Positions 1 through 64,000 of a stretch of DNA of 64,000 nucleotides are shown in pieces (the stretch's first letter is position 1; every line of letters starts with the position of its first letter). This DNA comes from Cryobacterium sp. Y82. Lineage in GTDB: Bacteria; Actinomycetota; Actinomycetes; Actinomycetales; Microbacteriaceae. The notes beneath the pieces are model-generated. The model worked only from the letters and a program-made list of their open reading frames with translations, ran no database searches and had not been told where the DNA came from. The position numbers and the translations under genes are program-made. The stretch lies in NCBI RefSeq assembly GCF_002929495.1, contig NZ_PJJJ01000029.1, forward strand, positions 1 to 64,000, written 5' to 3'.

Positions 1-192
1 TGATGATTCCTGATTCTCGCCCTACGTCAAACGGCGGACTTGCTGTTAGCTACTGGCCTCACCCAACCCTGGCACGTAGGGTCCTCGCAAGTACAGACTG
101 ACAATCGAGGATGCTCGAGTCGCCGCTCGCATCGCGAGGCTGCATCTTGCGGTGTCGCTTGATCCTCGCCCTTCCGTGATTGAAGAAAAGGA

Positions 193-615
193 TCAGCAAC
201 GGTTTTTAGAATAAATGGCGGTAGTGGTGCACTGCGCCTCTCGGACACTTGGCTGTTGCTGTGTCGGGGCGGCGTGCCAGGCGATCCGCCCCGAATGCTG
301 CGACGCGAGATCTAGGCTGTTTTCGACGTAGCCGAGGTGTTGGGCCGCGTCGTGAATGGCATTGGCCGCCCGGTCTGCGTGAGCAGATCCGGCGACACTA
401 TCGCCCGAGTCAGTGAAGGCCCGATCTTGATGCTCCAGATGAGCTGAGGCGACCTGGTCGAGCACCTGCTGTAGAGAACGGACAGCAGCGAGCAGGTTGC
501 CGATCACGTCATACGTTTGCGCTGGGTCGTTGAACCTACGTGTCGCATGTGCCAAGGTGCGCAGAGCCTCGCAGGCTTCGTCGGCATCGGTGATGGGATC
601 CTGGAATGTGGACAC
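193..615 (-). CDS. Hypothetical protein, 140 aa
   Basis: No family is recognised. The protein is soluble, rich in Ala, His and Gln, and largely helical by eye, with heptad-like stretches around residues 40-110. The GTG start at 615 is well supported: a strong Shine-Dalgarno (AAGGAGGAAG) lies just upstream on the minus strand. The gene stands alone upstream of the integrase module and is read divergently from the DUF1643 gene. The last ~15 residues (SVREAQCTTTAIYSKNRC) look unlike the rest and may be a frame-extended tail. Real gene likely, function unknown. Confidence 0.6.
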   Translation of the reverse strand: MSTFQDPITDADEACEALRTLAHATRRFNDPAQTYDVIGNLLAAVRSLQQVLDQVASAHLEHQDRAFTDSGDSVAGSAHADRAANAIHDAAQHLGYVENSLDLASQHSGRIAWHAAPTQQQPSVREAQCTTTAIYSKNRC

Positions 616-778
616 GCTTCCTCCTTGACGGATAGCTCTTCAAGGAGGTGCGCTGCGTCGATCCGTTTGGCTCCGGTTACCGCACCTAGTCGGGAGTGCC
701 GCAACCGGTGTCTGGAACTTGGTCGGGGTCGGCCTGTCAGCCGTGGAATAGTTGCAGGAAGTCCAGAGGGGAAACTGC

Positions 779-1303
779 GTGAACCAACAACGGTGGATCT
801 ACGAGCGGGCAGCTGATGGTTCAGCACGATATGCGTTGGGAACGGTCGGGCGAAATCCACTGGTGTGCTTCGGGATCAATCCGAGCACCGCAGTGCCGAA
901 CGCGCTGGACCGAACGGTGTCGCGGGTGAACAATTTCGCTCTCGACAACGGGTTCGACAGCTGGATAATGCTGAACGTCTATCCTCAGATCGCGACGGAC
1001 CCGAGGGACCTCGACCGTGTGTACCGCCCAGACCTAAAAGATGAGAACGAGCGCCAGATCGCCAAGATAATGGACGGCCGCCCGCTGACCATTCTGGCAG
1101 CCTGGGGAGGTCTCATCACGTCCAGGCCTTATTTGCCAGCGCTGCTTGAGGACATCCTTCAGCTGACGTCGGCCTCGGGTTGCAGCTGGATATCTCTGGG
1201 TGACCCAATCAAGTCCGGCCATCCACGCCACCCCCTGTACGCGCGGGGAGACGTGCCGCTCCAGGCATTCAGCATGGACAACTACCTGAGAGAGGCCTGT
1301 TGA
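779..1303 (+). CDS. DUF1643 domain-containing protein
   Basis: A 174-aa protein of the DUF1643 family, small proteins of unknown biochemical role common on mobile elements and in accessory regions. Recognisable family features are the N-terminal RYALGTVGRNPLVCFGINPS segment, the following asparagine/aspartate-rich strand (DNGFDSWIMLNVYPQ) and the C-terminal glycine-rich GDPIKSGHPRHPLY segment. I chose the GTG at 779 because GAGGGG lies 6-8 bases upstream. An in-frame TTG at 752 has no comparable site. It is read toward the integrase module with about 570 bases between them. Confidence 0.8.
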   Translation: MNQQRWIYERAADGSARYALGTVGRNPLVCFGINPSTAVPNALDRTVSRVNNFALDNGFDSWIMLNVYPQIATDPRDLDRVYRPDLKDENERQIAKIMDGRPLTILAAWGGLITSRPYLPALLEDILQLTSASGCSWISLGDPIKSGHPRHPLYARGDVPLQAFSMDNYLREAC

Positions 1304-1460
1304 GAAGACCACGATGAGGGCGTCGCCGACACGCGCGCCACTTGCGGCTCGACATCGGTCTGTTTCTGGAATCATGATGGATGTTCTCGGAATGCTTCAG
1401 TCTGGATCTCACTTTCGACATGGGCTGACAAAACGCTTCGAGTCAGGTTGGGTGTGGGGC

Positions 1461-1537
1461 CAGATTATGGTCAAGAACCTCCTCAAATATTGACGTGACC
1501 AGAAACTCGCCATAAACCCCATAATCTGACCAGAATC
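1461..1537. repeat. Inverted repeat plus TGACCAGAA copies
   Basis: CAGATTATGG at 1461-1470 is exactly inverted as CCATAATCTG at 1519-1528. TGACCAGAA occurs at 1496, 1527 and again at 1751 (outside this span). The cluster lies 340-550 bases upstream of the excisionase/integrase pair. It could hold arm-type recombinase sites or regulatory sites, which is inference from position only. Confidence 0.5.
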
Positions 1538-1582
1538 AGGCCGTATCTCGCCGTACTACGCGTACTCTAAACCCCATGAGAA

Positions 1583-1598
1583 CCGCGGAATTCCGCGG
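1583..1598. repeat. 16-bp perfect palindrome
   Basis: CCGCGGAATTCCGCGG is a perfect palindrome in the non-coding interval upstream of the excisionase gene. It may be an operator for a dimeric DNA-binding protein. No partner is identified. Confidence 0.45.
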
Positions 1599-1872
1599 AA
1601 GTCTGCCCCATTTGCAGGTGCGCACCACCACCCCGACGCCTATCATTTGTTCTTGGTTCGAGTCCAGGTACCCCAGCACTAACAGGCGCAGGATTCTGCG
1701 GCGAAATCACTTATCGCCCACCCTGACCGACAGGCCTGAAACAGGCTCTGTGACCAGAAACAGACCAAAAACCCCCTTCTGTAGTGGGTTATGCGCTCGG
1801 GTGCCCGGGCGAATACGCGCTCGTCGCGGCATAGGCGGGCTGTTCACGGCATTAGCCGCGCACCTGTTGCGT

Positions 1873-2067
1873 ATGGACGCGACGACGCAAATCACTCAGA
1901 CGTTTCTCACCCAGCGCGAGCTTTCCGAGCTGCTGCGAATGCCGGAGCGCACGCTCGAGGACTGGCGCCTGATGCAGACTGGGCCGCCCTATATCAAGCT
2001 CGGTCGGCTCGTGCGGTACGACGTGCAGGACGTGCTCACGTGGGTGCGTGAGCACCGACATGGTTAG
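1873..2067 (+). CDS. Excisionase-like helix-turn-helix protein
   Basis: A 64-aa protein with a MerR/AlpA-type winged helix-turn-helix: LTQRELSELLRMPERTLEDW forms the HTH and GPPYIKLGRLVRYDVQDVLTWV is the wing typical of recombination directionality factors and small mobile-element regulators. It overlaps the integrase start by 20 bases, so the two are probably co-translated. The ATG at 1873 was chosen because homologous sequence begins there. The Shine-Dalgarno is weak. Its likely role is to direct excision and/or control the integrase. Confidence 0.75.
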   Translation: MDATTQITQTFLTQRELSELLRMPERTLEDWRLMQTGPPYIKLGRLVRYDVQDVLTWVREHRHG

Positions 2068-3265
2068 ACCCCAGATCCTCGCCGGCGAGCTCGTCAGCAT
2101 CGTCATCGACGTGCTGCCGAGCGGGAGATACCGAGCTCGCGCATCCACTCGCGACGACAGCGGTCGCCTTCATCGCATCGGGGTCACAGCCAAAACCGAA
2201 GACCAGGCTCGCACCGAAGTCCACCGACAGGCTCGAGCGATGGCAACTGGTGGCGCCGGAGCGCTCTCGCCGTCGAGCACGATCGCCGATGCGGTGAAGC
2301 TTTGGCTATCGCAGGTGCTCGCCCGCGCCAAGGCCGGCAGCCTGTCGTACTCGACCTACGAATCGTATGAGACGACAGCTCGTGTGATCATCGTGCCGCG
2401 GTGCGGGGGAGTGCGGCTTGAGCACCTGACCGTCGGGCGCTGCGATCGCATCCTGCAGCGGATTTTGGAGGAGGAGACCATCTCGAAAGCGCGGCGAGCT
2501 CGCGCGGTGTTGAGCCTGCTCTGCGGCTACGCTGTGCGGGACGACGCGATGCCGCAGAATCCCGTGCGCGACGTTCAACGCCTGCCGATGTCACCGCGAA
2601 AGGAATCCGCTCTCACGCCCGCGCAGTTCACGAACATTCGCGGGCGCATGCAAGTATGGCGGCTCACCCGCGACGACGGGCCACGGCCCAACTATCGTGC
2701 CTTGATCGACGGCATGGACATCATGATCGGAACCTCGCTGCGGGTCGGTGAGTGCCTCGGCCTGCGCCGCTGCGACGTGGACATGACGACGTTGCCACCG
2801 ACCCTCATCGTGAGCGGCACGATTGTGAGCACCAAGGCGCAGGGGACGCACCGCAAGAACTCTCCCAAGCGCTCTCGGCAACGGCGGAGCATTGCGCTGC
2901 CGTCGATGGCCGCGGCGGCGGTGCGCCGCCGGCTGGCGCTTACCGAGCAGGATCCGGAGGCATTCCTGTTCCCCACGAAGACCGGTCGCTCGCTGAGCGT
3001 CAGCAACTACGAGCGACTGCTGCGCGCATTCGTGAAGGATGAACGCGCTGAGCTAGTCAAGTCGGGGGTCGACGTCGACGAGTACACGACGCATATCTAT
3101 CGGCGCACGGCCGCCACGCTGATCGAGCGGGCGGGCGGTATCACGCTGGCCTCGCGACTTCTCGGTCACGCAAACGAGCAGACCACCAGCAACAGCTACG
3201 TGGTCACGGCCGACATGGTCGACCCAGTGACGGCGGAGATCCTCGATGAGGTGCTCGGCGGTTGA
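2048..3265 (+). CDS. Tyrosine recombinase / phage-type integrase
   Basis: A 405-aa site-specific recombinase of the tyrosine (XerCD/phage integrase) family. Residues 1-65 look like an arm-binding domain, 75-175 the SAM-like core-binding domain and 190-400 the catalytic domain. The catalytic residues are visible: Arg232 (SLRVGE), His349 and Arg352 (HIYRR), His374 (LLGHAN) and the nucleophile Tyr384 (NSYVV). It appears intact. The start is GTG 2048 or ATG 2060; neither has a strong ribosome binding site, which fits translational coupling to the excisionase gene. No tRNA or obvious target gene adjoins it, so the att site is unknown. Confidence 0.9.
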   Translation: MSTDMVRPQILAGELVSIVIDVLPSGRYRARASTRDDSGRLHRIGVTAKTEDQARTEVHRQARAMATGGAGALSPSSTIADAVKLWLSQVLARAKAGSLSYSTYESYETTARVIIVPRCGGVRLEHLTVGRCDRILQRILEEETISKARRARAVLSLLCGYAVRDDAMPQNPVRDVQRLPMSPRKESALTPAQFTNIRGRMQVWRLTRDDGPRPNYRALIDGMDIMIGTSLRVGECLGLRRCDVDMTTLPPTLIVSGTIVSTKAQGTHRKNSPKRSRQRRSIALPSMAAAAVRRRLALTEQDPEAFLFPTKTGRSLSVSNYERLLRAFVKDERAELVKSGVDVDEYTTHIYRRTAATLIERAGGITLASRLLGHANEQTTSNSYVVTADMVDPVTAEILDEVLGG

Positions 3266-3452
3266 CTGCGGTCGAGTGCCTCGTCGAGAGGCGCATACGC
3301 GGGTTGCTGCATGGTGCCGGCCAGCCTTAGCCAGGACCTCAAACGGTTGACCGCCCACGCTCTACGAGATTCACCGGCCCGCTCGCATGACGCGGTCCCG
3401 GAACGCACTGACCCAGGGAGCCTTTGATTTGGCTGGCGAGATTGGAACCGTG

Positions 3453-4067
3453 TCAGTCGGGTAGCGGCACGTTGTAACCGTGCAACGCGGGCGCGGCTCC
3501 GAGCGTGATTGTGGTTAGCGCCACATTCAGCACACTCGGAAACGCGGAGCGGTAGCGGTCGAGGTTCATATCAAGCACGCGGCACAGGACGAGTCGCATC
3601 AGGGTGGAATGCATCACGACCAGCACGGGGCCGTCGTGCCCGTCGGCGATTTGCTCAAGTGCCGGCCACGCTCGGTCGACGGCGGCAACGCCCGATTCGC
3701 CCCCGGGCAGCGGACAATGGCCGGGACGTCGTTGAAAATTCTTGGCGGCCTCGGGAAACGCTTCGCGCATTTCGGCGCTCGTGAGGCCCTCGCCCTGGCC
3801 GAAATCCACCTCCCGTATGCGGGGGTCGATTCGAACGGTGAGTCCGAGCGCGTCTGCCGACGGAGTTGCTGTGATCACCGCTCGTGACAAGTCGGAGGAA
3901 TAGACTGCCGAGAGCGGCTGCCCCGCCGCCCAGCGCCCGAGGGCAAACGACTGGGCGCGGCCCTGGTAGGTGAGGCCGACATCCGTTGACCCGGCATAGC
4001 GGTTTTCCGCGTGCCAGAGCGTCTCGCCGTGGCGGGCCAAGATGACTGTGCTCACGCGGTCAGCCAA
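3453..4067 (-). CDS. Histidine phosphatase family protein (phosphoglycerate mutase-like)
   Basis: A 204-aa member of the phosphoglycerate mutase / histidine phosphatase superfamily. The RHGET motif gives the phospho-accepting His13 with Arg12. Arg62 (DLSRA), Glu86 (REVDFG) and His153 (VVMHS) complete the phosphate pocket. Its start overlaps the end of the upstream sugar kinase by 16 bases, so they form an operon. The partner may be a sugar phosphate made by the kinase, but the substrate cannot be read from the sequence. Confidence 0.85.
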   Translation of the reverse strand: MADRVSTVILARHGETLWHAENRYAGSTDVGLTYQGRAQSFALGRWAAGQPLSAVYSSDLSRAVITATPSADALGLTVRIDPRIREVDFGQGEGLTSAEMREAFPEAAKNFQRRPGHCPLPGGESGVAAVDRAWPALEQIADGHDGPVLVVMHSTLMRLVLCRVLDMNLDRYRSAFPSVLNVALTTITLGAAPALHGYNVPLPD

Positions 4068-5560
4068 CCTTTCGCAACCAGGTTGGCACGGAATACTCCG
4101 TAGCAGTCGTCGAGTTGTGAGCGTCGAACCGAGTCTGGCTCGAAAACGCTGCCGACGAGCGACATACGCGCAGCGACGGCAGGGAGAGGGATTTCGGAGT
4201 CATGCCCCGCCGCCCAAGCGGCCAGGATCGCCATGCCGATCGAGCCCTCGGCTGAGACAGGCACGGTGATAGAGCGCCCGAGTAGGTCGGCGCGCAGCTG
4301 GGTCCACCAAGCATTCTTCGTTCCGCCCCCCGAGGAGCTAAAGGTCCCCGTCACGGGAACCCCGGCGCCTTCCATCGTGTCTACGGCGAGGCGCTCCACG
4401 CAGGCCACGCCCAGCAGAACTGACGCGAAGAGCGTGTCGGGGTCGACGCCGCCGGCGATCGCCTCGGCTAGCGGATGATCGACCTTTGCGCTGCGCACAA
4501 ATCCGAGGGCGTCCGGGCGAATCACCGGAAACCGTTCGCCCGTCGTGACGAGCGGGTAGCTCGTCGGGATGGCATCGAGGCGATTGGCATACGTGTCAGC
4601 GATGCGGGCGGTTCTCGCTGCCAGATCCTCGCCGGCAAACAGGGCGCTCACGGCACCGGCGCCGACGCTGGAGGCGCCGCCGGGAAACCACAGGCCGTCG
4701 TGCGGTGCGCGGTGGGAGTACACGGCCCCGGTATCGTCGACGACGATGCGGTCGCTGACTCCCTTCACCACGAGGGTCGTGCCGATCACAGTGTGCCAGT
4801 CGCCGAGGGCGAGCGTTCCGGCGCCGAGCTGCGCGGCGCATCCGTCGGTCATTCCGGCGAAAATGGGGGTTCCGGCGGGGAGCCCGGTGGCCGTTTCCCA
4901 AGCCGCCGATGATTCCCCGAGCACGCTACCCGGCGCCACGACCGGCGGCAGGCGTTCCGGGTCGATGCCGAGCGTGTCGAGAACTGTGGTCGGCCATCGG
5001 AGCTCGAGCAGGTCGTAGCCAGATTTGAGGGAGTGGCTCCAATCGGATGCCACCGCCCGGCCGACCAGAGCCGCCGCGACGATGTCTGCCTGGGTCGCCA
5101 CGTGGGTGCCCGAGGGAAGGAGGTCGTTGCGGGCGAGCCAGACGATCTTCGGCAGCGCCCACGTGGGCTGGATGCGATAACCCAGTCGGTTCCAGAGCGC
5201 GGGATCGGTGGCAGCGACCTCCTCGCTCAGAGAGCCGGCGCGCGCATCGTCGTACATGAGTCCGGGAGAGAGCGGGTGGCCCGCGGCATCCACCGTGGTG
5301 ATGGTGCCGGAAGTTGCGCATACGGCGACCCCGCTGATGCGTGCCCTAGCGGCCTCCGACAGGGCGCCAATGGCCTCGGCCATGGCGGCTCGGGTTTGCT
5401 GAATCCACTGCGCGGGGATTTGTTCGTGGCGACCGTTCGCGCGGTCACTCGTGAGCGGTGCGTAGGCCGCGGCGTGCACGAGCCCGGGCCCGTCGGCGAG
5501 CGAGACCTTGACGCCCTGCGTGCCGACGTCAACGCCGAGCCAAAGCACTGATGCACTCAT
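4052..5560 (-). CDS. FGGY-family carbohydrate kinase
   Basis: A 502-aa kinase of the FGGY family (xylulokinase, ribulokinase, glycerol kinase and relatives), which phosphorylates a sugar or polyol with ATP. The N-terminal actin-like fold begins LWLGVDVGTQGVKVSLAD, GMTDGCAAQLGAG carries the catalytic Asp region, and the C-terminal domain has GGGTKNAWW for adenosine binding. The ATG at 5560 is preferred because the protein family begins there, and the upstream frame stops in an ATGA overlap. A GTG at 5602 is possible. The sequence most resembles xylulokinase-like members; the exact sugar is unknown. Confidence 0.85.
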   Translation of the reverse strand: MSASVLWLGVDVGTQGVKVSLADGPGLVHAAAYAPLTSDRANGRHEQIPAQWIQQTRAAMAEAIGALSEAARARISGVAVCATSGTITTVDAAGHPLSPGLMYDDARAGSLSEEVAATDPALWNRLGYRIQPTWALPKIVWLARNDLLPSGTHVATQADIVAAALVGRAVASDWSHSLKSGYDLLELRWPTTVLDTLGIDPERLPPVVAPGSVLGESSAAWETATGLPAGTPIFAGMTDGCAAQLGAGTLALGDWHTVIGTTLVVKGVSDRIVVDDTGAVYSHRAPHDGLWFPGGASSVGAGAVSALFAGEDLAARTARIADTYANRLDAIPTSYPLVTTGERFPVIRPDALGFVRSAKVDHPLAEAIAGGVDPDTLFASVLLGVACVERLAVDTMEGAGVPVTGTFSSSGGGTKNAWWTQLRADLLGRSITVPVSAEGSIGMAILAAWAAGHDSEIPLPAVAARMSLVGSVFEPDSVRRSQLDDCYGVFRANLVAKGWLTA

Positions 5561-6075
5561 CGCGCCCCTTGGATGCGGGCGCTCACGGGAATGAGGCGAC
5601 ACTCGGCATAGGACCGCTCATAAAACGCGGAGCGTTGGACGTCGGGGTCGATGTGGCGATGCTTGAAGCGGCAAATGACCTCGTCGACCGGGGCGCCGAG
5701 ACCAGCCCAGGCCACCATGGTGGCACTGCGGGAGCCGGCCGCGGAGTCGAGCGGAAGGTAGAGCGAACGGCCGAGGACGTTGGCAAAAATAGATGCGCAG
5801 GTATCGCACTTGAGCCTTATGAACGGGCCGCGCACCGTTGGGTCGACAAAGGGAGGGCGCTCGCCGGAAAGTGAAAGGAACGAGAGTGCACCGACGCCAG
5901 TACCAGCGGGCGGGCTCTGTTTGTACAGAGCGCAGCGGTGGATCAGCACCAGGCCGAACACGGAGAGCAGCCAACTAATGCTCAAGGTTACGACCATTAA
6001 CGGCATCACGCGGAGAAAGAGGTTTGGCTCTTGCGTGCAGAGCCACATGCCGGCCCGGCGACGATGTAGCGTCAC
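5557..6075 (-). CDS. Putative small membrane protein
   Basis: An open frame of up to 172 aa with one clear hydrophobic segment (about residues 22-46, MPLMVVTLSISWLLSVFGLV) and a soluble C-terminal part. Its stop overlaps the kinase start as ATGA, which supports co-transcription. No start has a good Shine-Dalgarno: candidates are GTG 6075, ATG 6048 and ATG 6006. No family was recognised. It may be real or a chance frame. Confidence 0.35.
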   Translation of the reverse strand: MTLHRRRAGMWLCTQEPNLFLRVMPLMVVTLSISWLLSVFGLVLIHRCALYKQSPPAGTGVGALSFLSLSGERPPFVDPTVRGPFIRLKCDTCASIFANVLGRSLYLPLDSAAGSRSATMVAWAGLGAPVDEVICRFKHRHIDPDVQRSAFYERSYAECRLIPVSARIQGAR

Positions 6076-6264
6076 GTGCGGGGTGTGTAACGCTGCAGCG
6101 TCACAGACCGTGTGATGACGGCTCGCATAGCCTCGAGGCTGCCTGAGATGATTCGCCCGGTGCGCGCCTGCACGAGCACGTTGCCGAAGGCAGTTGCGCC
6201 GTCGCAGGACCAGGACGCTGCTCGCCGAGGGCGTTGAGCCTCTCGGTGAGCGGATGCTCGCAGG

Positions 6265-6313
6265 CTGACAACCGGGCTCGACTTGCCCTAGAATATGATT
6301 CAGCAGTCATATT
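6265..6313 (+). promoter_or_regulatory. Promoter and operator of the XRE/nucleotidyltransferase pair
   Basis: CTGACA (6265-6270) and TAGAAT (6289-6294), 18 bases apart, make a reasonable -35/-10 pair. An exact inverted repeat, AATATGA at 6292-6298 and TCATATT at 6307-6313 with an 8-base spacer, overlaps the -10 and lies 16 bases before the ATG. This is where an autorepressing antitoxin would bind. Confidence 0.55.
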
Positions 6314-6329
6314 GGAAAGTGAGGCTCTC

Positions 6330-6905
6330 ATGGCAGTTTCATCCACTCTCGTGCGGGCCGCTCGTCGGAGTAAACATCTCACACAGGCGAGGCTGGCAGA
6401 GCTCACTGGCATCGATCAGGCCAGCGTCTCCCATCACGAGCGCGGACGAGACGCGGCATACAGCACGGTTGATCGGCTGCTCTCCGGCGCCGGGCACCGC
6501 CTCTATGCCGCTCCCACACGTCGAGACGACGCGGCCAGCGCGGCAGAAGCCATTCGTGAATACCTTCGGGTCGGCGACGCCGACCGAGCGCTCCGGGCTC
6601 TCCTCCAGCTCAACGATAACCTCACCGCCGAACACGGACTCGTTCGAGGAGTTCTTGGGCTGACGGAGCCCGAACCGACCGGTGATCGTGTGTGGGATGC
6701 CGCCATCGCGGCTCTCGTGGCGTGGCGGCTCAATGAGGAGCATGTTCCTCTCCCTGGATGGGTGCACAACCCCGATCGCACACTGGCCAAACCCGTCGTC
6801 TTCCGCGTCGACCCGGCCGACCCCGCGCCCGAGCGTGACCAAGTACCAAACGAATTCGCCGAACGCGGGGTCTTGGCGTGGGCGGACACCTTCGCGAGCG
6901 TCTGA
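6330..6905 (+). CDS. XRE-family transcriptional regulator, antitoxin-like
   Basis: A 191-aa protein. Residues 1-55 form a Cro/C1-type HTH (LTQARLAELTGIDQASVSHH) and the rest is an alpha-helical domain with AIREYLRVGDADRALRALL. The ATG at 6330 follows GTGAGG. The stop overlaps the next gene by one base (TGATG), so the pair is co-translated. XRE genes directly before DUF6036/AbiEii-like nucleotidyltransferases are a known toxin-antitoxin arrangement. By that analogy this is the antitoxin and autorepressor. Confidence 0.75.
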   Translation: MAVSSTLVRAARRSKHLTQARLAELTGIDQASVSHHERGRDAAYSTVDRLLSGAGHRLYAAPTRRDDAASAAEAIREYLRVGDADRALRALLQLNDNLTAEHGLVRGVLGLTEPEPTGDRVWDAAIAALVAWRLNEEHVPLPGWVHNPDRTLAKPVVFRVDPADPAPERDQVPNEFAERGVLAWADTFASV

Positions 6906-7488
6906 TGACAGCCTCTGCGCTGAATCGCAGCGATATCATCATCGGTCTTGGTGATCTTGTCGCCGAACTTCGTGCTGCGGGCGAGGTGGCTGGGATTCGG
7001 CTCGTGGGTGGGGCAGCACTCGCCCTGCGATACTTCGACCGGGGCACCACGCAGGACTTAGATGTCCTTCATGTTCATCCCGGCTCGGACGAGTCCGTCG
7101 CAGCCGCGGCTGGGCGGGTCGCCCGTCGAAACGGGTGGGATGCGCACTGGCTGAACTTCGAGGTCACGAACGCCGACGCCATCCCGACTCTCGGCCCGCC
7201 GTCGAATGGGAGACGATTTACGATCAGGATGGCATCGTCATCGAGGTGGCATCGAAAGAGGCGATGCTGGCCATGAAACTCCGAGCAAACCGGCCCGGGC
7301 GCGATACCCGAGACATCCGCCTCCTGCTCGCTCTGTGTAATATTCCCACGCTCGAGCGCGCGGAGCAGTTCTACGAAGAGTTCTATCCGGGCGACCTTCT
7401 CGTGCCCCGGGCAGAAATGATCGTGACGGCTATCCTCAGCGGCGAACCAACACCGGTTCCCCCGTCTCCTGGTCCGGTCGAAATCTGA
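6905..7488 (+). pseudogene. Frameshifted nucleotidyltransferase (DUF6036/AbiEii-like), toxin-like
   Basis: The first part (to about 7195) reads IRLVGGAALALRYFDRGTTQ followed by DLDVL, the nucleotidyltransferase GG and DxD signature. The family sequence then continues in another frame (from about 7205: VEWETIYDQDGIVIEVASKE, then the helical LRANRPGRDTRDIRLLLALC segment) to 7488. So a single-frame disruption lies around 7190-7215. Both halves are otherwise well preserved, so the break is recent, a sequencing error, or a programmed shift; no clear slippery heptamer was seen. If intact, it would be the toxin partner of the XRE gene. Confidence 0.7.
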
Positions 7489-7620
7489 CCCAGGAGTCAA
7501 TACTTATTGGCCACCGCTCGTGAAGGTTCTTGCATTCTCGTCTGGCCCCACCGCCCGACCTGACATGAACCGCATTTCTCGTCAGCGATGGCAAGAGTGG
7601 GCGCGTTGGAAAATGTCGTG

Positions 7621-7702
7621 GAGCCAGGAGCCAGGAGCCAGGAGCCAGGAGCCAGGAGCCAGGAGCCAGGAGCCAGGAGCCAGGAGCCAGGAGCCAGGAG
7701 CC
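7621..7702. repeat. 7-bp tandem repeat, about 11 copies
   Basis: GAGCCAG is repeated 11 times without error from 7621 to 7697, followed by a partial copy. It lies in the 384-base non-coding interval 7489-7872 between the frameshifted nucleotidyltransferase and the next operon. Perfect copy identity suggests an actively slipping minisatellite (VNTR). Frames across it on both strands are artefacts of the repeat. Nothing else was seen in this interval. Confidence 0.95.
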
Positions 7703-7872
7703 CGAGAACGGACGAGCGCCGTCGCACGACGCGAGCGCGACTCGCTGACGGCGGGGGAGCCTTGACTGGCCGGTGCTCGCGACAAGTCGACACTGACAGC
7801 CCGTCACGGTCCGCGCACCTCCTGTTAGCGGCATGATTGGCTCACCCACGACCGCCCACAGGAGGCTTCACC

Positions 7873-8139
7873 ATGACGATCCCGCAGGAGCAGTTCGACT
7901 ACCTGCTCAGCCGCACCGCGCTGGCCGCGCTGTTCTACTATCCGGAGACCGCCGTCGACGATGACGGCCCGAACCTGCAGAACGACATTGCGTATTGCTT
8001 GGAGCCCGTGGCCGGGATCGCAAACGAGGATGCCGAACGGCTGCGTCTCGTGATCGGGCGTGTGATCACAAACCCGACGGCCCATCGCTCTGAACTGCTG
8101 TCCTTGGTCATTGAGCTGGCTCCGCCGCCTGCCGAGTAG
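7873..8139 (+). CDS. Hypothetical protein, 88 aa
   Basis: A small acidic, probably helical protein beginning MTIPQEQFDYLLSRTALAAL. The start is firm: AGGAGG ends 8 bases before the ATG. It lies 8 bases upstream of the Arg-rich gene, so the two form an operon. No family recognised. The acidic charge next to a strongly basic partner suggests they may interact, which is inference. Confidence 0.7.
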   Translation: MTIPQEQFDYLLSRTALAALFYYPETAVDDDGPNLQNDIAYCLEPVAGIANEDAERLRLVIGRVITNPTAHRSELLSLVIELAPPPAE

Positions 8140-8147
8140 CCGCGATC

Positions 8148-9113
8148 ATGAACGACCCATCTGAGGAACGTGCCGCGGCGCGGAAGTCGCTGGCGGAGCA
8201 TCCGTCTGCTGGTGATGCGGCGGAGCGGCGGCGTCAGTATGTGGCGGCGAATCGCGATCGGATCCGCGAGCTGAATCGGCTCTGGCGGTCGGAACACCTG
8301 GACCGTGCCCGGGAGCTCAATCGTGATTCGATGCGTCGGGCTGCGGCCCGTCGGCATCGTGAGGCGGAGGTGCGGGCGCGGGGGAGGGAGCGGGCGAAGC
8401 GCTGGCGGCTGGAGCATCCGGAGCGGCGGCGTGAGTATCAGCAGCGATGGGTGGCGGAGAATCGTGAGAAAGTGCGAGAGTACTACAACCGATATTACGA
8501 GGCCCACCGCAGCGAGGTGAATGCGCGGGCTGCGGCCAGGCGGGATGCGGACCCGGAGCGCACGAAGCAGATCACCCGGCAGTGGGCCGAGCGCAACAAG
8601 GAGCGCCGGGCTGAGTCGCAGCGTAACCGGCGCAGCGACCCGGAGATCTACCAGTCCGAGCTGGAGGCCAACGCTGCCGCGCGACGTCTCAAGCGCAGCC
8701 TCAGTCGGGCTGGCCTCCCGCCGAAGCGTATTCACGCTGCGACTGCGGCTGAGCGTCGGGCCAACGAGCGCGACGCCGACGACTATTTCAATGATCCGTC
8801 GCGCCCCGAGCATCTGCGGCAGTTCACGGTGTTCGCTGAGTCGCTGACCGAGCACATGCTCAAGAACGGCGCCCGCATGCGCGAGTTCGCCGAGGCATAC
8901 GTATCGTCACGGACGCGTGTCGGGCTTCCGTCGGTATCGGTGGAGGACATCGCCTACGCCCGGGCCGTCGAGATAGTCTCAGATCGGATGCGCCGCGTCG
9001 ACCTGCTGACCGGCCGCGACGTCGCTGCGGCCGTGCGTTCCACCAAAGCCGAGGTCGGCCGCGAAGAGCGTCAGCGGCAGTTCGACGGACTCGTGAACGC
9101 CGTCCTGATTTAG
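8148..9113 (+). CDS. Arg/Glu-rich protein with 15-residue repeats
   Basis: A 321-aa strongly charged protein. Residues ~28-150 are built from a 15-residue repeat with consensus xxRW/YxxxxxxRxREx: aromatic residues fall at 31, 46, 86, 101, 116 and 146, all in phase except the 46-to-86 step. Examples are AKRWRLEHPERRREY and QQRWVAENREKVREY. Residues ~200-321 form a less charged, helical domain (DDYFNDPSRPEHLRQFTVF, then VEDIAYARAVEIVSDRMRRVDLLTGRDV). The basic repeat suggests nucleic-acid binding or a long single helix. No characterised family is recognised. It is in an operon with the 88-aa gene. Confidence 0.7.
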   Translation: MNDPSEERAAARKSLAEHPSAGDAAERRRQYVAANRDRIRELNRLWRSEHLDRARELNRDSMRRAAARRHREAEVRARGRERAKRWRLEHPERRREYQQRWVAENREKVREYYNRYYEAHRSEVNARAAARRDADPERTKQITRQWAERNKERRAESQRNRRSDPEIYQSELEANAAARRLKRSLSRAGLPPKRIHAATAAERRANERDADDYFNDPSRPEHLRQFTVFAESLTEHMLKNGARMREFAEAYVSSRTRVGLPSVSVEDIAYARAVEIVSDRMRRVDLLTGRDVAAAVRSTKAEVGREERQRQFDGLVNAVLI

Positions 9114-9602
9114 ATGCACCGCAATAGTGCGAGGTACCGTGTCGACGCAGATAAGAGCCCCTCGGCTAATTGGTCAACGAGGCGCAGCCGAGGCACGGCT
9201 CAGGTCCGGAGGAGCGGGATGAAAAGCTTGGTGGCTGGACCGACATCGCCATGACCTCATCCCAGGGATGTGAAGCCGAACTGTCGGCCTAACCGCTGGA
9301 TTGGACACCGCAGTCACGTGATGCCTGTGTCGTCGCGATAGTGGAGCGGCCGCAAGCCAGACTCTGACAAACAGCTTCGGGCGAGGACTCTAGTCGACAA
9401 GGGCCGAAATAGAGCAGCTCTTGCAGAGGCTTTGCGCAAACTGGAGGACCGTGAAATGGTGGACCGCACAGTGTTCACCGTCGTGTCCGTGCCTGCTTAG
9501 GGAAAAACGCGAACAAAGCGCTCGTTTATGTCTGTGGTTGGCCAAGGCAAGACCGGTCGGTTCACAGCAGCTGGTACATTGACCAATCTTGAGGAGTCCA
9601 CC
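9114..9602. other. Intergenic region with a gene remnant
   Basis: About 490 bases without an intact gene. The only coding-like signal is the regulator remnant at 9411-9500. GAGGAG at 9590-9595 is the ribosome binding site of the following HAD gene. The rest shows no repeat or RNA structure I can support. Confidence 0.5.
9411..9500 (+). pseudogene. Possible C-terminal remnant of an HxlR-type regulator
   Basis: The frame ending at the TAG at 9498-9500 reads ALAEALRKLEDREMVDRTVF, which resembles the recognition-helix and wing segment of HxlR-family regulators (typically LxxxLRxLExxGLVxRxV). It is followed by only a few more residues before the stop. No start or upstream domain can be found in the same frame. 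Interpreted as a decayed fragment. The match is short, so this is tentative. Confidence 0.35.
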
Positions 9603-10277
9603 ATGAACGCAGCCATGCCGGTGATAGTTTTTGATGTCAATGAAACCCTCTCGGACATGTCTCCGATGGAGAATCGTTTCGTAGAGGTCGGTGCCCCGGG
9701 CTACCTGGCTCGCATCTGGTTCGCAGCCTTGCTGCGGGATGGGTTCGCCCTCGCGGCGTCTGGGGGCAGCGAGAGATTCTCCGTGGTGGGCGCGGAAATC
9801 CTGCGTGCTTTGTTCCGCGACGTTACCTTGACCAGCACTGTCGACGAGGCGATAAGCCACGTCTTGGACGGCCTCGGGGCATTGAAGCTGCACCCGGACG
9901 TTGCAGACGGGGTGCGGGCGCTCAAGGATGCGGGATGTCGCCTCGCCACCCTCTCCAACGGGTCCGCGCAGCTGGCCCAGAACATGCTGACCGCGGCGGC
10001 GATCCGGACTGACTTTGACGCCCTCCTCACTGTCGAGGATGCGCCGCAATGGAAACCAGTCGGTTCCGCCTACCGCTTCGCGGCGGAAGCTCTCGGAGTT
10101 CGACCAGCCGACATGCTCCTGGTCGCCGTGCACCCGTGGGACATCCACGGGGCAGCTCAGGCGGGCCTGCGGACTGCCTGGCTGAACCGAAACGATGCAC
10201 TCTACCCGAGCTATTTTGCGACACCGGATTACACCGTTCCGAAGCTCAGCGAGCTCGCCGAGCGCCTTTTGGCTTAG
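9603..10277 (+). CDS. Haloacid dehalogenase type II (HAD family)
   Basis: A 224-aa HAD-superfamily hydrolase of the (S)-2-haloacid dehalogenase type. Motif I is VFDVNETLSD with the nucleophile Asp11 and the Asn variant common in actinobacterial members. Motif II is TLSNGS, motif III the Lys in QWKP, and motif IV the acidic/His segment AVHPWDIHGAAQAGLRTAWL. It would hydrolyse a small halo-acid or phosphoester in the cytosol. The ATG at 9603 follows GAGGAG. It is monocistronic, downstream of a decayed HxlR-like fragment. Confidence 0.85.
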   Translation: MNAAMPVIVFDVNETLSDMSPMENRFVEVGAPGYLARIWFAALLRDGFALAASGGSERFSVVGAEILRALFRDVTLTSTVDEAISHVLDGLGALKLHPDVADGVRALKDAGCRLATLSNGSAQLAQNMLTAAAIRTDFDALLTVEDAPQWKPVGSAYRFAAEALGVRPADMLLVAVHPWDIHGAAQAGLRTAWLNRNDALYPSYFATPDYTVPKLSELAERLLA

Positions 10278-10374
10278 GAAGTCGTCGTCGTACGCGCCCT
10301 CGACGCAGTCATCGCACTCGTCTGAGGATAGTGAATCGGGTAATACACAGCACGGAATGCAGGCACAATGAACT

Positions 10375-10593
10375 ATGGACTCAAAGCAGGAAAAGAATGC
10401 TGTCGACGATATGGTTCGACGGCTTGAGATCAGATACGCCGATTTGCCTGCGGATCGGGTGAAAGCGGTCGTGACGGCGTGTCACGCTTCCCTCTCTGAC
10501 AAACCCATCCGGGACTTCATACCGGTACTGGTTGAACACGCAGCGCGGTCCCAGTTGCGCGCGGAGCGGAACGCACCTCCCCGCGCGGCCTAG
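10375..10593 (+). CDS. Three-helix bundle domain protein, 72 aa
   Basis: A short helical protein, VRRLEIRYADLPADRVKAVV through PIRDFIPVLVEHAARSQL, matching the small actinobacterial family with a three-helix bundle dimerisation domain (often annotated DUF3562-like). The conserved PIRDFxPVLVEHxA segment is clear. The function is unknown; many such genes lie near regulators or transporters. The start at 10375 has only a weak Shine-Dalgarno. It converges on parA, 25 bases away. Confidence 0.65.
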   Translation: MDSKQEKNAVDDMVRRLEIRYADLPADRVKAVVTACHASLSDKPIRDFIPVLVEHAARSQLRAERNAPPRAA

Positions 10594-10618
10594 CGTCGAT
10601 TCGCTTCAGCGAAACGTC

Positions 10619-11380
10619 CTACTCGGGCTGTGAGCCGGGCTTGACCTTGGCCAAGGAGCGAACGTGTTTCCAGAGCTCGGCAAATACCCGCGCCGGCTCA
10701 GTGCTCGGTGCGTACGTTCCTACAGGGGCGCGTTCGGCCCCCATCCGTTCGATCACGACGGTCGCGGGAACGACGAGGTCGATCACTTCGGGGTGCTCGC
10801 GCGGCAGCGCCTCTGCGGCAGCTCGGTGCACAAGCTTGCGGCGATCCACCATCGAAAGGAATGCGAACACTTTGGGCGGCCGGTTTGATGTCGCGATGAT
10901 CTCGTTGACCTGAGCCAGTGAACGGAGCGAAAGCGGCGACGGTACCAGGGGGACGAGGGCAAGGTCGGCTGCGTGGAGTGCGTTTTCAGCCACGAGGGAC
11001 GCCCCGGGAGGGCAATCGAGGATCGCGACATCGTATTGGTTCGAGACCGACTCCAGTACCCTGGCGATTCGCTGCGTCGACTTCTTGGCTGAGTCAAGGA
11101 GCAGGTCGAGATTTCGGTAAGTGTCATCCGCCGGCAGCACATCGAGGTTTTTGTACGCGGTCGGCCGGATGACAGCATCCGCGTGGCTTTTGCCCCGAAT
11201 GAGGGAATCCACGCCGCCCTTGACTTTCGCTTTGACGTTGAGGAGATACGTCGCGGCGCCCTGCGGATCCAAGTCCCACAGCAGCACCCGGCACTCGTGA
11301 GATGCCTCCCAGGCGAGATTGACCGCCGTCGTTGTTTTGCCGACCCCACCCTTGGTGCTGTACACCGCGACCGTCTTCAT
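10619..11380 (-). CDS. ParA family ATPase (orphan)
   Basis: A 253-aa deviant-Walker P-loop ATPase. STKGGVGKTTTAVNLAW gives Lys10 and Lys15 of the KGGVGKTT motif, LLWDLDPQGAATYLL is the switch I region, and AILDCPPGASLV is Walker B. It is close in length to chromosomal and plasmid Soj/ParA proteins, but no parB-like gene or parS-like repeat lies beside it. It may position a cargo (plasmid-like element, protein cluster) rather than the chromosome. The start is ATG 11380, divergent from the large membrane protein gene. Confidence 0.85.
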   Translation of the reverse strand: MKTVAVYSTKGGVGKTTTAVNLAWEASHECRVLLWDLDPQGAATYLLNVKAKVKGGVDSLIRGKSHADAVIRPTAYKNLDVLPADDTYRNLDLLLDSAKKSTQRIARVLESVSNQYDVAILDCPPGASLVAENALHAADLALVPLVPSPLSLRSLAQVNEIIATSNRPPKVFAFLSMVDRRKLVHRAAAEALPREHPEVIDLVVPATVVIERMGAERAPVGTYAPSTEPARVFAELWKHVRSLAKVKPGSQPE

Positions 11381-11654
11381 GAAAACATCATAGGAGTCAA
11401 CCTTGTGGCGCCGGAGACAGTGTCAACTCAAGACCGTGTCGTGCTGGAGGCGCCCTCAGTGGCCACGTGCGGTGGGTTCCAGCAGGGTACGCGTCCAGGA
11501 CTCTCCGCATTCTCCGTCTGGAGCTTTGAAGGAGCCGGTGAGAGGCGACTTCGGTGTGCAATAGGCTGCTAATTGCCATTAATTTCTCATCGAATACACA
11601 GGTGATGTTCACCCTGTGTTGGCACAAACCAATCTTGGGGAGATCACGACATTT

Positions 11655-14252
11655 ATGTCGCTTGAAAACACGCCGTCGACCACGCCGCCAAATCCATTTC
11701 AGGCCGGATCGATACCGCCGACTCCGACTACGCCGAACCAACCCGTAGTGAATTCAGCGCCTGCTCAGCCCGTGCTTACGCAGGCCAACCCGTATTCTGG
11801 TGCGGCCGGGCAGCCGCTCGCTCAGGGGCCGAGCGGGCCGAACGCGTTTTCCGTGATCGCGCCGCGCGCGTGGCGGGGAGCCCTCGCATCCGCTGGAATC
11901 GGGTACGGGGCAGCGTTTGTTGTCGCGCTCCTGACCGTTGCCCTGACCGGGCTTCTTACCGGCTGGGAGATGTTCTCGGCTGGCTGGCTTGTCTCCGGTC
12001 CTGTGCAGTTGGTCGCAATGGCAACATTTGGCCAGCTTGGCGCCTCGGCAGAAGTCGAGTACATCATCTCCTTCGCCGGAAGTGTCACTGTGGGAGTGCT
12101 TCCGCTGCTGGTACTAGCCGCTCTGCTGGCTGGCAGCTATCTTTCCAGTCGTTTCGTGGGACGCGGCGTCTGGCAGGGCTCATCGGCCCTCATCCTGTCG
12201 GCCGTGTCCGGGCTCACACTCGCAGTCGGGGCGACAGTGCTGGCCGCGGTGCTCCCTGTGCAGTTCCCCGATCTGCAGTTGGGCATTCCTGTCGGCTCAA
12301 CCTCCGCGGCATCAGTCGGTTCGTTCCTTGGCGCGCTCGTCATCGGATTCGTGGTCTCCTACGTGGCCCGGCTGCAAGCCACGGACGGATGGTCGCGTCT
12401 TCTCGTCCGCGCAACCTGGCTACCGTGGGGCACCGTGCGTATTGCTGGCCTGCACCTCGGCGCATTTATCGCCGTGCTGGCGGTCGTGCTCGCTATTATG
12501 ACCCCGCTGTCTGCGGCCGACGAATATGTCGGAGTGCTTCCCGTGTTCTTGCTTACCTTCGCCATCAACGCCGTCGTGATCGGCATGTTGGGCGCGTTTT
12601 CCGCCGATCTGAGTGATTTGGACCGCGTGCTGGCCACTCTGGGCGGGGCGTCCAACGAGCAGACGCAGCAAAACCTCTCCGTTTTCAGTGACGGAGTCTC
12701 CGGCTATATCTGGCTTATCGTGCTGCTCGCCTTGATTCTGGCAGTCGTCGCCTCGCTGCTGCTCGCCGTTCGTCGCAATCGAGTGCGCCCGGCACTCCAG
12801 TCGTGGCTGGCCACCATCGCCACGTACATGGTCTTCGGTTTGGTGTTGCAGCTTCTTGGCAGCGCTCTAGTCACGGCATCGATGACCGCACCCGAGAATG
12901 CCTCGGCGTCGGGAACAATGGGGCCCGCTGCGTGGACCTTTCTGATCTTCGCCATCTGGGGTGCTGGTATCGAGGCCCTGACGCGCTTCGTCGCACCGGT
13001 TATCTTGGCCTATGCGACGCCAAGAGCAATCGGTGCCCTTGTCAAGTTATCTGGCCAGGAACGCTTGTTGCCCGTTGCGCCGACGGCACCGCTCGTGCCG
13101 GTTGGAACCGTTGCAGCTGGCGCGGCCTTGCCTGCGGCAGGGGCGGGGTACGGCATCGATCCCGCCACTGGCTATCCCGTCACTGTGGTCACCGCGGCCG
13201 GCCAGCCGGGTGCGGTACCGCTCGCGTTCGCGACCAGCACCATGTCTCCGGCAACGGCCAAACGAGTGAAGATCGGCGCCATCATCGTCGGTGCTGCTGC
13301 ACTGCTCATCATCGCGGCAAGTGTGGCTGGTGGAATTGTGCGTTCGTCGGTCTTTGGCCCGCAGAATGTTGCGACCGCTTACCTCGACGCGTTAGAAAAG
13401 GGCAACGCATCGACGGCTCTGAAACTGCTCGAGTCTTCAGCGGATGCCGGCGACGGTATGCTCTCCAACGACATTTTCGGGCTGGCGACAGATCGCATCG
13501 AAGACGCCGCCATTTCGGAGGTCACCATCACCGAAGATGTAGCCCAGATCGAAGTGCATTTTAAACAGGGCGGAGTTTCTGACTCTGCCGTGCTGAAGCT
13601 CACCCGCACGAGCACCGACTGGCTGATTGCCGATAACTGGTCCGTTCTGAACGCCGAGCCTGGTCGGATCGACGTTTACATACCGACCAGACGGGGCGAC
13701 GTGGAGCTCGAGGTGAACGGTATGTCGGTCGGTACAACGAAGGACGACGGGCTGACCCTGCCGGCTTTTCCCGGCACCTATGAAGTGGCCATTCCAGCCA
13801 CGGACTACTTCGAAGAATCATCGGTGACCTATGTCGTGAGCGGGCTGCTCGGGGGGTACGGGGAGTTCGAATCGAGCGACGACGGGTTCACGGCCACCCC
13901 AACGGCCGAGTATGAAGCCGCCGCCTTGGACGCCGTTAACGCGCTGATCACGACCTGCCTCGCTGCGGGAGATGCCGCATCTGACGACTGCCCGAACATG
14001 GGGTACATCTCGTCCTACTACTCCAACGTCGCGTACACCCTCGTTACAGCGCCCGACCTTACCGTGGATCTGTCGTACGAGGACGGCGGCTTGACGGTCT
14101 CCACCGACACCTACGGTGTCGTGAGTATGGAGTACGACGTCAACTATGGTTTCTCTTCCGAGATCCGTCATGAGACCACTGAGAACTACCTCACGATTAG
14201 GGCTGAGGTCAACGTCGTCGACGGCGAGGTCGTGGTGACCTCAATCTACTAA
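11655..14252 (+). CDS. Multi-pass membrane protein with C-terminal extracellular domain
   Basis: An 865-aa protein. Residues 1-60 are Pro/Gln/Asn-rich (PTPTTPNQPVVNS), about ten membrane segments follow to ~470, then an Ala/Gly/Pro-rich linker, one more membrane helix at ~539-562 (KIGAIIVGAAALLIIAASVA) and about 300 residues outside. The outer part starts with an NTF2-like-looking segment (VATAYLDALEKGNASTALKL), then a short Ig-like stretch and a Tyr-rich C-terminus. No family is recognised with confidence. The ATG at 11655 has GGGGAG 12 bases upstream. A strong terminator follows the gene. Confidence 0.75.
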   Translation: MSLENTPSTTPPNPFQAGSIPPTPTTPNQPVVNSAPAQPVLTQANPYSGAAGQPLAQGPSGPNAFSVIAPRAWRGALASAGIGYGAAFVVALLTVALTGLLTGWEMFSAGWLVSGPVQLVAMATFGQLGASAEVEYIISFAGSVTVGVLPLLVLAALLAGSYLSSRFVGRGVWQGSSALILSAVSGLTLAVGATVLAAVLPVQFPDLQLGIPVGSTSAASVGSFLGALVIGFVVSYVARLQATDGWSRLLVRATWLPWGTVRIAGLHLGAFIAVLAVVLAIMTPLSAADEYVGVLPVFLLTFAINAVVIGMLGAFSADLSDLDRVLATLGGASNEQTQQNLSVFSDGVSGYIWLIVLLALILAVVASLLLAVRRNRVRPALQSWLATIATYMVFGLVLQLLGSALVTASMTAPENASASGTMGPAAWTFLIFAIWGAGIEALTRFVAPVILAYATPRAIGALVKLSGQERLLPVAPTAPLVPVGTVAAGAALPAAGAGYGIDPATGYPVTVVTAAGQPGAVPLAFATSTMSPATAKRVKIGAIIVGAAALLIIAASVAGGIVRSSVFGPQNVATAYLDALEKGNASTALKLLESSADAGDGMLSNDIFGLATDRIEDAAISEVTITEDVAQIEVHFKQGGVSDSAVLKLTRTSTDWLIADNWSVLNAEPGRIDVYIPTRRGDVELEVNGMSVGTTKDDGLTLPAFPGTYEVAIPATDYFEESSVTYVVSGLLGGYGEFESSDDGFTATPTAEYEAAALDAVNALITTCLAAGDAASDDCPNMGYISSYYSNVAYTLVTAPDLTVDLSYEDGGLTVSTDTYGVVSMEYDVNYGFSSEIRHETTENYLTIRAEVNVVDGEVVVTSIY

Positions 14253-14273
14253 CCGAGCGGCAGGGCATTTGAG

Positions 14274-14308
14274 GTTCGGGTTCGGCTTGCGCCGAACCCG
14301 AACTTCTT
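14274..14308 (+). terminator. Rho-independent terminator
   Basis: A perfect 13-bp stem, GTTCGGGTTCGGC at 14274-14286 and GCCGAACCCGAAC at 14291-14303, with a TTGC loop, is followed by TTCTT. It lies 21 bases after the stop of the large membrane protein gene. Confidence 0.85.
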
Positions 14309-14332
14309 GAACCCATGTGGGTATTCCTACCA

Positions 14333-14347
14333 CCCCCAATCAGGGGG
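14333..14347. promoter_or_regulatory. Short inverted repeat upstream of hybrid kinase
   Basis: CCCCCAATCAGGGGG, a 5-bp stem around a 5-base centre, sits about 165 bases before the histidine kinase start. This is a plausible operator position, but no binding protein is identified. The rest of the 260-base interval holds only the terminator and a Shine-Dalgarno (GGAGGG). Confidence 0.3.
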
Positions 14348-14512
14348 CATCCGAGGATGTTTCATGATATAGATTAAGGCGAGGGAAATTCTCCGGTCGA
14401 CTCGCGGCAATCAAGCCCGTCGAACCTGCCAACCGCGTGTCTCTCGACCTAACTGCAAAACGTTCCACATCATTAATCGCCGTTAGCGTAGTGATAGGTC
14501 ACGGAGGGCGTG

Positions 14513-17407
14513 ATGGACATGACACAACCCCGACGTGAGGACGACGCCCGGTTGTCAAGCCAGGACGGAATGAGTGCTGAAGAGCCGACTCTGAGCAACG
14601 ACAGTTATTCGAATGCGCAGAAGTATGTCGCTGACAAGAACATGTTGGAACAGACGGTGAGCCTGCAGCATGCCATCTTCAATAGTGCCAACTTTGCGTG
14701 CGTCGCTACCGATGCCAAGGGTGTCATACAAATCTTCAACGTCGGCGCGCAGCGCATGCTCGGCTACAAGTCCGAGGATGTCGTGAATACGGGCGTGCCA
14801 GGGGATATGCACGACCCGGACGAAATCATCGCCCGAGCGGCGCGGTTGAGCGCCGAGTTTGGTAGCACAATTCAACCCGGCTTTGAAGCCCTGGCTTACA
14901 AGGCGAGCCGGGGAATCGAGGATATCTACGAACTGACGACGATTCGAAAGGACGGGAGTCGCTTTCCGACAACGGTGTCGGTCACGGCCCTACGTGACGT
15001 CGATACGGAGATAATCGGTTATCTGTTGATCAGCACCGACGACACGGCGCGCAATCAAGCATCGATCGCCCAATCTCTACTCGATCAGCGGCTGCGCGAC
15101 CAGCAGTTTTACACCCGGTCGCTGATTGAATCGAATATTGATGCGCTGATGATGACCGACACCAGGGGGGTTATCTCCGACGTGAACCAGCAGATGATTA
15201 AACTCACTGGGCGCACCAGGGACGAGCTCATCGGCGCCCCGTGCCGCAATTTCTTCACCGATCCGGCAAGGGCGGACACGGCCATCAAGCGTGCTCTGAC
15301 CGAGAGTAAGGTAAGCGACTACGAACTGACGGTGTGCTCCATAGATGGCGTCGAGACCGATGTGTCGTACAACGCTGCGACCTTCTACGATCGAGATCGG
15401 GTTGTGCAGGGTGTATTTGCATCGGCCCGTGATGTGACAGAACGCAAGCGGTTCGAACAAGCACTCCAGAAGACGAACATCGAGTTGGAACACGCCAGCC
15501 GCATGAAGACGGAGTTTCTGGCAACAATGTCCCACGAACTACGCACTCCCTTGAACGCCATCATCGGCTTTTCAGAGGCTCTCAAGGATGGACTCATCGG
15601 GGAACTTACGGCGACGCAGCGCGAGTATATCGGGGACATTTATTCCAGTGGCCACCACCTTTTATCGCTGATCAATGACATTCTCGATTTGTCCAAAGTC
15701 GAGGCGGGGATGATGGACATTGAGCTGGAATCGGTCGATGTGCGGCGGTTGTTGGATCAAAGTTTGTTGATCGTGCGAGAAGACGCTCTGATCCGTGGGC
15801 TGCACCTCGTATTCGACGGAGCGGACGATCTGGGGACGCCGATGCTTGACCGACGCAAAACCAAACAAATCGTTTACAACCTCCTGTCAAATGCCGTCAA
15901 GTTCACACCAGACCTCGGTGCGGTCACACTCACGGCCAGAAGGGTTCCCCGCAGCGCGGTGGGCAAGATCGCCGGCTCCCGTCCGGTGCATGATTTTCCG
16001 TTGTCCAAGAGCGACGTCGATCATTTTCTGGAAATTCGCGTCGATGACACGGGAATGGGCATCTCGCGTGAAAATATGTCGAAGCTTTTTCTCGCTTTCA
16101 GCCAGATCGACAGCACCTTGGCGCGCAAGTTCGAAGGCACCGGACTCGGTCTCGCCACGGTCAAGCAGATGGTGGAGTTGCAGGGAGGCACCGTTGCTGT
16201 TGCCAGCGAGACCGGCGAAGGATCCAGCTTTGCCATCTGGCTTCCACTGGGTGCAACCGACGACCAGGCGCCAGCTTGGCCGGTTGAAACAAAAGCGTCG
16301 AGCTCCGACGGACTGCCAGAAGCATCGAAAACGTTGGAACCGGCTTCCGGCCCGGTCGGCCAGCCCAAAGCTTCGGCGCACCGCGACCCCGTTGGCGCGG
16401 CCAGTGTAGTGGGAACCGGAAGACTGCCCACTGTCGGCAACTTGGCGGAAGCGGCGGCGGAAGTGGCGAAGGAACGGGCCCTCACTGGCGGAGACGAAAG
16501 CAACGCGGTTGCTTCCGCGAATCAGATCAAAACTGACTCTGGGATCGAATCATTGGACACGGCGACAGAGACTCTTTCCGATGTAACCGAGAGTATTCAG
16601 CAAGCGCCCGCAGGTGAGGGGGAAACCGACAAGCACGTTGTTCTTGTAATTGAGGACGACGCCAAAGGGGCCGAGGTTCTTCGGCTTTTGCTGGAGGCTG
16701 AAGAGTTTCAGGTCATCATCGCGCGCAGCGGTGAGGAGGGTTTGGACCTTGCCCCGAAACAGCGTCTCAGCCTCATAACTCTCGACATCCGTCTGCCGGG
16801 ATTGGACGGTTGGGGTTTTCTGATTCGCCTGCACGAGTTTTCAGATCTTGCAGCCGTTCCGATTGTGATCATTGCAGGGGAGACCGATGTGAGCCTGGCC
16901 TTGACGCACGGTGCGGCCGCCGTACTGGAGAAGCCGATCAGTCGACAGGCGCTGCAGCAGTCCTTGAAAGCGCTCGGCCTCAGCCCTGACGCCCGGCGCA
17001 CCCGACGCGTTCTGGTCGCCGACGATGACCCCGAAACTGTTGACGTGATCGCACGCTTTCTGACTCGTCCGGAGTATGCGGTCGAGCGCGCTTTCACAAA
17101 AGACGAGGCCATCGAGATGGCGCAACGTTTGCATCCGGATCTGGTGTTGCTCAATCTCATGATGGAAGGGTTCAGCGGCTACGAGGTTGTGTTGGCGTTG
17201 CAGAGCGATGAAACCACCGAACATATCCCAGTGTTGATCGTATCTGGCAAGCCACTCACGAAGCAAGAATCAGCGGCGGTTGACAGTGACCCAACCCAGC
17301 CGGTGCGCGTACTCGGTACAGAAAAGTTTAACCGAGCGTCCTTTATCGCCGAGGTCAAGCGCGCTTTGAAGTCTGGCGAACTTCGCGACGACCTGAAAGG
17401 TGGGTAG
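14513..17407 (+). CDS. Hybrid sensor histidine kinase, PAS-PAS-HisKA-HATPase-REC-REC
   Basis: A 964-aa cytosolic sensor kinase with no membrane segments. Two PAS domains (about 45-175 and 190-305) precede the HisKA domain with His341 (MSHELRTP). The ATPase domain shows the N box NLLSNAVKF, G1 DDTGMGIS and G2 GTGLGLATV. A ~120-residue low-complexity linker leads to REC1 with phospho-acceptor Asp758 (LITLDIRLPG) and to REC2, where the acceptor position is Asn881 (LVLLNLMMEG). REC2 therefore probably cannot be phosphorylated. The start may be ATG 14513 or 14519, both after GGAGGG. The gene is followed directly by a double-receiver gene, its probable partner. Confidence 0.9.
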   Translation: MDMTQPRREDDARLSSQDGMSAEEPTLSNDSYSNAQKYVADKNMLEQTVSLQHAIFNSANFACVATDAKGVIQIFNVGAQRMLGYKSEDVVNTGVPGDMHDPDEIIARAARLSAEFGSTIQPGFEALAYKASRGIEDIYELTTIRKDGSRFPTTVSVTALRDVDTEIIGYLLISTDDTARNQASIAQSLLDQRLRDQQFYTRSLIESNIDALMMTDTRGVISDVNQQMIKLTGRTRDELIGAPCRNFFTDPARADTAIKRALTESKVSDYELTVCSIDGVETDVSYNAATFYDRDRVVQGVFASARDVTERKRFEQALQKTNIELEHASRMKTEFLATMSHELRTPLNAIIGFSEALKDGLIGELTATQREYIGDIYSSGHHLLSLINDILDLSKVEAGMMDIELESVDVRRLLDQSLLIVREDALIRGLHLVFDGADDLGTPMLDRRKTKQIVYNLLSNAVKFTPDLGAVTLTARRVPRSAVGKIAGSRPVHDFPLSKSDVDHFLEIRVDDTGMGISRENMSKLFLAFSQIDSTLARKFEGTGLGLATVKQMVELQGGTVAVASETGEGSSFAIWLPLGATDDQAPAWPVETKASSSDGLPEASKTLEPASGPVGQPKASAHRDPVGAASVVGTGRLPTVGNLAEAAAEVAKERALTGGDESNAVASANQIKTDSGIESLDTATETLSDVTESIQQAPAGEGETDKHVVLVIEDDAKGAEVLRLLLEAEEFQVIIARSGEEGLDLAPKQRLSLITLDIRLPGLDGWGFLIRLHEFSDLAAVPIVIIAGETDVSLALTHGAAAVLEKPISRQALQQSLKALGLSPDARRTRRVLVADDDPETVDVIARFLTRPEYAVERAFTKDEAIEMAQRLHPDLVLLNLMMEGFSGYEVVLALQSDETTEHIPVLIVSGKPLTKQESAAVDSDPTQPVRVLGTEKFNRASFIAEVKRALKSGELRDDLKGG

Positions 17408-17411
17408 CGAT

Positions 17412-18314
17412 GTGGCCAGAATTCTTATCATTGAAGACAATCCCATCAATATGAAGCTCGCCACGCTGCTCGTGAACCGGGCGGGCCACACCACGTCGGA
17501 GGCCGTCGATGCTGAGAGCGGTCTATTGCTCGCTCGAGTTGAACTGCCAGATTTGATTCTGATGGATATCCAACTGCCGGGAATGGACGGGTACGCCGCC
17601 ACGGCCTTGCTGAAGAGCGACCCCGCCACCGCCGAGATTCCGGTGATCGCCCTGACAGCGATGGCCATGTCTCGGGATCAGGACCGGGCGCGCCAGGCTG
17701 CTTGTGACGCGTACATCACTAAGCCGCTGCATTATCAGGAGCTTCAAGACGCAATCAACTGGCTTCTGCCGCGGGCTGACGATGAGGAAGCGTCGGAAGA
17801 AACGTCTTCAGTAATAAGCAACGGTTCGAGCCCGATGGAGTCGTCTTCTGGTTTCTCGGTGCGAGACCGGTTAACGGTCGAGGATTTCCCCGCAGGAAAA
17901 AGGCCGACGACACTTCGCGCCCCGGATGCCACTCGTATTCTCGTAGCCGGCGGTAATCCGACCAAACAAAAACTCATTTTATGGCAGCTGAACCTGCTCG
18001 GCTACGAGGCCGACCTGGCAGACAACGGTGCTCTAGCCCTCGAGTTGTGGACAACGGGCGACTACCATCTGTTGATCACTGACCTCCAAATGCCTCAGAT
18101 GAACGCCTTCGAATTGGCTACGGCCATTCGAGCGGCGGAGGGGCCAGGTGTACATATGCCGATCCTGGCCATGACGGTTAGCGCGGTGCACGGCGATGCC
18201 GACTATGCCCGCAGGGTCGGTATGAACGATTACCTCATACGTCCCCTGCATCTGGCCAAGCTGCGCGCAGCTTTACTAAAGTGGTTGCCTCTGGAATCCG
18301 ACCACCCGCATTGA
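17412..18314 (+). CDS. Response regulator with two receiver domains, no output domain
   Basis: About 300 aa. REC1 (1-120) is DivK/Spo0F-like and complete: acidic pair in ILIIEDNP, acceptor Asp52 (LILMDIQLPG), Thr/Ser and Lys in ITKPLH. REC2 (~175-298) keeps Asp224 (LLITDLQMP) but has Gly180-Gly181 in place of the Mg-binding acidic pair (VAGGN), and Arg277 in place of the conserved Lys (LIRPLH). There is no DNA-binding or enzymatic output domain, so signalling must be by protein contact. The GTG at 17412 fits the AAAGGTGGG site 8 bases upstream. An in-frame GTG at 17400 overlaps the kinase stop. Confidence 0.85.
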   Translation: MARILIIEDNPINMKLATLLVNRAGHTTSEAVDAESGLLLARVELPDLILMDIQLPGMDGYAATALLKSDPATAEIPVIALTAMAMSRDQDRARQAACDAYITKPLHYQELQDAINWLLPRADDEEASEETSSVISNGSSPMESSSGFSVRDRLTVEDFPAGKRPTTLRAPDATRILVAGGNPTKQKLILWQLNLLGYEADLADNGALALELWTTGDYHLLITDLQMPQMNAFELATAIRAAEGPGVHMPILAMTVSAVHGDADYARRVGMNDYLIRPLHLAKLRAALLKWLPLESDHPH

Positions 18315-18333
18315 CGCCGTGCATCGATCACGT

Positions 18334-19086
18334 CTATGGGCCTGGGAAGATCAGGGTGCGGCGAAGCAGCTCGATCGTTCGGTTTAGCGACTCGGCCAAG
18401 GTGGCATCCGATTGTTGGTCAGTCGCATTCGGGCCGGCGTCGGCGTCGGCGTCGGACTCAGCCTCCGCGCCGGCGACAGACTTGGTCGGGCAGGCACGAG
18501 CGGGCATCCATTGCATGGCCATAAAACGTGCGACGCCCATCATGGCGTGGGTGAGCAATTCGGCCTGCCCGTGTCGAAAAGCCCGGGCAGCATCATTCTC
18601 GGTGTCGATGGCGGCACCGCGACCGAGGCGCAGGTAAACCAGCTCGGTGACCTCGGAGGTGACCCGGGCCATCCGCTCCATCTGCTCCTGCATGAGCTCT
18701 GGGTGTAGCCCGAAGATTCGCAGCCGGTCGGTGAAAAGACCGTCGTCGATGCCATCACGCGGGCCGATCGCGCTCATCAGGATCAGCACATCGGGCAGCA
18801 GATCATCTCCGGGGGCTGCGATAAATTCCCGGGCCCGACTTTCATCGACGGTGGGCGGTGCGGCGCCGATGATGGCTGCGTTCTTGGTTTTGAAATAGTT
18901 GAAGAAGGTGCGCTGGGAAATGCCGCTCCGGCTGCAGATCATACCCACGGTGACGTTGTCGAAACCGTATTCCAGAACGAGGCTGACGGCACTTCTTTCC
19001 ACGCGCAGCCTCGTCTCATGATGCTTGTCTTCACGACTTTGCGGGCGTACGGGTATCTGGGTGCGTGGCGTCGGGGTGTCGGTCAT
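18334..19086 (-). CDS. TetR family transcriptional regulator
   Basis: A 250-aa repressor. The TetR HTH occupies ~25-70 (NVTVGMICSRSGISQRTFFN followed by YFKTK). The C-terminal ligand-binding part ends in an Ala/Asp-rich low-complexity stretch (EAESDADADAGPN). The ATG at 19086 follows AGGACGAGG. It is the last gene of the ABC exporter operon, and two tandem palindromes upstream of the first gene are its likely operators. It would sense a compound exported by, or a stress relieved by, the transporter. Confidence 0.85.
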   Translation of the reverse strand: MTDTPTPRTQIPVRPQSREDKHHETRLRVERSAVSLVLEYGFDNVTVGMICSRSGISQRTFFNYFKTKNAAIIGAAPPTVDESRAREFIAAPGDDLLPDVLILMSAIGPRDGIDDGLFTDRLRIFGLHPELMQEQMERMARVTSEVTELVYLRLGRGAAIDTENDAARAFRHGQAELLTHAMMGVARFMAMQWMPARACPTKSVAGAEAESDADADAGPNATDQQSDATLAESLNRTIELLRRTLIFPGP

Positions 19087-19112
19087 GCCTCGTCCTATCA
19101 ATCGGTACAGAG

Positions 19113-20402
19113 CTACTCGTACCGCAGCGACTCGATCGGGTTCTGCTTGGCCGCGCGCTGAGCCGGCAGGGTGCCGGAAAGGAACGCGATCAGCATGACC
19201 AGCAGAATGACGAAGGCCACAGATGCCGGCTCAAACAAGAGGATGTTTAATCCCGGTAGCCCAGAGAGCAACCCCTGCGACAGGACGGCGCTCAACGCGG
19301 AGCCGAGCCCGATCGCCACACCAGCACCGATGGCGCTGCCGAGGAATCCGATGACGATGGCTTCGAGGCTGAACAGGGTGTACACCTTGCCGCCGCTCAT
19401 GCCCATGGCCTTCATCAGGCCGATCTCGCGGGTGCGTTCCTGCACGCTCATCAGCAGGGTGTTGATAATGCCGAATGCAGCCGCGATCAGGGCAATGACG
19501 GCGAAGGCGTTGAGTACCCCCACGATGCCGTTGATCACCGTCTGCACGGCGCCCAGCTGGTCTTCGATGGTGCTCGCGGTGTAGTTCTGCGTGGCGAGGT
19601 CAGCCTTGAGCGCGGTCACGGCATCCGCTGACAGCGTTGGGTCGAAGTGAGCCACGGCCACACCGTAACTTGTGACGGCGGTGTCGATGCCGCCCGACTG
19701 CGCGTCGGCCAGCTCGGCTATCAGCGCGTCGTTGGCCCCGGCGCCCGCAGCAAGCAGGCTCTCGAGCGAGACGCCGACGACGGTGGCGTTCACGGTGTGC
19801 TTCGCGCCGAGAATGTCGGTGATGCCGATCGACACGGATGCCCCCACCGCGTCGTCCGCCGACGCGAACCCAAGCGGGGTCACGAAGGTGTCGGGCAGCA
19901 CGAGTTGCGCTTCACTGGCGCTGCCGTCGAGTTGCGCACCCGCGGTGAGGTTGGCCGTGGTGACGGCGGAGGTGGCGTTGATGCTGAACTCGTACTGCGA
20001 ACCGGCGTACTCGATGTAGTCGGGCTGAACAGCGCGAATCGGATCGACCGACGTGATACCTGCAATCTCGCCAATCGTGGTGAGGTCGGAATCTGTCAGT
20101 GCTTTGGTTGTGGTGCCGGGCGGACCCTGTTGGCTGGAGACAGACGCTGAACTATTCGGGTCGTACCTGACCGGGCCGTCGCCGGCTGTCGTGGCGTCAC
20201 TCGCCTGCGTGACGATAAACACGTCGGGGGAGCCGAGGGCGCCTACCTGAGCGTCGACGTACTGGCTGACGCCGGCGCCGACGGCGTTGGTGAGTGTGAG
20301 AGTGAAGGCGCCGACGAAGATGGCCAGAACGGTCAGCGTGGTGCGAAGCTTGCTGCGAAAAGTGTTGGAGATAGCGGTGGCGACGAGGTCTTTGGCTTTC
20401 AT
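19113..20402 (-). CDS. ABC transporter permease, MacB/FtsX type
   Basis: A 429-aa membrane protein with the MacB topology: a first helix (LRTTLTVLAIFVGAFTLTLT), a large extracellular domain (~50-290) and three C-terminal helices with the FtsX motif (FGIINTLLMSVQERTREIGL then MKAMG). It ends in QNPIESLRYE, typical of the family. It would couple ATP hydrolysis by the upstream gene product to export or extraction of a substrate across or from the membrane. The start overlaps the ATPase stop by 4 bases. Confidence 0.9.
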   Translation of the reverse strand: MKAKDLVATAISNTFRSKLRTTLTVLAIFVGAFTLTLTNAVGAGVSQYVDAQVGALGSPDVFIVTQASDATTAGDGPVRYDPNSSASVSSQQGPPGTTTKALTDSDLTTIGEIAGITSVDPIRAVQPDYIEYAGSQYEFSINATSAVTTANLTAGAQLDGSASEAQLVLPDTFVTPLGFASADDAVGASVSIGITDILGAKHTVNATVVGVSLESLLAAGAGANDALIAELADAQSGGIDTAVTSYGVAVAHFDPTLSADAVTALKADLATQNYTASTIEDQLGAVQTVINGIVGVLNAFAVIALIAAAFGIINTLLMSVQERTREIGLMKAMGMSGGKVYTLFSLEAIVIGFLGSAIGAGVAIGLGSALSAVLSQGLLSGLPGLNILLFEPASVAFVILLVMLIAFLSGTLPAQRAAKQNPIESLRYE

Positions 20403-21154
20403 GCTGCGCCTCCGGCGGTGGTCGGTGCTGCTGCAGTCACCAGCGCGTGCGCCCCGGTATGCGTCGAACCGGCGTGCGCCACGATTAGTCCGTCGCGAAT
20501 GTAGATCTGGCGGTCACAGCGGGCGGCGAGTTCCTCGTCGTGGGTGACGATGACGAGCGTGATGCCTTGGTTGTGATTGAGCTCGAACAGGATGTCTTCC
20601 ACCACGGCACCGGTGGCGGTGTCGAGGTTTCCGGTCGGTTCGTCGGCGAAGATTACCCGCGGCGCATTCACCAGGGCGCGACCGATCACGACGCGCTGCT
20701 TCTGCCCGCCCGAGAGGGTCGTGGCCTTGTTGCCGGCTTTGTCGGCCAGTTCGAGCTGTTCGAGAACTTCCATGCCGCGGCGGCGACGCTCCTTGGAGCC
20801 CATTCCGGCGATCTTCAGCGGCAGGATGACGTTGTCGAGCACGCTCACGTTGGGGGTGAGAAAGAACTGCTGAAAGACGAAGCCGAACTCCTTATTGCGC
20901 AGTTCGTTGACCGCGCGCTTGGACAGCGACTTGGCCTCCCTGCCGGCAACCTGAAGACTGCCTTGGTCGGGCTCGTCGAGCAACGCAAGCAGGTGCATGA
21001 GGGTCGATTTGCCCGACCCACTCTTTCCGACGATCGCCACGGTCTCTCCGAACGCGACCTGAACGGATACTCCCTTTAGGGCGTCGAACCGGCTCGCACC
21101 CGACCCATAGGATTTCTCCAGGTCCTGTGCATCAATTACCCACTCGGAGTCCAT
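20399..21154 (-). CDS. ABC transporter ATP-binding protein, MacB/LolD type
   Basis: A 251-aa ATPase: Walker A GKSGSGKST, Q-loop FVFQQFFLTPN, signature LSGGQKQRV, Walker B VIFADEPTGNLD and switch His (VTHDEE). This combination with the EPTGNLD sequence is typical of the MacB/LolD group. The ATG at 21154 has GAGGGAAG upstream; a longer frame to 21190 lacks a site. First gene of the exporter-TetR operon. Confidence 0.9.
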   Translation of the reverse strand: MDSEWVIDAQDLEKSYGSGASRFDALKGVSVQVAFGETVAIVGKSGSGKSTLMHLLALLDEPDQGSLQVAGREAKSLSKRAVNELRNKEFGFVFQQFFLTPNVSVLDNVILPLKIAGMGSKERRRRGMEVLEQLELADKAGNKATTLSGGQKQRVVIGRALVNAPRVIFADEPTGNLDTATGAVVEDILFELNHNQGITLVIVTHDEELAARCDRQIYIRDGLIVAHAGSTHTGAHALVTAAAPTTAGGAA

Positions 21155-21193
21155 CGCGCTTCCCTCGCTTCTGGTGACCTCACAGGCCACATT

Positions 21194-21227
21194 TGCAGTA
21201 ACTGCACTCTAAGTTGCAGTGGCTGCA
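21194..21227 (-). promoter_or_regulatory. Tandem palindromic operators of the exporter operon
   Basis: TGCAGTAACTGCA (21194-21206) is a perfect palindrome around its central A. TGCAGTGGCTGCA (21215-21227) is the same site with a changed centre. Their centres are 21 bases apart, two helical turns, and they lie 40-73 bases upstream of the ATPase start. They are the best candidates for TetR binding sites in the operon. Confidence 0.65.
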
Positions 21228-21278
21228 CGTTGACTGAGGGTGGGTCGTTTCCGCATGGATACCTCGGCCTGAGTCGGT

Positions 21279-21929
21279 CTACAGGTCGAGGCTGTCACCC
21301 GGTTCGAGGGGAAAGAACTCACCACCATTGAGCCGGGTGACATTCTGGAATCTCGCGTTGGACAGGTCTTTCCCGGCGCGAGACAGGAGCATCTCATGGG
21401 TCGGAAAGCTGCGCTTGGGCTTGATCGCCAGGATGTAGTCCATCGCCTCGCTGATTTTCATCCAGGGTGCTGCGGCCGGGACGGCGAGCGTGCCGACCTC
21501 GACCCCTTCGGGGATGGTGAAGGCATCGCCAGCGTAGTAGAGCTCGTCATTCACGAAAACTCCGACGTTGTCGATCACTGGGATCGATTCATGGATGACC
21601 GCGTGGGTAGCGCCAAAGAAGCGCAGGGTGAACGGGGCGACTTCCATTACGTCACCGGCCTGCACCGTCGTCACGTCGAGATCAGCGTCGACGGCGGCAA
21701 TGGCCCGTGCAACGCCGGCCGGCGCGAAGATGCGTAGGTCGGAGTTCATTTCGACGATGCGTCCCAGCTGTTCCGGAGTCCAATGATCGGCGTGTTCGTG
21801 GGTGATGACTACGGCCACGGTGCCCGCCGTGCCCGTGAGCACCGTGGTGAACGAACCCGGGTCGATATAGAGCTTCTTGCCGGAGAGTTCGACGATCAGG
21901 GCAGCATGCTCCAGCTTGGTCAGTTTCAT
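21279..21929 (-). CDS. MBL-fold metallo-hydrolase
   Basis: A 216-aa metallo-beta-lactamase-fold protein of the UlaG-like/short type. The metal motif HEHADHW gives His44, His46, Asp48 and His49; YYAGDAF and SFPTHE supply the later ligands. The substrate is unknown. The ATG at 21929 fits the family N-terminus (MKLTKLEHAALIVE). The open frame continues upstream without homology. It lies upstream of, but over 100 bases from, the exporter operon and is probably separate from it. Confidence 0.85.
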   Translation of the reverse strand: MKLTKLEHAALIVELSGKKLYIDPGSFTTVLTGTAGTVAVVITHEHADHWTPEQLGRIVEMNSDLRIFAPAGVARAIAAVDADLDVTTVQAGDVMEVAPFTLRFFGATHAVIHESIPVIDNVGVFVNDELYYAGDAFTIPEGVEVGTLAVPAAAPWMKISEAMDYILAIKPKRSFPTHEMLLSRAGKDLSNARFQNVTRLNGGEFFPLEPGDSLDL

Positions 21930-22070
21930 GCCCTGAGCTAACCCCGATTCGAGTCGTGGCGCAACAGCATCCACTTTCTTGAATGATGTCAACAGCCGCT
22001 CCGGCGCGCCGCAGGCGCTCAGTTTGGAAGAGCGCTCCGGTGTGTGGCATACTCGGTAAGTTGCAAAAAC

Positions 22071-22143
22071 GGCCCCATCGTTTAGCGGCCTAGGACATCG
22101 CCCTCTCACGGCGGTAACGCGGGTTCGAATCCCGCTGGGGTCA
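22071..22143 (+). tRNA. tRNA-Glu (anticodon CTC)
   Basis: A 73-base cloverleaf. The acceptor arms GGCCCCA and TGGGGTC pair (one G-U), the anticodon loop is CTCTCAC with CTC at 34-36, and the T arm has GGGTTCGAATCCC. The discriminator is A, with no encoded CCA. It reads GAG codons. The only tRNA seen in the window. Confidence 0.95.
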
Positions 22144-22225
22144 CAATTGCCCGGCCGCCTACTCTCTTGAAGGCGCCGGGCCTTCTTGGTTCACGGTGTC
22201 GGTGCGCCTGTATAGGCTCGTAGGC

Positions 22226-22933
22226 ATGGCCACAGTCATTCTTGTGCGGCACGGTCGCACCACAGCCAACGCCACCGGCGTGTTAGCCGGGCGAACCCCC
22301 GGCGTCGGGCTCGACCAAGTGGGTCGTGACCAAGCTGCACGCACCGGGGAGCGGCTTGCTGGGGTTCCACTGGTTGGTCTGGTCTCGAGCCCGCTGGAGC
22401 GGTGTCAGCAGACCTCGGCCCTGATTCTGCAGCACCAGGCCGGTTCCCCGGTGACCTCCGAGAATGTGGACATCACGGAGTGTGATTACGGAGATTGGCA
22501 GGGCCGATCGCTCAGTGAGCTGGCCCTGGAGAAACTGTGGCCGGTCGTGCAAACGCAGCCGTCATTCGTTGTCTTTCCCGGCGGAGAGTCGATGGCGACC
22601 ATGCAGGCCCGGTCGGTTGCCGCCATCCGGGGCCAGGACGCGCTCTTTGAGGCGCAATTTGGGCCGGACGCCGTGTGGGTGGCAGTCAGTCACGGTGACA
22701 TCATCAAGTCGATCCTGGCCGACGCGCTCGGTATGCACCTTGACCTGTTCCAGCGCATCTCCGTCGGTCCAGCCTCGGTGTCGATCGTGCGTTATGGGCC
22801 CAGCCGTCCGAACGTCATTGCCATCAACACCGATGCGGGGGACTTGTCTTGGCTGCGCTCGAGTGCCGGCGGGGCCGACGCGCCGGTCGGCGGCGGGGCC
22901 GGTCACGCTGCGCCGCAGACTGTGCGCTCATAA
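22226..22933 (+). CDS. Histidine phosphatase family protein (MSMEG_4193-like)
   Basis: A 235-aa phosphoglycerate mutase-like phosphatase: RHGRTTANATGVLAGRTPG with phospho-acceptor His9, SSPLERCQQT, ECDYGDW and VSHGDIIKSI for the second His. The sequence matches the actinobacterial putative phosphomutase group typified by MSMEG_4193. The C-terminus is Gly/Ala-rich and unconserved. Start ATG 22226. It lies just after tRNA-Glu. Substrate unknown. Confidence 0.85.
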   Translation: MATVILVRHGRTTANATGVLAGRTPGVGLDQVGRDQAARTGERLAGVPLVGLVSSPLERCQQTSALILQHQAGSPVTSENVDITECDYGDWQGRSLSELALEKLWPVVQTQPSFVVFPGGESMATMQARSVAAIRGQDALFEAQFGPDAVWVAVSHGDIIKSILADALGMHLDLFQRISVGPASVSIVRYGPSRPNVIAINTDAGDLSWLRSSAGGADAPVGGGAGHAAPQTVRS

Positions 22934-23033
22934 AATATATCCATGCCCACAATCGCCGGGGCCGGTCGACCCGCTTTGCAGGTGGTAGTGCAGAGCGCAC
23001 TGCAATCGCAGTCCAGAGTGTTGAGCGCGGGAG

Positions 23034-24167
23034 TCAGCTGGCGCAGAGGCGCCAAAGCGAGGTGACCTCGCTCTGGCGCACCGCGTGCAGTGGGTCATTC
23101 GTGTCGGTCGCGCGAGTGTGCACGGCGGGCGCCTCGAGAACACCGATCACCCGCAGGCCGGCCGCATCGATGACCTTCAGAAGGTCGTTGCGGGAGCGCA
23201 GCCCCACCAATTCGGCGAAATCGGAGAGCACGAGCCACACCTCACCCCCGGGCATCAGATGGCCCAGCACACCGGCCAGAAATCCCTTGAGCATCCGAGA
23301 GCCAGGGTCATAGACGGCCGCGTCGAGCAGTGAGTGCGCGGTCGCCGGAATCCACGGCGGGTTGCAGACAATGAGATCGGCGCGCCCCTCGGGAAACAGG
23401 TCGCCCAGCTGCACCTCTATGCGCCCGGAGAGCCCGAGTTGCGACACCGTTTCTCGAGCGGATGCGACAGCTCGCGGCTCGATGTCCGTTGCGATGACTC
23501 GCGGCACGCCCCGGGTCGCCAGCACTGCCGCGAGCACCCCGGTGCCGGTGCCAATGTCGAAGGCTACCTCTGGTGCGGCCAGCGGCGCGTTCGCCACGAG
23601 GTCGACGTATTCACTGCGCACCGGAAAGAACGTGCCGTAATGGGGATAGATCGACGCAGTCAGCGCGGCGACGGGAATGCCCTTGGTGCGCCACTGGTGC
23701 GCTCCGATCGTGCCGAGTACCTCGTGCAGTGACACGACGGATGCCTCCGCGATGCTCCCATAGGCGTCGACGGTGGCCGCGACAACGTCGGGAGCCCGGC
23801 GCAATCCGATGATGTTGCCGGCCTGCAGGGGAACGAGCAGCAGACCAAGGATCCGGGCCCGATGCGAACGATTCTGCCGATACCGATAGAACAACTCGCC
23901 GGTCGTACGATCGGTTTTGTCGGGACGTGGCCGCGTGCGGTGTTCCAGGGCCGTCAGAATCTGGCGGGCGTTTTGAAAGTCCCCGTTCCAGAGCATAGCG
24001 ACGCCCTGCGAGGCCAGCCTGTAGGCGGCATCCGCTGTGATGGTGTCATCAACGGGCACGACGTTCCGGGGGGCCGGCGCGCCATTGGCTGAACGCCAGA
24101 GTGCTGAGGCCGTACTGCCTTCCTGGGCCCAGCGAACGTATGCGCGGTCGTTGGCTGCGGAAGTCAT
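23034..24167 (-). CDS. Class I SAM-dependent methyltransferase
   Basis: A 377-aa methyltransferase with an extra N-terminal domain (1-190). Motif I is FDIGTGTGVLAAVLA, motif II is VIATDIEPRAVASA, and the NPPW motif (CNPPWIP) places it with N5-glutamine, N6-adenine or RsmC-like enzymes that methylate a planar amide or base nitrogen. The N-terminal domain resembles the partner domain in fused HemK/RsmC-like proteins, but the substrate cannot be assigned. The ATG at 24167 fits the protein start. Alone in its transcription unit. Confidence 0.8.
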   Translation of the reverse strand: MTSAANDRAYVRWAQEGSTASALWRSANGAPAPRNVVPVDDTITADAAYRLASQGVAMLWNGDFQNARQILTALEHRTRPRPDKTDRTTGELFYRYRQNRSHRARILGLLLVPLQAGNIIGLRRAPDVVAATVDAYGSIAEASVVSLHEVLGTIGAHQWRTKGIPVAALTASIYPHYGTFFPVRSEYVDLVANAPLAAPEVAFDIGTGTGVLAAVLATRGVPRVIATDIEPRAVASARETVSQLGLSGRIEVQLGDLFPEGRADLIVCNPPWIPATAHSLLDAAVYDPGSRMLKGFLAGVLGHLMPGGEVWLVLSDFAELVGLRSRNDLLKVIDAAGLRVIGVLEAPAVHTRATDTNDPLHAVRQSEVTSLWRLCAS

Positions 24168-24457
24168 CGAACCCGGTGCATAGTCATAGCCTTCAACTAT
24201 AGATCGCCGCCGAGGGGTGCCCGCTGAATTCCGTACTACCGGGCGCCGCCGGCGGGGACGCACCCAGGGCTGACTTGTATATGTGATGAGTCACCCATCT
24301 GCGGAGTAGACGGACGTTTTTTCCTCTTAGTGGGTGATTTCGATTTTGGAGTAATGCCCATTGCATGCGCCAGTCTGGGAGTTCGGTAGTTCGACGACTC
24401 GAGGCTCTCCGTGAAACTCCATTGGGGGAATGGCGTACCTTGACGAAAGCACGCTCC

Positions 24458-25725
24458 ATGCCATTTCGCACTTCACCGACCGGCAGGCCACCAGTTCGTC
24501 GTGCCAGACACTCCGCCCCAACGCGACGGACGACGATTGCGTTCCGATGGACCGGCGCTGTCGGGGTGGCCGTCCTGATCGGTTCAATGCTGGTCGGCGG
24601 CGTTGCTGCCGCCACTACCGCGCTGGGGACGTGGCCTGGGCCGTGACGGCGGGACAATTACCGCCTGGGATCACGCTGGATCCCGTTACCGGAACGGTGG
24701 CGGGCACGCGAACCGACTCGGCCAGCTACTCCTGGTCGATCACTGCCACGATCGTTGGCAATATGCGTATTACAAAGTTGTTTTCGACCGAGGACGTGAG
24801 CGTCCCGACCGTGATGATCGCCGGCGGGGCCACGCTCCTCACTAACGACCGGACACCGACGATCTCCGGTACGACCGACGCGGTGCTCGTGGCCGACCTT
24901 GGTGCCGATGGTGTCTACCCGGTCGTTGTCACCATTGCTGTCGGCGGCGTTGATGGACCAGGGAGTCAGAGTCTGACGTTGGATACGACGGATGCGGGCG
25001 ATGGCACGATGGTCACTGTGCTCGTTGCTGACCAGCGTGTGGCCACGGTTGTTGCGGGTGGTACCTGGTCGGTGACGGCCGCGGCACTGGGCGAGGGCGA
25101 GCACACCGTCACCGTCTCGATTACGGACGTGGCGGGCAATATCGGAATGGCCACCCAGTCGTACCGCGTGGCCGTGGCTCCTCGGGTCACGATCACCGGG
25201 GGCGCCATGCGCCTGACCAACGACGCGGCACCGACGATCTCCGGCACGACCGACGCGGCTAATGGCAGCGTCGTTTCCGTGCTGATCGACGGCCGTACCG
25301 TCGCATCGATCGTCACGGACGGCGCATTCTCGGTGCCCGTGGCTGACCTTGGTTCCGATGGTGTCTACCCGGTCGTCGTCACCATCACCGCCGGCGGCGT
25401 TGCCGGAACGGGGAGCCAGACCATCACCCTGGACACCACCAGACCCTCGCTGGCCATAAACGCGGGTTCCACGCTGCAGTCACTCGCTGTGACCGGCGCC
25501 GATTTCGATCCAGGGGAGTCCGTTCAGGTTTGGATTCACTCCACACCCGTGCTGCTGTCAACCGTCACAGCTAATGCAAACGGCGCCATTGTAACCAGCG
25601 TTATCGTCCCCGCGGCGACAGCGGCTGGCGGCCCTGCAATCCTTCTGTTTCTGGCAGGTGTCCTCATGCTGATCCTGCGGCTCCGAAACCGGAACCGGAC
25701 TATTCCCCGTCACATCAGTCACTGA
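24458..25725 (+). pseudogene. Frameshifted Ig-like repeat surface protein
   Basis: The signal peptide and first residues are read in one frame from ATG 24458 (TGAVGVAVLIGSMLVGGVAA, then ATT at the cleavage region), which stops at 24646. The body is in another frame from about 24625: a putative-Ig segment (AVTAGQLPPGITLDPVTGTV), tandem bacterial Ig-like repeats (ISGTTDAANGSVVSVLIDGR) and a C-terminal helix with basic tail (AILLFLAGVLMLILRLRNRN). No LPxTG was seen. The first repeat lacks about 26 residues present in the second, showing collapse by recombination. As written it cannot be made as one secreted protein unless the frameshift is an error. Confidence 0.65.
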
Positions 25726-25793
25726 GCAGACTGCGCACGCGTGCTTTTCCGACCGGTGCGCGTGGGGCGGCCACACTGATAGGATTTTTCAAG

Positions 25794-25927
25794 CGAAGGG
25801 GAGTATCCCTCTGGGCCCGATCGGGTTCTATGTCGCGATCGTCAATACGGGCCGCGCTGGCGGGGCCCCGGTCGCGGTGGTATCGATTGGTTCCGTTTGG
25901 ACGCTATCGGTGCGGGAGAGACTTTCG
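25794..25927 (+). promoter_or_regulatory. yybP-ykoY family manganese riboswitch
   Basis: The leader of the TerC gene contains the hallmark elements of this riboswitch: GGGGAGTAT after the P1 5' strand (CGAAGG, 25794-25799), GTCAATACG in the middle and GAGAGACTTTCGGG at the 3' end. The 3' strand CTTTCG (25922-25927) pairs with P1. An overlapping hairpin, CGGGT (25926-25930) with ACCCG (25939-25943), could form the expression platform by competing for the last P1 bases. In known members Mn2+ binding turns the downstream gene on. Here it would control the TerC gene, 44 bases on. Confidence 0.88.
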
Positions 25928-25970
25928 GGTTCTGCTATACCCGACCCCCTCATCCTTTTGAAAGGCCCCT

Positions 25971-26996
25971 GTGGAACTCGCCCTGCCTCTCTGGTTCGAA
26001 GCTGGATCATTGGTCGTTTTGACCCTTATTCTGGTCGCCGACCTGCTCATCGTCTACAAGCGCCCGCACGTTCCAAGTATGCGCGAGGCCGGGCTCTGGG
26101 TGGCGTTCTACGTCGGTCTTGCGCTCATTTTTGCGCTCTTGATGCTGGTTCTCGGTGACGCCGAACATGCTGGTCAATTTCTCGCCGGCTGGCTAACCGA
26201 GTACAGCCTGTCGATCGATAACCTGTTTGTCTTTGTCATCATCATGGCCCGGTTCTCCGTACCGCGAAAATACCAGCAGGAAGTCCTGATGGTGGGTATC
26301 ATCATTGCTCTCGTGCTGCGCGGGATCTTCATTCTGCTCGGCGCCCAGCTGATCGAAAGCTATGCCTGGATCTTCTATATCTTTGGCGCGTTCCTGTTTT
26401 ACACGGCAGTGAAGCAAGCGTTCTCCTCTGAGGCAGAGACAGAAGAAAAAGAGAACGGCGTCATCCGCCTGCTTCGCCGCCGCATTCGCATCTCGTCAGA
26501 ATTTGACGGCTCTAAGGTTCGCACGCTGGTCGATGGCAAGAAGATCTTTACGCCGATGCTCATCGTGTTCATCGCGATCGGCACCACCGACCTCATCTTC
26601 GCCCTCGATTCCATTCCCGCGATCTTTGGCATCACGACGAGCCCGTTCATCGTGTTCACCGCCAATATCTTCGCTCTCATGGGCCTGCGCCAGCTGTACT
26701 TCCTCCTCGGCGGACTGCTTGAACGTCTTGAATACCTCAAGTACGGCATCGCGGTTATTCTCGGCTTTATCGGCGTCAAGCTCGTGCTGCACGCGATGCA
26801 CACCAACGAAGTCCCCTTCATCAACGGTGGTGATCCCATGTTGTGGGCGCCCGAGATCGGCACCTGGACCTCGCTCGGCGTGATTATCGGCAGCATGGCC
26901 GTTGCCACCGTGGCGAGCCTGATCAAGGCTGGTCACGATGCCAAAGAGCGTGGCCACACGCTGGCCGAAGAGATTTCGGTAAACGCCAACGAATGA
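25971..26996 (+). CDS. TerC family membrane protein, putative manganese exporter
   Basis: A 341-aa integral membrane protein with about nine helices. The family signature is clear: YSLSIDNLFVFVIIM in the first half and GTTDLIFALDSIPAIFGIT in the second, the paired acidic motifs that bind the metal. The cytosolic loop at ~150-200 is charged. TerC/Alx members export Mn2+ or supply it to secreted enzymes. The riboswitch directly upstream supports a manganese role. Start is GTG 25971 with GAAAGG upstream. Confidence 0.9.
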   Translation: MELALPLWFEAGSLVVLTLILVADLLIVYKRPHVPSMREAGLWVAFYVGLALIFALLMLVLGDAEHAGQFLAGWLTEYSLSIDNLFVFVIIMARFSVPRKYQQEVLMVGIIIALVLRGIFILLGAQLIESYAWIFYIFGAFLFYTAVKQAFSSEAETEEKENGVIRLLRRRIRISSEFDGSKVRTLVDGKKIFTPMLIVFIAIGTTDLIFALDSIPAIFGITTSPFIVFTANIFALMGLRQLYFLLGGLLERLEYLKYGIAVILGFIGVKLVLHAMHTNEVPFINGGDPMLWAPEIGTWTSLGVIIGSMAVATVASLIKAGHDAKERGHTLAEEISVNANE

Positions 26997-27033
26997 CAGG
27001 TCGAGGCCGGGCGTCGGCGAACGGGGGGCTCTC

Positions 27034-27825
27034 ATGACTCTGCAGCAGCAGAGCAGGATTGAACTTTCCACCGCTGTCGCCCGTCTCTCTTACAGCGTGC
27101 GCACCGATGTCGGCAGCGTGCGCAAGGTCAATGAGGACAGCGTTCTCGCGCAGTCCCCAGTGTTCCTCGTGGCCGATGGCATGGGCGGGCACGCCCAGGG
27201 TGAGGTCGCCAGCCAGACGGTACTTCGGGTGTTTGACGAGCACATCGCGCGCGACCTGCCCTCGACGCCGGAGCGTATCCTCGACGCCATCCACTCTTCA
27301 AACGACGCCGTACGCGATTTGAGCGCAGCCGATGACTACGGCACCGCAGTGTCGGGCACCACCCTCGCCGGCATCGCCTTCGTCGATGCCGGCGATTCCG
27401 GCGGCTACCACTGGATGGCCTTCAACGTCGGCGATTCACGCGTATACACCTGGACCGACGGTGTTTTGGCCCAGTTGTCCGTTGACCATTCCGCAGTGCA
27501 GGAGATGGTCGACGCTGGCCTGATTTCAGTCGACGACGCCGAGAAACACCCCGAGCGCAACGTCATTACCCGGGCGATCGGCGCCGATGAGTTTGTCGAT
27601 GCCGACGTCTGGCTGCTGCCAGCCCTGGCGCACCAGTCCTTTTTGATCTGCTCCGACGGACTGACCAAAGAACTCGACGACGCGGCGATCGCGCGAGTCT
27701 TGGCCATGGACATCCGTCTGGATGCCGCAGGGCGCAGCGTCGCTGACATTCTCGTTGATGAAGCCCTCGAGCAGGGCGGACGCGACAATGTGAGCGTCGT
27801 TTACGTGGAGTCTGCGTTCGACTGA
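27034..27825 (+). CDS. PP2C-family serine/threonine protein phosphatase
   Basis: A 263-aa PPM phosphatase that dephosphorylates Ser/Thr-phosphorylated proteins with two metal ions. Motifs: RTDVGSVRKVNEDS, VADGMGGHAQGE (metal-binding Asp-Gly), NVGDSRVY, ICSDGL and GGRDNVSVV with the last Asp. No membrane segment, so cytosolic. It lies 37 bases after the TerC gene and may be co-transcribed. It is not beside a kinase, unlike the usual PstP locus. Confidence 0.88.
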   Translation: MTLQQQSRIELSTAVARLSYSVRTDVGSVRKVNEDSVLAQSPVFLVADGMGGHAQGEVASQTVLRVFDEHIARDLPSTPERILDAIHSSNDAVRDLSAADDYGTAVSGTTLAGIAFVDAGDSGGYHWMAFNVGDSRVYTWTDGVLAQLSVDHSAVQEMVDAGLISVDDAEKHPERNVITRAIGADEFVDADVWLLPALAHQSFLICSDGLTKELDDAAIARVLAMDIRLDAAGRSVADILVDEALEQGGRDNVSVVYVESAFD

Positions 27826-27881
27826 CCGTTCCAGCCCGCGTTTGCGAGCCGAGTGGCTGGGCGAGGTGTTACCCTGAAGCC

Positions 27882-27929
27882 GTGGTGCTGAGCCGACTTC
27901 TTCTGTGCCGCGACGAGTCCCTGTACTGA
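27882..27929 (+). CDS. Leucine-rich leader peptide upstream of leuC
   Basis: A 15-codon frame starting GTG GTG CTG, translated M-V-L-S-R-L-L-L-C-R-D-E-S-L-Y, then TGA. Five of fifteen residues are Leu, with three in a row at codons 6-8. It lies 60 bases before the leuC start and overlaps a perfect 10-bp inverted repeat. This is the pattern of a leucine attenuator leader: ribosome stalling at the Leu codons when charged tRNA-Leu is scarce would change downstream RNA folding. The Shine-Dalgarno (GAAG) is weak. Confidence 0.55.
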   Translation: MVLSRLLLCRDESLY

Positions 27930-27980
27930 GGCCTCCCTCGTCGCGGAGTTCGGTGTGGCTGCCATCGATTCGTGAGGAAG
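27897..27980 (+). promoter_or_regulatory. Candidate leucine attenuator structure
   Basis: CCGCGACGAG (27908-27917), which covers leader codons 9-12, is exactly inverted as CTCGTCGCGG (27937-27946). In addition the Leu codons CUUCUUC (27897-27903) can pair with the leuC Shine-Dalgarno GAGGAAG (27974-27980) over 7 positions with one G-U. A stalled ribosome would break both pairings and free the leuC start. No U-run follows the hairpin, so control may be translational rather than by termination. Confidence 0.5.
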
Positions 27981-27989
27981 ACGCTCAAA

Positions 27990-29450
27990 ATGACTAACGT
28001 AATATCCACTTCGCAAAGAGACTCCGGCACTGGCCTTCGTACCCTGGCCGAAAAGGTCTGGGACAAGCACCTCGTCACCAAGGGTGAGGACGGTACGCCT
28101 GACCTGATCTTTATCGATCTGCACCTGCTGCACGAGGTCACCAGCCCGCAAGCCTTCGACGGCCTGAGACTGGCTAATCGCATGCTGCGTCGGCCCGACC
28201 TGACCATCGCGACCGAGGACCACAACACTCCAACGCTCGCCATCGACAAGCCCATCGCCGACCTCACCAGCCGTACCCAGATCGAGACCCTGCGCCGTAA
28301 CTGCGCCGAATACGGGGTGCGCCTGCACTCGCTCGGTGACATCGAACAGGGCATCGTGCACGTCGTCGGCCCGCAGCTTGGCCTGACCCAGCCCGGAATT
28401 ACCGTGGTGTGTGGAGACTCGCACACGTCCACCCACGGTGCGTTCGGCGCAATGGCGCTCGGTGTCGGCACGAGCGAGGTCGAGCACGTCATGGCCACGC
28501 AGACTCTGCCGCTAAACCCGTTCAAAACCATGGCCATCACGGTCAACGGTACGTTGCGCGCCGGGGTAACCGCGAAAGACATCATTCTCGCCGTGATTGC
28601 CAAAATCGGAACCGGTGGGGGGGCCGGTTACGTGCTCGAATACCGTGGTGAGGCCATCAGGGCACTCTCCATGGAGGGGCGCATGACCATCTGCAACATG
28701 TCGATCGAAGCCGGCGCCCGTGCCGGCATGGTCGCCCCCGACCAGGTCACCTATGACTACCTTGAAGGCCGGGCCCACGCGCCCCGCGGCGTTGACTGGG
28801 ACGCTGCCGTCTCTTACTGGGAGACGCTGGCCACCGACGAAGGCGCGACCTACGACGCCGAGATCATCATCGACGCCAACGAGCTCGAACCGTTTGTGAC
28901 CTGGGGTACCAACCCCGGACAGGGCGTATCCCTGAGCGGATCTGTTCCGAACCCCGCCGAGATCGTCGACGCCAACGAGCGCTCGGCGGCCGAGCGGGCC
29001 CTGGAATATATGGACCTCGCGGCCGGCACCCCGATGAAGGACATTCGGGTCGATACCGTTTTTCTCGGCTCCTGCACCAACAGCCGGGTCGAAGATCTGC
29101 GCGCCGCCGCCGAAATCATCAAGGGCAAAACCAAAGCCGCGGGCTTGCGCATGATGGTTGTTCCCGGCTCTGCCCGGGTGCGCATCGAGGCCGAAGCCGA
29201 GGGGCTCGACCAGATCTTCCTCGACTTCGGAGCCGAATGGCGCTTCGCCGGCTGTTCGATGTGCCTCGGCATGAACCCCGACCAGCTGGAACCCGGCGAA
29301 CGCTGCGCGTCGACCAGTAACCGCAACTTTGAAGGACGTCAGGGAAAGGGCGGGCGCACCCACCTGGTGTCGCCGCTCGTCGCTGCCGCCACGGCCATTC
29401 GCGGCACGCTCAGTAGTCCGTGGGATCTCGATCAGGCTGGAGACCAGTAA
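27990..29450 (+). CDS. leuC: 3-isopropylmalate dehydratase large subunit
   Basis: Aconitase-family large subunit (486 aa) that with LeuD isomerises 2- to 3-isopropylmalate in leucine synthesis. The [4Fe-4S] ligands are in FLGSCTNSR and [10 protein letters not shown]. Substrate and cluster loops [20 protein letters not shown] and [10 protein letters not shown] are as in LeuC. The ATG at 27990 has GAGGAAG 9 bases upstream; the GTG at 27972 is less likely. leuD follows 2 bases after the stop. Probably controlled by the leucine leader upstream. Confidence 0.96.
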
Positions 29451-29452
29451 CC

Positions 29453-30079
29453 ATGCAGAAATTCACCACCGTCACCGGCATCGCGGTACCGCTGCGCCGT
29501 TCCAATGTCGATACCGACCAGATCATTCCCGCCGTGCATCTCAAGCGCGTTACGCGCACCGGCTTTGAGGACGCGTTGTTCGCGGCCTGGCGCCTCGACC
29601 CCGACTTCGTCATCAATAAGAAGGAGTATCAGGGCGGTCGCGTGCTCATCGCCGGGACCGACTTCGGAATTGGATCATCGCGCGAACACGCCGTCTGGGC
29701 GCTGCGCGATTACGGCTTCGACGTGGTGCTCAGCCCCCGGTTCGGCGATATCTTTCGCGGAAACTCCGGCAAACAGGGCTTGCTCGCCGGCCAAATCAGC
29801 GAAGCGGATGCCGAAACCCTGTGGAACCTCATCGAGTGCGCCCCCGGGGTGGAGTTGACCGTGGATCTGGTGAGTAAAACAGTGCGTGTCGGGGATCTGA
29901 CCGTGAGATTCGAAATCGACGATTACACTAGATGGCGGCTGCTCGAAGGTCTCGATGACATCGGGTTGACTCTGCGTGACGAAGCGCGGATAAAGGAATT
30001 CGAAGGGACGCGCGAGTCGTGGTTGCCCCGCACCCTTCCGGCGCTCTCCGCAGATCCGGCCCGCGTCAATTTGCAGTAA
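29453..30079 (+). CDS. leuD: 3-isopropylmalate dehydratase small subunit
   Basis: The 208-aa swivel-domain partner of LeuC. Typical segments are [37 protein letters not shown], and the following [16 protein letters not shown]. The start is 2 bases after leuC (TAACCATG), consistent with a two-gene operon. Confidence 0.96.
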
Positions 30080-30116
30080 TTTGTATTGCACCAATTTGCA
30101 CCAGGACAGGTATTTT

Positions 30117-31556
30117 GTGAGCACTCTCAGCGAAGCCCGGCGTGATCAAGAAGCGAAGAATTTGAACGGTGCCAGTCAGCACGACGACGCGAACGAGCGG
30201 GGCAGTGCTCAGAACCACGGGGCATCCGTCGGTCTCACCGCCGACAAAATCACCATCCGCGGCGGTATTCCGCTGGTGGGTCGCATCGAGGTGAAGGGGG
30301 CGAAGAACCTCGTCACCAAGGCCATGGTCGCAGCCCTGCTCGGTGAAACCCCGAGCGTCCTCAAGGACGTTCCGAACATCAGCGATGTTCGGATCGTTCG
30401 CGGTCTGCTCGAGGTGCACGGCGTCAAGGTAACCGAGGGTGACGAGCCCGGAACCCTCGTGCTTGACCCGGTCGACGTGGAAAGCGCGCACTTCGCCGCG
30501 ATCGACGCCCACGCGGGTTCCTCGCGCATCCCCATTTTGTTCTGTGGTCCGCTGCTGCACCGGCTTGGCGAAGCCTTCATTCCCGACCTCGGTGGCTGCC
30601 GCATCGGCGACCGGCCGATCGACTTTCACCTTGAGGTGCTGCGCAAGTTTGGCGCCGTCGTCGAAAAGCAGCCCAACGGCATCCGTATGTCGGCACCGAA
30701 CGGTCTGAAGGGCGCCAAACTCGAGCTGCCGTACCCGAGCGTGGGCGCCACCGAGCAGGTGCTGCTCACCGCAGTGAGGGCCGAGGGTCTCACCGAGCTC
30801 AAGGGCGCGGCGATCGAGCCAGAGATCATGGATCTCATTAATATTCTGCAGAAGATGGGTGCCATCATCACGGTCGATACTGACCGGGTGATCCGCATCG
30901 AGGGCGTCGAGCGCTTGGTCGGATACAATCATCGTGCCCTGTTTGACCGCAACGAGGCCGCGAGCTGGGCCGCCGCAGCACTCGCTACCGACGGCGACAT
31001 CTTCGTCGGTGGCGCCCGGCAGGCTGAGATGATCACGTTCCTCAATGTCTTCCGCAAGGTCGGTGGCGCCTTTGACATTTGCGACGATGGTATCCGCTTC
31101 TACCACCCCGGCGGTGACCTCAAGCCCGTCATTATCGAAACAGGCGTTCACCCCGGCTTCATGACGGACTGGCAGCAACCGCTTGTCATCGCATTGACCA
31201 AGGCACACGGAACGTCGATCGTGCACGAAACGGTGTACGAGCAGCGGTTCGGCTTCGTCGACGCGCTCGTTGAGATGGGCGCGACCATTCAAATTCATAG
31301 GGAATGCCTCGGTGGGCACACGTGCCGGTTTGGCCAGCGCAATTTCAATCACTCGGCCGTCATTACCGGTCCGACGAAGCTGCGCGGCGCCGACATCATC
31401 GTGCCCGACCTGCGCGGTGGCTTCAGCCACTTGATCGCGGCACTTTCGGCCGAGGGCACCTCGACGGTCAGTAACGTGGGAATCATTAGCCGCGGGTACG
31501 AGAACTTCATCGGTAAACTGCGGCTTTTGGGGGCGGACTTCGATCTCGAAGGATAA
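30117..31556 (+). CDS. murA: UDP-N-acetylglucosamine 1-carboxyvinyltransferase
   Basis: A 479-aa enzyme for the first committed step of peptidoglycan synthesis, adding enolpyruvate from PEP to UDP-GlcNAc. The substrate Lys/Asn are in IEVKGAKNLVTKAM. The catalytic Cys161 (LGGCRIGDRPID) is the residue targeted by fosfomycin. The RGGFSHLIAALSAEG segment is standard. The GTG at 30117 has AGGACAGG 8 bases upstream. The first ~45 residues (Asp/Asn/Gln-rich) are an extension not found in the enterobacterial enzyme. It lies 37 bases after leuD. Confidence 0.95.
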   Translation: MSTLSEARRDQEAKNLNGASQHDDANERGSAQNHGASVGLTADKITIRGGIPLVGRIEVKGAKNLVTKAMVAALLGETPSVLKDVPNISDVRIVRGLLEVHGVKVTEGDEPGTLVLDPVDVESAHFAAIDAHAGSSRIPILFCGPLLHRLGEAFIPDLGGCRIGDRPIDFHLEVLRKFGAVVEKQPNGIRMSAPNGLKGAKLELPYPSVGATEQVLLTAVRAEGLTELKGAAIEPEIMDLINILQKMGAIITVDTDRVIRIEGVERLVGYNHRALFDRNEAASWAAAALATDGDIFVGGARQAEMITFLNVFRKVGGAFDICDDGIRFYHPGGDLKPVIIETGVHPGFMTDWQQPLVIALTKAHGTSIVHETVYEQRFGFVDALVEMGATIQIHRECLGGHTCRFGQRNFNHSAVITGPTKLRGADIIVPDLRGGFSHLIAALSAEGTSTVSNVGIISRGYENFIGKLRLLGADFDLEG

Positions 31557-31563
31557 TAGGCGC

Positions 31564-32361
31564 GTGCCTGAAAATAACGACGTGCCCGTAACTGCCCAGT
31601 CATCCGCACCGCCGACTCGTATTCGTTCGGAGAAGAGCAGGCCAAGCGCGTTCTGGATTCTCGCCGGCCTGATCCTGCCGATCATGAATCTGGCCGCACG
31701 GTACGACATCATCGACGCGCACAAGTTTCCGCGCAGCGGCGCGTTCGTGTTCTCACCCAACCACTACAGCGAGATTGACCCCGTGGTCATGGGAGTCGTT
31801 GCCTGGAAGCTGGGGCGGTTGCCACGATTTCTGGCGAAAGCATCCGTTTTCGAGATTCCCGTCATCGGCGCTGTCCTGCGCAAATCGGGCCAGATCCCGG
31901 TGCAGCGCGGCGGATCGGTGCGCGGGAGCGAGCCGGTCAAAGCCGCCCAGCGTTTGGCCGAAAAGGGTCAGATCGTCGTGGTGTATCCGGAAGGTTCCCT
32001 CACCCGTGATCCTGACCTGTGGCCGATGCGCGGCAAGACCGGGGCCGTTCGCATCGCGCTTGAGCAGGGGATTCCCATCGTGCCGGCCGCCCACTGGGGC
32101 AGCCAGCACCTGATGGAACGGTATTCCAAGAAGGTCAGCCTGTTTCCGCGCAAAACCATCACCGTGAAGATCGGCGACCCGATCGACCTCTCCCAGTTTC
32201 GCGGGCGTAGCCTCGACACGGCAACGCTCAACGAGGCGACCGCCGTCGTGATGCTGGCCATCACCGCGCTGCTTGAAGACCTGCGCGGCGAGAAAGCCCC
32301 GGCCAAACGGTGGAATCCGTCGGAGCACAATCAGAGAGAGACCGGTCGTTTTGAAGCCTAG
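31564..32361 (+). CDS. plsC: 1-acyl-sn-glycerol-3-phosphate acyltransferase
   Basis: A 265-aa membrane-associated acyltransferase that makes phosphatidic acid from lysophosphatidic acid. The HX4D motif is His67-Asp72 (NHYSEID), the phosphate-binding block is YPEGSLTRDP, and IPIVPAAHWG is block IV. One hydrophobic segment at ~28-45 anchors it. The GTG start at 31564 is 7 bases after the murA stop. gpsA overlaps its 3' end, so both glycerophospholipid genes are in one operon. Confidence 0.9.
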   Translation: MPENNDVPVTAQSSAPPTRIRSEKSRPSAFWILAGLILPIMNLAARYDIIDAHKFPRSGAFVFSPNHYSEIDPVVMGVVAWKLGRLPRFLAKASVFEIPVIGAVLRKSGQIPVQRGGSVRGSEPVKAAQRLAEKGQIVVVYPEGSLTRDPDLWPMRGKTGAVRIALEQGIPIVPAAHWGSQHLMERYSKKVSLFPRKTITVKIGDPIDLSQFRGRSLDTATLNEATAVVMLAITALLEDLRGEKAPAKRWNPSEHNQRETGRFEA

Positions 32362-33502
32362 AACCCCCCAGCTGCCGAAGGTTCAACCAGGCACTCGGGT
32401 GGCCGTTCTTGGTGCGGGCAGTTGGGGAACGACCTTCGCCAAAATTCTGACGGATGGCGGAGCGGACGTCGTTCTGTGGGCTCGCCGACCCGAGTTGGCC
32501 CGCGAAATCTCCGAAGCGCGCCGCAACAGCGATTACCTGCCCGGCGTGAACCTACCCGTTGGCCTGCGCGCCACGAGCCGCCTCGACCTGGCTCTGGCCG
32601 GCGCCGAAATGGTCTTCGTCTCGGTTCCGAGCCAGTCCCTGCGCGAAAACCTGAATCAGGTCGAGCCGTACCTGGCTGAGAATGCGATCATCGTCTCGCT
32701 CATGAAGGGCGTCGAACGGTCGACCGGCATGCGCATGAGCACGGTGATCGAAGAGGTGCTGCGCATCGACCCCGCTCGCATCGCGGCGATCAGCGGGCCC
32801 AACCTTGCGCTCGAAATAGCCAAGGAACAGCCCACCGGGGCCGTCGTCTCGTCCTCGAGCCTCGAAACCGCGCAGGCCGTGGCCAAACTGGCCACCAACC
32901 GCTACTTTCGCTCCTACGTGAACACGGATGTCATCGGTACCGAGTTCGGCGGCGTGCTGAAAAACCTCATCGCGGTTGCCATCGGCATCGTTGACGGCGT
33001 CGGTTACGGCGAGAACACCAAGGCCTCGATCATCACCCGGGGCCTCGTCGAAATGACCGACTTCGCCGTCGCCTACGGCGCTCAGCCCGAGACTCTGGCC
33101 GGCCTGGCCGGCCTCGGCGACCTCATCGCCACCTGCCAGTCGCCGCTGTCGCGGAACAACACGGCCGGGCGGTTGCTCGGCCAGGGCTACAGCATCAACG
33201 ACGTCGTCAAACAGATGCAGCAGACCACCGAAGGCCTCGCCTCTGTCAAACCCGTTCTCGAACTGGCCCGCGCCAAGGGCGTCGAGATGCCGATCGTGGA
33301 ACAGGTCCGCCAGGTGCTCGAGGGCACACTCAACCCCCGCGACATTGCGCCGCACCTCACAACTGACTCCGGCGAACCGCAGGGCGAAAGGACACTTGAC
33401 GATGGACAAGCTCACGGTGGTGCTTCTCTTTGGAGGGCGTTCCAGCGAACACTCGATCAGCTGCGCCACGGCGGGCGGAGTGCTGGCAGCCCTCGACCCT
33501 GA
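32351..33502 (+). CDS. gpsA: Glycerol-3-phosphate dehydrogenase [NAD(P)+]
   Basis: Reduces dihydroxyacetone phosphate to sn-glycerol-3-phosphate for phospholipids. The Rossmann motif VLGAGSWGTTFAKIL is near the N-terminus. SLMKGVE and EFGGVLKNLIAVAIGI carry the catalytic Lys, and GLGDLIATCQSPLSRN is typical of the family. The start is probably TTG 32351, overlapping plsC by 11 bases; no ATG or GTG fits. The frame runs on to 33502, giving a ~40-residue tail unlike GpsA that overlaps the ddl gene by 101 bases. The ancestral stop seems to have been lost. Confidence 0.92.
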   Translation: MKPRTPQLPKVQPGTRVAVLGAGSWGTTFAKILTDGGADVVLWARRPELAREISEARRNSDYLPGVNLPVGLRATSRLDLALAGAEMVFVSVPSQSLRENLNQVEPYLAENAIIVSLMKGVERSTGMRMSTVIEEVLRIDPARIAAISGPNLALEIAKEQPTGAVVSSSSLETAQAVAKLATNRYFRSYVNTDVIGTEFGGVLKNLIAVAIGIVDGVGYGENTKASIITRGLVEMTDFAVAYGAQPETLAGLAGLGDLIATCQSPLSRNNTAGRLLGQGYSINDVVKQMQQTTEGLASVKPVLELARAKGVEMPIVEQVRQVLEGTLNPRDIAPHLTTDSGEPQGERTLDDGQAHGGASLWRAFQRTLDQLRHGGRSAGSPRP

Positions 33503-34499
33503 GTGTTATACCGTCATCCCGGTTGGAATCACCCGCGACGGCGCGTACGTCCTCGAAGACAACGACCCGGCCAAGTTTGCCCTCAACGCGCAGGCGTTGC
33601 CCGTTGTCGCCGACAATGGCACCCGGGTGCGCTGGCCGCAGAGCGCATCGAGCCGGGAACTGACCGTTGTCGACGCGTTTGGCGAGCGTTCGCTCGGTTC
33701 CGTCGATCTCATCTTCCCGATTTTGCATGGACCGTTTGGCGAGGACGGTACCATTCAGGGCATGCTCGACCTGCTCGGTCTGCCGTATATCGGATCGGGA
33801 GTTCTCGCATCCGCTCTGGGGATGGACAAGCACTTTGCCAAGACCGTCTTTCAGCAGGCCGCCCTGCCAGTGGCGCCGTGGCGCACCCTGACAGCGGATG
33901 ACTGGGCGCGGGACCCTGGCATGGGTTACGCCGCCCTCGAGCAGCTCGGCCTGCCCGCCTTCGTGAAGCCGGCGCGCGCCGGGTCGAGCGTCGGCGTCAG
34001 CCGGGTGGCGACACCGGACCAGCTGGCCGAGGCCATGGCTGTCAGTCTCGCCGAAGACAACAAGGTACTCATTGAATCCGGCCTCGTCGGACGGGAACTC
34101 GAGATTGCGGTGCTGCAGGGACGCCCGGGGGAACCGACCCGTGCCTCCCTAGCCGGCGAGGTCGTCGTGACCGGCCGTGACTTCTACGACTTCGCCGCAA
34201 AGTACCTGGATGCTCCGGGAGTGGAGCTGGTCTGCCCCGCACCGCTATCAGCGGCAGAATTGGCTGAGGTGCAACGTTTGGCCATAGCCGCTTTCGAGGC
34301 GATCGGCGGGGCTGGCCTGGCCCGGGTCGACTTCTTCCTGACGGCAACCGGCTGGGTGATCAACGAAATCAACACCATGCCAGGGTTCACCAGCATCTCG
34401 ATGTTTCCGACCTGCTGGCTGGCCAGCGGCTATACCTACCCGGAGCTGATCGACGAACTTATCTCTGTGGCCATCGCCCATGCCCGTCACGGCTCCTGA
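33402..34499 (+). CDS. ddl: D-alanine--D-alanine ligase
   Basis: A 365-aa ATP-grasp ligase that makes the D-Ala-D-Ala dipeptide for peptidoglycan. Motifs: VVLLFGGRSSEHSISC, FPILHGPFGEDGTIQGML, the ATP-binding PAFVKPARAGSSVGVSRV, and the metal-binding ARVDFF with INEINTMPGFTS. The ATG at 33402 follows AAAGGA. It overlaps the extended gpsA tail by 101 bases in another frame. Last gene of the leuC-to-ddl run. Confidence 0.95.
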   Translation: MDKLTVVLLFGGRSSEHSISCATAGGVLAALDPECYTVIPVGITRDGAYVLEDNDPAKFALNAQALPVVADNGTRVRWPQSASSRELTVVDAFGERSLGSVDLIFPILHGPFGEDGTIQGMLDLLGLPYIGSGVLASALGMDKHFAKTVFQQAALPVAPWRTLTADDWARDPGMGYAALEQLGLPAFVKPARAGSSVGVSRVATPDQLAEAMAVSLAEDNKVLIESGLVGRELEIAVLQGRPGEPTRASLAGEVVVTGRDFYDFAAKYLDAPGVELVCPAPLSAAELAEVQRLAIAAFEAIGGAGLARVDFFLTATGWVINEINTMPGFTSISMFPTCWLASGYTYPELIDELISVAIAHARHGS

Positions 34500-34538
34500 C
34501 CCTTCGGGGACGCCGCCTGCGAGTTTTCGCTCGAGCTG

Positions 34539-34657
34539 CGCTGGACATGCGCCAGTGCACGGAAGTTGGCGTCTGGCCAGAACTCCAGCGCCACGCGCGA
34601 CGCTGGACCTGCGCCAGTCCGTGGGAGTTTCGCCTCCCGCGTAGCGGCGCAACTCCC
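34539..34657. repeat. Imperfect direct repeats and hairpins between convergent genes
   Basis: A unit starting CGCTGGACATGCGCCAGT at 34539 recurs as CGCTGGACCTGCGCCAGT at 34601, and the similarity continues for about 35 bases. Within it TCCAGCG (34584-34590) pairs with CGCTGGA (34601-34607), and GGGAGTT (34623-34629) with AACTCCC (34651-34657). It lies between the convergent ddl and DUF3515 genes. It could be a REP-like element or a two-way terminator. Confidence 0.5.
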
Positions 34658-34702
34658 GCGTGGCCGCACCGGTCGCCACAGAGCGCGCGGGGGGCCGAGG
34701 TT

Positions 34703-35227
34703 CTACGGGGCGGTCGTGGCCCCGTCAGTGGGCAGCTGCACGTCCTCGGCGCCGACGCAGAAACCGGTGGCCGGCACATACGCGACCGCGTTGGCGACGT
34801 CGATGAGCGCCGTCGAGCCGCTCACCGCTTCGGAGTCGATCACGATTTCGATGGCCGGGTCGCGCCCATAGGTCGTGTAGCGGTAGGTCGGGGCGTCGGC
34901 GTCGTCTTCGATCCAGTCGATGCCGTTAATATTCAGGCATGGCAGCGTCGTGGGAGCCGGAACCGGAACACCACAGTGCAGCAACACGGCGGCCGGGTCA
35001 CCCCAGGCGCCTGTCGCCTGAGCGTTCGTTTCCCGGGACGCCTGATCGGCGACGGTGGACGGCAGATGCACGATCACGTCGGCGCAGGCCACATTGTTCG
35101 CGTCGGCGGCCGGGGTCAGAGGTACGGCCGTGGCGCAGCCGGCCAGCAACAGCGAGGTCGCCAGCACAGAGGCGACGGCGACGGAACGAAACGGAACAGT
35201 GGAAAGGAGCAGGAATGGGTGAGACAT
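34703..35227 (-). CDS. DUF3515 family lipoprotein
   Basis: A 174-aa secreted lipoprotein: hydrophobic signal to residue 30 and lipobox LLAGC with Cys31. The mature part has ACADVIVHLPSTV, four further Cys (VLLHCGVPVP, PCLNI, FCVGAEDVQ) and WIEDD, all typical of DUF3515. In actinobacteria this gene commonly sits beside thiL, as here; the two are divergent with starts 24 bases apart. Function unknown. Confidence 0.85.
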   Translation of the reverse strand: MSHPFLLLSTVPFRSVAVASVLATSLLLAGCATAVPLTPAADANNVACADVIVHLPSTVADQASRETNAQATGAWGDPAAVLLHCGVPVPAPTTLPCLNINGIDWIEDDADAPTYRYTTYGRDPAIEIVIDSEAVSGSTALIDVANAVAYVPATGFCVGAEDVQLPTDGATTAP

Positions 35228-35251
35228 CGTATTCAGGCTACCGTTTCTAAC

Positions 35252-36286
35252 ATGACCACTGCTGCGGATGCCCCGCTTTCACTTCCGCACTCCGGCACCA
35301 CCGAAACTCTCGCCGACCTCAGCGAGGGGGCGGTGCTGGCACGGATCTTTCCTCGTCTACCGACAGCGTCGGCCCAACTTCTCGGCCCGGGCGACGATGC
35401 GGCGGTCATCTCGGCGCCGGACGGCCGGTTCGTCGTGACGACCGACATGATGATTCAGGGACCCGATTTTCGCCTCGCGTGGTCGTCGCCGCACGATCTC
35501 GGCTGGAAGGCCGCCGCCACCAATCTGTCCGACGTGGCCGCGATGGGCGCTCGCCCGACAGCTTTGGTCGTGGCGATCGCTGCACCGCCGTCGACGCCCA
35601 TTTCGGTGCTCGAGGGCCTCGTCGACGGGCTGCGCGACTGCTGTGAGGCGCTCGCCCCCGGCTGCGGGGTGGTCGGCGGCGATCTGTCGGCTTCAGATGC
35701 CCTCACCTTGGCTGTGACGGCCTTCGGCGACCTCGAGGGGCGCGCTCCCGTGCTGCGATCGGGGGCGCGCGCGGGGGACATAGTGGCGCTTTCCGGCCGG
35801 CTTGGCGACGCTGGAATCGGCCTCGAACTGCTGTTTCGTCTGGGCGTCGATCGCCACGGAGTACCCGACCGTGCCAGAGCCAACGCACTCAAACTCACGC
35901 ATCCCACCGAGGTGGCCGCCCAGCTCACGCCCGTGCCGCCAATTGCAAGCGGCCCGATTGCAGCGCTCGCCGGAGCCACGGCCATGCTTGACGTCTCCGA
36001 CGGACTGGCCATCGATGCCGGACGCATTGCGCGGGCCAGCGGTGTGGGTATCGACTTCGACTCTCGCTGTCTGGGGGAGCGGATCGAGGTCGCCCTCGGT
36101 GGCGGGGAAGACCACGGGCTTCTCGCCACCTTCGCGCCCGACATTGTTTTGCCGCCCGACTTTCGCCGCCTCGGCACGGTCGTCGCGGTATCCGCTTCGA
36201 GTTGGGGCGCCATCACCGTCGATGGTGCCCCACACGACCAGGGTGGCTGGGATCCGTACCGCGGCTGGGACGGTGCAGCCGGCTAG
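35252..36286 (+). CDS. thiL: Thiamine-monophosphate kinase
   Basis: A 344-aa PurM-like kinase that phosphorylates thiamine phosphate to thiamine diphosphate. LLGPGDDAAVI and VVTTDMMIQGPDFRL hold the nucleotide and metal sites. NLSDVAAMGARPTALVVAI, VVGGDLSASD and LDVSDGLAIDAGRIA are family hallmarks. The ATG at 35252 is chosen by homology; the frame is open far upstream, but that part is a shadow of the DUF3515 gene. No good Shine-Dalgarno and only 24 bases to the divergent start, so a leaderless transcript is possible. Confidence 0.93.
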   Translation: MTTAADAPLSLPHSGTTETLADLSEGAVLARIFPRLPTASAQLLGPGDDAAVISAPDGRFVVTTDMMIQGPDFRLAWSSPHDLGWKAAATNLSDVAAMGARPTALVVAIAAPPSTPISVLEGLVDGLRDCCEALAPGCGVVGGDLSASDALTLAVTAFGDLEGRAPVLRSGARAGDIVALSGRLGDAGIGLELLFRLGVDRHGVPDRARANALKLTHPTEVAAQLTPVPPIASGPIAALAGATAMLDVSDGLAIDAGRIARASGVGIDFDSRCLGERIEVALGGGEDHGLLATFAPDIVLPPDFRRLGTVVAVSASSWGAITVDGAPHDQGGWDPYRGWDGAAG

Positions 36287-36326
36287 ATGAGCCGGATGCG
36301 GCACGAGCAGTGTGCCGCCGACAGTG

Positions 36327-36908
36327 CTACGGCGCCGGCTGTTCGGTAGGGGCAGCATACCAAACGGTCGTGTCGCCGTAGTCCTTGCGACGTTCGAGTT
36401 CGAGCCCCTGGCCCCACTCCGGCTCGGGCGAGCGGGAGCTGCGCTCAAGCACCACGAGCGCATCAATGGCCAGCAGGGGAGCCAGTGCGCTCAAATTGTG
36501 CCCGAGTTCAATCTCGCTGAGGTCGTACGGTGGGTCGATGAACACCACGTCGAAGCCCTCTTTGGTAGCGGCCAAGAACGACTGAACCGCCTGCGAGGAC
36601 ACGGCAATCTTCAGGTCAGTGCCCTTCGGCGCTGACCGTTGCACGGCCTCGGCGTTCCGGCGACACATGGCCGCTGCACCGAAATTGTTCTCGACGAGCG
36701 TTACTATCCGTGCACCGCGACTGGCGGCCTCAAGCCCCAAAGCTCCTGATCCCGCATATAGATCCAACACCCGCATACCGTGCAGAGCATCCCGTGAGTC
36801 GAGCGCCGAAAAGATGGCCTCGCGCACCCGATCACTGGTTGGCCGTGTACCCGACTTTGGAACAGCCAGGGAGAGGGAGCCGGCAAACCCGGTAATAATT
36901 CGCGTCAT
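36327..36908 (-). CDS. rsmD: 16S rRNA (guanine(966)-N(2))-methyltransferase
   Basis: A 193-aa methyltransferase acting on the small-subunit rRNA. MTRIITGFAGSLSLAVPKSG and TRPTSDRVREAIFSAL form the typical N-terminus. LDLYAGSGALGLEAASRGA is the SAM motif and VVFIDPPYD the catalytic DPPY. It converges on thiL and is divergent from recG. Confidence 0.93.
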   Translation of the reverse strand: MTRIITGFAGSLSLAVPKSGTRPTSDRVREAIFSALDSRDALHGMRVLDLYAGSGALGLEAASRGARIVTLVENNFGAAAMCRRNAEAVQRSAPKGTDLKIAVSSQAVQSFLAATKEGFDVVFIDPPYDLSEIELGHNLSALAPLLAIDALVVLERSSRSPEPEWGQGLELERRKDYGDTTVWYAAPTEQPAP

Positions 36909-37026
36909 AACCCTTTCGAGCCTAGCCGCCCCACGAAGAACGCTCCGCGCAGAAAAAGCGGCGCCGGCGTTGGGTGTGGTGGCTCGGTCACAACACCATG
37001 TCAGTGGCCCGGTTTACGATGGAAAC

Positions 37027-39267
37027 ATGACCGGTTCGAGCGCTGCCAGTAGCCCCGGATTCGATGGCGTTGTCCTTCCGGCACTCCAACATGAGCCGCT
37101 GACGCTCGACACCCCTTTGAAAAAAGCACTGAGCGCATCCCAGGCGACGGCGCTCGGGAAAGCCTTTGGGTTTCAGACCGTCAACGATCTGCTCAGCCAT
37201 TACCCGCGCGACTACGCCGACCGCGAAGTACTCCGGCCCCTGAACCAACTCACGCCCGGCGCCAACATCACGGTCATCGCCGACATCATCTCTGCGCACG
37301 AAAAGCGCATGTCATCCCGGCATGGAACGATCGTGGAGGTCGTCATCTCCGACGGGGGAGGTCAGTTCACCCTCACGTTTTTCGGCAAAAACAGCCAGCA
37401 GTGGCGTCTTGACCAGCTGCGACCCGGCCTGCGCGGCAGTTTCTCCGGCAAGGTGCGCATGTACCAGGGTCAGAGTCAACTGGCGAACCCGTCCTACAAG
37501 ACTTTTGAAAGCGAAGAAGAAGAAGCGCGCGACGACCCGGCTCTGCGGTTGAAGCACAAGCCGCTCATCCCAATTTATGCCGCTACGGCCGCCGAAACCA
37601 GCTGGAACCTGCAGACCATGATCGACCAGGTACTCCGGCGCCTCGGCACCCTGCCCGACCCTGTTCCCGAGGATCTGCGGGTCGAACACAGCCTGCTCGA
37701 CCACACCCAGGCCATCCGCTGGATTCACAGCCCCGACGATCCAGAACAGTGGATGGCCGCCCAAGACACACTGCGGTTCACCGAGGCCTGGGTGCTGCAG
37801 TGCGCCCTTATGCAGCGGCACAGTCTCGCGCGGGAACGCCGTACCCAGCCCCGCGTGCCAACGCCCGGCGGCTACCTCGAACGCTTTGACGCAGCGCTGC
37901 CCTTCGTACTGACGGTCGATCAAGAAATTTGCGCGGTCGAAATCGCCGCCGACATGGCCCGGTCCGGCCCGATGAATCGGCTGTTGCAGGGCGAGGTTGG
38001 CTCGGGCAAGACCGTGGTTGCCCTGCGGGCCATGCTCGCCGTGGCCGACACCGGCGGCCAGACCGCGTTGCTGGCACCGACCGAGGTGCTCGCCGGGCAA
38101 CACCTGCGGTCGATCACGACCCTGCTCGGCCCGGATCTCGCGGCCGAACTGATGCCGACCTTGTTGACCGGAAAACTGCCGGTGGCGCAGAAACGCAAGG
38201 CCCTGCTGCGCACGGTCTCTGGCCAGTCGCGTATTGTGATCGGCACGCACGCCCTGCTCAGCGATACCGTGACCTTTTTCGACCTCGGTCTGATCGTGAT
38301 CGATGAGCAGCACCGGTTCGGCGTCGACCAGCGCGAAACACTGCGGCTCAAGGGGGCCGAGCCTCCACACGTTCTCGTCATGACGGCAACGCCGATTCCA
38401 CGCACCATCGCCATGACCGTGTTCGGCGACCTTGATGTGAGCACCATTCGCGTACTGCCGGCCGGGCGCCAGGGAATTCGCAGTGTCGTTGTTCCCATGG
38501 GTGAGAACGGGGCCTTATTCGGGCGAGTTTGGGCGAGTTTGGCGCAGGAACTCGCCTTGGGGCGTCAAGGCTTTGTCGTGTGTCCGGCGATTTCTCCGGC
38601 AGAAATCGAAGACGAAGCCGACATTGCGCCGCCGCCGGGAGACGATCCGCGTCCGCTGTTCAACGTGGAAGAAGTCCTTGAGGGAATGCGCGGAGTCGCG
38701 TCCCTGGGGCCGTATCGTCTCGAGGCACTACACGGGCGCATGACGAGCGACGAGAAAGACCGCATCATGCGCTCCTTTGCCGCCGGTGAGATCGATGTTC
38801 TCGTCGCCACCACCGTCATTGAGGTCGGTGTCGACGTTCCTAACGCCTCAGCCATGGTCGTTCTCGACGCAGACCGATTCGGTGTCTCGCAGCTGCACCA
38901 GTTGCGCGGTCGGGTCGGGCGCGGTGGAGTGCCAGGGCTGTGCCTGCTGGTTACTAATTCCCGCGCCGGGTCCCCGGCCCGTCAGCGCATCGGTGATGTC
39001 GCCGCGACGCTCGATGGCTTCGTGCTCGCTGAACTCGACCTCGCCCTGCGCCGGGAGGGCAACGTGCTCGGTGACGTGCAATCCGGTGATGGCTCGAAAC
39101 TGCGCTTTCTGCGGGTGGCGGTCGACGGCGACATGATCGCCGAAGCTCGACAAGCGGCCTACCGTCTGGTCACGGGGGATCCGGGCATCCGCACCAACCC
39201 GGCGCTGCGCAATGCGATCGCGCGCCGCCTGAATGATTCCGAACGCACCTGGCTCAACAAAGGCTGA
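37027..39267 (+). CDS. recG: ATP-dependent DNA helicase RecG
   Basis: A 746-aa fork-reversal helicase. The wedge/OB domain (~55-190) includes LLSHYPRDYADR and ITVIADI. Helicase motifs follow: Walker A GEVGSGKT with Lys328, TALLAPTEVLAGQHL, Walker B as VIDEQHRFG, VMTATPIPRTIAM, and motif VI LRGRVGRGG. ATTVIEVGVDVPNA is motif V. The ATG at 37027 matches the family start. The open frame upstream is a shadow of rsmD. Confidence 0.95.
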   Translation: MTGSSAASSPGFDGVVLPALQHEPLTLDTPLKKALSASQATALGKAFGFQTVNDLLSHYPRDYADREVLRPLNQLTPGANITVIADIISAHEKRMSSRHGTIVEVVISDGGGQFTLTFFGKNSQQWRLDQLRPGLRGSFSGKVRMYQGQSQLANPSYKTFESEEEEARDDPALRLKHKPLIPIYAATAAETSWNLQTMIDQVLRRLGTLPDPVPEDLRVEHSLLDHTQAIRWIHSPDDPEQWMAAQDTLRFTEAWVLQCALMQRHSLARERRTQPRVPTPGGYLERFDAALPFVLTVDQEICAVEIAADMARSGPMNRLLQGEVGSGKTVVALRAMLAVADTGGQTALLAPTEVLAGQHLRSITTLLGPDLAAELMPTLLTGKLPVAQKRKALLRTVSGQSRIVIGTHALLSDTVTFFDLGLIVIDEQHRFGVDQRETLRLKGAEPPHVLVMTATPIPRTIAMTVFGDLDVSTIRVLPAGRQGIRSVVVPMGENGALFGRVWASLAQELALGRQGFVVCPAISPAEIEDEADIAPPPGDDPRPLFNVEEVLEGMRGVASLGPYRLEALHGRMTSDEKDRIMRSFAAGEIDVLVATTVIEVGVDVPNASAMVVLDADRFGVSQLHQLRGRVGRGGVPGLCLLVTNSRAGSPARQRIGDVAATLDGFVLAELDLALRREGNVLGDVQSGDGSKLRFLRVAVDGDMIAEARQAAYRLVTGDPGIRTNPALRNAIARRLNDSERTWLNKG

Positions 39268-39332
39268 CAATGTCGACGCAAAGCGGATGCATCGGGCAGC
39301 GTTCCGTCAGCGTGTGGCAGTAGGGTGTGATC

Positions 39333-39821
39333 ATGCGCAGGATCGCCGTTGTCCCTGGATCATTTGACCCCGTTACCCTGGGCCACCTGGACGTGATCGA
39401 TCGCGCGGCCGGCCTGTTTGACGAGCTTCATGTTCTCGTGGTGCACAACCCCGACAAATCGGCCCTCTTACCCATCAGTCAGCGCGTCTCGCTGCTGGAA
39501 CAGGCCATTACAGAGGCCGGGCTGCCGACCAATATCGTGGTCGCCAGCTGGAGCATGGGATTGCTCGTGGACTACTGTATGGACGTCGGTGCGAGCGTGC
39601 TGGTCAAGGGCATCCGCTCGCAGGTCGATGTCGCCTATGAGACGCCGATGGCGATCGTTAATCGCAATCTGGCCGCGGTCGAGACAGTCTTTTTGCTGCC
39701 CGATCCGGCCAACGCCCATGTCTCCAGCTCTCTGGTGCGCCAGGTCGCCGGCCTGGGCGGCGACGTCTCGCCGTACGTGCCGCGAGCCGTTGCGCAGTAT
39801 CTGGAGCGGTCGCGGGTATGA
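39333..39821 (+). CDS. coaD: Pantetheine-phosphate adenylyltransferase
   Basis: A 162-aa enzyme of coenzyme A synthesis, forming dephospho-CoA from 4'-phosphopantetheine and [18 protein letters not shown] contains the TxGH nucleotidyl-transfer motif. [15 protein letters not shown] and [16 protein letters not shown] are the other signature segments. The ATG at 39333 is preferred over GTG 39327 by family alignment and the AGGGTG site. The stop overlaps the MoxR gene start. Confidence 0.95.
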
Positions 39822-40939
39822 ACCTCGAACCGACTCGCTCCTCCCCGCCGGCACAGGAAGTTTCGGCCGGCAACCTGCGCGAGTTGCAAGATGCGGGGCG
39901 CGCGATCATGCAAAACGTCGAGACGGTCATTGATGGCAAGCACGAGGCCGTGCAGATCGCGCTGACTGTTCTGCTGGCCGAGGGTCACCTGCTCATCGAG
40001 GACGTTCCCGGTGTCGGCAAGACCATGCTGGCCAAGGCGCTCGCCCGCTCCGTAAACTGCACGGTCGGGCGAATTCAATTCACCCCCGACCTGCTGCCAT
40101 CCGACGTGACCGGGGTGTCCGTGTTCAATCAGGCCGAACGCCGCTTCGAGTTTAAACCGGGCCCGGTCTTCGCCAACATCGTCATCGGTGATGAGATCAA
40201 CCGGGCGAGCCCGAAAACCCAGTCGGCGCTTCTGGAATCGATGGAGGAGCGCCAGGTCACCGTTGACGGCACCACCTACCCACTGGCCCTGCCATTCACG
40301 GTTATCGCTACTCAAAACCCGATCGAGATGGAGGGAACCTACGCCCTCCCTGAGGCGCAACGGGACCGGTTTATGGCGCGCATCTCCATGGGCTACCCCG
40401 ACTCCGACTCGGAGCTTGCGATGCTCGATTCGCGCGACACCAACAGCCCTCTCGCACTGATCTCGGCCGTGGTATCGGAGGAGACCCTGCGTGACATGAT
40501 GCACACAGCACGAGCAGTTTTCGCCTCCGGGGCGGTCAAGGAGTACGCAGTCAACTTGGTGCGCGCCACCCGAGACGATCGTGACCTGCGTCTCGGTGCC
40601 AGCCCGAGAGCGACGCTGCAACTCATCCGTGCTGCGAAAGCCCAGGCGGCATTGAACGGTCGGGACTACGTGCTGCCCGACGATATCGACTCGCTCGCCG
40701 TGGCCGTTCTCGGCCATCGGCTGGTCCCCACCAGCAGGGCGTTGGGTCACCACCACCAGGACAGCGGCCCGGTGATTGACGACATCGTGCGTCGAATTCT
40801 CGCTGAAACGCCAGTACCGGTCGGCGTCGCGGCATCCGATCGGTTTCCATCGAAGCCGTTCGAATCGGCGGCGTCCCCACCGGCGCCGTCCGTGCACGCC
40901 GTTTCGACGCGGCCCGTTGGTTCTACCGGGGCGTCGTAG
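39818..40939 (+). CDS. MoxR family AAA+ ATPase
   Basis: A 373-aa chaperone-like ATPase. Walker A is [16 protein letters not shown], Walker B is [19 protein letters not shown], followed by sensor 1 [16 protein letters not shown], which is specific to MoxR proteins, and sensor 2 SPRATLQLI. With the DUF58 and transglutaminase-like genes that follow it forms the conserved actinobacterial MoxR-DUF58-TgpA cluster, whose role is thought to be remodelling of a membrane or cell-wall complex. Start overlaps coaD by 4 bases. Confidence 0.93.
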
Positions 40940-40941
40940 TC

Positions 40942-42321
40942 ATGGCCTCTGGGGTGAGAGAACCTGGGCCGGTGAATGCCGACTGGTTTACGCGGCTGGC
41001 GGCCCGATTCGCCACGCGTCTCACCCTGCGCGGCTGGGTTATTCTGGCGGCCGGAGTTGTGCTGTTCGCCAACGCTGTGCTGGTCAACAGCCGTGACCTG
41101 ATGTTCGTGGCCAGCCTCTTGATCATGGCGCCGCTCATAGCGGCCGGTTACGTTTTGCTCCGCCCCGCCCGAGTCGAAGTGAGCAGGGTCTTTCGGCCGC
41201 CGATCGTGTCGGTCGGCGGTGAGAGTGTGATCTCCCTGCAATTGCGCAACCTCGCGGCGACACCGCTCAGCGGTGCCTGGTGGGCCGACACCCCGTCACC
41301 GGGCGTTGAGACGCCGGCCGCGGCCACCCTTCCCCTGGTTAGCCGGAACGGCGCGACCGGCGACACAGTGCGCCTGGAATACTCCGTGGTGCCGCGAAAC
41401 CGTGGCGTCTACGATGTCGGCCCGCTCCGTGTGTCACGTCAAGACCCGTTCGGCCTCGCGCACAGCGACCGACATGCTGGTTCGCCCCACGACTTGATAG
41501 TGACACCGCGCGTGACGCCGCTGCCGGGCAGCGGCGTCGCCCGGTCCAGCAACGACGGCTCGATTCGAGAGCTGTTGCGCCAGGCCACTCCTACCTCCGA
41601 CGAACTTATCGCCCGCGAATACCGCCCGGGCGACGCCCTGCGCCGAGTGAACTGGCCGGCGACCGCCCGGCAAGGGGAAATCATGGTGCGGCAGGAAGAG
41701 CAGCGCAGCAATCCGGAGGCCCGCATCGTACTCGACACGACCTTGACCGGCGCGGCGGGGCTCGGCGCCGGGCATGTTCCACCGCATCTTGTGGCCGGTT
41801 TTGAACTCGCGATCGAGCTGGCGGCATCCGTTGGTGTGCATCTGCTCGACGCTGGGTACCGCCTCGAGGTGATCGAGTTGGGCGCCAGCCAACTGCTGCC
41901 GGGCGACCAACAGACCCTGGGTGGGATGCACGGCGACGTGCCCGCCACTTTTCGTGCCCCCGGCGGTGATCGCGCCCTGCTGGAGGCCCTCGCCAGTGTG
42001 GTTCCGGTGCCGTGGCCTGCCCGCGGCGCGCGACTGTCCGCCAAGCGCCGAGCCCCGGTGCGTGCCGCCTTGCGAAACGCGCAGCTATCACTTCCGACAT
42101 TCGCGATGCTCGTGACCGTGTCCGATGCAGATGTCGACGACCTCGTCGCCCTCGTGCGTCACTGTGAGCCCGCCATAGCGTTCGTGCAACGCACCGTCAG
42201 CGGTGTGGCCCGCGAACGTCTGCGGGACGCCGGCTGGCGCTGTCTGGAGCTTGCCGCGGCCGATGACCTGGAAGACGTGTGGAACGACGTGAGCGGTGAG
42301 CGAGGAGCCGACCATGACTAG
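40942..42321 (+). CDS. DUF58 domain-containing membrane protein
   Basis: A 459-aa protein with two N-terminal helices (about 30-75, GWVILAAGVVLFANAVLVNS), a beta-rich segment and the DUF58 core YRPGDALRRVNWPATARQGE followed by MVRQEE, with a VWA-like fold after it (ARIVLDTTLTG). It starts 3 bases after moxR and ends inside the start of the transglutaminase gene, so the three are translationally coupled. Confidence 0.9.
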   Translation: MASGVREPGPVNADWFTRLAARFATRLTLRGWVILAAGVVLFANAVLVNSRDLMFVASLLIMAPLIAAGYVLLRPARVEVSRVFRPPIVSVGGESVISLQLRNLAATPLSGAWWADTPSPGVETPAAATLPLVSRNGATGDTVRLEYSVVPRNRGVYDVGPLRVSRQDPFGLAHSDRHAGSPHDLIVTPRVTPLPGSGVARSSNDGSIRELLRQATPTSDELIAREYRPGDALRRVNWPATARQGEIMVRQEEQRSNPEARIVLDTTLTGAAGLGAGHVPPHLVAGFELAIELAASVGVHLLDAGYRLEVIELGASQLLPGDQQTLGGMHGDVPATFRAPGGDRALLEALASVVPVPWPARGARLSAKRRAPVRAALRNAQLSLPTFAMLVTVSDADVDDLVALVRHCEPAIAFVQRTVSGVARERLRDAGWRCLELAAADDLEDVWNDVSGERGADHD

Positions 42322-44713
42322 TTTGGTCACCAAACCGACTCCGACTACAGTTTTGCTCGCGAAGGCGCGCGCGGTGCGCCCGCCTCGGAGGCCCCGCGGT
42401 CGCCGCGGCGGGCTCAAGGTCGCGGCCTGGCCGCTCGCACTCAGCCTGCTGTTTCTGCTGCTCGTTTGCTGTGCGGCGCTCGGACCTCTGCTGCGCGGCA
42501 ACGCCTGGTGGTGGGTCTGTGCGGCGGTCGGGTGCGCGGTATTGCTGGGCGCGGCTGCGTTTCGCCGTCTCGGCTTTCCGCGCCCGATTGTTCCGGTGGC
42601 GAACATTGCGGTGCTCGTCGGCATGATGACATTGCTGTTCGGCGGCGGGACCGGCCTGTTCTGGCTCATTCCGACCCCGCAAACCGTCGGCATTTTCACC
42701 GGGCTGATCGAGGCCGGAGGGGCCTCGATCGTGCAGCAGAGCACGCCGGCCGAGGTGACGTTAGGCATCCTCTTTCTGCTGGCCGGCGGCACTGGACTGA
42801 TCGCGATTCTCATGGATTTGCTGGCAGTGACTCTGCGCTGGCCCGCCATCGGTGCAGCGGGCGCACTCGTGCCGCTCCTCGTACCGGGATTCATCATCGA
42901 CGACGGGGCTAATATTGCCGCGCTCTTGGCGGCGGCAGTTGCCTTTCTGTTGCTGTTACGCGTCGATGTTTCTGGTCGTCGCGCCCAGGCGACAACGCAT
43001 CTTGCGACCGGGTCGCGCGTGCCTCGGACGTACCGATCGGAGCGGCCGCGCGACCGTGGGCCGATCGGCGGCGCACTCCTGGTGGGATCCGTGACTATCG
43101 TGGGCGCCCTGATTCTGAGTACGGTTGCCCCGGCCTTTTCTGCCGGGGGGCTCGTGACGGCCCGGCCCGATGGACTGTTGTTCGGCAGTGGGGTGAGCCC
43201 CATGATCGATCTCGGACAAGACCTGCGTCGGCCCAAGGCCGGGCCGGCGTTCCACTACACCTCGACCGCCACAGAGCAGCCCTATTTCACTCTGCTCACC
43301 CTGGACGAGGTCATCGAGTTGACCTGGACGGCACGTGTCGTTGGGGCAGACGTGCGCAATACCGTCGACGCTATTCCGAAGCCATTCGGACTTGGGGCCA
43401 ATGTGGAAACAGTGGAAGCGTCGACGTCGGTCGTCATCGACGGCGTCAACAGCCAATGGTTACCCGCGCCGGCGCGGGCAAGCAGCATCGAGGGTCTGAC
43501 CGGTCGCTGGTATTGGGATAGCCGTACCCGGGCGATCACGAGTGTCTCGGACAACACCCTCGGCCAGGAATACACGGTGTCGTCATTGGAACTGAAGCCC
43601 ACCGCCGAGCAACTGCGACAGTCGAGCACCGACTATTCCGCGAGCGTCAGGGGCAATCTGCAACTCCCGGAGGGGCTGCCGCAGATCATCGGGGAGACAG
43701 CCCGAGAGGTGACGGCGGACACGACGTCGAACTATGACGCTGCGGTAGCAATCCAGAACTATTTACGAAGCAGCGCCTTCACCTACGACACTGAGGCGCC
43801 CGTTGAAGACGGTTACGACGGTGGCGGAGTGGGGGTTATCGGGATGTTCCTCCAAGAAAAACGCGGTTATTGCGTGCATTTCGCCTCCACCATGGCCGCG
43901 ATGGCACGCACCCTCGGTATCCCTTCACGGGTGTCCCTCGGCTACCTGCCCGGGGTTAAATCGCAGGATCGCGAGCAGGGATTGGGGCAGTACATCGTGG
44001 ACTCCCATGACCTGCACGCCTGGCCGGAGTTGTACTTCGTCGGCATCGGCTGGGTGAAATTCGAGCCGACGCCCGGCCGTGGCACTGTACCCAACTACGA
44101 GCGGGCAGTTGTGGCCGACACGCCGACCACAACTCCAGGGGAGGCCGGCGCCACGAGTGCTCCCGCCCTCAGCGCGGACCGGTTAGCGGACGATTCCGCC
44201 CTGGAACGCGGGGCCGCAACGCAAAGCGTTGAGTCTAGCAACCTGCTCGGAATTCTCGGACTCAGCACACTGGGACTGCTCGTATTACTCCTGCCGGCGG
44301 CCCTCAGACGGATGTTGCGTGGTTCGCGGGTGCGTCGCATCCGCTCCGGAAGAGCCGGGGCAGGGCTAGCCTGGACCGAGCTGCAATACACCAGCCTCGA
44401 TCACGGCATACCGGTGCCTGTCACAGAAACTCCCCGGGCCTTCGCGGGCCGCCTCGAACGCCTCCGAGCCGTCGACCCCGCGGTGACGGAAGCACTCGAA
44501 CGGGTGCTTCTGGCTCTCGAACGCTCGCGGTTCGATCGGTCGCAGGCGTCGTCAGGAACCCTCGCCGACGACCTGACCTTGGCCCTCCGCGGGGTGTACG
44601 GCGGTGCGAGTGCCGGCATCCGGTTGCGGGCAATTTTCGCTCCTGCCTCACTGTTCGCCACTCTGGCTGCGGTGCTGCGCGGAGAGCGACGGGCCCGTAC
44701 GATCGCCCCCTGA
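42314..44713 (+). CDS. TgpA-like transglutaminase-domain membrane protein
   Basis: A 799-aa protein. About six helices lie in residues 35-215, one more at ~255-275, then an outer region with a papain-like transglutaminase core. Catalytic residues are Cys520 (RGYCVHFASTMAAMARTLG), His568 (SHDLHAWPE) and an acidic residue in KFEPTPG (Glu where many have Asp). A last helix lies at ~640-660 and a cytosolic DUF4129-like tail follows (FAGRLERLRAVDPAVTEALE). The ATG at 42314 follows GAGGAG and overlaps the DUF58 stop. Confidence 0.92.
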   Translation: MTSLVTKPTPTTVLLAKARAVRPPRRPRGRRGGLKVAAWPLALSLLFLLLVCCAALGPLLRGNAWWWVCAAVGCAVLLGAAAFRRLGFPRPIVPVANIAVLVGMMTLLFGGGTGLFWLIPTPQTVGIFTGLIEAGGASIVQQSTPAEVTLGILFLLAGGTGLIAILMDLLAVTLRWPAIGAAGALVPLLVPGFIIDDGANIAALLAAAVAFLLLLRVDVSGRRAQATTHLATGSRVPRTYRSERPRDRGPIGGALLVGSVTIVGALILSTVAPAFSAGGLVTARPDGLLFGSGVSPMIDLGQDLRRPKAGPAFHYTSTATEQPYFTLLTLDEVIELTWTARVVGADVRNTVDAIPKPFGLGANVETVEASTSVVIDGVNSQWLPAPARASSIEGLTGRWYWDSRTRAITSVSDNTLGQEYTVSSLELKPTAEQLRQSSTDYSASVRGNLQLPEGLPQIIGETAREVTADTTSNYDAAVAIQNYLRSSAFTYDTEAPVEDGYDGGGVGVIGMFLQEKRGYCVHFASTMAAMARTLGIPSRVSLGYLPGVKSQDREQGLGQYIVDSHDLHAWPELYFVGIGWVKFEPTPGRGTVPNYERAVVADTPTTTPGEAGATSAPALSADRLADDSALERGAATQSVESSNLLGILGLSTLGLLVLLLPAALRRMLRGSRVRRIRSGRAGAGLAWTELQYTSLDHGIPVPVTETPRAFAGRLERLRAVDPAVTEALERVLLALERSRFDRSQASSGTLADDLTLALRGVYGGASAGIRLRAIFAPASLFATLAAVLRGERRARTIAP

Positions 44714-44744
44714 ACGGAGCACTCACCCAGAACGCGTACAATTT

Positions 44745-45323
44745 ATGACCGTGACTAAGTTCAAGAAGACTCCGTATACGGTCGACGTGCGTGACCTCAT
44801 CAACCGCCCGGGTACCATGCACGAACGCCACCTCGACATTGTGGTTCCCGACGATCTCGGTGCTGGCCTCGTAGCGGTGAAAGCCGGTTCGATTCTGTCG
44901 ACCGAGCTGCGGCTCGAGGCAATGCACGAAGGAATCCTGGTCAGCATCGAGGTGTATGGGCGTGCACTCGGCGAGTGCGGCCGGTGCCTGAAAGACATCG
45001 ACCTGCCGGTTCGAGTTCAGTTTGCCGAGCTTTTCGGTTATCCTCAGGAGGAAGCCTTCGAGTTTGAGATTCTAGACGACAATGTCGATTTGGAATCTTT
45101 GATCCGGGACGCGGTAGTGTTAGCACTTCCGTTCCAGCCGGTATGTCGGCGGGATTGCCCAGGTCTTGACAGTGAGACCGGACAACCGCTTGCCGAACTG
45201 CCCGAACTCGTTTCCGACGAGAGCTACGATCCCCGGTGGTCAGCGCTTGCGGGGTTTACGGCTTCCACAGACAAAGACATGGGTGCGGACATCCATGTTT
45301 CAGACAGCAGAGAAGAGAAGTAG
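44745..45323 (+). CDS. YceD family protein (DUF177)
   Basis: A 192-aa protein of the YceD/DUF177 family, linked to 23S rRNA accumulation or processing and almost always next to rpmF, as here (2 bases before it). The zinc-binding-like Cys pairs are in [10 protein letters not shown] and [10 protein letters not shown]. The ATG at 44745 overlaps a TACAAT -10-like sequence (44738-44743) with little leader, so the transcript may be nearly leaderless. Confidence 0.88.
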
Positions 45324-45325
45324 TC

Positions 45326-45529
45326 ATGGCAGTTCCGAAGCGCAAGATGTCGCGTTCCAACACCCACTCGCGTCGCGCGCAGTGGAAGGCCACGCCTCCC
45401 ACCCTCGTGAAGACCATGGAGGGCGGCAAGGTTGTTTACAGCCTGCCGCACCGCGCCAAGGTCGTCACCGACTCCGCCGGCACCCCGTTGTTCATGGAAT
45501 ACAAGGGCCGTAAAGTCGCCGACATCTAA
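45326..45529 (+). CDS. rpmF: 50S ribosomal protein L32
   Basis: A 67-aa basic ribosomal protein: [20 protein letters not shown] is diagnostic. It lacks the CxxC zinc pair found in some L32 proteins, so it is the zinc-independent form. The ATG at 45326 has AGAAGAGAAG upstream. Confidence 0.97.
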
Positions 45530-45576
45530 GTCACCCCTTCTGAAGAGACCGGAACGCGGTCGATGAAGACAGACAG

Positions 45577-46269
45577 ATGAAGAGTGTGAGTGCCGAGCGG
45601 TCGCCCCTGTTGGCGACCCTCGGAGTGCAGATTGAACCGGTGATTCTGGAGCTCGCTCTGACCCACCGGTCTTTTGCGTACGAAAACGGTGGTATTCCTA
45701 CGAATGAGCGTCTCGAATTTCTGGGCGACTCGATTCTGGGCCAGGCCGTCACGGTGATGCTCTACCGCACCTACCCCGACCTCGACGAAGGTCATCTGGC
45801 CAAACGCCGGGCCAGCCTGGTCTCCACGGCCGCCCTCGCGCAGATCGCCCGCGGTCTCGGGCTGGGCGATTACATTCGCCTTGGTCGCGGTGAGATTCTC
45901 ACCGGCGGGCGCGATAAGGCGTCGATTCTGGCAGATACCGTTGAGGCGCTCATCGGGGCAACTTTTCTGGATGCCGGTGGCGAAGTCGCCACCGCGTTCG
46001 TGCTACGCCTGATCGAGCCCCTGTTGGCTGAACCCGGCCACTTTGGTGTGTCGATGGACCCGAAAACGAGCCTGCAAGAGCTCGCTGCGAACATTGGCGT
46101 GGAGGTTCCCGTTTACACGCTTGAATCGAGCGGCCCTGATCACTCGAAGATTTTCGTCGCGACCGTAGCGATCGGTTCCGCCGTGACTGCCCAGGGCGTC
46201 GGACCGAGCAAGAAGTTCGCTGAAATGGCCGCGGCACGCGAGGCCATCGACCAGCTCAGCGCGCTCTAA
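45577..46269 (+). CDS. rnc: Ribonuclease III
   Basis: A 230-aa double-strand RNA endonuclease for rRNA and mRNA processing. The catalytic signature is NERLEFLGDSILGQAV, with the second acidic cluster DTVEALIGATFLDAGG. The double-stranded RNA-binding domain is ~160-228 (DPKTSLQELAANIG through KKFAEMAAAREAIDQL). It lies between rpmF and mutM in the usual actinobacterial order. Confidence 0.95.
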   Translation: MKSVSAERSPLLATLGVQIEPVILELALTHRSFAYENGGIPTNERLEFLGDSILGQAVTVMLYRTYPDLDEGHLAKRRASLVSTAALAQIARGLGLGDYIRLGRGEILTGGRDKASILADTVEALIGATFLDAGGEVATAFVLRLIEPLLAEPGHFGVSMDPKTSLQELAANIGVEVPVYTLESSGPDHSKIFVATVAIGSAVTAQGVGPSKKFAEMAAAREAIDQLSAL

Positions 46270-46280
46270 AGTCGCACGAA

Positions 46281-47192
46281 ATGCCCGAACTGCCCGAGGT
46301 TGAAGTCGTGCGTTCCGGTCTCCAACCGGCCGTCACCGATGCTGTAGTCACCGGGGTCGAGGTCTTCGACGAACGTTCCCTGCGCCGACACGCTCCTGCG
46401 GGCGGGGCGTTCGCTGAGCAGCTCGTTGGGCGGCGAATTCTTGCAGCGGTGCGCCGCGGCAAGTTTCTATGGCTGCCGCTTGACAGCGGCCAGGCACTCG
46501 TCATTCACCTCGGTATGAGCGGCCAGGTGCTGCTGCGGGCTCCGGGGGCGGCCGACGATCGCATGTTGCGCATCCGCTTGACGCTGGAACAGCCGACCCA
46601 CGGCGAACTGTGGGTCAATTTCGTCGACCAGCGCATTTTTGGAAGCATGGCCGTGGACACCATGATCGCCACCAGCGACGGGCTGCCGGGCGGCTATTCC
46701 GGCATGGCCACAGCGGATGCCGTCTGGCAGGACCGCATTCCCGGACAGGTTGCGCACATTGCCCGCGACCCGATCGACCCGTCGTTCTCGCCCCGCGCCT
46801 TCTTCACCGCACTCGCACGGAAGAACACCGGCATTAAGCGGGCGCTGCTCGATCAAAACCTGATTAGCGGCATCGGCAATATCTACGCGGACGAAGCGCT
46901 GTTCGCCGCGCGGATCCACTATGAGCAGCCCGCCGCGTCGCTGTCGCGCGCCAAGACGACAACGCTGCTCGCGGCCATGCGCACCATTTTGCACCGCGCT
47001 CTGGCCGAGGGCGGCACCAGCTTCGACGCGCAGTATGTGAACGTGAACGGGCAGTCCGGCTACTTTGCCCACAGCCTCGAAGCCTACGGACGGCAGGGAA
47101 ACCCGTGCTCCCGCTGCGGCACCCTGATCGTTCGCGAACAGTTCATGAACCGCGGCTCGCACTTCTGCCCACGCTGCCAGCGCCTGCGTTAG
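46281..47192 (+). CDS. mutM: Formamidopyrimidine-DNA glycosylase
   Basis: A 303-aa base-excision repair enzyme that removes oxidised purines and nicks the strand. The catalytic Pro and Glu are in MPELPEVEVV. The H2TH region is LLDQNLISGIGNIYADEALF. The C-terminal zinc finger has the CxxC pairs CSRCGTL and FCPRCQR. It starts 11 bases after rnc. In relatives smc follows soon after; here an 11-kb island intervenes. Confidence 0.95.
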   Translation: MPELPEVEVVRSGLQPAVTDAVVTGVEVFDERSLRRHAPAGGAFAEQLVGRRILAAVRRGKFLWLPLDSGQALVIHLGMSGQVLLRAPGAADDRMLRIRLTLEQPTHGELWVNFVDQRIFGSMAVDTMIATSDGLPGGYSGMATADAVWQDRIPGQVAHIARDPIDPSFSPRAFFTALARKNTGIKRALLDQNLISGIGNIYADEALFAARIHYEQPAASLSRAKTTTLLAAMRTILHRALAEGGTSFDAQYVNVNGQSGYFAHSLEAYGRQGNPCSRCGTLIVREQFMNRGSHFCPRCQRLR

Positions 47193-47216
47193 CGGCTGGA
47201 CGGTGTGGCGGGGGCA

Positions 47217-48131
47217 TCAGGCCAGGGCCGCCTGCATACGCCGCCGCAGTGCCCAGCGCACGACCAGGCCAAGAACCATCACGACGACTGCGGGGATCAG
47301 GAGCGAGGCCGATCCGCCCTTCACACCCAGCGCGCTGACGAATACCTGCGCACCATAGTCGAGCATCTCGGCCGGGTAGGCGGCAAGGACACGAGTTCCC
47401 GCGGCTGCGCTCACGGCTGTGAACAGCGTCGGTCCGATCCAGAGGGCAAGAAAACTGACGATCGCCCCGGTCACCCGACCAATCGTTGCCAAGCCACACC
47501 AGGCCACGGCGAGCCCCACTATCACGGCCGAAACCCACCGGGCTGCGCCCAGCAGAGTCCTGGTCGTTTCGGTTGTCTCAAAGCTGAGCGGATGCGCGAT
47601 GAGTCCGTTGACCCAGGCGCTCAAGGCCACGGCGGCCAGGCTCACGGCCACCACCGCGCCAGCGGCAGGCGCTCGGGCGATGAGCACAAGAATGAGTAGT
47701 CCGATCAGGCTGGCCGCCAGTGTTCCGGCGGTCAGAACGAACAGGTACACCTTCGCGGCCGGACTCTCCACGAGTCCGGTGGCGACGGTGACGGCGGTCT
47801 GCGTGATGGCAATGACCTGCACGAGCAGCACTCCGACAATGATCGCGGCGAGAGCGAATCGGGGGTGCTGCGCGCGCGTCACCCGGGCGAGGCCGCCGGC
47901 GAGCGCTGACCCGGTCACGACCACAGCGACGATGAGGATGATCGTGTACTGGCTGAATGGCAGCAGGACGATCGGCATGTCTTCTGCCCGGGAGGTCACC
48001 GCCCACAGATTCTGCAGCGGAAGGCGCATCCCGGTGACCAGCCAAGGCAATAGCCCGACGATCGCCGCGAGCATCCCCGCGACCAGATACAACAATGGAC
48101 CAATCACTTTCATCTGGGTAAGTGCAACCAC
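47217..48131 (-). CDS. Multi-pass membrane protein, unknown function
   Basis: A 304-aa very hydrophobic protein with about eight membrane helices (for example VIGPLLYLVAGMLAAIVGLL, YTIILIVAVVVTGSALAGGL). It ends in a basic cytosolic tail (RRRMQAALA). The GTG at 48131 is preferred because GAGGGGG lies 6 bases upstream; ATG 48113 is the alternative. It converges on mutM. No transporter motif recognised. Confidence 0.65.
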   Translation of the reverse strand: MVALTQMKVIGPLLYLVAGMLAAIVGLLPWLVTGMRLPLQNLWAVTSRAEDMPIVLLPFSQYTIILIVAVVVTGSALAGGLARVTRAQHPRFALAAIIVGVLLVQVIAITQTAVTVATGLVESPAAKVYLFVLTAGTLAASLIGLLILVLIARAPAAGAVVAVSLAAVALSAWVNGLIAHPLSFETTETTRTLLGAARWVSAVIVGLAVAWCGLATIGRVTGAIVSFLALWIGPTLFTAVSAAAGTRVLAAYPAEMLDYGAQVFVSALGVKGGSASLLIPAVVVMVLGLVVRWALRRRMQAALA

Positions 48132-48236
48132 CAGAACCCCCTCAGTCTGAAACCGCAAGGCTAGCAGTACCTCGAAGAGGGGCCTCGATGATTTCGACCC
48201 GCTAATCAGAACAGAGCGAGAATTCATGACTCATGA

Positions 48237-48929
48237 TTAGACAGCAGGTGGCACGAAGCGTTTCCAGGCACCCTCGGAGCCCATCGGCACGAAGCCGAGC
48301 GCCTCGTTGACCTCGAGCATGTGGCGGTTCTCCTCGGCGTTGAGGGTCGTGACCGGCGGATGCCCCGGGCTGTCCTGCGCGAGGAACTCCAGATTTGCGG
48401 TCTTCAGCAACATGCCCAGGCGGTGCCCACGGTGCTCCCGCAGCACGAGCGTATCTTCCTGACCAACTGACCTCTCGCGTTCTGCCAGCACCGACAGCTG
48501 GGTAAAGGCCACGAGATGAGCGCTCGGCTCGTGCAGTGCGGTCGCAGTGAGCATGCGCCGCGGACTGGCAGCTCCGGAGGCCTCTTCAGCCGCTCGGCGG
48601 TCCAGACGTCTTCCGGCTCCTCGAGGCCGACCGTTGGGGCATCGGTGCTCATGCGGGTAAAGAAGAGTGCGACGTCGGCGGGCAGCGAAAGTCAGCTACC
48701 GCGCTCCAGCTGCTCGAGGCGGTAGCCGTGGGCGAGCAGAAACCGCACCTCGGGCTTGTCGCGCGGAACCGAACCAAAACCGGTCGGGGCGGCCAAACGA
48801 TTGCCAGCGGCTTCCGCCGACACCGTGTAGACAATGAGTTCCTGCCGGTTTTCGGTCGTCCCAGGAGGGCCAGCCGGGCGCACGTGCGGTCGCGGGAATG
48901 ACGAGTTCGTCGATCGAGAAGTCGCTCAT
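48237..48929 (-). pseudogene. Decayed GNAT N-acetyltransferase, left copy
   Basis: Begins MSDFSIDELVIPA at 48929. After ~25 codons it shifts frame to a segment with RLAAPTGFGSVPRDKPEVRF and HGYRLEQLERGS, which then meets an in-frame stop near 48692. It continues with DVALFFTRMSTDAPTVGLEE and shifts back by 48554 to the C-terminus (EDTLVLREHRGHRLGMLLK, then GFVPMGSEGAWKRFV). The acetyl-CoA loop RGHRLG is visible. The N-terminal half has also lost its first GNAT domain. Two frameshifts, one stop and a deletion show long decay. Confidence 0.75.
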
Positions 48930-49085
48930 GCTTCGGAGAATACTCCGTGGGGCTGGTCCCGTGCATGTTGGCGGACACTTTCACTCACGCCTGTGCGGCA
49001 GCCAGTAATCGACCCGGCGGCGGTTACGTTCAGGAGGAGACGGTGACGGGGATTCACTACGGGAGGCGTCGCGTAGCGCCACGAC

Positions 49086-49494
49086 CTATTCCGTGGGATC
49101 GATTTGCTCACCGGTAGGGGGAGGCGCGTCGAATCGTGCCCCGCCGACGAGCACAATTGTGGCACCCACTGCCACTCCCGTTTCGGCGAGCACGGCACCA
49201 ACACCCAGCCCGGCCACCGCCACGCCCAGCGCTGCCACAGCGAGCATCACTGTAAAGGAAAGCGGCAAGGCAAGAACGCAGCAGATGTCCGGCGCCCGCG
49301 AGTGCATCGGCCAGGAGGATGCCCCAGATGGACGTGGAGAAGAGCAGAAAACAGGTGGCCGAGAACATGATGGTGAGCGAGCCCAAGGTCATCAATCGTT
49401 TCTCGCCCAGCCGGACTAAATAGGTGAAGATGTGAACAGTCAGCGAGTGAACGAGAACACCGATCGTAGAACGTCGGCCGATCCCGCTTGTCAC
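49086..49494 (-). pseudogene. MFS transporter remnant
   Basis: Two hydrophobic segments in different frames: first VRLGEKRLMTLGSLTIMFSA and FLLFSTSIWGILLADALAGA (frame from 49494), then TVMLAVAALGVAVAGLGVGA and TGVAVGATIVLVGG (frame ending 49086). These resemble the loop 2-3 region and a terminal helix pair of a major facilitator. Its GTG start overlaps the GntR stop by 3-4 bases, so it was once the partner of that regulator. Most of the gene is missing. Confidence 0.55.
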
Positions 49495-50153
49495 CCCTGA
49501 AGGGTTCGGCCGGAGATTACCTTTAACGCGGCGTCGCGTGCCATGATCACGTGGGCGAACGCCAAGTCCCGTGACTGTTGAATATTTCCGGAGGCCACCA
49601 TTTCACAGATGGCCCGGTGGTCTGCCAAGGCAGCCTCGCGGCGTTCTTGGGTCTGGTTGGTGAAACGTCGGTAACGTTCCATGTGACTGGCGATCTGGTT
49701 ATGCAGCTTAAAGGCCCAAGAATTGTCGGCAATGTCCATGATGGCGTGATGCAGGCTGCTTCCCAAAATGATCGCTTCGTCTTCGAAATTCACCATCGCC
49801 GCATTTCGTGCAACGATTCCGCGCATCTTTTGGATGTCGACTTCCGTGACCTTGGAAGCGGCCTCCTGAGCCGTGAGCCCTTCCAGGGCAGCTCTCACGT
49901 CATACAGTTCGGCGATGGTCTTCGCATCCATCATCGGTACGACAACTCCGCCGGTCGGTTGCTGTTCCAGCAAACTTTCACTGATTAGCCGCTTAATGGC
50001 TTCTCGGAGCGGGGTTCGACTCACTTCGAATTTATTGCTGAGCGTGGGTTCGTAGAGGCGTTCGCCCGGAGCTAACTCCAGATTGAGGATTTGACGCTTT
50101 AGCTCGGTATAGACGTAAGGGCTGCCTGACGGGCGCACCCCTGGTTCGCTCAT
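49491..50153 (-). CDS. GntR family transcriptional regulator (FCD/FadR type)
   Basis: A 220-aa regulator. The winged HTH is at ~10-75 (SPYVYTELKRQILNLELAPG, SNKFEVSRTPLREAIKRLIS). The C-terminal FCD helical domain has LYDVRAALEGLTAQEAA, LHHAIMDIADN and HRAICEMVASGN, including the metal-ligand Asp/His positions. The ATG at 50153 has GGAAGA upstream. A palindrome 34 bases upstream is its likely operator. The adjacent MFS gene is decayed, so its target may be elsewhere. Confidence 0.85.
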   Translation of the reverse strand: MSEPGVRPSGSPYVYTELKRQILNLELAPGERLYEPTLSNKFEVSRTPLREAIKRLISESLLEQQPTGGVVVPMMDAKTIAELYDVRAALEGLTAQEAASKVTEVDIQKMRGIVARNAAMVNFEDEAIILGSSLHHAIMDIADNSWAFKLHNQIASHMERYRRFTNQTQERREAALADHRAICEMVASGNIQQSRDLAFAHVIMARDAALKVISGRTLQG

Positions 50154-50186
50154 GTGATCTTCCGGAAAATATTCTCTTGTAAAAAT

Positions 50187-50200
50187 ACTTGTATACAAGT
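50187..50200. promoter_or_regulatory. Candidate GntR operator
   Basis: ACTTGTATACAAGT is a perfect 14-bp palindrome 34 bases upstream of the GntR gene, in an AT-rich promoter-like stretch. Its TTGTATACAA core fits the recognition pattern of FadR/VanR-type GntR regulators. Confidence 0.65.
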
Positions 50201-50314
50201 CGACAAATTTATCTGGTTTTCGATCACAGCCCACTATCAAGCGAATGACCGTCAATAATGCGGCATGCGACGTGGAAGCAAACAAGTGGAGATCGATGAC
50301 GATGTCACCCCAAT

Positions 50315-50587
50315 TTGGAATTCGACGGGGCTCCCGTTGGGATCGGACTCACGCTCGGTCCGATCGGTCTGGAGTCGCAGAGCAGAGCCTCGCGTTTCGA
50401 CTTTGGAATTCCGCGACTTCTCCACGGAATCGATACGGTCATCATCATCGTTGCCCTTTTCGCTTTGGGCGAGGTCATCTATCTTGCCGCCAAGATGCGC
50501 CAGGGCAAGCCGGCAGTTATCCCGGTGAGCCTCTGCGTCAAGCTGGACCTGAGCCAGTGCCGCCGTGAGCGACAGGCCCAACGTTAG
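50315..50587 (+). pseudogene. Internal fragment of TctA tricarboxylate permease
   Basis: The frame reads GLTLGPIGLESQSRASRFDF, then GIPRLLHGIDTVIIIVALFA and LGEVIYLAAK, which corresponds to an internal part of TctA permeases (GxxGxDxxxGxxRFTFGIPxLxDGI). Start and downstream domains are absent, and the sequence after ~50530 no longer matches. It lies in the 437-base interval between the GntR and IclR genes, together with the GntR operator; nothing else was seen there. Confidence 0.55.
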
Positions 50588-50591
50588 AAAA

Positions 50592-51374
50592 CTAGGTGCG
50601 GTCCGGCACCGTGCCGCCGAAGTCGTCGCCGATCAGTCTCGCAGCCTGCTGCAGCAGCGGAACGACCGTCGTCTCCACCATGTGCGGCGAGGCCCGGTAG
50701 GTCTGTAGCGACACGTTGACCGCGGCCACCACCCGGCCAGCGCTCCAGACCGGCACCGCGACCCCGCGTAGGCCGGCTTCGAGCTCTTCCGACACAATAG
50801 CCCACCCGTTCTGCGCCACTCGGGCGATCTCCGCGCGCAGCTCGTCCATCGTCGCGATCGATCGCTCGGTGAAGTGCTGCAGCGTTATCGAGTCGAAGTA
50901 CGCCTCCTGCTCCATCGGTGCCAGCCCGGCGATGAGCACGCGTCCCATCGACGTGATCCACGCCGGAAACCGCGTACCCACATTGATCGACACGGCCAGC
51001 AGCCTCGGCGACGACACCCGCGCCACATACACAATGTCCGTCCCGTCGAGAATGCACAGCGATGTCGTCTCGCTCAGCTGCGTCGAGAGTGACTTCAGGT
51101 GCGGCTCGGCGATCTGCGGAAGGCTCAGCGCCGACAAAAAGGATGCGCCCAGATCAAGGCAGCGCGGGGTCAGTTCAAACTGCCCGCCGTCGGCCCGCAG
51201 ATAGCCCAAGTCGGTCAGCGTCAGCAGGAAGCGGCGAGCGGATGCCCGACTCACGTCAACTTTGGTCGCCACCTGCGTCATCGTCAGCCGGGGCTGCTCG
51301 GTCGAAAAGGCCAGCAGCACGGCGAACGCCTTTTCGACCGACTTTACAAAATAGTCGGGATGATCGGTCATCAT
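50592..51374 (-). CDS. IclR family transcriptional regulator
   Basis: A 260-aa regulator with N-terminal winged HTH (FSTEQPRLTMTQVATKVDVS, then RASARRFLLTL) and C-terminal effector domain (INVGTRFPAWITSMGRVLIA, GWAIVSEELEAGLRGVAVPV). The closest functional group by motif is the PcaR/PobR type that senses aromatic acids such as protocatechuate or beta-ketoadipate intermediates. It is the last gene of the quinate/shikimate operon, so it probably regulates it. Start ATG 51374 or 51371 after AGAGG. Confidence 0.85.
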   Translation of the reverse strand: MMTDHPDYFVKSVEKAFAVLLAFSTEQPRLTMTQVATKVDVSRASARRFLLTLTDLGYLRADGGQFELTPRCLDLGASFLSALSLPQIAEPHLKSLSTQLSETTSLCILDGTDIVYVARVSSPRLLAVSINVGTRFPAWITSMGRVLIAGLAPMEQEAYFDSITLQHFTERSIATMDELRAEIARVAQNGWAIVSEELEAGLRGVAVPVWSAGRVVAAVNVSLQTYRASPHMVETTVVPLLQQAARLIGDDFGGTVPDRT

Positions 51375-51380
51375 GGCCTC

Positions 51381-53210
51381 TCAGTGCCGGGTGCCGCGCA
51401 GATGCTGCGCTGCCAACCGCACCGGGGCATTCGGCGCTCCGTAACCGTCGTAGTCGCCGAGTCGCTGCACGACCTCGAAGAACAGGCTGCCGACCGTTTC
51501 GGTGTAGAAGTGCAGAAAGTGTCCGCGGTCGTCGCGATCAAACAACAGATCGAGTTCCTGCAGGGTGGCGAGAAACTCGGGATCGAGTTCGAACCGGGCA
51601 TCGATGTCTTCGTAGTAGTTCGGCGGAACCGGCATGGAGTTTAGGCCGCGCTGCCGCGCCTGGCGCGCCACGGCCACCAGGTCGGTGCAGGCAAAGGCGA
51701 TGTGCTGCGGGTAGGCCGCGGCCTGTTCTTCGGCCAGTGGTGCAATGTTCAGCGCCAGCCTCACCCGGCCATCCTCGGTGCGCACCACCTGGCTGCGCAC
51801 AAGCCCGCTCGGTCCGGGAACGTCCATCGACGCCTGCGCGGCGAGCGACAGAGTGCTCTCATAGAACAAGACCGCTTCGTCAAAATGCTGCCAGGCCTGG
51901 GCGAGGTTCACGTGGTCGATGTGGGTGATGGTCTGAACCGTCGGTGCGGTTGGCTTTTCCCGGGCCACTGTGAATTCCTGCGTCCACGCGGCCGAGCCGT
52001 CCACGAGAAAGACCTCGGTGCCGTCGGGCGCGTAGAAGCCCTGGAGTACTTCTTCGCCGGCCTGATTGGGGCGCGGCACGGCGGTCGCCTTGAGAGCGAG
52101 CGCGCGCGCGGCGGCGGCGACGGCATCCGTCACGGTGAAACCGAGCGCAGCGATGCCGGGCTGCAGGTGCCGGGCCTGCTGCTCGCTGATGATGATGCGG
52201 GCCTCGCCCTGGCTCCACAGCTGCACCGGCTTGGTGCGGTGATGGCCGTCGAAGCTAAACCCGAGCTGAAACGCGAGGTTCTCGACGGCGCGGGTGTTCT
52301 CGGCTTTCACCTCGGCGAAGTCGAACCCGGTCGGGTCGTCGACGCGCGGAATGGTGGTGAGCTGCATGGGATAGCTCTCGACGCCCTGCTCGGCGAGCAG
52401 CAGGGAGGTGCGTTCCTCCAGCCAGATCAGCGAGCGCATCGCGTCGACGGCGGTGCGACGCTCGTCGCCCTGCCGAAACACGTCGTTGAACACTTCGAGT
52501 GATACCGGCCCGCGATACCCCGAACGCACGACGTGCGCGAGAAATGCTGGCAGGTCGAAGTCGCCCTCGCCCGGGAACACTCGGTGGTGTCTGCTCCAGC
52601 TGAGCACGTCCAAGCTCAGCAGCGGAGCATCCGCCAGCTGCACGAAGAAGATCTTCTCGGCGGCGATCGTCTCGATTGCGGCCGGGCTCCAGGCGCGCGA
52701 CAGAATGTGAAAGCTGTCGAGGCAGGTGCCGATGGCTGCGTGGTCGGCGAGGTCCACGATGCGTTGCGCGCGCTCGAAATCGTTGACGTATTTGCCCCAG
52801 GCCAGTGCCTCGTAGGCCACCCTCACGCCGTGGTCGGCGGCGACGGCGCCGAGAAGCTGCAGCTGCGAAGCGGAGACCTCGTCGTTGTCGATGGTGGCGG
52901 TGCCCACGTTGCTGCACAGCAGCATGGTGTCGATGCCGAGCCGGTTCATGATCGTGAACTTCGACGCGGCCCGGCGCAGGTTGGCCGCGAGCAACGGTTC
53001 GCTCACCCCGTCAAAGTCGCGAAACGGCTGATATAGGTCGAGCGTGAGTCCCAAATCTGCGGCCAGCGAGCGGATGTCCTCCGGGCTCGACGGCGAGACC
53101 ACCAGATCGGGCTCGAAGATCTCGACCCCGTCGAAACCGGCGAACGCACAGGCGCGCAGCTTGTCTTCGAGGGTGCCGCTCAGGCATACCGTGGCAATGG
53201 ATGTCTTCAT
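51381..53210 (-). CDS. quiC: 3-dehydroshikimate dehydratase, QuiC-like two-domain enzyme
   Basis: A 609-aa enzyme converting 3-dehydroshikimate to protocatechuate. The N-terminal sugar-phosphate-isomerase TIM barrel (1-280) shows the metal-ligand pattern Glu134 (AYEALAWG), Asp165 (CLDSFHIL), Gln191 (FVQLADAP) and Glu239 (SLEVFND), as expected for bacterial QuiC. The C-terminal half (~300-609) is VOC/hydroxyphenylpyruvate-dioxygenase-like with ligands His433 (HIDHVNL), His503 (PQHIAFA) and Glu579 (FFEVVQR). The ATG at 53210 follows TAGGAG. Flanked by shikimate-pathway genes, which supports the assignment. Confidence 0.88.
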   Translation of the reverse strand: MKTSIATVCLSGTLEDKLRACAFAGFDGVEIFEPDLVVSPSSPEDIRSLAADLGLTLDLYQPFRDFDGVSEPLLAANLRRAASKFTIMNRLGIDTMLLCSNVGTATIDNDEVSASQLQLLGAVAADHGVRVAYEALAWGKYVNDFERAQRIVDLADHAAIGTCLDSFHILSRAWSPAAIETIAAEKIFFVQLADAPLLSLDVLSWSRHHRVFPGEGDFDLPAFLAHVVRSGYRGPVSLEVFNDVFRQGDERRTAVDAMRSLIWLEERTSLLLAEQGVESYPMQLTTIPRVDDPTGFDFAEVKAENTRAVENLAFQLGFSFDGHHRTKPVQLWSQGEARIIISEQQARHLQPGIAALGFTVTDAVAAAARALALKATAVPRPNQAGEEVLQGFYAPDGTEVFLVDGSAAWTQEFTVAREKPTAPTVQTITHIDHVNLAQAWQHFDEAVLFYESTLSLAAQASMDVPGPSGLVRSQVVRTEDGRVRLALNIAPLAEEQAAAYPQHIAFACTDLVAVARQARQRGLNSMPVPPNYYEDIDARFELDPEFLATLQELDLLFDRDDRGHFLHFYTETVGSLFFEVVQRLGDYDGYGAPNAPVRLAAQHLRGTRH

Positions 53211-53220
53211 GTTTGTTCTC

Positions 53221-54279
53221 CTAAGAGGCAGCGAGCCGAACGGTGTCACCGGTGCGCGACGATTCGTAGATAGCCAGAATGATTTCGAGGGACTTGCGGG
53301 CTTCCCGCCCGGTGACGAGCGGTTCGCGGTCATCCAGCACCGCGCGTACAAAGTCCTCGATCTGCAGGCGGTGAAACGGCACCAGATTGGTGTGAATTTC
53401 GGCCAGCTCGGGGTCGGAGTTGATCTCAGGCGAGTACACCTGCCGATACTTATCCTCACCGGAAAGCGTCCAGATATCGTTCTGACCAGCAGTTCCCTCG
53501 GGAAATTCGGCCACACTCGCGGTGTGACCGGCGCGGTCGCTCACCAGAATCTGGGCACCGAGACCCGGAGCGAACGTGGTGCTCACCTGCAGGCTGGCCA
53601 GTGCGCCCGACGCGAATTCGATCGTTGCCACCGCGGTGTCTTCCACCTCGATGAACTCGCCGAGCTTGAGCGTGGCGATGCGGCCGTGCACCGCCACCGC
53701 CGGCCCCATATAGGAAGAGAGCAGGTCCACGTGGTGAATGGCCTGCGTCATCAAAGCCCCGCCCGCCTCGGTGTCCCAACGGCCCCGCCACGGTTCGGCG
53801 TAGTAGTCGGCGTCGCGGCCGAGCCGAACGATAACACTGCCGACGATCGGCTGGCCGAGCCGGCCGTCGGCCAGCGCCTGCGTGATGCGCTGGGCGGCGG
53901 GCCAGAATCGGCGCTGAAACAGCACCCCAAACTTCACTCCGGCCGCGTCGGTCGCGGCGATCATGCGGTCGGCCTCGTCGAGCGTCACGGCGATCGGCTT
54001 CTCGCACAGCACGTGCAGGCCCTGCCGAGCGGCAGCGAGCACGACGGATTCGTGTGCTGGGTGCGGAGTGCAGACCGTGACGGCGTCGAGACCGCTGCCG
54101 AGGAGCTCGTCGAGATCGGTGTAGCTGTGCGGCACACCAAATTTGCGGGCGAACTCGGCGGCACGCTCCGCGTCGCAATCGCACGCCCCGACGACCTCTA
54201 CCTCGGGCAGATCGTTCAGGGCGGTGACGTGGTTGATGGCAATCTTTCCGCAGCCCACAATGCCGACGCGCAGCTTCAT
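53221..54279 (-). CDS. Gfo/Idh/MocA family oxidoreductase
   Basis: A 352-aa NAD(P)-dependent dehydrogenase. The Rossmann motif is VGIVGCGKIAINHVTAL, the catalytic Lys is in LCEKPIAVTLDEADR, and GGALMTQAIHHVDLLSSYMG carries the catalytic His/Asp. The substrate is usually a sugar or cyclitol. In this operon a quinate-like or shikimate-derived cyclitol is plausible, which is inference. Start overlaps aroQ by 4 bases. Confidence 0.88.
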   Translation of the reverse strand: MKLRVGIVGCGKIAINHVTALNDLPEVEVVGACDCDAERAAEFARKFGVPHSYTDLDELLGSGLDAVTVCTPHPAHESVVLAAARQGLHVLCEKPIAVTLDEADRMIAATDAAGVKFGVLFQRRFWPAAQRITQALADGRLGQPIVGSVIVRLGRDADYYAEPWRGRWDTEAGGALMTQAIHHVDLLSSYMGPAVAVHGRIATLKLGEFIEVEDTAVATIEFASGALASLQVSTTFAPGLGAQILVSDRAGHTASVAEFPEGTAGQNDIWTLSGEDKYRQVYSPEINSDPELAEIHTNLVPFHRLQIEDFVRAVLDDREPLVTGREARKSLEIILAIYESSRTGDTVRLAAS

Positions 54280-54749
54280 GGCAGTGCCCTGTCAGCGGAT
54301 GCCGCGGCATCCGCTCGCCGCTGCGCCAGAATTTCGATACCGAACCCGTACCCGACGATTCCGGCGCCGGCTATGACAGCAACCGCAACGCCGGATATAT
54401 AGGAGTGATTACGAAACTCGTCGCGGGCGTGCACGTTGCTCACGTGCACCTCGACCGTGGGCAGCTCCGATGCGGTGATGGCATCGCGCAGCGCGACCGA
54501 GGTGTGGGTGAGCCCGCCCGGGTTGATGACCAGGCCCACATTGTAGCCGCGGGCCGCGTGCAGCCGGTCGATCAGCACCCCCTCATGGTTGGACTGCAGG
54601 GTGTCGACCGCATAGCCCAGGCGCGCGGCGGTGGCTTCCACGAGCACGTTGGCGTCGGCGAGGGTCGCATAGCCGTAGTGGGCCGGCTCGCGGGTGCCGA
54701 GCATGTTGAGGTTCGGCCCGTTCAGAACCAGAATGCGGGGGAGAGTCAT
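54276..54749 (-). CDS. aroQ: 3-dehydroquinate dehydratase, type II
   Basis: A 157-aa dodecameric-type dehydroquinase. LNGPNLNMLGTREPAHYG has the catalytic Arg20 and Tyr25, followed by LQSNHEG, NPGGLTHTSVALRDAI and VEVHVSN with the catalytic His. It interconverts 3-dehydroquinate and 3-dehydroshikimate. Being inside a TRAP/QuiC operon points to a catabolic role. The C-terminal ~25 residues are an unconserved Ala/Asp tail. Confidence 0.93.
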   Translation of the reverse strand: MTLPRILVLNGPNLNMLGTREPAHYGYATLADANVLVEATAARLGYAVDTLQSNHEGVLIDRLHAARGYNVGLVINPGGLTHTSVALRDAITASELPTVEVHVSNVHARDEFRNHSYISGVAVAVIAGAGIVGYGFGIEILAQRRADAAASADRALP

Positions 54750-54784
54750 GAGTCACTTCCTTGTCGACGTTTAAGCGGATGCGG

Positions 54785-55822
54785 CTACTCGCCGGCAGCG
54801 TCGCGGATGCTCGTGTAGATTTCGAGCTGCTCGCCTTCGAGGTTGGCGGTGAAGTAGGCCTCGGCCTTCTCGATGAAGGCGTCGCGGTCAACGTCCTCGA
54901 TGACCTCGGGGGTGCCGGCTTCCTTCCACTCGGCCACGATGGCTTCTTCCAAGTCGAGGGCGCAGGTGAGGTCGGTCGCGCGGGCATCAGCCACGGCAGT
55001 TTCGAGCGCGGTCTGCTGGTCGGCGCTCAGGCTGTCCCAGGCGTTGCCGCTCATCACGACAAGCTGGGATCCCACGGAGTGCTCGCTCAGGCTCACGTAT
55101 TCCTGCACCTCGTTGAAGCTCATCTGGTCGATGCTCGCGATCGGGTTCTCCTGGCCGTCGACGATGCCCTGCTGCAGCGCGAGGTAGATCTCTTCGAAGG
55201 CCACGGCTACCGGGTCGGCGCCCATCGCGGCGGCGTTGGCTAGGTGCACGGGGCTGTCGGGAAAGCGCATGCGCAGGCCTTCGAGGTCGTCGGGAGTGCG
55301 GATGGGCACGTTGGCCGAGAAGGTGCGGTTGCCGAAGTACCAGACGTCGAGCAGGTGGGCGCCGGTGGCTTCGGTGAAGCCGGTCTTCACCGCGTCAGCC
55401 GCCGGGCTGTCGAACCAGTTGAACAGGTGATCGACGTCGTTGAAGACGTAGGCCATGTCCATCACGCCGATGGCGGGGTAGGTGGCGGCGATGCCTGATG
55501 ATCCCTGCAGGTCGATGTCGATGTCGCCGCTGAGCACCGAGGTGAATCGGGCTGCGTCAGCACCGAGCTGGCTGGAGGGGAACAATTCAATGGTGATGCC
55601 GGCATCCGCTACCGATTCGGCGACGATATCGGCGCCGCACAGGTTGTGCGGGTGGTCAAGACCGTAGCTGTTTGCGAACGAGAGGGTGACCTTGTCGCCC
55701 GAGGCGCCAGCGCCAGCGTCGGTGCCGCTGCAGGCCGCGAGCAGGCCGATGGCGAGTGGGCCGGCGACGATGCCGGTGAGCAGGCGACGGGTGGTCGTTT
55801 TGCGAGTGGATGTCTTACGCAT
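54785..55822 (-). CDS. TRAP transporter substrate-binding lipoprotein DctP
   Basis: A 345-aa extracytoplasmic solute-binding protein. The signal has an Arg-rich start (TTTRRLLTG) and lipobox LAAC with Cys31, so it is tethered outside the membrane. DctP features: LSFANSYGLDHPHN, ELFPSSQLGADAARFTSVLS, and the carboxylate-binding region GLRMRFPDSPVHLANAAAMG. It would capture an organic acid, here probably quinate or shikimate. ATG 55822 follows CGGAGAA. Confidence 0.9.
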   Translation of the reverse strand: MRKTSTRKTTTRRLLTGIVAGPLAIGLLAACSGTDAGAGASGDKVTLSFANSYGLDHPHNLCGADIVAESVADAGITIELFPSSQLGADAARFTSVLSGDIDIDLQGSSGIAATYPAIGVMDMAYVFNDVDHLFNWFDSPAADAVKTGFTEATGAHLLDVWYFGNRTFSANVPIRTPDDLEGLRMRFPDSPVHLANAAAMGADPVAVAFEEIYLALQQGIVDGQENPIASIDQMSFNEVQEYVSLSEHSVGSQLVVMSGNAWDSLSADQQTALETAVADARATDLTCALDLEEAIVAEWKEAGTPEVIEDVDRDAFIEKAEAYFTANLEGEQLEIYTSIRDAAGE

Positions 55823-55847
55823 GCGTTTCTCCGATGGTAGATGCTGG

Positions 55848-57122
55848 TTAGAGCCCGAGCAGGGTGGGAACGATCGTGACGATCTGGGGAAAAAAAGTAA
55901 GCAGGCCAAGCACGGCGAGCAGCGGAACGAGAAAGGGGAGCACGCCGCGAAAGACCTCGTCGACGGGTCGGTTGGTGACCGAACTCATCACGTAGAGCAC
56001 GCTGCCGACCGGGGGCGTCAGCAGGCCGATCATGAGGTTGACGATCATGACCACGCCGAAGTGAATCGGGTCGATGCCGTATTGCACGGCCACCGGCAGC
56101 AGCACCGGAACGGTGATGAGCAGCACGGCGGTGGCGTCGATGGCCATGCCGAGAATGATCAGAATCAAATTCACGAGCAGCAGAAACACGATGGGATTGT
56201 CGGTGAGCGAGGTGAGGCCATCGGCGACGGCCTGCGGGGCACGTTCGCGGGCGAGGATCCAGCCGAGCAGGGCGGCCGCGGCGAGAATCAGGGCGATGGC
56301 GCCGGTGACGGCGGCGGTCTCCTTGAGCGCGTCGATGATGGCTTTAAGGTTGAGCGTGCGATAGACCAGCCCGAGCACGATCATGTACGCTACACCGACC
56401 GCGGCGGCTTCGGTGGGGGTGAAGAACCCACCGAGAATACCGCCCAGAATGATGATGGGGGCGCCGATCGGGCCTATCACGCGCACGCTGGCCCGGCCGA
56501 GAACCGACCAGCTGAACCGGATGGTGGTGAGGTTGGGGTTTTTGCGCACCAAGATGAAGACCGTGACGACCAGCCCGAGGGCGATCAGCATGGCGGGCAG
56601 TACCGAACCCGCGAAGAGTGCTCCGGTTGAGACGGTGGCAACAGAGGCGTAGATGACGGCCGGAATGCTCGGCGGCATCACCGGTGCAATCAGCGAGGAG
56701 GCACTGGTGAGGCCGGCCGCGAATCGAAAGCTGTAGCCGCTGCGCACCATACCGGGCACCTGGAGTTTTCCGAGGGCGGCGGCGTCGGCGAGGGCCGATC
56801 CGCTCATCCAGGCGAATCCGACGCTCGTGCCGATGTTGACGTAGGCGAGGTTGCCCTTGATTCGGCCGAGTACGGCGAGGGCGAAGTCGAAGATGCGGTC
56901 GGCGATGCCGGCCCGGTTGGCGATACTGCCGAGCAGAATGAACAGGGGCACGGCGAGTAGCGGAAAGCTTGAGACGCCGTCGGCGGCGACGCGCAGGGCG
57001 AGGCCGGTGGAGTTTCCCTCGATGATCATGTAGGCGAGTGACGGGCCGAGAAAGGCGAACCCCACGGGTACCCGCAGCGCCAGCAGTATGGCGATGAGGG
57101 CAATTAGAATCCACAGGCTCAT
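55848..57122 (-). CDS. TRAP transporter large permease DctM
   Basis: A 424-aa membrane protein with about 12 helices, the ion-coupled transport subunit. GLTSASSLIAPVMPPSIPAV is the hallmark segment and GILGGFFTPTEAAAVGVAYM another. It ends VTIVPTLLGL. Start overlaps dctQ by 4 bases. Confidence 0.92.
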   Translation of the reverse strand: MSLWILIALIAILLALRVPVGFAFLGPSLAYMIIEGNSTGLALRVAADGVSSFPLLAVPLFILLGSIANRAGIADRIFDFALAVLGRIKGNLAYVNIGTSVGFAWMSGSALADAAALGKLQVPGMVRSGYSFRFAAGLTSASSLIAPVMPPSIPAVIYASVATVSTGALFAGSVLPAMLIALGLVVTVFILVRKNPNLTTIRFSWSVLGRASVRVIGPIGAPIIILGGILGGFFTPTEAAAVGVAYMIVLGLVYRTLNLKAIIDALKETAAVTGAIALILAAAALLGWILARERAPQAVADGLTSLTDNPIVFLLLVNLILIILGMAIDATAVLLITVPVLLPVAVQYGIDPIHFGVVMIVNLMIGLLTPPVGSVLYVMSSVTNRPVDEVFRGVLPFLVPLLAVLGLLTFFPQIVTIVPTLLGL

Positions 57123-57652
57123 GCGAGTTCTCCTTCGAGGTCGGCTTCGGTGCTGTCGGCTTCGGATTCGGGCACGATGATGGCCCAGGCAGCGCGCAGC
57201 CCGGCCAGCGCGAATCCGACCAGGGGAAAGGCATAGAGGTAGGTCATCGGCATTTGCATGGCGGCCGATACCTGGCCGCTGGTTTCAGTGACGAGAGCCC
57301 AGCCTTCACGGATGAAGGCGAGGCAGATCAGCAGGACGACCACATTCGCGAAGCGCTTGACCCAGCGGCGGGCGCGCCGGTAAACGAAGCGGTCGATCAC
57401 CTCGATGGTGATGTGTTGGCCCTGGCCCATGAGGTAGCCGCACATGATGAAAGTCACGGCGACCATGGAGTAGCGGGCGAGTTCACCCGACCACACCCAT
57501 CCGCTCACTGGCAGGTAGCGCTGAAGGGCCTGCGCAAAGACGAGCAGCGCAATGACGGAGATGAGTATGGCGCCGATGGAGTGTTCGACGGCGGAGATCC
57601 ACCGCAGCACGCGGGGTTGCCGCACGGCTTCTTGAGGGGTGTCTTCAGACAT
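57119..57652 (-). CDS. TRAP transporter small permease DctQ
   Basis: A 177-aa protein with four helices (first AILISVIALLVFAQALQRYL) and the conserved WSGELARYSMVAVTFIMCGY and GQHITIEVIDRF segments. It forms the membrane unit with DctM. It lies 16 bases after the aroE stop. Confidence 0.92.
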   Translation of the reverse strand: MSEDTPQEAVRQPRVLRWISAVEHSIGAILISVIALLVFAQALQRYLPVSGWVWSGELARYSMVAVTFIMCGYLMGQGQHITIEVIDRFVYRRARRWVKRFANVVVLLICLAFIREGWALVTETSGQVSAAMQMPMTYLYAFPLVGFALAGLRAAWAIIVPESEADSTEADLEGELA

Positions 57653-57668
57653 GTCGTTCCTTCTAAAG

Positions 57669-58541
57669 TTAGAAACCGGCGGCGATCATCGTGAGAAAGT
57701 GCGCGCGCATGCGTGGGGCATCCGCTGTCTGGCCGGTGATGAGTTCGAAGGCGTCGACGGCTTGGCCGACCGCCATGTGACCGCCGTCAAGAACGCGGCA
57801 GCCGACCGCCCGGGCGGCGATGATGAGGGCGGTGTCGATCGGGCGGTAGATGACGTCGGCGACCCAGAGTCGGGCGTCGAGCAGGTTCGCGTCGAGCGGC
57901 AGGCCGGGGTGCATGTGCATGCCGATCGGAGTCGCGTTCACGAGGCCGTCGGCGTTGTTAAGGGCTGAGGGCAGGTCGTTGGCAGTGATGGCCTCGATGG
58001 TGCGATCGGGGAACAGGGCGCGCAGGGCTCTAACGCGCTCACCGGCTCGTTCGTGGTCGACGTCGCTGATGCGCAGGGTACTGACGCCGCGGTGCAGCAG
58101 TGCGTACGCCACGGCGGAACCGGCACCGCCGGCGCCGAGCTGCACGACCGAGTCGAGGGTTGCGTCGGGCAGCCCTTCGGCCAGGCCGGAACTGAACCCC
58201 GAAAAGTCGGTGTTGAAGCCGAAGAAGCGGCCGTCGCGAATGAGTACGGTGTTGACCGCTCCGAGTTGGCGGGCATCGTCACTGATCTCGTCGAGGTGTT
58301 CGAGCACGAGCTGCTTGCACGGATGCGTGATGTTGAAGGCGTTGAAGCCGAGTTCGCGGGCATTGCGCAGCAGCTCGCCCACAGCTTCTGCCGGGCGATC
58401 GATGACGTCGAGATCGATCGGACGGTAGATGTAGCGCAGGCCCTGGTGATCGGCTTCAGTTTCGTGCATTCCCGCGGAGAGCGTGGGCGTGACGCCGGAG
58501 CCGATCAGCCCGACCATAAATGATTCTGCGGTGGAGCTCAC
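57669..58541 (-). CDS. aroE: Shikimate / quinate dehydrogenase (AroE family)
   Basis: A 290-aa dehydrogenase. Catalytic Lys76 (FNITHPCKQ) and Asp112 (GFNTDFSGF), dinucleotide motif QLGAGGAGSAVAYAL. The N-terminus GLIGSGVTPTLSAGMHETEA followed by GLRYIYRPIDLD is typical of the corynebacterial quinate/shikimate dehydrogenase group rather than biosynthetic AroE. It would oxidise quinate or shikimate with NAD+. GTG 58541 has GGGAGGAAA upstream. First gene of the catabolic operon. Confidence 0.9.
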   Translation of the reverse strand: MSSTAESFMVGLIGSGVTPTLSAGMHETEADHQGLRYIYRPIDLDVIDRPAEAVGELLRNARELGFNAFNITHPCKQLVLEHLDEISDDARQLGAVNTVLIRDGRFFGFNTDFSGFSSGLAEGLPDATLDSVVQLGAGGAGSAVAYALLHRGVSTLRISDVDHERAGERVRALRALFPDRTIEAITANDLPSALNNADGLVNATPIGMHMHPGLPLDANLLDARLWVADVIYRPIDTALIIAARAVGCRVLDGGHMAVGQAVDAFELITGQTADAPRMRAHFLTMIAAGF

Positions 58542-58654
58542 AGAAATTTCCTCCCATCGACGTTGACAGATGTGTTTGGCGTACCCGGGGTGGTGGGCTT
58601 GCTGGTGGGCGGGGATGCCGCGCTGCTGTCGACCCTAGCCCATTGTGCTTATTA

Positions 58655-58668
58655 CGCACAAGTGTGCG
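58655..58668. promoter_or_regulatory. Candidate operator in divergent aroE / aldo-keto reductase region
   Basis: CGCACA (58655-58660) and TGTGCG (58663-58668) form an exact inverted repeat with a 2-base spacer. A partial second match, GTGC with GCAC, lies just upstream (from 58645). The region between the divergent genes is 219 bases and holds no gene. The site could serve the IclR regulator of the operon. Confidence 0.45.
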
Positions 58669-58760
58669 CAATGCGTACAGACTTATGGCGGATCGGGTGC
58701 GCAAGCCGGGCCTACGCTACGAACTGTGGGGCCGACGCGGCCGCGCAGATAGGACCGATG

Positions 58761-59588
58761 ATGTCTCCAGCTCCCACCCTGACCCTCAACAACGGCGTGC
58801 AGATTCCCGCAATCGGCCTCGGCACCTGGCCCATGAACAATTCAGACACAGCGGATGCCGTCACTTCGGCCGCCGACGCCGGCTACCGGTTGTTCGACAC
58901 CGCTGAGAACTACGAGAACGAGGTCGGAGTGGGGGAGGGCCTCCGTCGTACCGGATTGCCGCGCGAAGAAATCTTCGTGACCTCGAAGTTCAACAAGAAG
59001 TGGCACAGCTATGACGGCGTGCACCGGGCGTTTGAGGCGAGCACTGGGCGGCTCGGCCTGGAGGTCATCGACCTCTACTTAATTCACTGGCCGAACCCGG
59101 AGCAGAACGGCTATCTGGATGCGTTTCGAGGCCTTCGCGCGCTGCAGGAGTCGGGGCAGGTGCGGGCGATTGGTGTGTCGAACTTCTTGCCCGAGCATCT
59201 GCAGGAGCTCTTTGATGAGGGGCTCACGCCACAGGTCAACCAGACCCAGCTTGACCCAACGCACAACCGGGCTGACCTGCGTTCGTTGCACCGTTCGCGG
59301 GGCATCCTCACCGAGGCGTGGAGTCCGCTCGGTCGTGACGGCGGGCTGCTCGCCGAACCGGTGATCACGGCGATTGCTCTGGCGCACGCACGCAGGGCGT
59401 CGCAGGTCGTGCTGCGCTGGCACACCCAGAATGGGATCGTGCCCACGCCCAAGTCGGGCAATCCCCGGCGCCAGCTCGAGAACATCAGCATCTTCGACTT
59501 CGACCTGTCTTCGGCCGAGCTCGTGGCACTATCCGCCCTCGACGTCGGGGCCTCCCTGCGCTATGACGCCGTTGCCTTCGGGCACTAG
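58761..59588 (+). CDS. Aldo/keto reductase
   Basis: A 275-aa NADPH-dependent reductase. The catalytic tetrad is visible: Asp46, Tyr51 (FDTAENYENE), Lys76 (VTSKFNK) and His109 (LYLIHWP). The cofactor site is PTPKSGNPRRQLEN. Members of this group reduce small aldehydes, ketones or 2,5-diketogluconate. It is divergent from the quinate/shikimate operon and may share its regulation. The start is ATG 58761 (or 58758) after TAGGA. Confidence 0.88.
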   Translation: MSPAPTLTLNNGVQIPAIGLGTWPMNNSDTADAVTSAADAGYRLFDTAENYENEVGVGEGLRRTGLPREEIFVTSKFNKKWHSYDGVHRAFEASTGRLGLEVIDLYLIHWPNPEQNGYLDAFRGLRALQESGQVRAIGVSNFLPEHLQELFDEGLTPQVNQTQLDPTHNRADLRSLHRSRGILTEAWSPLGRDGGLLAEPVITAIALAHARRASQVVLRWHTQNGIVPTPKSGNPRRQLENISIFDFDLSSAELVALSALDVGASLRYDAVAFGH

Positions 59589-59589
59589 G

Positions 59590-59697
59590 TCACGCCTGCT
59601 CGAGGCGATAACCGCGGGCGAGCGGAAATCGCACCTCGGGGTTGTCGCTCGGAACCGAACCGGGAATGACGAGTTCGTCGATCGAGAAGTCGCTCAT
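59590..59697 (-). pseudogene. Short GNAT remnant, right copy (35-aa frame)
   Basis: Reads MSDFSIDELVIPGSVPSDNP then EVRFPLARGYRLEQA. It joins the exact N-terminus of the left GNAT pseudogene to its internal RDKPEVRFLLAHGYRLEQ segment across a large deletion. The first 39 bases are identical to the left copy, and the next ~60 aligned bases are about 89% identical. The short frame is intact but too small for an acetyltransferase. It ends 2 bases from the aldo/keto reductase stop. Confidence 0.7.
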
Positions 59698-59722
59698 GCT
59701 GCGCCAGAGTAGTCCGAGCGAC

Positions 59723-59745
59723 CGAAGTGTGCACGCCACACTTCG
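59723..59745. repeat. 9-bp stem inverted repeat upstream of smc
   Basis: CGAAGTGTG (59723-59731) and CACACTTCG (59737-59745) form a perfect hairpin with a 5-base loop. No T-run follows, so it may be an operator or an RNA structure. It lies about 100 bases before smc. Confidence 0.5.
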
Positions 59746-59841
59746 CGATCAGCGGATGTCCCGGCCAGTGTCGGTGGGTCACGGTACCGTTGAATTAGCG
59801 TGGAGACGAGTACTGGTGGCCGACAACCGAAAGGGTTTCTG

Positions 59842-62800
59842 TTGTATTTGAAGAGCCTCACCCTCAAGGGCTTCAAATCGTTCGCGCAGCCGACGACGTT
59901 CGCTTTTGAGCCCGGCGTCACCTGCGTTGTGGGCCCGAACGGCTCGGGCAAGTCCAACGTCGTCGACGCCCTGGCCTGGGTAATGGGCGAGCAGGGCGTG
60001 AAAACCCTGCGCGGCGGCAAAATGGAAGACGTCATCTTCGCCGGCACGTCCACCCGTGGTCCGCTCGGCCGGGCCGAGGTTATTCTCACCATTGACAACA
60101 CCGACGGCGCCCTGCCGATCGAGTACTCCGAAGTCACCATTTCGCGCACCCTGTTTCGCAATGGCGCGAGCGAGTACGCCATCAACGGGCGCACGTGCCG
60201 GCTGCTCGACGTGCAGGAACTGCTCAGCGACTCCGGCCTTGGCCGGGAGATGCACGTCATCGTTGGGCAGGGACAGCTCGACGCTGTGCTGCGCGCGAGC
60301 CCCGAGGAACGTCGAGGCTTCATCGAAGAGGCCGCCGGCATTCTCAAACACCGGCGCCGCAAAGAGAAGACTCTGCGCAAACTTGATGCGATGCAGACCA
60401 ACCTCACGCGGCTGAGCGACCTTGCCGGGGAGATTCGGCGCCAACTCAAGCCGCTCGGACACCAGGCCGAAATCGCCCGGGAAGCGCAGACCATCGCTGC
60501 CGTCGTCCGCGACGCGCGCGCCCGCCTCCTCGCCGACGACGTCGTGGCGCTGCGTACCGCCCTCGACGCCTGTGACCGCACCGAGAGTGAACGGCACACC
60601 GAGCGGGTCGTGCTCCAGGAACAGCTCTCGCAGAAGCAGGGGCGAGTGCAGCGGCTTGAGCTCACCCAGGTCGGCGATGCCGTCGACCTGGCTCGCCGCA
60701 CCAGCCACGAACTGGAGTCGGTGCAAGAACGCCTGCGTGGACTGTTCACCCTCGCCAATCAGCGACTTGCCCTGCTGGGTTCGCAGGCGGAGTCGACCGG
60801 ACTCGTGTCGAGTGTCACCCCGACCGTGCTGGCCGAGGCCGCCGCCGAGGTTGAGCAGTTGCGTGCAGGCCTCGGGACGGCCCAAATCGCCTCAGACATC
60901 GGCCGGGAGCAGAGTGCGGCGGCCCGATCGCGGCTTGACGCGGTCGACGAAGACATTGCGGCTCAGGCAGCACTCGTCTCTCGGCACGACCTCGAAATAT
61001 CGCACCTGACCGGGCAATCCGAGACAGCGACGTCGCGGCTTACTGCCGTGCACGGTGAGCAGTTGCGGCAGCAGAATGCTCGGGGTGACGCCGTGGACCG
61101 CAGTCGAAAAGCGCAGGAACAGCTCAACGAACTGCCAGCCGACGTGCCCGCTGGCGAACCCGACTCGGGCGAGCTCTCCGAGGCATTCGAACTCGCCCAG
61201 ACCGCGGTGCAGCGCGTTGAGGCCGAGGTGGAGCACCTTCGTGATGACCTGCACCGGCTCGAGCGGGAACGCGACGCCCAGGCAGCCCGACAGGGCGCGT
61301 TTTCCCTCGCGCTCGATCAGAAGGACGGCTCGTCGGCGGTGCTCGCGGCGCAGCTAGCCGGCATTCGCGGCCTCGTGGCCGACCATGTGCGGGTGCAGCC
61401 GGGGTTCGAGACGGCGATCGCTGCCGCACTCGGTTCCCTCGCTGACGCCGTGCTTGCCGACAACCGCGAAGCCGCACTAGCCGCGATCACGCAGGCCGAA
61501 CGCGACGATTATGGAAGGGTTGAACTGATCGTGGCTGATGCTGATGCTGATGCCGATAACCCTGCAGCGCCAGTTGATGAACTGGGCGCGCAGCCGGGCA
61601 TCCGCTGGGCGAACTCGGTCATCGACGGCCCGGCCGGAGTACGTGGTCTGCTCGCCCAGACCGTCGTGGCCGACGATCTTGCCGTGGCCAGCACCATACA
61701 GCTGCCGAACGGCCTCACCGTTATTACCCTCGCCGGAGAGGTGCTGAGCCCGTGGGTCGTCCGCGGAGGGTCCGGCGCCAGGCAGAGCAGGCTCGAACTC
61801 GTCGCCGAACGCGATACCGCCGCCGAGAAACTGGCGGCCGTGACCGCGCAGATCGAACGTGTGCGGTTTGACTTCACCGAGCAGCGCACACTGTTGCAGG
61901 CGCACAAAGAGCAGTCCGTCCGTGCGCGGGCGGCCTTGCGCGCCTGTGAAACGCGGCTCGGCACCCTGACCGAACGGCGTGGGCGACTCTCGGTGCAGGC
62001 AGACGCGGCTACCGCCGACGTCGACCGAGTCTCCGCCGCGCTGCAGCTCGCAAGCAGCGCCGTCACCGAAGCGGAAGCCGTCGACGCACGGGCCGCAGCC
62101 ACCCTCGCCACCGCCCGGTCACGGCCACGCCCCATGCTTGACGCGACCCTGCGCGACGCGCTCTACACCGAACTCGAGGCCGCCCGCGAGACCGAGGTCG
62201 AGACTCGGCTGCAGGTGGAAACCGCCCGCGAGCGGGTGCGCGCTGGCGAAGTGCACGTCACGAGCCTCACCCATCAGCTCGAGGCCGACCGCACGGCCGC
62301 CACCGCCGCAGCCCGTCGCGCCGTCGTTCGTCGTCGCCAAGTGGATGCCGCTTCCCGGGTCGCCACGGCACTGCCGGCCGTGCTCGCCGCGGCGGATCGC
62401 TCCGTCGCCGACGCGAGGCTTCAGCTGGCGAGCGCCGAAACCGAACGGGCCAGCCAGAACACCGAACTACAGCAGCTGCGTCGTGACGAGAACGCCCTGC
62501 GCGAGCGGCTCGCCTCGATCACTGAGAACGTACACGGCCTCGAACTCGAGATCTACGAGAAGAAACTGCACCTCTCGGCCCTGCTCGAACGCGCCGCAAG
62601 CGAACTAGGGCTGACAGAAGACGTGCTCGTTACCGAATATGGGCCCGATCAGGTCATTCCACCCGACGGCACAGGTATCGTCTCAAGCGCCCTGGACAGT
62701 GTTATGGGCGACAAAGGCGACGGTATCCGCTTCGATCGGGCCGAACAGCAGAAACGGTTCGCGGCGGCTGAACGCAAGCTCGGTCAGCTCGGCCGGGTGA

Positions 62801-63450
62801 ACCCGCTCGCGCTCGAAGAATTCGCGGCACTCGAGCAACGGCACCGGTTTCTCACGGAGCAACTCACCGACCTCACGGAGACGCGCAGCGACCTGCTCAC
62901 CATCATCGCCAACATCGACGAAAAGATGCAGACCATCTTCTCGTCTGCATTCGATGACACCCAGGCGGCCTTCGCCGAGGTATTTCCGGTGCTGTTTCCT
63001 GGCGGCAGCGGCAGCATCTGGCTCACCCACCCCGATGACTTGCTCACGACCGGCATCGAGGTGTCGGTGAAGCCGGCCGGTAAAAAGATCGAACGGCTGT
63101 CGTTGCTCTCCGGCGGCGAACGCTCGCTCGCCGCCGTGGCGCTCCTGATCGCCATTTTCAAGGCCCGCCCGAGCCCGTTCTACATCATGGACGAGGTTGA
63201 AGCTGCCCTTGATGATGCCAACCTCGGCCGACTACTGACCATCTTCGAAGACCTGCGCGAAACCAGCCAGCTCATTGTGATCACGCATCAAAAACGCACC
63301 ATGGAAATAGCGGATGCCCTCTACGGTGTCAGCATGCGGCAAGACGGGGTGTCTGCGGTTATCGGCCAGCGCCTGGGGGACCGCTTGCGTGATCAAGCCG
63401 GTGAGCAGTCGGCAGGCCGGGTCGAAGTCAGGGTCCAGCAGACGGGCTGA
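59842..63450 (+). CDS. smc: Chromosome segregation protein SMC
   Basis: A 1202-aa condensin ATPase that organises and segregates the chromosome with ScpA/ScpB. Walker A GPNGSGKSN with Lys37, coiled coil (~170-490), hinge (~500-660), second coiled coil (~665-1000), ABC signature LLSGGERSLAAVALLIAIF and Walker B FYIMDEVEAALDD. The start is TTG 59842 (MYLKSLTLKGFKSF) with GAAAGGG upstream; no ATG fits. The hinge carries an Ala-Asp run (VADADADADN) from a 6-base microsatellite at 61534-61557. Full length. Confidence 0.95.
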   Translation: MYLKSLTLKGFKSFAQPTTFAFEPGVTCVVGPNGSGKSNVVDALAWVMGEQGVKTLRGGKMEDVIFAGTSTRGPLGRAEVILTIDNTDGALPIEYSEVTISRTLFRNGASEYAINGRTCRLLDVQELLSDSGLGREMHVIVGQGQLDAVLRASPEERRGFIEEAAGILKHRRRKEKTLRKLDAMQTNLTRLSDLAGEIRRQLKPLGHQAEIAREAQTIAAVVRDARARLLADDVVALRTALDACDRTESERHTERVVLQEQLSQKQGRVQRLELTQVGDAVDLARRTSHELESVQERLRGLFTLANQRLALLGSQAESTGLVSSVTPTVLAEAAAEVEQLRAGLGTAQIASDIGREQSAAARSRLDAVDEDIAAQAALVSRHDLEISHLTGQSETATSRLTAVHGEQLRQQNARGDAVDRSRKAQEQLNELPADVPAGEPDSGELSEAFELAQTAVQRVEAEVEHLRDDLHRLERERDAQAARQGAFSLALDQKDGSSAVLAAQLAGIRGLVADHVRVQPGFETAIAAALGSLADAVLADNREAALAAITQAERDDYGRVELIVADADADADNPAAPVDELGAQPGIRWANSVIDGPAGVRGLLAQTVVADDLAVASTIQLPNGLTVITLAGEVLSPWVVRGGSGARQSRLELVAERDTAAEKLAAVTAQIERVRFDFTEQRTLLQAHKEQSVRARAALRACETRLGTLTERRGRLSVQADAATADVDRVSAALQLASSAVTEAEAVDARAAATLATARSRPRPMLDATLRDALYTELEAARETEVETRLQVETARERVRAGEVHVTSLTHQLEADRTAATAAARRAVVRRRQVDAASRVATALPAVLAAADRSVADARLQLASAETERASQNTELQQLRRDENALRERLASITENVHGLELEIYEKKLHLSALLERAASELGLTEDVLVTEYGPDQVIPPDGTGIVSSALDSVMGDKGDGIRFDRAEQQKRFAAAERKLGQLGRVNPLALEEFAALEQRHRFLTEQLTDLTETRSDLLTIIANIDEKMQTIFSSAFDDTQAAFAEVFPVLFPGGSGSIWLTHPDDLLTTGIEVSVKPAGKKIERLSLLSGGERSLAAVALLIAIFKARPSPFYIMDEVEAALDDANLGRLLTIFEDLRETSQLIVITHQKRTMEIADALYGVSMRQDGVSAVIGQRLGDRLRDQAGEQSAGRVEVRVQQTG

Positions 63451-63555
63451 CATTTTGATCGGCGTCATGTTCAAGAATGCTGTAAGCCGGCAGAAAACAA
63501 GAGCGCCGTGACCCACTGTGCCACGGTACTCCGCAGTCGTCGAACGCCGCGGCGG

Positions 63556-64000
63556 CTATTTGGTGGCGCCCTCGGTGAGGCCGCCACGCCAGAATCGCTG
63601 CATGATCACCATGGCGATCATGAGCGGGATGATCGACAACAGCGACCCCGTTACCGTGAGAGCGAACAACCCGGCATCGCGATCCTGGCCCGCCTGCCAT
63701 GTGGTCATGCCGAGTGTGAGCGGGTACAGCCGCTCATCCGCGAGCATCACGAGCGGCAGGAGATAGTTGTTCCAGACGCCAACCACCTGAAACAGGAACA
63801 CCGTGACGAGGGCCGGTGTCATCAGGCGCAGGCCGATGGTGAAGAAGATCTTGATCTCCCCGGCACCGTCGAGCCGTGCCGCTTCTAGCAGCGAATCCGG
63901 AACAGCCGTTTCGGCATAGATACGCGACAAGTAGAACCCGAACGGCGACACCAGCGTCGGCACCAGCACCGACCAGTAGGTATTGCCGAGTCCGGCCCAG
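63556..64000 (-). CDS. Carbohydrate ABC transporter permease, partial (MalG-like)
   Basis: The C-terminal ~148 residues of an inner-membrane permease; the frame is open to the window edge, so the N-terminus lies beyond it. The EAA loop is visible (EAARLDGAGEIKIFFTIGLR) after GLGNTYWSVLVPTLVSPFG, and later VWNNYLLPLVML is typical of MalG-type sugar permeases. It ends MQRFWRGGLTEGATK. The other transporter genes must lie outside the window. It converges on smc with ~105 bases between. Confidence 0.88.
   Translation of the reverse strand, partial: WAGLGNTYWSVLVPTLVSPFGFYLSRIYAETAVPDSLLEAARLDGAGEIKIFFTIGLRLMTPALVTVFLFQVVGVWNNYLLPLVMLADERLYPLTLGMTTWQAGQDRDAGLFALTVTGSLLSIIPLMIAMVIMQRFWRGGLTEGATK

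Follow-up and report, generated by a model that had tools for sequence, protein, structure and literature searches.

The window analysed here, a 64,000-nucleotide stretch of Cryobacterium sp. Y82 DNA, carries two adjacent forward-strand genes, one for a small acidic protein and one for a large basic repeat protein. These genes and their surroundings comprise the following features:

1576-2067: HTH_17 excisionase-like ORF, beside the integrase
2048..3265, + strand: tyrosine recombinase/integrase (PF00589), part of a mobile setting
6330..6905, + strand: helix-turn-helix (antitoxin-like) ORF; in Cryobacterium loci L098 and L123 the membrane and small genes are separated by DNA related to it
6908..7488, + strand: AbiEii-like nucleotidyltransferase gene, broken here into two frames, each below the Pfam cut-off
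7620..7702, no strand: 7-bp tandem repeat array seen in the sequence, directly adjoining the block of homology on its left side
7717..7872, + strand: 5′ DNA homologous to other copies, many of which begin to match at 7716/7717 or further right
7860, + strand: AGGAGG upstream of the small gene, read from the sequence
7873..8139, + strand: gene for the small acidic protein (88 aa, pI 4.2, net charge -9)
8148..9113, + strand: gene for the large Arg/Glu-rich repeat protein (321 aa, pI 10.8, net charge +21), C-terminally truncated relative to ~410-aa homologues
9114..9151, + strand: DNA beyond the premature stop that, by comparison with other copies, is still homologous to the relatives' large gene; homology ends near 9151

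The initial annotation had described an acidic 88-aa ORF ahead of a basic Arg/Glu-rich ORF, and we confirmed both the coordinates and the 8-nt spacing; the same 8 nt separate the stop of the small gene from the start of the large one in all 10 Cryobacterium copies measured, the window included. The 321-aa ORF is present as described, but it is not the whole protein: it ends at codon 322, relatives reach about 410, and 18 of 20 other copies in this and other Cryobacterium genomes encode 394-424 aa, the remaining two being matched only from residue 25 or 39 onward. That neither protein belongs to a characterised family was upheld. No family in Pfam, NCBIfam, PHROGs or PADLOC rose above noise for the window pair, a profile search of solved structures by sequence returned no credible match for either protein, and the large protein had no match among phage records.

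Within the genus Cryobacterium, the small gene is found in 16 and the large gene in 24 of 57 genomes, which often hold several copies each, many of them broken. A scan of genome contigs yielded 41 loci in Cryobacterium, Agromyces, Microbacterium, another member of the Microbacteriaceae and one Actinomycetales MAG. By tblastn the small gene adjoins the large one in 35 of these, and a 36th locus (L126) has a divergent small gene seen only as an ORF. It is lacking in five loci: L105 misses the 5′ end, L109 stops at a contig edge, L110 and L115 have deletions, and in L131 a different acidic ORF lies upstream of the large gene. The two are thus a genuine gene pair, and no homologues of the large gene that never carry the small one came to light. 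More distant copies occur on three Microbacterium plasmids, each with the small gene and an adjoining relative of the large gene, which on one plasmid is cut to 195 aa beside an IS256 gene. One of these plasmids has mobC and a relaxase gene near the pair, and another an annotated mobF elsewhere. As a separate observation, an annotated mobF relaxase gene (90786-94229) is present on NZ_CP064874.1, which PLSDB classes as a non-mobilizable plasmid. Some loci contain a 3′ end of the large gene in isolation, with no 5′ part (L076-L079, L081, L058 at 17130-17474, and L069), the one in L058 adjoining xis/int remnants. We considered these orphan ends as the product of a tail-swapping system and dropped the idea, since other broken copies have other end points.

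Inspection of the relatives placed the pair in a larger unit. The gene order relaxase/helicase, membrane protein, small protein, large protein is complete in 22 of the 41 scan loci and in 10 of the 15 loci from Agromyces, Microbacterium and other Microbacteriaceae; the other five of these 15 (L126-L130), the most divergent and of Microbacterium type, contain the pair only, the fetched DNA giving no match to the relaxase or the membrane gene. Counted singly, the small gene is present in 35 of the 41 loci, the membrane gene in 32 and the relaxase or part of it in 23. The relaxase/helicase is about 1180 aa long and is of the MobF type: the L099 copy, which was the one scanned, scored 236.5 bits with NF041492 against a cut-off of 100, Pfam TrwC gave 8e-90, and the L111 copy was assigned by Pfam. 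The product of the next gene, about 130-150 aa long and without a family match, is read as a membrane protein from its hydrophobic stretches. Homology by blastn starts sharply just upstream of the relaxase gene and stops in or at the end of the large gene. The flanks are mostly unrelated, with right flanks common to L112 and L114 and to L056, L067 and L070, and some shared stretches between L113 and L119; cargo can interrupt the four-gene unit. From these comparisons it is well supported that the relatives' pair belongs to a MobF module. The accessory, mobile-element-linked setting proposed by the initial annotation from neighbouring mobile and toxin-antitoxin (TA) genes holds; the MobF mobilisation module to which the pair often belongs in relatives had been missed.

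The window copy is a remnant of such a unit. In the relatives the membrane-protein gene sits upstream of the block that matches window positions 7717..7872, whereas the window contains no relaxase or membrane-gene match with E <0.5, no copy of the 21-bp hairpin motif described below and no match to the island right arm better than E 0.37. Since the relaxase, the membrane gene and approximately the last 90 residues of the large protein are gone, the window copy is probably no longer functional. The TA genes to its left look like cargo inserted into a MobF module. Relatives of this TA pair lie between the membrane and small genes in L098 and L059, where the toxin gene is intact (in L098 it encodes 203 aa and scores above the Pfam cut-off), and partly in L123; the ancestor of the window copy thus seems to have been a module into which the TA pair had come as cargo. 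Positions 95-163 of the window match an isolated 3′ end of the large gene weakly (E 0.007). The window begins at the contig start, and its bases 1-82 are found again in a number of other loci, in three cases close to a contig start (L107, L125, L200); they are probably a repeat.

At the left edge of the module we found a 21-bp motif, CACGCCTCTTGCAGATCGAGG, present as an exact copy 42-57 bp ahead of the matched relaxase start in 10 of the 17 scan loci that retain the 5′ end of the relaxase, each examined over 130 bp upstream. An eleventh locus (L093) has a copy with 4 mismatches. The remaining six have no motif within 130 bp, and three of them carry it 2.6-9.7 kb upstream (L122; L099, as L218; L104, as L217). 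The motif can fold into a short hairpin (CCTC/GAGG), alongside which many sites have a second, variable hairpin; among 47 sites the preceding base is C in 45 and the third base before is T in 38. Allowing 0-2 mismatches, it occurs in 30 of the 57 genus genomes, the reversed pattern giving 1 match; allowing 0-1 mismatch, it occurs in 48 of 398 family genomes and 25 of 85 genera, with 0 matches for the reversed pattern. No exact copy was found in viral contigs. The loci that carry the motif are L111-L114, L117, L119, L120 and L124 (left edge, 3428-3520) and L182-L218.

The orientation of the motif relative to nearby relaxase genes is fixed across the family. Among 61 motif places, a relaxase start lies within 120 bp in 21 and within 3 kb downstream on the same strand in 28, and a relaxase on the wrong side or strand was seen in 0, a count made with the 78 best of 103 relaxase matches; including the remaining 25 brings in no wrong-side case. 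Looked at from the other direction, the motif (at most 1 mismatch) lies within 120 bp of just 17 among 58 full-length relaxases of the family, so that others of that branch lack it. We regard the 21-bp motif as a candidate origin of transfer (oriT) of MobF islands. The nic site recognised by the HUH relaxase TrwC of R388 is an inverted repeat with an adjacent single-stranded stretch (PMC4176350), and the candidate motif is likewise an inverted repeat with an adjacent stretch. The two differ in that the loop of our motif is largely constant, partly because few mismatches were permitted in the search; the loop of R388 is described as tolerating any base.

In L061, a complete module, an integrase and a tRNA-Pro(GGG) gene lie within 11 kb (3626-14687), making this locus a candidate whole island. 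Seven further loci, L196 (2001-6281), L198, L201, L206, L211, L213 and L216, share the motif and a block of about 4.3 kb, pieces of which are 89-98% identical and which holds an ORF that reads as ABC-transporter-like; none has a relaxase match in the fetched DNA. A tRNA-Pro-like 3′ end lies at the right of six of these seven, full tRNA-Pro genes are found in L206, L211 and L061, and a conserved right arm with a tRNA 3′ fragment is present at several islands. The relaxase-less motif islands are candidates for mobilisation in trans, and they fit the iOriT class as it is set out in PMC11389934. One empty-site search, made with the left flank of L069, found none.

In the Agromyces loci L112 and L114, several kb are common to the right of the module and unrelated DNA begins exactly left of the motif, a break point that suggests recombination at the motif site. 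Because of this break and the sharp borders of the unit, we also considered that the four genes might form an independent transposon driven by the relaxase and bounded by the motif at one end, for which the site-specific recombination and integration at oriT reported for TrwC (PMC3264647) offered a precedent. This model was dropped as less fitting than integrase-mediated islands with an oriT, which better accommodate the tRNA-Pro genes, the 3′ fragments and the conserved right arm.

We next turn to the proteins themselves. In the window large protein, aromatic residues stand in 15-residue phase at positions 31, 46, 86, 101, 116 and 146, as had been noted, and the RxRE-like motif said to follow each of them does follow most, though in the sequence not Y116. 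Identity autocorrelation over residues 25-165 is highest at lag 15 (29 matches), and the 4 aromatic pairs at this lag exceed those in shuffled sequences (p = 0.00085 for lag 15; p = 0.02 for any lag 5-30). The best lag is 15 or 30 in 41 of 48 sequences, comprising 24 of 30 A2 rows (window included), all 16 phage-contig proteins and L126 (also an A2 row), but not L131. An AlphaFold2 model made from the full-length relative in L091 (mean pLDDT 84; pTM only 0.43) contains seven 13-14-residue helices and longer ones, parted by single-residue breaks at 35, 50, 90, 105, 120, 135, 150 and 164, with one 39-residue helix (51-89) covering the stretch that lacks breaks. All six aromatics sit four residues ahead of a helix break. 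By this model the large protein is predicted to string together helices, most of them 13-14 residues long and spaced every 15 residues, with additional helical regions after them. Foldseek gave no match to it at E<=0.001, the best probability among the matches listed being 0.07.

Sequence comparison indicates purifying selection on residues 31-300 of the large protein and on the small protein. With medians taken over 70-149 pairs whose dS lay within 0.05-1.2, the rest being left out, dN/dS was 0.13 for residues 31-190, 0.13 for residues 191-300 and 0.19 for the small gene; the value of 0.45 for residues 301-408 marks faster evolution there.

The small protein is predicted to form a four-helix bundle. 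Its model finds its best fold matches in FusB chains (Z 8.1, rmsd 2.8 with 85 aligned; Z 6.0 for the next match of another kind), specifically the N-terminal helical bundle, where a Z under about 13 may, by the tool's own note, mean little for helical bundles. The Foldseek match to FusB is weak (E 0.5), the small protein has no Pfam match, FusB included, and FusB chains have about 200 residues against 88 here. In a mirror-tree analysis of 16 loci, controlling for the relaxase left no correlation between small and large proteins (partial r 0.075, p 0.31), which speaks against a tight pair; under that control the membrane and large proteins correlate slightly (partial r 0.18, p 0.02).

Taken together, we give an even chance to the explanation that the pair are accessory mobilisation proteins of a MobF (TrwC/TraI-type) module in Microbacteriaceae islands, a basic DNA-handling repeat protein and its acidic partner. 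In the mechanism we infer, the large protein would bind nucleic acid through an Arg-rich face, its target during mobilisation being the oriT region or the transferred strand, and the small protein would bind the large one and hold it soluble or inactive until needed. Nucleic-acid binding is weakly suggested by a resemblance to RRWREANPEKxRE-type repeat proteins of phage contigs, which share the 15-residue period and the Arg/Glu/Asn-Pro pattern; the link rests on low-complexity repeat with weak E-values. An HNH domain was found in 4 of six such phage proteins scanned, those four having been picked for visible HNH-like letters from 16 proteins translated out of 20 loci. The large proteins differ in having a conserved region of their own (residues 191-300) and, in the five scanned, no Pfam HNH match. 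The gene for the acidic partner directly precedes that for the large protein, an arrangement that would suit a chaperone, and the charge-neutralising or chaperone role that the initial annotation had offered for it is possible.

The strongest rival is that the pair is passenger cargo, for example for defence or anti-defence, which travels with the relaxase module and plays no part in transfer. Units can consist of the relaxase alone, of relaxase and membrane gene, or of all four genes, a nested content that this explanation would account for, and no MobF relaxase lies beside the pair on the Microbacterium plasmids or in L126-L130. Motif-relaxase units that lack the pair include L183, L185, L187, L189, L195 and L197, and a relaxase match at 1e-100 is present in 77 of 398 family genomes as against 10 of 398 (8 of 85 genera) with the small protein, both searches having scored only some candidates per genome. 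Because many relaxase units lack it, the pair is dispensable and, from these sequences, not essential to them. Against this, in three genera the pair stands at one and the same place and in one order, among island genes that otherwise vary, and it has no PADLOC match; we judge the passenger explanation unlikely.

A second rival takes the pair to be like VirE1 and VirE2 of Agrobacterium, with a DNA-coating protein exported by a type IV secretion system (T4SS) and a small acidic secretion chaperone encoded directly upstream. VirE1 is described as a small acidic chaperone that is co-expressed with VirE2, a protein that binds ssDNA (PMC5389803), and the likeness lies in a small acidic protein co-expressed with a DNA-transfer protein, its gene standing immediately ahead of the large basic one inside a mobilisation operon. 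Yet we found no sequence relation, neither protein's profile retrieving VirE1 or VirE2 among solved structures, and the large protein has no clear C-terminal export signal: the 20 C-terminal residues carry a net positive charge in 18 of 26 sequences, but in only 5 of the 26 do they rank within the highest tenth of the windows before them. Its model, moreover, predicts all-helical repeats. We judge the exported-protein explanation decidedly improbable.

It is still harder to sustain that the pair is a toxin-antitoxin system in which the acidic upstream protein neutralises a large basic toxin: the small acidic partner, the tight spacing and the mobile setting would suit it, but neither protein matches a known toxin or antitoxin family, no enzyme domain was recognised, and isolated or broken large genes persist that lack a matching small gene (L105, L110, L115, L076-L079). 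Finally, pure decay, by which the window ORFs are non-functional fossils and any function refers only to the relatives, draws on the premature stop, the loss of homology at 9151, the absent relaxase and membrane genes and the broken toxin gene, adds to the main explanation and does not oppose it, and as an account of its own is scarcely credible given the low dN (0.065-0.081) against high dS (0.44-0.54) of the window large gene relative to five relatives, even if inheritance from selected ancestors explains these values too.

The accessory-mobilisation explanation can be extended to a family-wide network in which Microbacteriaceae islands share one hairpin oriT and a MobF relaxase, relaxase-less islands are moved in trans, and the pair serves as a DNA-coating or guiding system. 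Here the 15-residue helical-repeat protein would package the transferred strand with the acidic protein as its chaperone, a Gram-positive analogue of VirE1/VirE2 with an unrelated fold. We consider this full version quite unlikely.

Compared with known MobF integrative mobilisable elements (IMEs) and conjugative plasmids, the modules of the relatives are alike in their MobF relaxase-helicase and in the hairpin motif by many relaxase genes; as in integrative elements, some islands have integrases, and tRNA-Pro genes or 3′ fragments lie at some. They differ in that the pair and the membrane protein match no named accessory factor. In literature listings on Cryobacterium and Microbacterium relaxases, MobF and actinobacterial IMEs, nothing describes the pair or the motif. 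According to a 2017 review (PMC5704250), no canonical IME known has a MobF or MobH relaxase, and Actinobacteria contribute just one canonical IME.

The locus thus leads to a family-wide mobilisation system, of which the pair is an uncharacterised accessory in a module of known kind and the window copy a decayed representative. Two orphan proteins gain a concrete, testable setting, MobF mobilisation in Actinobacteria, and the candidate 21-bp oriT offers a means of searching for islands that are mobilised in trans, among them those that have no relaxase gene. If the islands are shown to transfer, they would extend the IME class to MobF, a relaxase type with no IME listed in the 2017 review (PMC5704250).
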